Part shown: piece after piece, positions 1 to 64,000 of the stretch
Numbering within the stretch: position 1 is the first letter of the stretch
Layout: each line of letters opens with the position of its first letter
NCBI GenBank assembly: GCA_034190875.2
Contig: CM067343.1
Coordinates: forward strand, 60,895,652-60,959,651
Source: Urechis unicinctus
Taxonomy: Eukaryota > Annelida > Polychaeta > Xenopneusta > Urechidae
Length of the DNA stretch: 64,000 nucleotides
Reading direction: 5' to 3'
Made by a program: the position numbers and the translations under genes
The notes under the pieces: model-generated
Databases searched by the model: none
What the model was told of the DNA's origin: nothing
What the model saw: only the letters and a program-made list of their open reading frames with translations

Positions 1-2550
1 AGTACAGCATCGCAATGATCGGGGCATCCAGCTTATAGAACGCAATGAGGAAGTGTGCATCTTCTATGAAAAAGTCAACATTCAAGGTCAGTGTGAAGTT
101 CATATGGAGTTGTGGAGTAGATTATTACAGGTCTTATCCGCAATCCCTGGGGTAGAGAGACCGCAGGATTCCAGAATTTTCTGGGGTTTTTGAATACGTT
201 CATACATCCAAATAATGCTGAAGCTTTGAGGTGTACAACTGTGTGTAAATCTTAATGTCACCCAATCGATAACCGAACGCTCTCTTGTCCACCTCTACCA
301 TGACATAGTAAAGATTGACTCGATGGAAATTGGGATATATCCTTAAATAAAGGTATGCTAACAGCCACAAGCAAGATTTAACATCATTTCAGAGTGGGGA
401 ATCTAATGCAATGCTCAAAATGTCACAACTAGGTGTTGATTGAAACCATTAATTTCATCATTGCATCCCAAACTCACCCGCCCAGGTGGGTGAGCGCAGA
501 AGGCAAAAGTTGCTTGAAGTCACAAAGCTAGCGAGTTTCAAGTTAACCCAACATGATTTTGAACTTCAGTAAATGAAAAATAACTGTGAAAAAAAGATAA
601 CCTGGGACCTCGCCCTGATGTTGGTGCTTTAATTTTTTTCCCAGATTTCAGAGGTTGTAATGCACTATTCAACAGTTTATCTCCCGACTAGATTACTGTC
701 AACAATGTTATTGTGTGTATATCATTATTTATTTCTTTGGATGTTGATTGCAGAGCAAATGATCCGCAATGGTGATGTGGAGCTTCAGGCACGTGAAGAA
801 GAAATCAGGTTCCTTAAGATGCAGCTTGCAGAGGAACAGAGGGCCATAGCCGTGCTCAGGAAGAACCTGCCTAACAAGCGCAACTACGAACAGGAACTGG
901 TGACCCTGCAGATTCAGGTAGCATGGGTCATGTGATGACTATTTTTCATTTCCTCTTGGATATGGTATTGGGATTGGCATTTTCAACGATGTTTGTGAAG
1001 ATGAATTTGTTGGTTGCAGCTGTCCCAGTGTCAGGACCGCATGCTGGAGCTGGAGAAACAATTAGAGAACCCACACGATGAGAGCCGTGTCAGGTTCCTC
1101 GAGGGAAAAGACTTGACTCCTGGAGAGATGCAAGAAAAATTAGAGGAGGTACCTAGCGGATCATTATTGTTTGTAATGCATGCACTGATCAAGTGACCCA
1201 GTCTCCATCCTGTATGTGTGGCAACAATCGCAGCGGGATTTAGTTTGAATACTTCGTATTCTCTCTAGTTAAATTAGGTTTCAAACTGCTTCTATTCGAT
1301 TCCCTTTATTGGGATGTTGCAAATAGTGCGTGTGATATTCGTCAATCCACCTGTTCACAACCATATTGGGGACACCACACTTTTCTCTATGTAAATGTCT
1401 CACATAGTTCATGGTGACAGCCAACATTAATTTGATAAAATGATGAATGTTGTGAAGTTGGAGGTTCGTTTGGCGGAGAAGGAAGAGAGTATGCTGGAAA
1501 AAGATCTCATCTTCGAACAAGTGTGTCGTCTTGCTAACCGCGTACACAAGAAAGCAGATGCAGGGAAATCAGACACTCTGTACCTGGCCAAGAATGTGAG
1601 TCCATATTTGTTCTAACTATCACCTAAATATCATCATCTTCTTTCTTTGCAAGATGAAAGGTTTTGCCTAAAAAAACTTGCTGGATAGTGTTATTAATGG
1701 TTTGATTGTGTGATTAGGTGAATGAGCTGCAGGCTAAGATCAAGGATGTGACCAGGAAGATGATGGCCATGGTGTCTGAGCTCTCCATGCATCAGGCTAA
1801 TGCTCTTAAACTTCAACAGGAGGTCAAGGTCAGATGCCGTTTATTTCCCCTCATTTGCTTTTATGATTCAAGAGATGGCATATATGACGTTAAAGAACCA
1901 CCACATTACGATACTGGGCGTATATTGCCTGTCATAGTAACCATATTTTGCTTTACTCAATATAAGTGTTATTCCACACATAATAAGAATATATCTATCT
2001 GATGATACATTTGTTGTGTGTTGCAGGAGAAGGAATCTGAGTTGGAGCAGTGTTACATGCGCATGGAGAAGGGCGAGCCCCCAAGTAACGAGATAGAGAG
2101 AGACTGGCAAAGGATGGTACGTGATGATGAATACAAACAGCGCGAGCGTGAGGTTGGCAAAATGGTAAGCTTCTTTTCACCACTTGTTACTCGTAATCCA
2201 CGTTTAAAAAAAATATACAAATAGGTTTCTCCGTTATCTGGATTAATAACGTATTACTTTATATTTTATTGTTTCCAAATTTAAAAAAAATTATACTTTT
2301 AATCTCTGTTTGGGTATTAGAATGAAAGGATTTTTTTGTTTTTTAGGCTGCAGAGGACGAGGAGCAATATGCCCTTCCTGGAGGGTCAGTCACCACGGCT
2401 GAACCTCGTCCCAATGCCTACATCCCTGACGATGAACTGGAACTACCCATCCCAAGACCCTATGGGGCTCATGCTCCATACAAACCTAATGAACCAGGTG
2501 CTACAATGCGCCACATCCGCAAACCAATCCCAAAACCAATTGAGATCTAG
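1..2550 (+). CDS. CCDC146: CCDC146 (coiled-coil domain-containing protein 146), 3' part
   Basis: Coiled-coil protein of centrioles and cilium/flagellum microtubules; the 5' exons lie outside the window. Exons read as 1-86, 754-917, 1020-1148, 1458-1595, 1718-1828, 2027-2164 and 2347-2550, all with GT-AG borders and compatible phases. Most of the protein is charged heptad-type coiled coil (for example [15 protein letters not shown] and [15 protein letters not shown]). The last exon carries the family's non-coiled C-terminal signature: [19 protein letters not shown], then [17 protein letters not shown] and a TAG stop. This C-terminus is close to the remembered human one (PNAYIPEADATLPLPKPYG, then MRHIRKPVIKPVEI), so the family call is firm. 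The gene ends tail-to-tail with RAD54L2. Confidence 0.93.
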
Positions 2551-2815
2551 ACTTCTCCATGCTTTAGACATTTTTCACATGAAGTGTGCTTTGTGTGAGA
2601 AATATTCAAGTAAAGACACACACATACCATATATATAATATTGTACCTTTGTTCCATGCCTCTATGAAGGTGTAATTTGTTGTACAAGTCACATTTTTTT
2701 TATATTAGGTTCATAATTATTGATGTTCCTACCTGTCAGTGTTTTGTATGGAGTTTTCTGTGATACTCTGAGCTGTGATTGCCAATTATCATATGGTTTT
2801 AATGGGTGATATTAC

Positions 2816-2821
2816 AAATAA
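2816..2821 (+). terminator. CCDC146 poly(A) signal
   Basis: AATAAA lies 266 bp after the CCDC146 stop codon. It is the first canonical signal downstream on this strand and implies a 3' UTR of about 290 bp. Confidence 0.6.
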
Positions 2822-2840
2822 AAATTGATATATACTCTCT

Positions 2841-4540
2841 CCATTTTGTTTGACTTTCAAAATGCATATTTTGTGGCATAGCATCTAGCCCAACTATGAA
2901 GAAAGTCAGGAGAGTCACCTGCAACTGACACCTTGATAATACATTGTACTGAACATGTTAATCTCGCATTCTTCATACATACATCAAATGACAAGATATC
3001 CATATTTTCAACCAAACCATGCAGCCCACAAAACGGCTTAATTATGCATTTGTTCATGTGTTCATTTACAGATTATTTTCGACCAACACCAATGTGTATG
3101 ACCTGGAAGTTTTTAACCTTTAAATTGAATTCTGATTCTCTTTAGACTCATAACCAGCTTTAAAAAAAATAGTATTTCAAATCTGTTGGTAAACTATGTA
3201 TTAAAGAACATCAAGAGTTCTCAACAGACCAGTCCAGTGGCTGGTTGTAAGCTTTTACCAGGACCAACACAGAGCAAGCAGGTCTGTATTTCATTCAACT
3301 TAATCAGCCCTAGAAAAGAAGAATAAGTCTGGTGCATGCTGCCTACAATAATTTAAGTTTTATTGTACATGACACTACACCTACTTCTAGATAAAGGTAC
3401 AAGACAAAAACCAAATATTGCGTGGTTCAGAGCACAAGCATAATGGTGTGAAATTCAAAACATACTTTACATAACAGTTGACACCACACATTGTCAACTG
3501 CAACAAGGAGTGATTTGTGTCATCACAACAGTTGCACAATCAATGATTTCAGCAGAAGCATTTATGAGGGAAACACAAAGAAATAGAAATGTGAATGAAC
3601 TGGACAGAAACTCAACAACTACCATGGGTATGGTGCTTACTCTACGCTAAGTGGAGGGCAGAGTATAGTCATAAGTCTAAACGCATCAGTCATCATTTCA
3701 ACATTTTGTGGAGTAGCATTATCTGGCCAGTGACGATATTACCATAATCAGATGTGCCAATCAACTCTAGACCACACACTATCTAGAATATTACAGCTCA
3801 GCACACCCTAGGCATTCATCTCACAATACCATAGAGTTGGGTTTTTAACTGTTAGCATGAAGTACGAGTATACATTTATCAATAACATAATACAAAGTGT
3901 AAAACCAAGAAAGAGACAAGCTTGTTGAGACAAAGGAAACGAACGTGGCACATATTGTCCCATACATAGTCACATGCACATTATACAGCTATCTCACACA
4001 CACTACCACATGGACAACAACAACAAAGAACAAACCACTTCATTGATAAATACAATTGTTGCCCTGTATATGTCAACGAGATCCTTCAATAAATTTGGAT
4101 AAAACCTGATTTCCGTCAATAATTACACAACCAATGTGACCGTGTATATCAAACACGAAGCTCTCTCTCCATGAATGAGAGAGAATCAGTTGTGTTTACA
4201 CACATGATCAGACATAGGCAGTGGCCACTGGTAGATATAGCTACGCAATCAACCTGACTAGGTGAACACTCACTACAATATAATCAAAGGGGGTGATGCT
4301 AAGTGAGCAGACAAATCAAACACCAGAGTCAAAGTGGCAATTACTTTTTCTTTTCTATCATGACAGAACTCATTGAATAGGACTCTGTACATAGTCCAAC
4401 CAGCCAATATATTTTTCTTATATATAATGATATACATGTACATGTTTCTATAATATAATATAATTTGTATGCACATTCCATAGCACGATACTGCAAGCAA
4501 ATAAAAACTGTCTTCCAACTTTTATACATTTCCTACAGGC
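2841..4540. other. Convergent 3' region between CCDC146 and RAD54L2
   Basis: No coding potential on either strand. On the minus strand AATAAA (3358-3363) is a candidate RAD54L2 poly(A) site, which would give RAD54L2 a 3' UTR of about 1.2 kb (about 3340-4540). About 500 bp then separate it from the CCDC146 poly(A) signal. The sequence is AT-rich and no repeat family was recognised. Confidence 0.5.
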
Positions 4541-7125
4541 TTATTTTCGATCCATGGGGTCCTTGGTGGGGGGGCCTCCCATTTGTCCAGGGTAGTCATA
4601 AGGTGGCATATAGCCAGTAGGATGAGGAGGCATGTAGCTGCTAGCAATGGGGTTGGCGTAGGGCATGGGAGGGAGGTAGGTGGGGCCGCTGAATCCTCCC
4701 CCAAATGACGAGGCTGTGGATGGTGGAGCATTGGGTGCTATGTAGTTAGCATGTGGAGCGTAGCTGGGTTGGGGGACATAGGGGAAACCTGGTGCAGAAT
4801 AGCCCATGTGAGACGGGAACTGGTTCATGGGAGCTGATGGAACATTAGGGTACATATTGAAGCTGCTGCTTCCCGTCACATCGGTGGGGTCGAACCCCCG
4901 GGGGGCGCCACTACGCACGTCTCCACTATCGGCTCCCCATTTCTCACCAGAACGTGGTAAGAAGTTATCCTGTACCCCGAAGTCAGCTAAGCCAGTAAAT
5001 CCCTCTTTGTTGAAAGAGGAGCTGTTTGTGCTTGGTGTGATGTGAGGATCAGTGCCACTGTACCCAGCCATCTGTCCCATTGCACGACTGTTCGGATCAT
5101 ACCCACTAGCCTGGCTATAATTTCCAGTGATATCAGGGCCAAAGTTACTCATACCAGTACTGGACACAGTGCTGTAACTTGAACTAACTGGAACAGAGGC
5201 CACAGAAGTGGAGAAACTTGGCTCAAAGCTAGACTGCCGAGAAGTGGGTATGCTATCAATGCTCACACCATAAGCCCCTGGTCTACTGTGGTCACTGAAC
5301 ACAGGCAGAGTAGCACGGGTCAGACCTTTGACCCCAAATGCACTGGATGACCCGGTGTGAGGGGAAGTGTGGTGCGTAAATGCACTAGGATCCTGTACAG
5401 ATTGTGGTGGTGTTAATGGAGCTTTAACTTTATTTCTACTCCTGTCTGTATGTTTGTTAGGTTTTGTAGGTGTTCCTGGTGTAAAGCTTTCCTCTGGCTT
5501 TTTACTGGCAATATAACTATCTTTACCTAGCTGAGGATGCGACTGGCTCTGTGGGTTGAAACTATTCCCCACAGACACATTAGGAGTGGAGGTAAAATCA
5601 GACGAGCCTAAATTGGATTTCTCAGCAAAACTTGCCGACTTCTCACCACCAAACCCCTCACCAAGCTGGCTGAGGAAACTACCCTGTGACTGAGAGGTGT
5701 ATGTATCAGGTGTTGAGTTGATGCCATAGGGTGTGAAGTTACTGGGCTGAGAGTATTCAGCCTGGTTGTAGTTGGGAAGGCCCTGGGGAGCAGGTGGGCC
5801 ATTATAAGGGCCCTGGTTATAGCCTGGCTGACCAGAAGGCCACACAGAGTGCTGAGGCACACCCCATGGGTAGTGGGGTGACATGCCATAAGGAGGGGGT
5901 GGGGGCATATTGGCCGAGGGCACGAAGGGACTGGGGTGATATGGGGGAGGCACAGACCCTCCACTGCCATTACTTATTGCTCCTGAAGCAGGGAAGCTGG
6001 GATCTTGGGCCCCGTGTGATGGCAAGACGGGTATCGGGGGTGGAAGAAAATTATCAGTACCCATGCCCGGTTTGGGGGCCATATCACCGGCCATCATAGG
6101 TGGTGATCCCATCATGGAAGGGAAACCTTGTTTCTGAGGATCCATTCCCCTATCACTGTCACTCCCTTCTCCATAAGCCTTGTTTTCCATGTCTTTTTTG
6201 GTGGGTTTCTTTTTCTTCGGGGTCTTGACTACGCCGGGTTCTTTAGGCTTGGTTTCTCTGGGTTTGCGGGGCTTCTTAGCTTTCTTCTCCTTCTCTTCAC
6301 CACCAGCCACACCCCCGTCTGTCACACTCGAGTCAGTAATGCCATCCTCAGACTGGCCAGCATCTTTTTTCTTCTTACCACCTTTCTTAGGTTTGGTGGG
6401 TTCTGCTGTCTGTAGTGGAGTAACAGGCAGTGGAAACCTCATCCCAAAGCCCTGTGGTGGGGGAACACCGGTCTGTGGGGGCTGCACTGGGCTGGGAGCA
6501 GGGAGATGGGGTCGGTTCAAGTTCATGATTTTATTGACATTGTCAGCAACTTGCTTCATGGTCTCAGCATCAGTCTTGTTGCTAGGAGCAGCAGCTACCT
6601 CTCCATCACCCTGAGCACCTGTTACATCAGCATCTTTCCTCTCCCCATCATCAGCAGCCTTCAACCCCTCTGAAGAACCTGTGGTTATTGGTGGATTTGT
6701 AGAAGCAGGTAACTGCACCTCAACTCCCTTGGTTTGCACATTGTCCTCACCATTGCCCACCACTTTTTCCAACTCTTTATCATCAGAACTTTTAGCATCC
6801 ACATTGGAGCCAGGACTTGATCCTGTTTTAATGAGGCTGCCACCAGAAAGGTTGTTGTCCTTCTTGCCAATGAGGGGATTGGTGGCAGTGATGGGTGTCT
6901 GTCTCTTCATGAGACTGATCAGGCTCTCCTTGGTGAGGGGCCCACTGCCTGGAGGTTTGTTGATGATGATCTGACGATTCTTGCCACCTGACAGGATGGA
7001 CACTACATTACCTTTGGTAATGATTGGCACAGTCACCTGTTTCTTAGCTCCAGTTTCTTTCAGCCCGACTGGTTTGCCTTCCTTAGCTGTGGCAAGGAGT
7101 GTTATGGCTTTCTGCATCCCAGCAC
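4541..7125 (-). CDS. RAD54L2: RAD54L2 last coding exon (Pro/Gly/Ser/Tyr-rich tail)
   Basis: A single 2,585-nt exon encodes residues of about 1869-2729. It opens with [19 protein letters not shown] Lys-rich, probably nuclear-localising block follows ([13 protein letters not shown] to [15 protein letters not shown]). The remainder is a long low-complexity stretch rich in Pro, Gly, Ser, Tyr, Asn and Gln ([32 protein letters not shown]). The vertebrate C-terminal tail is also Pro/Ser/Tyr-rich but much shorter. I see no folded domain. Long open frames on the opposite strand here are composition effects. Confidence 0.93.
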
Positions 7126-10100
7126 CTGTCATGGATTACACAGCATATTTTGATTGCTTAACTTAATCAACTGGAGAACATAACTGCACAACAGGTAGAA
7201 ATCACTGTTACCTGTAAATCAATACCTGGAATGTATACATAATGAAGATGGTATTCAAAAGTTAAAAACTTGTATGTTTCCTACAAAACGAATAAGACTC
7301 ACTGGACGATGAGGCAGTAAGTATGGTGGCTGTTTTCTGACCAGCGCTCGACTGTGTAGGTGCGGAAGTAGTCAATACAGTGACAGCCATGCTCCTCTTT
7401 TCACCAGCCTCCCCGTCACCAGACTTGACCCTCCTCCTGCGCCCCCCCTCACCATCTGACTCAGACTCAGACACACCAGGCGACACATTGCCATCATTCT
7501 TGTTAACCTCCTCCTCAGGTACCAGCTTAGGTCCAACTATAGGTCCCTGCGATGTGGGTGCCACAGGGCTTTTGACAGCTGTACGAACAGCAAAGATTTT
7601 GCCCTGGTTGGTACGGATGTAAACACCTTTGGGAGTTTTGATGACTAGTACACTTTCTCCTGCTGGAATCTTCTGTGGCCCTGAAGTAGAGGATGTGGTA
7701 CCTGGTATGGTAATATCTGTCAAGCACACACAGTTAGACTCATGACATGGAGTTAGTTAAGCGCCAAATCCAGAAATAAACATAGCACTTGGCAGAAGTT
7801 TCGATGACCCTACACATTGTAGTGACAGACCTGTGGTAGTTTTGACTTGCTGCACAGACACCCCAGGTTTAAGAGCAGCTGTCTGTAGACGAGCAACACC
7901 AGGTCGGCCTGGTATCTGACCAGCACTTGTCTGGGGTCGCATGGGAATAGGGGTTGACATCATAGGCCTGACACTGGCTACAGGACGCCCACCTGACATA
8001 GGGTACCTGCCAAATGTACACCAAACACTCAATAAAACAAGCATTTAGTTGATTGTATACATTGTCAGTAATTGACACCAAAGCAATATTTTAACCATTA
8101 AAACCATCCAAAATCATTATTTTTTAGCTAGTTCCTATGAGGCTATTGCCAGATGCCTGCCTCATATTGGTGATGCGTGGGAGCTCTCCAGAGAAGCCCG
8201 GCTTGGGGTAATACGCAGCGTAGGAGGGCCGACTGAACCCCCCACTCATCTTCTTCTCCATCTCATAGCCCTGTTTAGCCAGACGTTTCTCAGACTTGGT
8301 GAGCTTCTGGTCTTTTCTGTCAATCAAGAGGGATTCATGGCTGAATGGCTCCTATAACATAAAACCCACAAAAGTTGTTAAACATCGAGAGATAAAAGAC
8401 AGATGAAAAGCCAATGAAGGCATTATCAGTTATCAGTTTTTTTTGTCAACTGTCAATATACAGTTTACAATGCTACTTTATTTCATATCAAATTCAATCA
8501 TTGGCAGTGACGGGATAGCTCCTTTAGGCATAAGCCCTTGACCAACCCTCATTGTAAAAGCAAACAAACAGCCACTATGGACCAGCATGTTAACAGGTGA
8601 TTTATGGTAGCTTTATATAGTAATCTTTTCATGGGTTTCTAATTTAATGCTAATTTTAACTGATTAATGAAAATGGCTCCAATTTTTTTGTAAAGCAGCT
8701 TTTGGTATCGAATAGTTCTTATTGCATTGGGAATGTGATTTCACAGACCTGACTGTTTGTATAAATATGTTGAATGGCTTTTTTTTTTGTGGTGGGCTTA
8801 TGTGTGTTGATGTTAGCAAGTTGTGTCAGAGTGGCTGCAGGTATTATGTATATAGAGTGCACAGATATTCAATACAGTATTTGTTGGTTGAGTATTTGCC
8901 AAGTGTATATTAGAGCCTGAATTTGTCCTAGAATTTCTGCAGTCACAATCTGTGAAATAGGGATGTGGTGGGTGTGATGTATTTGTAATTGCTTGGATGG
9001 CTTTTTTTTTTTTTGGCAGTCCTTCCAGTCAGAGATATTAGGACAATCTTCGAACTTGCTAACAACAACAAGGTGTCCTCAACCTACTTTAGTGATCCAT
9101 TTATGGTGGATCCTGAGCACTGGCATCAACACAGGATCAGAGGTTTTGTTTTCAAAACACTGTGGGTCAAGTACTGGCATATCTTGGTCCTGTAAAACAT
9201 AAATGTCAGGTTAGTGAATGAAAGCATGGTATATATCATCCACTGTACAGCCAGAATAACAACACAGAACAAAATACAAAGATCTCACCAAAAAATGTCT
9301 ATTTCCATTAGGTTTATTAAATAACCATTGTGTTCAATATATAACCATCAAATCAAGTCATTAACCACTGGTTATATGACAATTAGGTCCAAGCTATTAC
9401 CATAAGGTTCATCATACATTAATCTAGTGCAGTTCTTAACCAATGCATTCTTTATAAAACCACCAGGTTGAGGCTATAACCATTGGGTTCAATGGTCTAT
9501 GACAAGTGTTCATCAAATAACCACCAGGTCCAGTCTTCATACATTGGTTTCACAATATAACCATTCAGTTCACAAAACATAACCATCAGGTCATTACTCA
9601 CCTTGTACTCCAGAAGGATATCAGCTGTTTTCTTGAGCATGTTCTGCGGGTTGAGTTCATCCACCACGCGATCAGACATACCCTGTTTATTGATCTGTCT
9701 ATCATATATTTTCTTCTCAAGTGTGTTATCAGTGACAAGGCGGTAGACGTAGCAGGGCTTTATCTGACCATAGCGGTAGACTCGACAGACAGCTTGACAG
9801 TCGTGACAAGGATTCCAAGAGGCGTCGAAGATGACAACAACTCGGTTAGCACCTACCAGGTTGATACCCAGACAACCAGCCCTGGTACATACATAGACAG
9901 GCAGAATAACCATAGTGAAAGGGTCGGGTGGACTGCAAGAGGCTGGAAGGGGTCAAACACTTAAAGAGAGGACACAGTCAAGGGCTAAGCAGGTTAGAAG
10001 CAAGTTTAATGGAAAAATGCTGTTCTTTTTCCAATGCTGTTTCTAAACTACTCAGTTCCATGCCATTGAGAAACACTAACAACACGTAACTGGGCAGCAG

Positions 10101-13100
10101 CCCAACAACTAGTGTATTTTGCCAAATATGTCGAGCAAGTTACCTTGTAGACAAGAGGAAGAGATGGACATTGCGGTTGTCAGGTCCATTGAACAAGTTA
10201 ATCAGCTTTTCCCTGTCCAGCCCTGATGTACTGCCATCTAGACCTAGAGTATACAATCAGACGAACTTCCACATCATGTCATCATTTCAACGTGAATTTA
10301 TTCTTATCCGATACTATATTTCAGACATCTGCATTTAATATTCGACAAGTATTTTTTTTTATCAAGGCCTGTTACACTGAATTAGCTGCGGTTGTGTGGA
10401 ACTCACGGTAGTAGCTCTTGTTTTTGGCCCACTTGTCCTGTGTGCCTGGTATGTTGGTGCGAGAGAGGAACTCCTCGATCAGGTTTAGTGTGAACAAACT
10501 CTGACTGGTACACACACACACAACATGACAAATCACCACATACCAGCTCCAAAGTCATACGTCAATCTACAAAGCCAATGTTCCCACCCCATCTCCCTTC
10601 ACAATGTACGTTTACATGATTGAACGAAAATAACAGTACAAGTGTTGCCCAGTAAGCTGCCTACCTAAATATGAGGAGCTTATCGCCAATCTCCACACAG
10701 TGCTGTATGATTGAGAGGAGCACTACCAACTTGCCACTGTGTTCGGCTGTCCCCACCTTATAATTCTCTAGAATTCCCTCTGCCTGCACACACAAACAAC
10801 ACAACATTACTAAGTAGAACTCAGCTGGGATTCATTCCAAGAATGGTGAACGCAAAAAAGTCATCATTAGTGAGATTTGTCCTGGGATAATTGCCTTACC
10901 CATTCATAGGTGATGACAGGTTCCTTCTTCTCGATGAAGGGAGTGGGTGTGTCATCGAGCATGCGTGAGGGGGGGCGGGAGCTACATGTGGTGCTCTCGG
11001 ATGGAGTAGGGGAGGAGGTGGTACTCCGGGCCGGGCTCTGTGGCAGCTTCAGCTTACCACCACCACGACCCTTCTTACCCGCCTGACCTTCTATGTCGCC
11101 TTTACCATCGTCAATGTCAAGGTCGTCGTCAGTGATTTTCCTTTGCTGGACGATGTTGTTCAGGACATCAGGATGGTTCCATATCTATAGATGACACAAC
11201 AGATGGGAATATTACCCAAAGAAAACTGTAAATTCAGCATCGTATATAAATACAAAAAGGCCACCTTTTTGGTAGATAAATGCAACACTACTGATTGATC
11301 CGTCTCAGATGGGTTACTAAAGATTGAGTGTTAATTCACAATCATCTGTGTTTAATTAATTCAAATTTGTCAGCCAACCCATAACAGAACGGACCACAAC
11401 CATGGGAGTAGCCAAGGAGCCAAGAAGACTTAGCAGAACACCATGTGATCTCTCACCTTACAGAAGACCGAGAATGCTTTGAGGGGATTGTTACTGGCCC
11501 AGGAAGCTAGACCACCGCCCTCTGGATCATCCATGGTGCCTACAAACTTGTTATAGAGTTGTCTCTGAATGGGTGACATGCGCACCAGGAGTACAAACTC
11601 CTCTTTCGGGGGTAGGGCTGTCTGCAGCACTCCATGTCCCCTCCTACAACAACATCACACATCACCATTACATCTAACTCATACCGCAATAGGTTTTGTC
11701 ATATTAATTCAATTATTGGTAGTCTATCAGATGGCCCCTGTGCACTTGGGTCTGTCAGCATGTAAGCATAAGACATACCTTGGCTCCCACACATTGGGAG
11801 CCGAGGTCATAGGGTGCAACTCTTCACCTAGACAGTCATTAACGAACCTTAACTAAACCTCATCTTTTATAAATAGTTCACCAAGCAAACATAAACAACA
11901 TATTATATGTCTGCTCCATCTCTATCATAGTTCTTGAAACGTCTCCTGGGTCCGGCAAGCTTACCTCTGCACGAAGCCCTCGAGGAGACTGTGTAGCACA
12001 TGAGCTCGATACCTCATCAGCTTAGCATCCTGTGGAGTACTGTCCACACATTGCCCATTCATGATTGGCCGTTCAAACATGTTACAGAACTCAGTCTTGG
12101 TCCCTAGGTAATTAGGCCTAACAAAGTCCACCATACACCAGTACTCTAGCAGGTTGTTCTGTAGTGGGTAGCCTGTTAACACCACTCGCCGTCTGCAATA
12201 GCACACACATGGTACATCAGATCAAATCACACGGACATCCTTCGGCAATATTTTTAAATCACTGATATCATGGTTCATCAGAGGGTAAATTGATGATTTT
12301 TTTTAAATACCGCTTTTCTGTGAGAAATATCTGGTGATTTAATGATGATGAGAAATGATTATTTCATGGATGATGACAAAGTTAATTTCAATGAGCTTTT
12401 GACCAATTGGGTAGCTTGAGGAGCATTTAAAATTACTTCTCAGAGAATGGTCATTTCTAAGGTACAAATTAATGATTAAAAGTCTTCCAATCAGATGGTG
12501 TGCACTTGGGTCTGTCAGCATGGGAGCATAAGACGTGACCTAATCCCACACATTGGGTGATAAGGGTGCAACTCATTTTTGTTTATCAATCACACGGACA
12601 CACATCTGTCTATATTCTTAAAATTCTCTGATTGACAGAAGGCCAAGCAAGTGACATGGTTCATCAGAAGGAAATCACTGATATCCTGGGGCAATTATTT
12701 TTAAATACGATATCTGATTTCTGTGAGAAATGATTATTTCATGGCTGAGCTGGGTAAATTGATGATGGTTAATATAATCATGATAATGATGCTCCTGGTG
12801 ACTAAATGATTAAGATCAATTCCAAATAATAGCTTAGTATTTAAAATTACTTCTAAGGGAATGGTCATTTCTGAGTTACAAATTAATGAGTAAAATGCTA
12901 AGTCTTCCAATCAGATGGCCCCTGTGCACTTGGGTCTGTCAGCATGGGAGCATAAGACGTGACCTTGGCTCCCACACATTGGGTGCTGAGGTCATAGGGT
13001 GCAACTCATCACATGAAAACTTGTTCATCAATCACACGGACACACTTCTATCTATATTTTAAAATTCTCTGATTTATAGATGGCCAAGCAACTGACTTCG

Positions 13101-16100
13101 TGCGGACGTTTTTGAGTGACTGAGAGATGCTGGCATGGCTGTTCTTGATACGATGACCTTCATCGCACACAACAAGGTCGGGGCCTGGTTTCACCAAAGC
13201 TTCCTGAAGAACTACAAATAAACAAACACGGACATAACATCCATCAACACAAACTCAAGAAATACGACAAACAATCTCTTCACAATGTCCAAGTATGCTT
13301 TGTAAATGCATGGATACCTTGAAGAATGTCTCTGTTGCGATCCTCCTCTTCTAGATCAATGATGACTGGCTTGCCAGAGGCTCCTGGCCCTGTTGGCACA
13401 GGGGAAGGGGCGGGGGTATTTTTGCGGGACTTGGACTTGGGTTTAATGAGGACTTTCTTGGAGGTAAGGAGCCGATACATCTCATACCCCATGAGGAGCA
13501 CCCCACCTTCTTTATACCACGTACCTGGTGAAGTCAATCATATATTGTCAATGGAGCAAACACAATAACATTAAACATAATCACTTTTAATTTGTAATTA
13601 TTGTTTTCTAACTACCCTTTCCTAAATCTAAAACAGCAATATTAACAGACAAACATCCATTTGGGATGCATCCACTCACCAACAACTTGCGCCCGTGCCT
13701 TGTTTGTCTTGAAGTTGTCGTTGACCACATGGACATTAAACTTTCGACATTGCACACTGGCCGCCATTTCTGGAGGGAATTTCTCCCTCAGATCTTGTTC
13801 GGTAGGCAGCCACATGTTAAACTCTGACACCCAGTTTTGTAAGGTGTTTACAGGCACAATGGCCAGGACTGACTTGGCGGTGGTGTAACGAAGGAAGACG
13901 TCCATGAATGAGATGAGCTGGAGGGTCTTGCCCAGCCCCATACTGTGAGCCAGGATGCAGCCGAAGCCATTTGAGGTGCTGAAGCGGTCCAGGGATTCAA
14001 CCACGTTATCATAGAGGAAGCGGATACCCCCAATCTGTAATCAGAGCAAGAGGTCATGAAAGGAAACGGTGATACTCAAAGCTTGGCCCTCCCCACCGTA
14101 TACGACTCAAGAGGAGGCGAGAACCACTACACAGCAGAGATACTTATATAGGGTATTAACTCGATTATAAGTTCATTTTGGCACCTCAAATCAAGTTAGA
14201 ATCAGGGTAGGAAATTTTGAGCACATATTGGATATGGGTGGAGCAACCATGAATGTTTTTAAAATGATAAGTCGTTTTATCTAACAAAATTTCTGCAACA
14301 ATTTATGCTTACAATTGCTTCCCCCTGTTCAGCTCACTCTTAGACTCGACTCACCTGGTGAGGTTTGACAGAGCAGGCCAGCTGTGGAGCCAGGAAGACA
14401 TCGACCTCCCCTGTGGGGTGCCCCACGTTAACCAGTACCCTGCCGAGCTCGTCAGGCTGATTGAGGTTGTCATTGGTGTGACTGCCACTGCTTGTTGGGT
14501 CTTCCTCCTCCTCCGACTCCTCAGACACCACATCCTGGGCTGTGGGCAGCATGACAATGTCTTTCTCATCGTCAGAGCTTGAGATCTCTACCACTGGAAG
14601 CATAAAGCAAAGAATTAATGACGTATTGTATGTAATATCTGGGTAGGTTATGGATGAGGATGGCAATGATTATAAAGATGGTGATAAGGATGATAAATAT
14701 GATGATAATGATGGTGATGAATATGGTGATGGTGTGATGGCAATGATGATAAAGATGGTGATGATGGTGACATGGCAACGAAGATGGTGATGAGGATGAT
14801 CAAGATGATGATGGGAAATACCATAATTCACTAAACTGAACCAAATACTGGTAGTTCTAAACCCAGATCTTCTGTTACCCAAATTATAATATCAGTAGCT
14901 ACCATGGTTTACACAAAAAAATAGCACACCACACAAATCTTCTTCATGACGCAGTAGGGTAGCATCCGAAGATACCAGGGAGTGATAAACAATAGAGAAT
15001 ATGAGTAAGTGATGGTATGGACAGGGACCAGATACATGAGGAACACATGAAACATGTCAATGTTATAGGGCTAGAGTTCACAGATTCAAATCTTGCTGAT
15101 ATTGGTTTAGGCTCTTCCCATCCCTTATGTCAGGTTTTATTTCTAATATTCAAACAATTGGTAGGAAAAAAAATTCCACCATATATTTCACCATATACAG
15201 CCATGGCTAGTATAGTGTTACAAGTGACAGATATTCGACAATGGCAGATGTTAAGAAGCCATTAACGTACCAAATTTAGCAATACTATGTATAATATGAG
15301 AACCCTATAAACTGTTTAACACCACTCTAATGAAACACAATGACTGAATCTGAAGCAGAGGTAACTTGAGGCTTGAATGAAACATCAATTGTATTGTCCC
15401 TCCACCTGAAGTCAGAGGGCAACCTTGCTTGGAAATCCCACAATCCAGCCTGATGAGATTGGCCTTATACGTGTAACACTTGTGGTGTAAGACGCTGGGT
15501 AAACCATCAGGATAGTGACTTAAAATAGATCCCTAACTGACAACAGGGCATTCATTAGGAGAGGTGTATTTACTGACATGCACTGAGTGGATGAGTCACC
15601 ATCCATTCTGACCTATATTGGCAGATCGGGAATCCCCAAGAAGGCCTAACAACTCAGACATCGAAGACGGGTTTGACTTACTTTAATGGCAAGTCTTATT
15701 CTGGGGGAGACATTTATACTTGTTATACATAATTCAGATTCACAAATGGTTTTGCGTTAAGTGGGAGATGATCACTTGACCCATCTTGGTATGTAGTGTT
15801 GATTAAATTGAGAGGTAAGTATCTCCACTTGACAAGCCCATTGAGTAACAGCACCTGGTGTAGGTTATCAACAGGATTGAGCATCTTTCCAAGACCGATA
15901 GCAAAACAAGGTCAGGTATTCATATGCAAGGTCAAGTGGAGACAATCAAGACATCAACCTCTTCGTCTTATGTGTTTTGTTATCTTTCTATGTACCTGCC
16001 GTGTCTGGCTTCTCGGATCTCGGACGTCAGACACAGCGAATAGAGCGTATGTGATCAACCAGATATTGAGGTATGAATAAAGATCTCAGGGTCAGTTTTA

Positions 16101-19100
16101 ACTAAGACACGGATATTGGCTAAGCTATCTGCTAAAAAGGCCCAGCTCAGCATTTTAGGCAAAGCGTATCGATTCTGGCAAGCCGCCAGCCTGATTCGCT
16201 ATGCCCAAAATACTGCTGGGGATTCCCCTAGTTTCCACTATCAATACCGGCGCTGCGTCCACCCTGTGGAGGCGTGATATACTTGTGATTTGCAACATCC
16301 TATAGTGTACATGCGTAAGAGTCATCGAACACCAAGCTTTTATGTTTATATCGGAGATATGGCATAACACACCTATGCGGTACGCACGGACAGTTGGACG
16401 CTGATAATTACCACTGAGCGAAGCATTTTATTTCAAAGAAGCTGATACTGGGCGGGTAGCCTGCATTTCGTGCCGGCACTCAACGAAGACTGTCTAGCCA
16501 CGCGCGCGCCCCGGAAACTTACCTCACAATTTAGAGGTAGCTAGAGCGCACTCAGGCAAGCACAACCTCAAACCGACAAGGGTTCCTATATTCGTCATTA
16601 CATGTGACATAGAGGACCGCTTGAGAACCAGCACGACAAAAGGTCATAGTTCAGGCACAAAGTGAAAGTACACACGATATATAACCAGAAGTAACAGTGA
16701 CAATCAGCATTTATATTTTCGGATCGCTGTAAACCACATCGGAACAAAACAGCCTGCTCCACCGAACGCCAACAGCCAGCTCAACGTCGCCATGATCGGG
16801 TACTTTCTGCTGACCACAGTGACGTCACTTATCATAGGTAAATCCAATTGAAATGAGTAGCTGTTGAAATGTCCATCACGTTTGCCCATACCTTATTGAA
16901 AACACGAAGAGTAAGAACAGCGAAGAGTGGTGTTTCTGTTGTAAAAATACTGCTCGTCAAGTGGTCACCGATCTGAGGTAGAGAAAGGTAAGTGTGGGGT
17001 ATAACGACACTCATGTGTTATATGGTGCCATCAAAGGTTTAATAGATAAGATTGACCTGATTAAGCAGCCGCCTTCTACGATAAATGAAAATGGAAAAGA
17101 TGAAAATGGAAACGATTATCCTAGGGCAATTCACTGCCAGTCGATTGACTGAACCTGGTCATTCCAGCCTCTAGTCAAGACGAAATCCGGGCCAGAGTAG
17201 TGTTGCAGAGATGGCTCTCAAAAGGACCTTTCTACTCAACCACCTGGATCCCATTGTCCACAGACTCGAGTCGCAACCCATGGCCAACAGGTTGCCCCCT
17301 ATCAGTCGGGGCACTTAAGTGTATGGAGGTAGTATACATGTGCCTCGTGATGGGGTATGTTTTTTCGGCATCTGGACTTGTACGACGGGTTTTGTTGGGC
17401 CTCCTACGACGGGTATGTTTTTCAGCTGCAATCTGTACGACGGGTATTTGGGGTGCTTAGTATAGTACACATATTGAGTAGCATTCTTGTCGACCAAACT
17501 TCCAGCAGCAGAGAAAACCTGTTCACTAGGAACGGATGTGGAAGTTGTGTGGGACACAGCAGGCTGAGCGCTGCCAATGCAACAGATCAACGACATTGTT
17601 CCAAGAAGAATTGTGTTGATGTGTGGTGACTTTACTGTCACAAGAATAACCCCAACAGTATGTTTTCTATAGAATGATCCCACCTACAAGTCAGCAATCA
17701 AAGAAATGAAATCATCATAGGACGCAAGCATGGGCCATCGTGCTAGGGTACTGGAGTAGAGGCTTAGTTGCATTGTCTATCAGTAATGCAATATGCGTAA
17801 CGGTAAACCGGTAAACCTGGATGTAATCCGATACTTGACTGGTGTGGTAGTTACCGGCCACAGCTCTTCTCTATTATATCTACTAACATGTGATAGACAA
17901 AGTTTCCATGGTGAATGACAAACTTATCAAATCAGTACAGAAATGAATCTGTACGAACAGATGTTCATTATGAGAACCCTCCATGTGTTGATATGAGATA
18001 ATAATGACTCTCCTATACTGCGACAGTCAATGTGATAAGCATGTCACTAGCTGCAATCTCTGTACTAATACATTGTTCAAAATTGTCTGTGTTCTGTACC
18101 GAGTGAGTGAGTGAGTGAGTGAGTGAGTGAGTGAGTGAGTGAGTGAGTGAGTGAGTAAACGGCACACACCAACACGTATGTGTTATATGTTCTTTACCAG
18201 GTGCGTGCGGCAGCAGTCAGTGGTATGTGAACAATACCATCGGTCATGATACAGAAAACTGTGGTGTGTCTCAGAAAATCCCCTGTCGCACCATACGCTA
18301 TACCGTACCCCAGACCCAACTTAATGACGTCATCAACATCGATACCAGTCGAGGACCCTACCAAGATGAAGGCTCTAACTCCACATACGTCCACGTCAAC
18401 CACAGCTTGACCCTGCGAGCGATAGGTGCGGGGCATGCCCGGATTACTTGTCGACCAGGACAGTCTAAAATCTTCCTGGTGTCAACAAGCAACTTGACAA
18501 ACACCAAGACCGTTATGACGCTTCACAACGTAGACATCAATCAGTGCAAGTTCGCGTCCGAGTCTGACACGGGTGTCATAATGGTCCACAACGCACGCTT
18601 AGTCATAGTGGAATGTGCGATGAGTGACAACTTTCTGCTAGTACATCACCCCATGCTAACCATGTCTGGATGCCACCTCGTTGAAGTAGAAATCCTTAAT
18701 TCTACCATGACCAGGAACCAGAAATTACAAAGGCCATTCCACCCTGGAGTTCTGGTGGAGGGGTGTGGTCAAGTTGGCATTCAGGTGATCAACACCACAC
18801 TAAAAGGCTCCCCACTCCGACTGACAGCCGACAGAAACCTGAACGTTATGATGAGAAATGTATCCATGGAGGGCAGTTACACAGGGGGAAGTTCTTCAGT
18901 TGATATTACAATGGCCAACGAAACCAACATCATCTCTATCACCAACTGTACAGTTACAGGACACAAATACATACGAGATAGCCCAGTAAACCTGGCGTTG
19001 ACACAGAAACCAAGCAAACTGGTCACAGTGCACTTGACCAATGTCCGATTCACAAATAACTCTAACATTAAGAGCCATGGAGCAGCACTTACACTCATTT

Positions 19101-22100
19101 CCCACTTCAACCAACCCACACCACTCATTATCAATGCCATTCTCAAGCAATGTGAATTCAGCCGTAATTCAGCTTTAGATGGGTACTATGGAGGCGCTGT
19201 GTATCTGAAAAATGTGGCCAATCTCACCATTTATCAGTGTATGTTTACCAATAACACAGCTTCTATGGGAGGGGCTGTGTATGCAGAGGATGCGAGGGGC
19301 GTAGCAATCCTGAACTCCAGTATAGCAGGCAACCGGGTGGTATCAGAAGGTCACACTATGACAATGGGAGGGGGGATATTTGCCTACAGAGCATCAATCA
19401 CAGCCAGAAATACATCCTTCATCAACAACAAGGTTTCCAGCAGAGGCAGTCATATCTATGGCACTGATCTTACAACAATCACCCTGCTCAACTGCAACTT
19501 AACTCAAGAGAACCTGCTCACCGACGGGTGGCTGGCATACATGATCTATGTGGGGGGAACACAGAAAGATAACCTACCACTCAAAGCAGGGTTAACAATG
19601 GATGGCAATATCCTCTCAGCTTCAGGAAGTTTCTCCAGCTATCCCTTTTTGTACAGTGGCATTCGTACCAAATTAGGGTCCAACATGTACAAATGCCCCT
19701 CAGGTCATCATATCAACTATACTAGTATTCAGCCATTGGTTAGAGGGCCCTACAGCTATGAACAGCTGGCTGCGTTTTGTTCAGCATGCCCAGCTGGTGA
19801 ATTCAGTTTGAAGAAGCATGTGTGGAATGGAACGCTGGACAAAAAAACACTGCCAGATTTTAAGAGTTTCTGCAGCCCGTGTCCGAGTCATGCTGAATGC
19901 GTGCACGGCCAGATATGGCCTCACTATAACTACTGGCTGCACACCAATAACACACCACAAGAAAACAAGAGTGCCAACGATGTCTTAGTCTACTTGTGTT
20001 CTCATGAGGAATGCAGCGGCAACCAGCCATATGATTCAGGAAACAGTTGTGCCTCTCTGAGAAAGGGACGTTTGTGCAGCTCTTGTTTGGATGGGTATAT
20101 CTACAGTATGTCAAAGCACAGCTGTGTCATTAAAGACACTTGTAATGAGCAGTACACAATCTATATAGCCATAGCTGGCTTCTTCTGTGTCTACGTGCTA
20201 CTCATCCTGTTCATGCTCAAGCTCTGGAAGATGGAGTTAATGAACCAATCCAACCATCATTCACCAACACCCCCAACAAGTGACACCCCTGACCTTATTA
20301 CTGTCATCATCCACAGCAATCACGATCTCCAAGAAGACAGCGATGTTACAGAGTCACTGGCAGATGTCGCAGATGAAACGCCTTCGAGACCAGACCCTAT
20401 GGAAACATCCTTGCCGACCAAAAAGAGCCGGTTGTCAGTTCCTGCTATTGGTTTGCTGGCATGCCTATACATCCAGATCGCACCCTTGGTTTACACCCCT
20501 CTGTCCATCCCACAGCTCGTATTCAGGGTTGTCATTGGAGTCTATGAGTTTTTCAGTTTCCAGCTGATGTACGAGGCCCTGCCAAACGTGTGTGAGTTTG
20601 AGTCAATGAATGGCTTGAGTCGATGGGTCCTTGGCCTTGCCACTCCAATTGCATTGCTTCTCATCCTGGCTCTGTTCTCATGTGTTTGCATGGCCTACAA
20701 CAAATCTATGTCTAGGAGAGGCAGTGGTGCAGTGGATTCAGAGGGAAGAGGTCACATTAGGGCCTCTTCAGCTCCCCACTATATGAGTGCTGCTTTCACA
20801 TGGCTTGTATTTGCTTGTTACATCCCCATGTTATGCTCAGCATGTAATCTCTTGCACTGTCGACCCTATAACAATGGATTCATCATTAATGTGGAGAAGA
20901 ACATGGCGTGTCCCACTCCCTGGCAAATCCCTGTTCTCGTATTCATTCTGGTTTGTTTGGCACCTTTGCCAGTGGCGCTAGCTCTAGCTAGCAATGCACT
21001 CCATCAAAACAAATCTGGCAAGTCGTTGATCCTGGTGGTGACACTCCCACTGGTATATGTAATCTGGTACTGTGTGAACAAGTGTAAGTCCCCAGCAGAG
21101 CATGTTCCATCCTCGGAGCCACTTGTACCAGCTTCTGGTCACCTTGACTATGACTCGACCTCTAACCCAAACAAGTACAGCATGATTTTCCACCTTCTTA
21201 TCCTGAAGCCTTTCAACACCTACAGAAAAGCAGGCACCCTTGCTAAAACCTGTGGCGGAGAACCTCTAACACCCGTCAACGGACTTGCCATACTCTTGAT
21301 CAAGTGTATGACTCTGACCTGCTTTGGGGTATGTCTGGGTCATTTGCCAATACTGAAAGCTTTCATCATCACCATCCTTTCCCTCCTTTTCCTCGTACGC
21401 CATCTGACCACCGATAAACCAATGGGTCACGGGACGCAGCAGGCAGTCACCCTGGGTCTGTCCCTCATCACCATTCTCTCCTTCCTTAACATCTATTGCT
21501 CCACACTCTACGAATACAGCTACCACGAAGACACTGGGCTCTTCGCTAACCTACGCATCTTTTGTGAAGTGGTATATGTGATTGCCATGTTGGGGGCAGC
21601 AGCTGTTATTGCCTGTGTGGTCCTTGTCACACTGATGCTGTGGGGAACTTACAAGTCATTCATGAGGTGCATTAGTCCAACACCACCACGTCCACGTCAC
21701 TCAGAAACTTGAAGTACATTTATATATTGTGCTTAGCAATAGTTCTACCCAGAGAATCATTGCTGGATACTTACTTATGACTATGTGGACTCCCAAAAAC
21801 ATATATAAAGCAGCTCATCTGATGTCACTAATGTTTTCATTTTCTTTTGTACCTATTGATACCATTATTATTGAGTATGATAATAAATATGTTGAATGTG
21901 TCTTTGGGTGTGCAACAATATGCGTTAGTTAACCTGGGCAAATGTAGACCATACCGATACAGCCATGACTTGTGAAACATATATGTTGTCTTGTAACAAA
22001 CATGCTTAGTACAACAAGGAAAAGACTTTTTACCTTCAGGTTTTTTGGTGACTATCTTGGGAAGAATAGTGATTTTCTCCGGGGTCATGGAGCTATCCTC

Positions 22101-25043
22101 ATCTTCTTCTTCTTCTACTTCTTCATCTACAAAACAACCCACTATCGTGTAGGAAATTCACAACCACAATACATGATTGACACCAAAGTAAACTCCACAT
22201 CACTAAAAACATTTGAAGCTTTTATCTGCTAGATAACATAGCCCAGACCCGAGCAGACATTATTCTTATTTGAGGCATTGGCTTAATAAGTAACAACCAC
22301 TGTTTAAATACCTCTCCTTAACAAATGCAAGGAAACCCCAATTCTTCACATATTGATGTAACAATTATATTCAGTGTAGTGAGTCATTAGGCACTTGATT
22401 CATTTTCGGTGGAAAATTGGTAAATAGGCTGCGAAAATTTCTGGGCATTTTAAGATTGAAGTTAAACATTCAGCATGATTCAATTTGCAGACCAAACAAA
22501 CCAGATATAACTTGGTTCACTGCAAGTGAAGATAATTATTTCATGCCGATGAGCAATGAAGTCAGTTTCCAATTAAGACTTGGAATACAGACACAACGGA
22601 CACGACACTCACCATCCAGCAGAGACTTGAGCTGTAGATTCTGTATGGTCTCCAAGGCCTCAGCTTGTTCAGCCTGTCGCTGTTGACGCTGAAGGTCGCG
22701 CTGACGACGGAGCTCTGCTGCCTGCTGCTGCAACTTCTCCAAAAGCCTCATCTTTCTCTCCATCTCCTCACGCTGGGCCGACTTAGTCTCGGACTCCAAT
22801 GTGTCATCAGTCAGGATTTTACTGCATGTGCACAAGAGAAGAGCCATGCAAGTAATTGAATGGAAATCAGTATGTCAATAACGATTAGTGAACAGATGGC
22901 CAGCTCATAAATATGAAGCTTGTAGGTTAATCCATGAACTAATTGCAGTTATGCTGAGTTATAGATGAATTTTTGATGACGTGGTGGAATTTATCAACAT
23001 TGAAAACAGTGTCTAAACTTTTTTTCAATGTAAGTACGTAAATATATAGTGACCTGGACCATTAAATACACACGCAAATCTTTCGTATTATTGCTTAAGA
23101 TCTGCCAGCTTTTAGCTGTGGATGTATAGCATCACATATTGTCTCTTGTATGGTTTTGTAATAGACGTTCCGTGTAAGAAGGGGGACAGTTTCAGGTGTA
23201 CTGGTGCAGTGGCTATTTACCTGGTCATTCAATATGTGACACAGCTGATTTACTGTGTTGATTCATGCGAAGATTCGAATTAAACAAAACAATTCTCGGT
23301 ATTGATGTGATGTTTTGTCTATGAAAAAAATAAAATTTGTTCATTTGCTATATGAAAGGAGTCTGCATCAGTCTGAGTACTGTGAGCCCTGACATAGCGC
23401 ACAATCTGTACTGTCATAAGATCCAGTAAGTGACAGATATAGATAAGACGTTTGGTGTGCTTCAATAGCATCTGCATCAGAACTGTGACATCTTAGAAAA
23501 ATCAGGTGTGAAACAAATAAATGCAGAAACACAAGTGACCATCTGGTTGTGAATGAGTCTTGCAAAATGGAAGTGAGGAAGCTGGCTTATAGGGCTACAA
23601 AGTGTGACTTTGCAGCACTGATAACCGTCTTTACTGGCTCCTTTTTCACTGTAACATTCTAGTCATGTCTTGGAGGCAATAACTCAAACGTACATCAGGG
23701 CTCTATATTAGTCAGATTCTTTATTGGCCAGGCGGGCCTGTAACCTTGAAATTCTACCGGCCCTACAAATTTTATACCGGCCCTATTTTTTCAGTTATAA
23801 ATACAGTGCTCTCTGAGCTTTTTCATCCTCTCCAAATTTGCGCTTCTTAGGCAACGATGGTTTAGTACCGCGAACATAACTTCACATAGACAATTGCATA
23901 CTGTTAAAAAATTTCATGCCGTTATATTGGCTTGCTTACGGACGACTTGGAAGACAACTCGCAAGAAACGCAAAACGAAAATATGGCAAGTTGTGCACGC
24001 ATGACGTTACGTCAGTCGTACAACTGCAATAAAGCGCACTGCGATTCCAAAGACGCGAGAGAAGTCACCAAGAAAGAAAACAAGGCAAGGGTGATGTTAC
24101 GTCTTTCTGTCGCGTCATACACAGCAGATAAGCCAGTCACAGTCAAATATTATTAGCGCAAGAACTGTTGACTTGTTTACTTTTAATGTTGCATGAAGTT
24201 TGTTTTGTTGCAGTTATTATCATTCTACATAATCAATGAATTCAAATAAAAATGCCTTAACGCGATGGAAAAGCGGTATTTACAAAATTTGTCAATAGGT
24301 AAGAAATGAGGAGTCGGGTTGATTTGTTGTTGCCAAGCAACCGTTCAACTTATCCAGGTCAGTTGGTGCATGTTGTATTTAAATGCGTGAAGCTGCCATT
24401 AGATAGATTGGGAGTGAGTGGGGTGGGCTGTTGTCTTACCTGTTGAACGTTTACGCTCCAAAATTTAATACCGACTGCCGCCAGCTGATCACTGATCTAT
24501 GTTTACAGACGGGAAGCTTTTTATTTGTTTGTCGAGTTTATGGTTCAATCGGCGCTTAATCACGCAAGCCCTGCTGCTGTTGTATTAAACCTAGGCACAA
24601 GGTGTACGCGCAGAACAAAAAATCTACCCTTGATACCATTGGTGGGCGGGCGGATGCTAATTTCGAGCCCTGCACATGGTTATTATGAAATTATGAGATG
24701 GCTGGGTCCACAATACACAGATCATTCATCAGTTAGAAACGTCTTTAAAGACAAAATACAAGGCATCAGAAGTCCTTATCTTGTAAAGCAATGGTACATG
24801 GCCCCCCACCCCTGTTACTAGAGCTAATCTGCGGAACTTGGGGCCAGATGGGATTATGACAACATCACTTTGTAGCCCTATAAGGTAAATAAAGGGACTA
24901 AATTACGCATCTGCAAATGTGCGATGCTGGGGGTTTGGTTCGCACGCTATTTTGGTCTATCAGCTCTATTAAAACACTTGTTTATATTGAAAGTCACAGC
25001 ACGGAAGTTGTGAATTTAGGGAGATGCACAGCCTTATCATTTT

Positions 25044-25077
<34 letters not shown>

Positions 25078-28000
25078 CGCACGTGTGTGTAATTGAAATA
25101 ACCAAGTTAATTACCGGATATTTTTTCGCTCAAACTTTGCCTTGCGTTTCTTCGGGTTATCTTCATCATCATCATCATCATCATCCTCATCACCCTCAGT
25201 TGCCTTCTTTTTCTTCTTACGTTTCTTCTTCTTCTTTGGAGCCCCCCCATCCTCGGCACCAGCTTCATCACCCATCTCATTCTTCTTCTTCCTCTTCCTC
25301 CGTTTCTTGGGTTTCTCTCCTTCCTGAAGCTCAGAGTCAGCCTTGATCTTCTTCTTACGTTTTTTACCTGTCTTGGGAGCTTCCTCAGCAGCCAAAGAAC
25401 TGGATGCCATGTCAACAGATGATTCCCCCATTGGCTTAGTATCACTGTCTGTAAAAACACAAACAAACACATCATTGCAAAACTTATATGCATTAAAATA
25501 CCGACTGAGCAGTAACATGGGTGTAATTCCAGGGTAAATGTCAACAAACAGCAAATGATAGTGTCAAACAAATAAAGTCAAAGCCAGATTATTAAATGTC
25601 CAAATGATATTGATATTGATCCATAGGGTGGAAATAGCTTCCCATTAGATAATATGCTGCAGTTTGTCAAATAAGCTCTGTGGGGCAATTGTGAATGCTG
25701 CCTGCTTATAATTTGTAAATTAACCCATAAGGATATGATAAGCATGACTGGAAAAGCTGACTTTACAATTCAATCGGTGCAAAATGGATATTGCAAAGCT
25801 GTATTATAATCGCTGGAAATAATAGAGGGTCACTTTTAAGAACATCTTTTGTTATCAAGCTGTTAACCGAAACAGTATGTTGTCAGTGTTCATTCAAGTC
25901 AGCCTGATGAATTCAAATAGACAATTGACAAACTAATGCTCATTTCAAGACATATTATCAGATCACTGGGAGATGCTGGGGTATCAAGATATATATCACA
26001 CATGAAACAGGTTAAGTCAGACACAGATTACAATTCTAATTAGTTAGAGGTGGACAAGGGTTTTGTAATCACCAACGTCTTGGAAAACCACCATGATGAT
26101 CATAACAAAGTAGGAATCTTACAAGAGGAAGGGGAAGCACCGTCAACAAAGAGGAAATATTTGAATGGGGCTGAGAAAGTGAAACTTACAACAGAGGAAC
26201 AGAAAAAATTGTCAAGAACCTACGAAAGAGAGCACAGGACAAGGAAGTTCAACGAGAAGTGGATGTGAGACGGTTCGGGAAAGATAAGGGAGTGGCTGGT
26301 TTTCGACCATGAAATTTTTTTAATGCATTGTAAACAATGCAGAGCACTCGCAACCAAAGAGCTACTTAAAAGGGTCCTTTTTAAAATGGCACTGGACATT
26401 TCAAGCTCGAAAGCATCAAAGTACATGAACACAGGGCCATGAACGGCTGGCCCCCATGAACAGACAGTAAGGTGAAGAATGTGTGAACCTATTCCTTTAG
26501 GTGGATCTTCTCCTAACTCTCCCTGCCTCTACTGCAGAATGTGAGCGTGGTTTCGGCTCAATGGGGCTTATCAAGAGTGACTGAAGCTCCAGCCTCAATA
26601 CAACCACCCTAAATGACCTCATGACAATAATACTTCAATCACCAGACTTTGATTGCTATGACCCATCCCTGTAACGTATGCCAAAACAAGCCAATCAGGA
26701 GAGACCTAACTATGCATCCCTTGCCCCTCCCATCACGTAGATCTCCTTACAAGAAGAGGAAGCCAGCGGTAATACTAAGCCTGTGAATGTTTATCAGCAG
26801 TAAACAACTATATCCAACAGTTTATATTAGCATGTTAATATTGGTTATTTATTCAGTGCTAAGCTAGGGGAATATCAAGGCAGAATAAAGGGAATGTAAC
26901 CAGGGAAGAGAGAGGGTGAGACAGCACAAGGTGGTAAGTTGGCTAGTGCACATGCAACAAATGGCACTAGGCTCAGCCATCATCCATCATAGAACATCGG
27001 CCCAGATATTTCTACTCATAACTGGTTCATCTAACCAGTGTATCTGACCCTTTCTTTATTACCCACTGCGGTACGGGTGATTCACAGATAAGATATGTAC
27101 AAAGACAAATACTTGAGTTGTACACCTTAACTGCAAACACTCATCACTTGTCAATGCTTGCAAAATCAAGCAGTCTGTCTGCACCCACATGCATAGTATC
27201 TAATGATTCAGTCTCACAGTCAGGATCGAAGATGTGAATATCAGGAGACTGAAGAAGTACAGTCATGTGGTTCAATAATATGGAGTGGCATTAACTGGCC
27301 TGCCAGTCACTCTTGGTTTAGCCAATCACATTGAAGCCTCTCTCACATTCTGCCATAGATGACATCAGGGGTAGACACTAACTTCCAGCATTCACTTGTC
27401 CCGTAGGACAAGTGAATGGCAATTTCTACTTGTCCCATGTGAAATCTACTTGTCCCATAAGACATGGAAGTTCATGTGGTATGGTCGTTTTAATCGATAT
27501 AAGTAACAAAATCTTATATAAAAAGTTTATTGCGTTCAAGCAACATGCATAACATCCTTACAATACACGCAGGAATACCACATCTCAGCAGAACACACAC
27601 AACATCTCAGCAGAACACACTCACAACCTCCTGACATCCAACACACATGACTTCACAGCAGCACATACACAACAACCCAAATAGGAAAACACACACTCTT
27701 AGGACCTCCAAGTAATACACACACAACCTCCTATCTAAAAAGTTTTTTGCAATAAAAAAAATTCATCATAATCCATCATCACCAAAATCATCACCAGAAA
27801 TATCTAAACATTATCTTCGTCATCACCCACAAAAAGGCCTTGATACCGTCGCATACGTTTCCCCCCATTCAACCACAGTTGTACAGCTCTGCTGGGATTA
27901 TAGTCATCCACTGACGGCCCACATATCGAAATGGCCATCAATCTATCCATCATTTCCGGGTGCAGGGTGGAACGCCAGTCAGTCTTAAGGCGTTTCATGG

Positions 28001-31000
28001 TTTGAAACCCCCTTTCACAAACAGCGCTAGAGGCAGGTAAAGTTAAAAATATATCAAAAATCTGTGAAATGTGCGGTGCGTACCGCGCTAAACGTCACAA
28101 CTCGCATATGTATTGTTAAATCAGTAGTGCGTTAAAAATACGTGCCACGAAACTCCTGCAACAAGTTTGACCTTACATCACTGTCATGACGCTAGCTATT
28201 TATCGAGACGATGCAAACTACGACACGTAACAAGTTCATCTGTTATCGATTCATCGTGTACTGGTAGAATAAAGCAACTTGCGGTTAAACCGTACATGAC
28301 TAAGTGAGTCTTAATTACTAGCAGTGAGAGAACTTCACACACACGAAACTGCCGCATGGATCAGTGCTGTACGGTTACTGATTATTCTGTCTTACACGCT
28401 CGGCTGCACATCGAAAGACGCTAAAACTTAGTCTTCAAGGCTTCAGTGTTTGCTCGAGATGACTCGCGATCGGCGAATTAATTTACATGTCCGGTCGGAC
28501 AAGTGCTTGGGACTTTTCACTTGTCCCACAAGCAGAACCACCTGTCCCGGACAGGCGGACAACCGTTAATGTCTAGCCCTGGATGAACAAATTGTTAGTA
28601 TCAGGTCAAACAAATACCAAGCTCTCTTTCTCTAGCATACGATTCACTCGGGACCAGCTCAAACTGCACAGTCATATCGAACCAAGTACGGGACCGGCAG
28701 TAATAAAATCTGAAGTTGTTCTGTTGGGCTACCCATCATATATCGACATGCGTGAATTTTATCGCTGATGAACTGCGCTTATCTTGGGCTGTATTTATAA
28801 AGAATCTTAATTGGAGTTGTTGCAACTTGAATCTGCGATCTCAGCCTTGTCCGCGATTTCAGATCATATTCACTTTTTTAATGAATATGACTGACTCTAT
28901 GAACAACTGATCTAAAGTTTGTTGACACATGCGTACTTTATTGTAGCATGCGCTGACAGAAAATGGAGAAAAACGTTTTAAGCATGCTTTTGATGTTTGG
29001 CAATGTCGCCAGAAAGTAATTAACCCAGAGAGAGTATTAAAATTGACTCGGGTGCGTAATTAGGCGAATTCAACTCGCCCGAAAAACGTTTTCATTCGCC
29101 ATTGACAGGCGGGTAACCGTTAGTTTCCACCCCTGCAATAGGCTATTAAACACTGCAGCTTTTGAGTGCTATTTCCTGAAAACAAGTTCTTCTGTAGAAG
29201 CTAGTTCCAAGGTGCATGAACTTCTAGTGCTTAGCAATATGAGGGTATGTTCCACTTAATCTCAGTCTCCACTCGAAGCATCATAATGTCGAACACTAGT
29301 TTCATGATACACATATCACAATGCTGGTGCACATCTACAAACTTGTACAAACATTTCTGCTCCCCTTCAAAACTTTGCGAATACCATATTTTGTCATTGC
29401 ACTGTTGAGAGTAGCAGGATATGTAATGTGGAGGAACTGTGTTGAATTGTATTTGGTAAATGTTATAATTCAATCACACAATGGAACTGACATCTCCATG
29501 GTCACCATGGATGACTGGCCATGTCATATTTTGCTTCTCAATCTTACTTATCACCTAATATGATTCAGATTGAACTGTTAAATATACATGGGGTTGTGAG
29601 TCCATTAGAATTCTCAGATGTAGTTCACCCTGCAAACAATTTGTTCAAAAAAATAACTAAGCAGTTACCTTCATCGGGTTCTGTTTGCTTCAGAGCACTG
29701 TTTTTTGTCTGCAAGGGTGCACTCAGATCGGCCTCCATCTTGACATCACCCATGGACGAGTTAACAAGATCTGCAAACTCGTCATCGGAGGGTGGGCGTT
29801 CATCAGCAAGACAATCCAATGGCCAGCTGTCATCATCTCCGCCAAAGCCTTTCAAATTGTCATGGTCATCTCCATGTGATGGCATTGTTCCTTTGGCACC
29901 ACCTTCAGGTTTCCCAGCATTTGGACCACCAGAACTCTGGTTTAAGTTATCATAAGCAGGAAGCAAATCAGAGCAAACATCAGAACTGTAGTCTTTTGAA
30001 CTGTCTAAGAGCTGTGGCTCGCTGGATGGAGACTTGGCCTCACCCATAGGGTCGCTCAAGTCTAATTCAGACTCTAGAGTCAGAATTGGCATGGGGAGAT
30101 CACAGTGGCTAGGACTTGAGGAGGAACGATCCAGCTCCCTCCCTTGCAATGCACTCAAAGACTCAGAATGCTGCTCTAGCAATGGTTCCTTAATGCCAGG
30201 CTTGTCTATTTCTGGAAGCGCATCCTCCAGTAATTCAGCAAGACTAGATCTAGATTTGTCAGCAGAATCAGTTTTTTTTAGATCAGGTAAAGAAGTTGCA
30301 CTAAGTACAGGAGGGGAGCTAGGCCTCTCACCATCTCTTTGATCACCAGCACAAACACTGACCTCAGAAGTGGATCCCTCCATAGACACAGAGAGGCAGC
30401 TGTCATCAGTATGCTTCAACCTACTCAGTGGTTTATTGTCCTCTGTGGTTTCCGATGACAATATCATGTTGGAATAATTATCGCCATTAGCACCATTATC
30501 ACTTCTCAACTGGTTGTCTAAATAAGCATCTGAGCTAGCATTGCTGGATTTATTTTCTTCTTCAATATCCTCATCTTCTTCTTCACTGGTTTCTTCACTC
30601 TGTCCATCTTCTTCTTCTTCCTCGTCGTCGTCATCATCATCATCATCATCATCACTCTCTTCAGAGTCCCCATCAGTGTCACTGACATCCGAGTCTTCAT
30701 CATCCTTTCCATTGTCAGAGGCAGGCTTGAATTCAGGGTCCTGGGTGATTTCTGGTGGCTCTATAGTATCATGACTGTGGTCTGAGCACTGCAAATTGCT
30801 ATTGTCCTCAGGAGGGTCATTCGTAAATGGTTTACTAGTTTCACTTGCAGTTTTGTTGGGCTCTGTTGGAGCTTCTGACACATTAACTTTGGACATTGCC
30901 AAATTTCTATCCTGTTGAGCTTGTTGAGACTCTCGTGTGCTAAGGGCTGTGAAAAACAAAAGAGGCAGGATTCCTTACTGTATACTGCATACAACAATTC

Positions 31001-31919
31001 TGTTATTACAATATGATCAAAATAATTAATATTCCACTGGTCATGGAACCTACAATCATAATATAACCTAAAATTTAATTATGTATATAGAGCTTAAAGA
31101 GGAACTGAGTCCTGGTGTTGCATTTAATATAAACTCCTGTAAATTTGGATTTGCAAAATAATTCTTCTGACTTAAAGTTTAGATTTAAATTCAACTATGA
31201 TTATTGCCATGAAGTAACTGTGACATCACTGATTGGCACAGTGGGCATAATCAAAAGGTGAGGAAATTTACATCTCCAATCTAAGGTCAGTATAGAATTG
31301 AATTAATTGCACATGTAGACTCACCAGAAAGCATTTTCGCCCTTGCAAGGGCCTGTTGGACAATAGCTTCCAGCTTATCGGATTTAGGTTGAGTCGCACC
31401 ACTAGCATTTTCACTGGGATTCAGAGAAACATTGCTCCTGGGTGAATGTCTCTCAGCCTCAGATTTATTGGCATTACTTATAAAATGCTGTCGGTTTTGG
31501 AAGAAGGTCTGTCCTGCTGAAACAGGAACACCGGGTGATCTACCTGCTGTGAGAGGAAGCGAAATCTGTTCTTTTTGGGCATAGGGTAATGAGGCACCAA
31601 GAATATTGTAGTTCATGTTCATATATCCTTCTGACGGACTGTCATCTTCATCCTCTCCCTCCTCGTCAGAGGAATAGCCTTCCTCACTAGCACTGTCTCT
31701 GGAACTGGCCATTCTAGAAGTACTGGCCTCATATCCCCCAGCCAGGGGATTTTCATCCTTCCCGTTTCTGGATGATTCAACATCTGACGATTTTCTTACG
31801 TGGCTTTCTTGGGTCGAGTCATTTACAAAAGAGGCAAGTTGTTCAAAAGGACTTGGTTGAGCTTGAACAGGCTGGTCCCCAGATCCTATTGGACCAGGAC
31901 TTCTAGCTGCTACCGACAT
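4541..31919 (-). CDS. RAD54L2: RAD54L2 / ARIP4 SNF2-family helicase, whole coding region
   Basis: Nuclear SNF2-type DNA translocase (androgen receptor-interacting protein 4). Coding exons, 5' to 3' on the minus strand: 31919-31325, 30946-29669, 25448-25115, 22821-22613, 22126-22034, 14593-14355, 14034-13680, 13524-13318, 13211-13097, 12192-11965, 11643-11457, 11184-10900, 10783-10665, 10504-10407, 10243-10144, 9881-9602, 9189-9088, 8351-8161, 8006-7831, 7716-7303, 7125-4541. Every junction keeps frame; the sum is 8,190 nt, giving 2,729 residues plus stop. Key motifs: FERKNIR joined to KILTDD (human RRNIRKLL), AHSMGLGKT (Walker A), CDEGHRIKN (DEGH box), VCRVYRYGQ (motif VI) and [18 protein letters not shown]. 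The vertebrate protein is about half as long; the extra length is disordered N- and C-terminal sequence. One junction (8161/8160) needs a GC donor. An acceptor just upstream of the ATG (31938) indicates a non-coding first exon. Confidence 0.95.
9290..9600. repeat. Degenerate tandem repeat in RAD54L2 intron
   Basis: About a dozen diverged units of roughly 25 bp, each with an AACCAT or ACCA core followed by AGGTTCA or similar (for example ATAACCATTGGGTTCA). They fill nearly the whole intron between the exons at 9602-9881 and 9088-9189 and stop next to the splice donor at 9601. Confidence 0.7.
9602..14593 (-). CDS. RAD54L2: RAD54L2 helicase core exons
   Basis: Eleven exons encode the two RecA-like lobes (residues of about 837-1574). 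Lobe 1 has [37 protein letters not shown] (motif I), [13 protein letters not shown] (Ia), [31 protein letters not shown] (II, DEGH) and [18 protein letters not shown] (III). The linker includes [19 protein letters not shown]. Lobe 2 has [18 protein letters not shown] (IV), [36 protein letters not shown] (V) and [14 protein letters not shown] (VI). All catalytic motifs are intact, so the protein should be an active ATPase. VEISSSDDE and VIIDLEEED look like SUMO-interacting motifs; human ARIP4 has similar acidic motifs at matching places. Confidence 0.95.
11721..11829. repeat. Hairpin-forming dispersed repeat, copy 1
   Basis: A segment of about 110 bp in the RAD54L2 intron between 11644 and 11964. 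It shares long identical stretches (TGCACTTGGGTCTGTCAGCA, CCCACACATTGGG) with copies at 12481-12575 and 12901-13009. Its centre folds back on itself: ACCTTGGCTCCC and GGGAGCCGAGGT around a 7-nt loop. Confidence 0.75.
12222..13096. repeat. Tandem duplication of about 0.4 kb inside a RAD54L2 intron
   Basis: Two successive units share ordered landmarks: AATCACACGGACA (12222 region, 12586, 13028), TGGTTCATCAGA, ATTATTTCATGG and the hairpin repeat (12481-12575 and 12901-13009). The unit reaches the splice donor of the exon at 13097-13211: GCCAAGCAACTGAC beside the exon is matched by GCCAAGCAAGTGAC in the inner copy (about 12640). The intron therefore grew by duplication starting at its own 5' end. 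Confidence 0.7.
14650..14815. repeat. GAT/GGT-rich low-complexity tract
   Basis: Degenerate repeats of GATGATGGT type in a RAD54L2 intron, just upstream (minus strand) of the exon at 14355-14593. Open frames across it in several phases are composition artefacts. Confidence 0.7.
14816..16677. other. Intron sequence upstream of the nested gene
   Basis: No coding exon recognised on either strand. It belongs to the RAD54L2 intron 22033-14594 and contains the 5' flank of the nested plus-strand gene. The only structure I can see is a long hairpin at 16141-16220. Confidence 0.5.
16141..16220. repeat. Imperfect inverted repeat (about 80-nt hairpin)
   Basis: The left arm (16141-16179) and right arm (16185-16220) pair over almost their whole length with a loop of about 5 nt; the inner arms are GGCAAAGCGTATCGATTCTGGC and GCCAGCCTGATTCGCTATGCC. 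Size and shape match a pre-miRNA or a very small fold-back element. No coding function. Confidence 0.55.
16678..16684 (+). promoter_or_regulatory. TATA box candidate of the nested gene
   Basis: TATATAA lies 108 bp before the ATG of the signal-peptide exon at 16792. This spacing fits transcription starting near 16710 with a short 5' UTR. Confidence 0.45.
16792..21712 (+). CDS. Nested gene: secreted-start beta-helix polytopic membrane protein (unnamed family)
   Basis: Two coding exons, 16792-16837 and 18201-21712, joined in phase 1 across a 1,363-bp GT-AG intron, give about 1,185 residues. Exon 1 encodes a signal peptide ([16 protein letters not shown], then ACGSS). Residues of about 25-480 resemble right-handed parallel beta-helix repeats with many N-glycosylation sites. 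They include [33 protein letters not shown] and FINNKV, the GGA[IVY]/FxxN pattern of chlamydial Pmp-type helices. A Cys-rich stalk follows ([32 protein letters not shown]; about 540-660). Then come about ten hydrophobic segments from [17 protein letters not shown] (about 669) to [20 protein letters not shown], with a Ser/Asp-rich loop after the first. It lies antisense inside a RAD54L2 intron. I cannot name the family; a cell-surface sensor or adhesion role is only an inference. Confidence 0.85.
17459..17605 (-). mobile_element. hAT transposase remnant (dimerisation-domain fragment)
   Basis: Within an open frame at 17683-17315 the stretch [20 protein letters not shown] matches the C-terminal dimerisation motif of Ac/ZBED-like hAT transposases (usual form: P-S-E-R-V-F-S-A-A-G). 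The surrounding frame has no other transposase features, so this is a small fossil piece in the intron of the nested gene. Confidence 0.6.
18101..18156. repeat. (GAGT)14 microsatellite
   Basis: Fourteen perfect GAGT units, 44 bp before the splice acceptor of the nested gene's large exon. Confidence 0.97.
21882..21887 (+). terminator. Poly(A) signal of the nested gene
   Basis: AATAAA 170 bp after the stop codon. A transcript ending just beyond it would stop about 130 bp short of the antisense RAD54L2 exon at 22034-22126. Confidence 0.6.
22034..31919 (-). CDS. RAD54L2: RAD54L2 N-terminal charged exons
   Basis: Five coding exons (31919-31325, 30946-29669, 25448-25115, 22821-22613, 22126-22034) encode about 836 residues before the helicase. 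The start [12 protein letters not shown] follows an acceptor (31938/31939), so a 5' UTR intron is likely. Exon 2 is strongly acidic, with runs of Asp and Glu ([14 protein letters not shown]). Exon 3 is strongly basic ([20 protein letters not shown]) and ends FERKNIR. Exon 4 encodes a Gln/Arg-rich coiled coil ([20 protein letters not shown]). Exon 5 is acidic again ([13 protein letters not shown]). The NIR-K-L junction and the following ERK/ERR-type helix match human ARIP4, which ties these distant exons to the gene. Confidence 0.88.
22822..23695. other. RAD54L2 intron segment without recognised features
   Basis: AT-rich sequence between the exon at 22613-22821 and the hAT-like element starting at 23696. 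I see no exon, repeat or RNA gene in it. Confidence 0.4.
23696..24672. mobile_element. Non-autonomous hAT-like DNA element
   Basis: The ends form a terminal inverted repeat: CAGGGCTCTATATTAG on the left and CAGGGCTCGAAATTAG read inward from the right (14 of 16 match). CAGGG ends are typical of hAT elements. The 977-bp interior has no transposase motif. The 8-bp flanks (ACGTACAT and CACATGGT) do not form a clear target-site duplication, so the copy is old or the ends are slightly misplaced. Confidence 0.6.
25046..25073. repeat. (TG)14 microsatellite
   Basis: Perfect TG dinucleotide run, 42 bp downstream (in the intron) of the donor of RAD54L2 exon 25115-25448. Confidence 0.97.
26050..26700 (+). 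mobile_element. Decayed hAT (ZNF862/KIAA1586-like) transposase copy
   Basis: The left part encodes a 72-residue frame with [20 protein letters not shown] and FNEKWM, followed after a frame change by WLVFDHE and MHCKQCRA. This is the order seen in TTF-type zinc-finger transposases. At 26502-26673 comes the dimerisation region [23 protein letters not shown], an in-frame TGA where the family has Trp, then [15 protein letters not shown]. The catalytic middle is missing. It lies in the RAD54L2 intron 29668-25449. Confidence 0.7.
27366..28581 (-). mobile_element. Internally deleted hAT element with terminal repeats
   Basis: The inverted ends CAGGGGTAGACACTAAC (left) and CAGGGCTAGACATTAAC (right, read inward) match at 15 of 17 positions. 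The flanks GATGACAT and GATGAACA look like a worn 8-bp target-site duplication, as expected for hAT. On the minus strand an open frame (about 28060-27804) keeps a transposase C-terminus: [20 protein letters not shown], then [17 protein letters not shown]. The rest of the transposase is absent. Sub-terminal GGGACAAGT motifs repeat several times near both ends. Confidence 0.8.
29119..29135 (-). mobile_element. Orphan hAT-type terminal repeat
   Basis: Read on the minus strand the sequence begins CAGGGGTGGAAACTAAC and continues GGTTACCCGCC. It is closely similar to the right end of the element at 27366-28581 (CAGGGCTAGACATTAACGG). No partner end was found within about 550 bp upstream, so this is probably one end of a truncated copy. 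Confidence 0.45.
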
Positions 31920-31937
31920 GGATAAGGATGTTCAAAC

Positions 31938-33426
31938 CTGGAGACATTGATAAAATAACAAGCTTTCAGTGATCAAGCATTTGACAAGATGACTTAACAA
32001 TATAGCTTTACTTCTCTTTGTGGTTATAATAACACAGACTTAAAAATCACAGGGACTGTTGGTTAACTTGATCTTAAAGGAATCAAATAGATGATGAACC
32101 CATAATCCATTGAACTTGACTTTATGATGTTCTCGATGGTCGTTAGTCTAATTCAATTTGGAAGTTACATAATCATATTTACAATCCTACCTTGTCTACA
32201 GACTACAACCTATCATTCAAATGATTTATCTCTACATGAAACGACAAGGTTGTACTCGCCTACAGACTACATGTAGCGTTATTCAAGATATGACAGTCGG
32301 AATAAATTATCAACTCGTTCGTCACATCGATGTACTATTTTCTACAAAACATCGTCGAATCGGGAATCAGCGTCGTTTTCGTTACAATTTTACAAAACGA
32401 AATATCGAAGTTGTAAACAAGAGGTTTAGCACAGATTCCACATTCCATAGATACGCTAGGAGTCGTTTGTCTGTTGAAGTAATACTCTTAGACTAAGTGT
32501 GCAAGGCTATAATGGAAACATAATGACAAAAGGACAACATTAATCGTAAAATGGAGACCATTAATTTGTCAGCGATCATGATGTCGGCGCGAATCCATTT
32601 TTCTTCGTCAGTAATTACTTCCGGTAGTAATCTTACTCACATTGACTCTTCAAATCATATTGCTTTTATCCAGCAGGGAATATATAGCTTGATTATTAAA
32701 CTTTAGCAATAAAAATGTTACAATTAAGACGCAGAGAATAACCCACTGAAAATAACTCGCTGTGCTATTGCAAATCATTCGTTATCTTAAGGGTACCTCT
32801 AATGTGCCCGCAGACTTTCAATGGGATATAACTGTGCACCGCTGTTAGCTCAACAAGACAATAGGCGGAGTGTATGTTTTTGTTGAAAGAAAATTAAATT
32901 GTAATTACAGGCCTCGTAAGTTAATCATTTTGTTGATAAAAACCTACTTAACGCATGGAAGAATTATACCAACATTACATTTTTTTTATAATTTTTTCAG
33001 GAGTCGTCTTTTGAGTTTGTTTGTGTTAGAATGAACTTTTTATGAAGACTACCAATATATGTTCCAATTTCTACTCTAAGTGACCAAAGAGGTTTTTTTT
33101 TCAATGGAGTTACCATTCGTCCCGTGACGGTGTGAATTTATGCAAGTCTACTCGTGATTTGATATTAGACTACCACCATATTTACAGCGCGAATGCAGTA
33201 TACAGCTCGGACGATATCAGATGCGAAGTTTCTTTGCCTATCCGTGAGCTCATCACTTATCATATCTTATCATATGTGGCATTATGTGCCACCGTCATAG
33301 AAGACGACGTTTTGGGCACTGTTCATGACGCTAATAATAACTCATGACAACATATCGTCAAGTTACGATTTCTTATCGTGCGCGCGCATTCTATGAAGTT
33401 GGATTCCAAAGCCTGAAGAAAACACG
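31938..33426. promoter_or_regulatory. Head-to-head promoter region of RAD54L2 and IFT122
   Basis: The start codons of RAD54L2 (31919, -) and IFT122 (33427, +) diverge across this region. On the minus strand an acceptor ends at 31938 and a plausible donor (CAAG|GTAGGA at 32191/32190) would define a non-coding RAD54L2 first exon beginning near 32.6 kb. CCGGAAGT (minus strand, 32624-32617), an ETS-type site, sits where that promoter would be. No conserved protein is encoded here; small open frames such as 32221-32496 show no family features. Confidence 0.5.
33338..33351 (+). promoter_or_regulatory. X-box-like (RFX) half-site upstream of IFT122
   Basis: TAACTCATGACAAC matches the right half of the X-box consensus RYYNYYWTRRNRAC completely (YYWTRRNRAC part) but not its first three positions. 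It lies 75 bp before the IFT122 start codon, the usual distance for RFX sites in cilium genes. A 12-of-14 match (GCTTGGTTGGCAAC, 33600-33613) occurs in intron 1. Confidence 0.3.
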
Positions 33427-44624
<11,198 letters not shown>

Positions 44625-45028
44625 GACGCTGGATAGCATGTTCACAACCTGTGACACTTACTTGAGATGGTTATGGGAATTGATGTTATTCTTATATAAT
44701 CATCTTAATCCCACTGAAAAGATCTCAGTCACTTATTATCCATGGTTAAAATATGTATATTCTGACATGTTTTGTTAGAAATGCACTTGCCATTCAATGG
44801 CTGATGTGCAATGTGATAAATGTGGATTGCCTTTGTGTAACTTGTTACTTGGTTAAAGGGTCACATAGTGTTATCTGGGTTGAGTTATAAGGGCTTTTTT
44901 TCCGTCCATCTATATTTAATAATTTTATGGAATCTCTTTTTAATGGATATTCTATGTGCATCAATTGTTATATTTGTATATTTAAGACATGAAAATAGTA
45001 CAAATAATGGTCTGTACATTATGTTGTG

Positions 45029-45034
45029 AATAAA
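45029..45034 (+). terminator. IFT122 poly(A) signal
   Basis: AATAAA about 405 bp after the IFT122 stop. The converging CBLL1 signal lies about 200 bp further on, so the two 3' ends nearly abut. Confidence 0.6.
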
Positions 45035-45234
45035 ATGTAGCTGAAAGCTTGTTTTCTTTGTTCTTGCATCTGTTGGGGCCACTAGTCCATGGTGTATTAT
45101 TTTACCCATTCATTCATCAGAATTTCAGTTTGGCTTTCAATTTCTTGTTGTAGCTGCATCAGTCATTTTGTTTTATCAAGGACAACATCTTGTTCAGGAT
45201 TAATGCCACATGCAAGCAATAAAACCATGCCACC

Positions 45235-45240
45235 TTTATT
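45235..45240 (-). terminator. CBLL1 poly(A) signal
   Basis: AATAAA on the minus strand (TTTATT on plus), 233 bp beyond the CBLL1 stop at 45473. Confidence 0.5.
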
Positions 45241-45472
45241 TGCATCTGATATTTAACTACAAGTGAAGAATTGCATCTTTAATTAAAAATCAAAATGATT
45301 CAACATATACGACAATATTAGATCCCCTCTTCTAATAAAGCTATCATTCTATACATCTAATCAGTGAAATTTTCCTTTGATATGACAAAATGACCAATAG
45401 TTAGAAACATGATAGAGAATACCACATGGGCTAAAACTAGATTGAAATGTAAGGAAATAATGAGGAATGATA

Positions 45473-48400
45473 TCACTGATAGTAACCATGGGGAGGGGGT
45501 GGTCCCATCGTGGTGGAGCTGGTCTGGGGTCGCTGAGGTGGTGGACCTCTTGGGGGAGGCCCCTGCGGAGAAGGCCAAGGGTGGGAACCTCCCTGAGGAT
45601 CAAATGGACCTCCAGGGGGTCTCTGGCTCGGAGGGTACTGTGTTGGGGGAGGTCCATGAGGTGGAGGGGCTCCTATTTGAGGTGGAGGTCCTGACATGGG
45701 GGGTCGAAGGTTAGATGGTGGGGGCACTTGTGCCGAGGGTCTTGGAGGAGGCAGTCCAGTTTGAGGCGGAGGGCCAACTTGGGGAGGGGGTACCTGCATG
45801 TGTGGCCGCTGAGCTACATTGTTGGGGTACTGGGCAGCATGTGTTGGTGGAGGACTGGAGAAGGTGCTGGGTAGTGACACATTGACTCCAGCGGCCCCCA
45901 ATTGATGACCAGGATAGGAGGATGTAGGGAGGGTGTGCTGGGGAGGGGGGTGCGTGTAGTGGCCTTGAGGAGGCGGTCCAGGAGGTGGGTGGGAATACAG
46001 GCCACCTGCCCCTCCCACCATAGGTGCAGGCTGAGAATAGCTCACAATAGGTTGATCTCTCCTGCTATAATCCCGCTCATCCTGTATGGGCACCGTGATC
46101 AGATTGGTATTGCGGGAAGGCCCCATAGCAGGTCGATTGTGGTAATTGATATCCAGGTTGGCTGAGCCTGCAGCAGGTGGTGGCAGGTGGGTGTGGGCTG
46201 TAGATGCTACAGGAGGTGGTGGCAGTAGGTTAGGTTGTGGAGGCATTGTCTGGTGAGGTGCCTGGGGTGGGGGCTGCTGGTGATGCTGCATGGGGGGCAG
46301 AAGTGGTGGTGGCACTGTATGTTGAGGAATCTGGCCTCCAGGGGGAGCCTGTGAGAGCATGGCCTGGCTGTGTTCTTCTGGGTGGGGGTGATGGTACAAC
46401 ATACCAGAGTCCTGCATCGGCTGCTGTTGTGGTGGAGGACCACTTATACCCAGGTTCATGCTCATCGTCTGATGAGGAGCTGGGCTTCCATGGGAACCTA
46501 TGTTGCTGTGGGTTGCCACAGTACTGTGAGGAGCATAGCTGTCAGGTGTGGTGTGTTGATGAGACAGAGACATAGCTGGCATGGTAACAGACTGCTGGGG
46601 TGGAGTTTGTTGCATGAGAGGAGTGGATCCTGACCCAGCTTGGGGTGGTGTGGATAGAGACTGTTGTTTCTGGCTAACTGTCAATTGCGTCACAGTTTGT
46701 TGCGAGCTGTGGCTTGCGGAAGACTTTTCCTTGCTGCCCTTGATGTGCCTATGGTCAATGTGAGCTTGGAGGTCTCTTTGAGAGAGGTAAGTCCTGTGAC
46801 AGCCCGTAGAGCCATGCTTACTTCCTCCATAAGTACACACAAACACTGTACCTAGTGCAGACTGTTCTATGCGCGATACAGTATCCTTGCACCTTAGTCA
46901 GAAACACAGCATCAATTCAGCAAAACAAAATTCCATTTCACATAAACAGTATACATTCAAAAACTATTGCTGGAATCATCAATGTTTTATTAATTGTCAA
47001 GCAAATTAAGTAGTGAATCTTTTGATTATATATTGATGCATGATCTCTAGCTGGTCGAAAAAAATGACAACCATACCGGGGGCAATGCTTCTCTGTCTTC
47101 TTGGCACAGTCAAAACAGAAGACATGCTTGCAGGGGATCATCCGTCCATAGATCAGAATGGGCAGGCCACATTTCTCACAGCTGTGTATCAATGGATCGA
47201 CCACCTTCTGACCTATAAGATTCACCTGGCACAAGACATCACATCACTTGTCATCAAAGGAGTACTCATCCATAAACATGAACCACTTGAGATATACATA
47301 TGCCAGTCTGTTATCAACTTATACCATAAACTTCAAAATTTCTTGGTCTTTGTAAGTCTAGACCAATGTTTCCCTACATTTTCATTTCAAACTGGTTGCA
47401 ATGCCATTTAAATTGGTTACAGATTTATAGTCCCATTTTCCTCATCATTACCTAGTGACTTGAAATATGTTGATGCTAGGCACATAGTGTGGACCTGTGG
47501 AACCCAAGGCCCCGACTAGGAGCAACTATTCAGCTAGTCAACCTCCCACCTCCCTCTCAATGCCATTGTCTTCCAAGCATTTCTCCTTCAGTATGAATGC
47601 TTGTCAAACAACATATACACTTTTTAAAAAAACCTATTATTCCCTGAAAATTTGATTCCAAGGATCCACTGACTGTCACATTTATTCTGATAAGCCAATA
47701 AACTATAAACTGTCTCATTAAAGATCAGTTCTATTCTGTCTTTTATGGGTCTCGTGGAAATTGTTGCACCTTGTGGTCCCATTTAAGTTTGTGGTTATGA
47801 TGAAGAGGCTCTGCAGGGGTTGCAGCAATCTTCATGGTGGAAAATTCAAGCTGGTCAGGCAATTCCTCATCTGTGACATAACAAGGAAAATTTGCATGAG
47901 GTTAAGAAATAACCATCAATCCAACTATAGTGGGTATGTGAGGATCAGTTACATGAGGTTTCTACAATGTAGCATCAAAAAGACTTTAAAAAGTTAACTC
48001 AAATCACTGGGCTACCATTTTTATCATCCATGGATTCATCTTGGACTGGTTTTCTTGAACCTGTAGACTTTTTATTTCGAGGAGTAGCTGCCTTTTTGCC
48101 CTTTCTACTCCCTCCTTTCCCTCCTTTGAGCTTGATGGGGATATTCTTCCGTACTGACTGAGAGTTAGAGCTCCCTGTAGATCCATTACCTATATCTAAA
48201 TCTGAAATCAGAACAAAAAATTGTTCAATTATCAATATTGTCCAAAGACCCAGGCAATCACGAAATAGACTTCAGCCAACAAATTTTTATGAATCATAAC
48301 AGAAACGCTATATCACGGAAAACATTATATCTATAAAACACGTTAATGTGTAACAGAATCTTATTACTTGTCCTTCAATAAATGGTTTACCACTGCACAT

Positions 48401-48655
48401 ACTGTACAGATAAATGCCATGTCAAATGTTTAATTGTCATTAATAATGGCCCCGCGCCCAATTCCCGCGGGGTGAACCCGGCAAATAGCTCATATAAGAG
48501 TTATTTCACACGGTTTATCATTAATTAACTCAAAGAATGCTTTGATATCTGTAATATTATCTGTAGACATAAAATCAAATAGTACTAAATGCATTCGATG
48601 TAAATCGAACTAACTTTCGATACACAAATTATAACAAACCATTTTCGTCCATCAT
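45473..48655 (-). CDS. CBLL1: CBLL1 / Hakai E3 ubiquitin ligase
   Basis: RING-type E3 ligase; Hakai binds phosphotyrosine targets such as E-cadherin and is a subunit of the nuclear m6A writer complex. Exons on the minus strand: 48655-48640, 48201-48016, 47870-47770, 47225-47077 and 46892-45473; phases agree and total 1,872 nt (623 residues plus stop). Human Hakai is shorter (about 490). The start [17 protein letters not shown] leads into [12 protein letters not shown] (human RRRIPIKL). The RING is [35 protein letters not shown]. It is followed by RIEQ, a C2H2-like finger [17 protein letters not shown], and the motif [14 protein letters not shown]. The long tail is Pro/Gln/His-rich and ends GYYQ, like human YYQ. 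It is tail-to-tail with IFT122 and head-to-head with USP19. Confidence 0.95.
47077..47225 (-). CDS. CBLL1: CBLL1 RING-finger exon
   Basis: This 149-nt exon holds the zinc ligands of the RING: C-x2-C in SCEKCG, then C and H in PCKHVF, C-x2-C in CFDC, and the last pair C-x2-C in HCPRC, whose final Cys comes from the next exon. All eight ligands are present, so ligase activity is expected. Confidence 0.93.
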
Positions 48656-48956
48656 GCCGCAAACCAGGCAGCAGATAGAAGCTGATTTTTGATTGGACAA
48701 ATGAGCTAGGCGACATGTATGCGCACTGGTGATTGGTTCAAGCTGCAGCCATGTGCAGGACTTGTTGAACTCAGCTGTCAAATTTGGATGGTGTTGAATG
48801 TAAATTCCTATGTTATGGTGAATTCATTTAAATTCTAAGCATCGGATCTCTACCTGTTGAGATGGTACTTGTCTCACCAAGCTAATCAAAATAGATTTAC
48901 AAAGCAGAAAGCGAATACGCTCTGCGCTTGATGGAAATAACAATTCAAGTGCGGAG
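48656..48956. promoter_or_regulatory. Compact bidirectional promoter, CBLL1/USP19
   Basis: Only 301 bp separate the divergent start codons. Two ATTGG (inverted CCAAT) boxes occur, in TTGATTGGACAAA (about 48690) and GTGATTGGTTC (about 48730), the usual NF-Y element of housekeeping bidirectional promoters. No TATA box is evident between them. Confidence 0.6.
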
Positions 48957-58668
<9,712 letters not shown>

Positions 58669-58922
58669 TGCAAGCACCTCCGCACCTTTATGTGTCGAGG
58701 TGCTTTCTGTTCACACAGAATTCTTTCTCACTAAATGTTTGGGTTGGATTTTTATCTTTGACTGCTGTGTGGTGCATTTTTGTGCAGTTATATATTCATA
58801 AATTCATTTGTTTTTATTCCTGTATTGTCATTTCTCTTTGTTTCACTGAGCCTCTTCCTCTCATTGCTTGAGGTCAAACTAGTACACATTTTGTGGTGAA
58901 TCTATGGTCATTATATATTAAA

Positions 58923-58928
58923 AATAAA
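58923..58928 (+). terminator. USP19 poly(A) signal
   Basis: AATAAA 255 bp after the USP19 stop codon, the first canonical signal downstream. Confidence 0.55.
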
Positions 58929-59929
58929 TCTGCAATTTAGATATATTTTCTGTGGATGTTTCTTGATTGCCTCAGGTAAAGTCGGTCAGGTTTCTGCTCT
59001 GTTATATAGGACGGAGCATGAACTGATATTTAGCAACGGTCGTTTGTGTGTGATTCTCATGATGAAATGGACATGTTAGTCTGCTCTGTGTGTTCCTATG
59101 TTCGCTATGATACACCCATTTACCCATTGTATAAGTTATATTTGGACAATTGAAGTGATCAGGTGTCAATGACATCATTTGGCTTGTGGTTGGGTCGTGG
59201 CCATTGTTTATGGTTGTTACCCCAGTAAGATGCAATTTGCAAGTTTCTGGGTGTTAATTACTTCCGTAAAATATCATATACAGTAACTCATTATTTTTGA
59301 TGATATGTTAGGAAATGATTTATGTCATTTTGTAGTTACATGGGACTTGTTTTCCGTCGTAATTTACATCTCTTTATTTCTGTACTTGCGGCTATGAATT
59401 CAGCCCACATCCAGCCTTGATTTGTGAGGTAATGTAACTTACAGTATTGATATCATGCTAGAGTTTGTGTTTGCTATTAGATGATTTGCATGATAATGAA
59501 TGATGTTGTGTGTTGTAAATGTAGATAAGGGAAATTGGAAGTCTGCATTATAGGTGACATTTTCTGACACGATCTCGGGAGCAGTATAACTGTTCTAACT
59601 AGTGGGCTCTTCCACTTTACATTTTGTATTATTTTCACAAAATACCTGTTTCAGGTGTCCCCGTGATAAACTATTTTACAGTTAAGTGTCTTATTTCCTT
59701 TGAAGTCTCTAGAATACGCTAATATTGCGACTGGCCTGATATGATGAGCTGTACATATATTGTTCTAAAATTAACATGAAAACCTTATATATATTAAATA
59801 TTTCATTGCTGCCACAAATCAATGGCAGTTGAATGGTTCTTGATGGAAGCAAACCTCATAGGAATTGATTCTTCATCTTTTCAAGAACTTCTAAATATAT
59901 CATTCATGCAGCCCTGACCACGGTTCCAA
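58929..59929. other. Intergenic sequence downstream of USP19
   Basis: No coding exon, RNA gene or recognised repeat on either strand. It may include an extended USP19 3' UTR. Confidence 0.4.
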
Positions 59930-59937
59930 TTGAATGA

Positions 59938-60170
59938 ATGAGTCGGATACTGTTGCGTAGTAGTATACTGTGTCGTTTTTTTAACCACAGGGTGTGGGTT
60001 TGACACAAAGGTGTGAAAAGTTGACTGGTTCCCCATGACTTGGATGATAATGTTAAATTGCGTCTCTGAGAGGGGGTGCATCCTAACCGGTAGCTCAATA
60101 GTACCGTGGTGGATCTTTGTCCCAGCGGCATAGGTTTCGCACCCCTGTGTGGGCAAAGGGTTTGTGTCAA
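59938..60170 (+). mobile_element. tRNA-derived SINE, copy 1
   Basis: On the plus strand: a tRNA-like head with a box-A-like TAGTATACTGTG (59961) and a box-B-like GGTTTGACACA (59998), and a central core (60023-60062). Then follows a second tRNA-like stretch, TAGCTCAATAGTACCGTG (60091) to GGTTTCGCACCCC (60133). The same modules in the same order occur on the minus strand at 60694-61066; the 40-bp core matches that copy at 33 positions by eye. About 150 bp present in the other copy between core and second stretch are missing here. Confidence 0.7.
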
Positions 60171-60693
60171 GTGAGCGCTAGAACTAAAGCATCGCAATCA
60201 TCCTCATCCATCAATGTTGCTATATCACCTCATTGTTAAAAGTGACTTTAAAAAAAGCACTATCACCATTTTTTCCAGTTGAATGAAATCTACATTTGAC
60301 TCTTGGTTACAACGATCATAATGATGTCTGAATATACGAACTTGTTTAATCATAAACGTTTGTTACGGGATTAAGGTCACGATTTGAGAGTTTTCAGTTG
60401 ACAAATGGACCACATAATGTGATCCGGAGCCCCCTGTGACTGACGTAACCAGCCTGTTCTTGAAAATTATCTTCCCTCGCCAATTATCAACTTTTAAGAA
60501 AATATTCGAACACCATTGCCATATGGAGCGATGTGTATCTTAATTATCGGCGAATACCATGCGTCGGAAGTGTATGCATTGGAACTCCACTTAACCAACC
60601 GCCCTAGCGCAAGTGGTCTCAATCACTGGGGTTTGCTTTTGTCCGGCCGCAGCTCTCTCAATGGTAATGACACTTACAACAACGAGGTGATAT
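60171..60693. other. Spacer between the two SINE copies
   Basis: No gene recognised. The 3' end (about 60595-60690) has a box-A-like TAGCGCAAGTG but no box B at tRNA distance, so I do not call a tRNA. Confidence 0.35.
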
Positions 60694-61066
60694 CATGACA
60701 AACCCGTTGCCAAGACCGACCTGCGTAACCCACGCCGCTGGGACAAAGGTCCAGCACGGTACTAGTGAGCTACCGGGTCGACGGGTCAGGTGCGTCACCT
60801 TTCATACCCGGTCTTTCATAGGCAAAGAAACTTCGCCTCTGACAGCGTCCGCGCTATTTACTACTTTCGATCTCTCGTATCCGCCTAAGGTGGCATCAGA
60901 TCATCAAAACACCAGGGGCCAGTGCCTTGCCTACAACTTTCAGAGATGGGACCGCCATTTAACGTGATCATCCGAGTCACGGGAAACCGGTCAGAGTTTC
61001 ACGCCTTGGTATCGAACCCACAACCTGTGGGTCGAAAGGCGACACAGTATACTATTGGGTCCACAG
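60694..61066 (-). mobile_element. tRNA-derived SINE, copy 2 (longer)
   Basis: Read on the minus strand: head TAGTATACTGTGTCGCC (from about 61054), perfect box B GGTTCGATACC (61016-61006), core (60992-60953) with CCCGTGACTCGGATGAT, about 150 bp of body, then TAGCTCACTAGTACCGTG and GTCCCAGCGGCGTGGGTT. The head-core-body layout, with a core shared between diverged copies, is that of the deeply conserved core-domain SINEs known from molluscs and other animals (Nin-DC/Meta-SINE type). The exact family name is not certain. Confidence 0.72.
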
Positions 61067-61498
61067 GAACCGGCTTGTATACATAGAAGATTGCTGCCCG
61101 GTCAGGCCGATGAAACCCTGTAGTCCTGTAATAGTTATCTGGGCGTGGGCACGGTTCCATTGTATACAGTTAACGAGGCACTCTCCATGGCAGACATGTT
61201 TGACGCAAGGCTATCATAACATCTCTGCAATAGTTCACGGAGCGCATGCGATTTGACCCTGTTGTAACCTCTGATCGGGCGATAACAAGCAGCGCTCGTC
61301 GAACATAAACAAACAAGAATGGTCAACATGAATGGAGCTAATCGGGGAAGCTCGGAAGTAAGCCCGTCCGTGGGAAATAAAGCTGTGTTTACTATCCACG
61401 AGGGGGCCGCATTTTTGATGTCTTTGATTATGAACTTTCTTTACTTTATACGCTGCAGTTATTAAGGTTATATCACCAAGGCCTTGCAGTCACAAGTA

Positions 61499-61812
61499 TT
61501 AAATTTTCGCAAATCTTATTCTAACATTAGCAGTCAAATTTTTTTTATTTTGGTTGTGTGTCTTTTTATTTTTTCCATAAAACATGTGAACTCCCATCAG
61601 GGCAGGGGGGAGCAGCAAATATGGGAGAAAATGGTATATCAGGCTTTTCCCATACCCCGTTGGTAGATTAGCAACAACGTCGTTTCCCAAGAACAACTTC
61701 TCCAAACACTATCGCTGCGTGTCTGTCATTTCAAATCCCGGCTTGAAACTCTCTATTGCTTTTTTCAGTCGATTTTCGCTAACAAATTCTTCTCACATCT
61801 GACTGCCGCCAT
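61499..61812 (-). pseudogene. RecQ-like helicase N-terminal fragment, broken
   Basis: On the minus strand from an ATG at 61812: MAAVRCEKNLLA, then after one frame change ENRLKKAIESFKPGFEMTDT, an in-frame stop, and CLEKLFLGNDVVANLPTGYG followed by KSLIYHFLPYLL. The last part is helicase motif I with its GK[ST] loop, as in RecQ-family helicases. Homology stops soon afterwards. With one frameshift, one stop and no later motifs it cannot make a helicase; it is a dead duplicate or transposon-carried copy. Confidence 0.55.
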
Positions 61813-64000
61813 TTTTAAAAAACGTTTATCCGCGGAACTATGTTTTCCGATAAATGCCTCATATTGGGCCTATAAAATGGTTTTTCATAACAAAATGATT
61901 ATTATTATTCTAATCACACACTACAGAAAATGTTTTTGTAACATTTAAGAGATGACATTTCGTAATAATATTTCGTCGCGCAATGGCCCGAATTTGCCCC
62001 AAAGCGATCTGAGTATTGCAGAGGCGAATCCCAGCCTGCGCAGAAGCCGATGCGCAGGAGATCGTTAACGAGGGTTGTGTCAACAATCGAAATATTAAAT
62101 AAAATTGGACACCCGTCATAGCCCTGCGCTCTATAAGACCCGAGGTTAAATACATGAGCTCGTTGGTGAATACATATGAATTGATCCCTAAGTAAAGTTT
62201 ATATGTTCGTCTTACGACTTCAGGGTATGTCCGCTATACAAAGCAAGCATAAGTAATACTTTATATTGGAGGCGCGATTGAATATAAATACTGTAGTGGC
62301 TTTAAAGTATTCCTTTCCCAGGGATCCTTAGATGTTAAATACTTTTTGGCTAATGACACATGTTCAAAATATACACGATTCACGTTTCAGCATGCATGGA
62401 ACGAAAAATCAATCAGCTATTTCTTAACAAGTTCAATATTTCTGTGTAAAAAAATATTATCGCTGATTGAACGAACCCCACCCCCTCATAAAGTGAGTTT
62501 TAAACGACGATTTGAGATTCTGACGTTGTCATATGTTTGACAAGTGGAACCTGCCACATTGGATCCTCATTTATACGATTGTGGGACTCTGCCAAAGTGG
62601 CCGTAATAACAATGGGGGTTGCATAAGTAAGGTCCAGCGAACATCAAGTATGGAGAAACGTGTGGTCGGCGGGTCACGATGCCTTCAGTCGTAACCGACC
62701 ATTAGCCATTTGACCTATTCATGGGGAAGCTGCAAACATTTTCACTAACGGTGGAATTGATTTACTTGGTTGACGAGCTCGTCCACGGCACTGGTATTAC
62801 CAGCATCCTTATAGATCTGCTTCTGGAAGGGAACCACACGATGGTCTCAACCATATACGCAGCCCTCTCTTCCTTTATTAGAATCCAGCTATCATGCCAT
62901 TAAGAATCTGCTTCAATATCACAGATAAAAGACCTCCACAATTGCCTGACAAGAGGATACATGATTAGATATTGTAGCATTCCAAGACCCATTTCCCGAA
63001 CATATCGATCCAACCATCTATTAATACATGAGCTAGGCGCCAATAGTTTACTTACGATTCTCCCATGTGCGACACATAGGAGTTCCAACCTCTGACGTAT
63101 AAAGAACATAGCCTTTTGACTCAGTCAGAGCGTCAATATTAATCCTGTTTGTGTCATGTGTGTACTTACGAGAGCAGACCTTCGATCTTTCCCAGTCAAT
63201 GTCACCACAACTTGATGGGCTGTTGGTTTTGCTATATATAAAGCTTGGTAGAGAGCCATTGACTGGTCAAAGCTTTCAAGTAAACGTTGAAGGTGTCGGG
63301 GCAGTGGCAGCAACGGTCAAGTCGGTGGTCAGTCGGTGATGGACTTCTGATTAAGTGAAACCATCGCTCGATCGAATTATGACAACAACAAATAAACGAT
63401 GGATAGCGTATTTCTAATGGACGGGGATCAATTCAATTGAATCCAGGAAAACAACGGACGAGCGGAGATACGAGACGGAAGCAGTAACACATCACGCAAA
63501 TCTACGCCACGGATTGGCTGTTATTTCCATAGCGGTTGTGTGGTGAAAACGCGCTCCTTGAAGAGGAAATTTTTTTGTCTGACGAAGTTTTTACGTCTGA
63601 AAAAAAATCAAACACACTATTAGCTCTGGCGCTACATGGTTTACTGATAAACGTTTTTTTTGGGGTTTTTTTTACTTTTGGCTTTGACGGCAAGCCGCGC
63701 ACCAGGTATGTATTAGCATTACTCCATGTGGTAGTAACCCGTTAGACGATATAACATGCACACAAGTATTTTTCTTTCTTGACTGAGCAGTGGGTAGTTA
63801 GTTTTACTCGAAATTTGCTCATTACTGAAAGTTGGATGTTTTCACTACTATCGCGTTTGAGGTATATTCTTTTCTTGAGTCCGTGTTGAGTTGAAGTGGG
63901 AGGCTCGATTGTACCTGCCTGCCGTGTGGGTAAAACCGGATGCCACCGACAATACAATTTTTTCAATAATAAATCATGAGCAAGTTCGTACTGAAAGGCT
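61813..64000. other. Distal intergenic region, nothing assignable
   Basis: I found no recognisable protein, RNA gene or repeat family. A frame at 63702-63505 (minus) is Lys/Ser-rich and could be an N-terminal exon of a gene beyond the window. A TATATATAAAG run (about 63231) and minus-strand GTAAGT motifs at 63171 and 63053 are the only signals. None is enough to call a gene. Confidence 0.4.

What the first reader, a model, noticed from the sequence alone, without database searches (positions are those of the whole stretch)
16792..21712. Unnamed animal membrane protein: signal peptide + Pmp-like beta-helix + Cys-rich stalk + about ten membrane segments
An open frame of about 1,160 codons in one exon joins a GGA[IVY]/FxxN beta-helix ectodomain, best known from chlamydial Pmp and other adhesins, to a Cys-rich stalk and a large polytopic membrane domain. 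This is not a standard animal receptor class. A surface beta-helix on a multi-pass base suggests a glycan- or microbe-binding sensor or adhesion receptor. Function is inference; the domain order is seen.
Basis: partly seen in the sequence, partly recalled or inferred. Interest (0 to 1): 0.75.

Follow-up and report, generated by a model that had tools for sequence, protein, structure and literature searches.

The report
Animal beta-helix-headed multi-pass membrane protein
A stretch of animal DNA carries a two-exon gene for an uncharacterised surface protein whose outer part looks like a Pmp-type beta-helix on a cysteine-rich stalk and whose base probably crosses the membrane nine to eleven times; it may be a receptor or adhesion protein, and its function is untested.

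Summary
Exon 1 (16792-16837, hydrophobic leader), a GT-AG intron and exon 2 (18201-21712) give 1185 residues. The ectodomain alone matches Pfam Beta_helix (46 bits, cut-off 25.9) and Chlam_PMP (26.3, cut-off 20.6). A Cys-rich stalk just misses DUF7630 (25.5 bits at best, cut-off 27). Eleven hydrophobic segments follow; a charge score of my own prefers nine crossings, N-out and C-in. The membrane part given whole matched no Pfam family. Minus-strand RAD54L2-like exons lie beside it and probably around it, which argues against bacterial contamination.

No relative of the membrane part was found, but the collections searched are not animal ones. Single-sequence AlphaFold models were weak. Precedents are in print: almost 200 non-bacterial PF02415 proteins (PMC11166332) and Pmp-like N-termini on Dictyostelium GrlP, GrlQ and GrlR (PMC1885808). 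I call it a new variant of a known kind. Best reading: a cell-surface receptor or adhesion protein that binds glycan, matrix or microbial ligands with its beta-helix. The domain order is well supported; the function is inference (0.45).

The parts
16792..16837 (+). Exon 1: start codon and hydrophobic leader, a likely signal peptide ([15 protein letters not shown] and the first base of Gly16)
   Evidence: Translation and GT directly after 16837; Kyte-Doolittle 1.72
16838..18200 (+). Intron, 1363 nt, phase 1, GT-AG; holds a GTGA tetranucleotide repeat about 40 nt before the acceptor
   Evidence: inferred from sequence, no RNA
18201..21712 (+). Exon 2: the rest of the protein (to residue 1185) and stop
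18527..19504 (+). Beta-helix ectodomain, about 12 rungs read by eye (residues 125-450); Pfam match at residues 295-453
   Evidence: Beta_helix 5.6e-12, Chlam_PMP 6.7e-6. Rung-like motif, chosen after looking: 22 in residues 17-512, shuffle mean 6.2, max 15, 0 of 5000 as many; three of the 22 lie before residue 125 and some rungs count twice
19694..20143 (+). Cys-rich stalk (residues 514-663, 13 Cys)
   Evidence: Cys positions; DUF7630 at 20039-20125, 25.5 bits against cut-off 27 for a 46-aa piece, 19.3 for 160 aa; 0 of 9 Cys-fixed 160-aa shuffles matched it
20156..21640 (+). Polytopic membrane domain (residues 668-1162), 11 hydrophobic segments, 9 to 11 crossings
   Evidence: Hydropathy, helix pattern in a low-confidence model, charge-based topology
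20225..20431 (+). Acidic loop (residues 691-759) between segments 1 and 2, predicted cytosolic
   Evidence: 5 K+R and 13 D+E in 69 residues
21167..21250 (+). Further predicted helix (residues 1005-1032), by eye basic and amphipathic, before the last four membrane segments
   Evidence: DSSP of model m5f60ec470672, pLDDT under 50 there; no hydrophobic moment computed
21882..21887 (+). AATAAA, possible polyadenylation signal, 170 nt after the stop

Best explanation
An apparently intact animal gene for a plasma-membrane protein. Shown by sequence: hydrophobic leader, beta-helix ectodomain with Pmp-type FxxN/GGA rungs, Cys-rich stalk, multi-pass base, two exons with splice signals. Inferred: the glycosylated beta-helix stands off the cell surface and binds an extended ligand (glycan, matrix or microbial surface) through loops that leave its rungs; the disulphide-rich stalk couples binding to the membrane base, which passes a signal inside, perhaps through the acidic loop after the first segment and the Ser/Arg-rich loop after the fourth (RRGS and RASSAP look like kinase or 14-3-3 type sites, by recall of those motifs).
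For: Beta-helix and Pmp-repeat profiles over cut-off for the ectodomain. The only outside sequence match found is a hypothetical protein of a Methanosphaera plasmid, 35% over residues 276-420 of the exon-2 query, 2e-4, with Chlam_PMP and Big_3_5 over cut-off, which I read as adhesin-like. Weak model whose listed PDB neighbours are mostly tailspikes, pectate lyases, pectin methylesterases and the like; that many of these bind carbohydrate is general knowledge. 18 of 21 N-glycosylation sequons lie in the ectodomain and stalk. N-out, C-in topology preferred when N-out is assumed. Precedent: Dictyostelium GrlP, Q and R (PMC1885808, passages). Pmp motifs are described as buried elements that present exposed loops (PMC10715098, passages).
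Against: No ligand, expression, localisation or signalling data. The membrane domain given whole matched no Pfam family and no PDB sequence beyond one hit at E 1.3. Single-sequence models are poor (mean pLDDT 43.4 and 43.7; pTM 0.47 and 0.30) and no fold match reaches E 0.001. On the whole frame Chlam_PMP falls just under its cut-off. No animal relatives could be compared, so conservation of any part is unknown.
Confidence: 0.45

Rival explanations
1. A mechanically or ligand-gated ion channel of a TRP-like kind, with the beta-helix and stalk as its lever.
For: Large ectodomain, nine crossings preferred by charge, N-out and C-in, an extra helix before the last four segments. That fungal TRP-like proteins have a similar outline is recall.
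Against: No TRP, PKD or other channel family matched the membrane part; structure search of the membrane model uninformative.
Confidence: 0.2
2. A purely adhesive or matrix-anchoring protein with no signalling role.
For: Pmp-type and beta-helix domains are reported in adhesin-like proteins (PMC11532034 and PMC10715098, passages); the one outside match looks like an adhesin.
Against: A base of nine to eleven segments is far more than an anchor needs; predicted cytosolic loops carry Ser and charged clusters. Both are inference.
Confidence: 0.18
3. A class-C-like GPCR, as reported for Dictyostelium GrlP, Q and R.
For: Same reported pairing of Pmp-like N-terminus and multi-pass base; Cys-rich stalk before the membrane part.
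Against: No 7tm_3 match and more than seven membrane segments. The Grl sequences themselves were not compared.
Confidence: 0.1
4. A membrane-bound polysaccharide lyase, hydrolase or transporter.
For: Fold neighbours of the weak model include pectate lyases and chondroitinase B.
Against: No lyase or glycoside hydrolase family matched the ectodomain; what matched are beta-helix and Pmp repeats. Active-site residues were not tested.
Confidence: 0.05

Closest known systems
Chlamydial polymorphic membrane proteins (Pmp; PF02415, TIGR01376)
   Same: FxxN and GGA-type rungs in a beta-helix ahead of a membrane part
   Different: Few canonical repeats; no autotransporter barrel match; alpha-helical multi-pass base; gene with an intron
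Dictyostelium GrlP, GrlQ, GrlR (family 3 GPCRs with Pmp-like N-termini, PMC1885808)
   Same: Reported Pmp-like N-terminus on a multi-pass base in a eukaryote
   Different: Their base is described as family 3 GPCR and the paper's table gives no signal peptide; here no 7tm_3 match, about 9 to 11 segments and a leader. Sequences not compared
Archaeal adhesin-like proteins (Methanosphaera, Methanobrevibacter; PMC11532034)
   Same: Pmp-type beta-helix; 35% identity over residues 276-420 of the query to WP_323737584.1, annotated hypothetical
   Different: That protein has Big_3_5; no stalk or multi-pass base matched ours
Trichomonas Pmp-like proteins (cited in PMC10715098)
   Same: Pmp motifs in a eukaryote
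   Different: Their membrane part was not examined here
DUF7630 (PF24633)
   Same: Cys motif of the stalk, 25.5 bits for a 46-residue piece
   Different: Below the curated cut-off of 27; function unknown

Membership tests
Right-handed beta-helix (PF13229) | Profile score over the curated cut-off | tested here: met
   46.0 bits for the ectodomain, 40.9 for the whole frame, cut-off 25.9
Right-handed beta-helix (PF13229) | Parallel beta-helix in a confident structure | tested here: inconclusive
   Strand pattern, block pLDDT mostly 50-77 in residues 190-440 of the piece, mean 43.4; 177 PDB matches at E <= 10, none at E <= 0.001, the 50 listed mostly beta-helices by title and recall
Pmp-type repeat (PF02415 / TIGR01376) | FxxN and GGA rungs over cut-off | tested here: met
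   26.3 bits against 20.6 for the ectodomain, but 20.0 for the whole frame; POMP_repeat 15.1 against 15, E 0.016. A marginal pass
Chlamydial Pmp autotransporters | C-terminal autotransporter beta-barrel | tested here: not met
   No barrel family in the Pfam scans; hydrophobic helices instead
DUF7630 (PF24633) | Profile score over cut-off 27 | tested here: inconclusive
   14.9 to 25.5 bits depending on the stretch given; the best piece was cut after seeing the match; 0 of 9 Cys-fixed 160-aa shuffles matched it
Class C GPCR (7tm_3) | 7tm_3 profile match and seven segments | tested here: not met
   No 7tm_3 match (the scan's filters drop most hits above about E 0.1); 9 to 11 segments
TRP or polycystin channels | TRP or PKD_channel profile match | tested here: not met
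   No such match (same limit); structure comparison uninformative
Animal G8/PbH1 proteins (fibrocystin, CEMIP, TMEM2) | G8 domain beside the beta-helix | tested here: not met
   No G8 match; that these named proteins carry G8 is recall
Any animal orthologue group | Same architecture in other animals | not testable with these tools
   Collections are viral, prokaryotic, phage, plasmid; no own genome held

The most novel reading that the evidence does not exclude
The protein is an animal member of an ancient, unnamed class of eukaryotic surface receptors that set a Pmp-type beta-helix on a Cys-rich DUF7630-like stalk and a common nine-crossing base unrelated to GPCRs and known channels, used to sense microbes or environmental polymers.
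Probability: 0.3. Interest if true: 0.65.

Novelty: new variant of a known kind. Interest (0 to 1): 0.42.

Why it matters
If the base proves to be its own fold family, animals have a surface receptor class that I did not find described, with an ectodomain of the kind microbes use as adhesins. That would give a concrete candidate for how some animals read glycans or microbes, and a clear test of whether Pmp-type beta-helices on multi-pass bases go back to early eukaryotes.

Tried and rejected
Relatives. The search for related loci with single proteins looks for six exact 8-residue peptides, so it reaches close relatives only. Viral contigs: whole exon-2 protein, 3 stretches, none confirmed; stalk, 3, none confirmed; membrane part, no stretch. 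Genome contigs: whole protein, 9, none confirmed; membrane part, 10, none confirmed. A DNA pattern for a recalled stalk consensus gave 0 matches in viral contigs. tblastn: no match in phages; in plasmids two versions of one Methanosphaera plasmid record. None of these collections is meant to hold animals, so the negatives say little.

Families. DUF7630 in one plasmid record and 14 control genomes rang nowhere, uninformative. Weak hits taken as chance: on the stalk, MSC 0.011 (15.6 bits, cut-off 29.7) and TTC3_DZIP3_dom 1.2, EGF_LMN_ATRN 0.046, phrog_10071 0.066; on the membrane part, Csx18 0.043 (13.7 bits, cut-off 50), phrog_37470 0.75, and on its sub-pieces WBP-1 0.75, DUF805 0.26 and Ribophorin_II_C 0.62. 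Two of the nine shuffled stalks also drew chance hits (DUF2946 0.11, ADD_ATRX 0.67). PDB by sequence: none for the whole frame to E 1 or the ectodomain to E 10; membrane part one hit at 1.3; stalk 7 hits, best 1jjr at 0.0045 over 27 residues, taken as chance.

Rejected. Bacterial contamination: splice signals, AATAAA and neighbouring RAD54L2-like exons. Chance open frame. Tandem copies: other tblastn hits in the window only at E 4.2 or worse. Internal duplication of the membrane part: apart from the shared overlap, best E 0.42. A listed abstract warns that AlphaFold 2 can give unrealistic beta-solenoids for repeat proteins (PMC11795689, search listing only); the case here rests on the profiles.

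Papers. All 10 searches used. I saw only listed titles and starts of abstracts, and several lists were capped (20 of 96,737; 20 of 485; 20 of 22; 30 of 12,539; 25 of 292; 15 of 38). Among those listed I saw no animal protein of this architecture. 'Outer membrane protein pmp20' and DUF7630 gave 0 papers. A beta-helix in an animal protein did appear: an Oikopleura house protein legend lists G8 and PbH1 (PMC3390340, one passage).
Full report
Gene model. The coordinates given are right. ATG at 16792 opens a 46-nt exon that encodes a hydrophobic leader. A GT-AG intron of 1363 nt follows, and exon 2 runs from 18201 to the stop ending at 21712; the spliced product has 1185 residues. AATAAA lies at 21882. 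First-order Markov windows of 64 kb had longest open frames of at most 245 codons (60 windows, window composition) and 277 (60 windows, exon-2 composition), against 1185 stop to stop in the window. The splice junction was not tested with RNA.

Surroundings. On the minus strand, a recalled human RAD54L2 sequence matches pieces from 14492 down to 8205 (12 tblastn pieces at E <= 1; best 61% over 138 residues, E 1e-46; another 85% over 78). Two further minus-strand stretches, near 22050-22130 and within 22536-22850, look by eye like earlier exons of that gene; tblastn did not report them, so nesting of our gene antisense in a RAD54L2 intron is likely, not proved. A Hakai zinc finger lies in the frame 45476-46897. 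That these are animal genes is general knowledge. No whole genome was held, and I did not establish the species.

Ectodomain. Given alone it matches Beta_helix (5.6e-12, 46 bits) and Chlam_PMP (6.7e-6, 26.3 bits), both over cut-off; in the whole frame Beta_helix scores 40.9 and Chlam_PMP 20.0, the latter just under 20.6. POMP_repeat scores 15.1 against 15 at E 0.016. About twelve rungs can be read by eye from residue 125 to 450. A rung-like motif chosen after looking occurs 22 times in residues 17-512, shuffle mean 6.2, maximum 15, none of 5000 as many; some of the 22 lie outside the rungs or count a rung twice. Two earlier motif tests, also set after looking, were reached in fractions 0.0022 (GGA plus hydrophobic, 2 seen) and 0.0038 (a loosened FxxN, 5 seen) of 5000 shuffles. 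The one outside match is residues 276-420 of the exon-2 query to a hypothetical protein of a Methanosphaera plasmid, 35% identity, E 2e-4, which has Big_3_5 and Chlam_PMP over cut-off; the other families shown for it were under theirs (25 of 35 shown).

Stalk. Residues 514-663 hold 13 cysteines. A 46-residue piece, cut after the match was seen, scores 25.5 bits for DUF7630 (E 1.5e-5), under the cut-off of 27; longer stretches score 14.9 to 19.3. None of nine 160-residue shuffles with cysteines fixed matched DUF7630 at E <= 1; the comparable real value is 19.3 bits, E 0.0013. I call this a probable but sub-threshold match.

Membrane part. Hydropathy finds eleven segments in residues 665-1170. 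A brute-force score of my own, with the N-terminus assumed outside, the first segment kept and up to three dropped, prefers nine crossings without the third and fifth segments and the C-terminus inside (16.9; next 15.2) over eleven crossings (10.0); its weights are arbitrary. Given whole, the domain matched no Pfam family with the limit at E 10 (the scan's filters drop most hits above about 0.1); sub-pieces gave only chance-level hits, and the PDB by sequence one hit at E 1.3.

Structures. Two single-sequence AlphaFold jobs gave mean pLDDT 43.4 and 43.7 and pTM 0.47 and 0.30. In the first, residues about 190-440 of the piece carry a strand pattern at block pLDDT of mostly 50-77, dipping to 40-45 in places. 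Of its 177 PDB matches at E <= 10 none reaches 0.001 (best E 0.031, phage CBA120 tailspike 3); the 50 listed are mostly tailspikes, pectate lyases, pectin methylesterases and other beta-helices, judged by title and recall, with others such as LGR4 and a plant immune complex. In BFVD, 371 matches, none at 0.001; the 50 listed include many tailspikes and pectate-lyase-like proteins, and also collagen-like, E1B-55K and unnamed proteins. The second model shows helices at all eleven hydrophobic segments (the sixth split in two) plus a helix at 1005-1032; its 77 PDB matches were at E 1.1 or worse and uninformative.

Literature. Passages only were read. PMC11166332: 443 of 1448 PF02415 proteins are chlamydial and almost 200 are non-bacterial. 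PMC10715098: buried FxxN/GGA rungs that present loops, with similar motifs in Trichomonas, Methanobrevibacter and Phycisphaerae. PMC11532034: beta-helices and a few Pmp repeats in methanogen adhesin-like proteins, and the remark that the fold is rare in eukaryotes. PMC1885808: Pmp-like regions in the N-termini of Dictyostelium GrlP, Q and R. PMC12716839, on choanoflagellate GPCRs: 'pectin lyase' 0 times. PMC8078820, PMC12419801 and PMC3390340 added nothing decisive. So neither Pmp repeats in eukaryotes nor their pairing with a multi-pass base is new; an animal case with this base did not appear in the listings I saw, several of them capped.

Verdict. The architecture is well supported by sequence and the gene is very probably an animal's. 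It works most likely as a surface receptor or adhesion protein, with ligand binding by the beta-helix, coupling by the stalk, and an unknown signal or transport step at the base; all of that is inference from anatomy. The collections at hand could not show whether the family is widespread. Interest 0.42: the base is unassigned and the head is striking, held down by the known precedents and the lack of functional evidence.

Noticed in passing
11723-11834 and 12905-13019, minus strand: Two SNORD67-like box C/D snoRNAs over the Rfam gathering score (42.4 and 41.6 bits, cut-off 35), lying between RAD54L2-like pieces, so probably intronic.
   Followed up: no
8205-14492, minus strand, possibly to 22850: RAD54L2-like gene on the opposite strand, probably hosting the finding's gene in one of its introns.
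   Followed up: partly
4541-7135, minus strand: Open frame of 864 codons, Pro/Ser-rich, no Pfam match at E 0.01; by position perhaps the end of the RAD54L2-like gene.
   Followed up: no
45473-46897, minus strand: Frame with a Hakai C2H2 zinc finger (PF18408, 1.5e-16) and a long Pro/Gln-rich tail.
   Followed up: no
58174-58668, plus strand: Frame with a sub-threshold ubiquitin hydrolase match (UCH, 18.3 bits against 23.9), perhaps the end of a USP gene.
   Followed up: no
29625-30974 and 31287-31931, minus strand: Two open frames of 449 and 214 codons, acidic and Ser-rich, with no Pfam match at E 0.01.
   Followed up: no
18101-18157: GTGA tetranucleotide repeat about 40 nt upstream of the exon-2 acceptor.
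   Followed up: no
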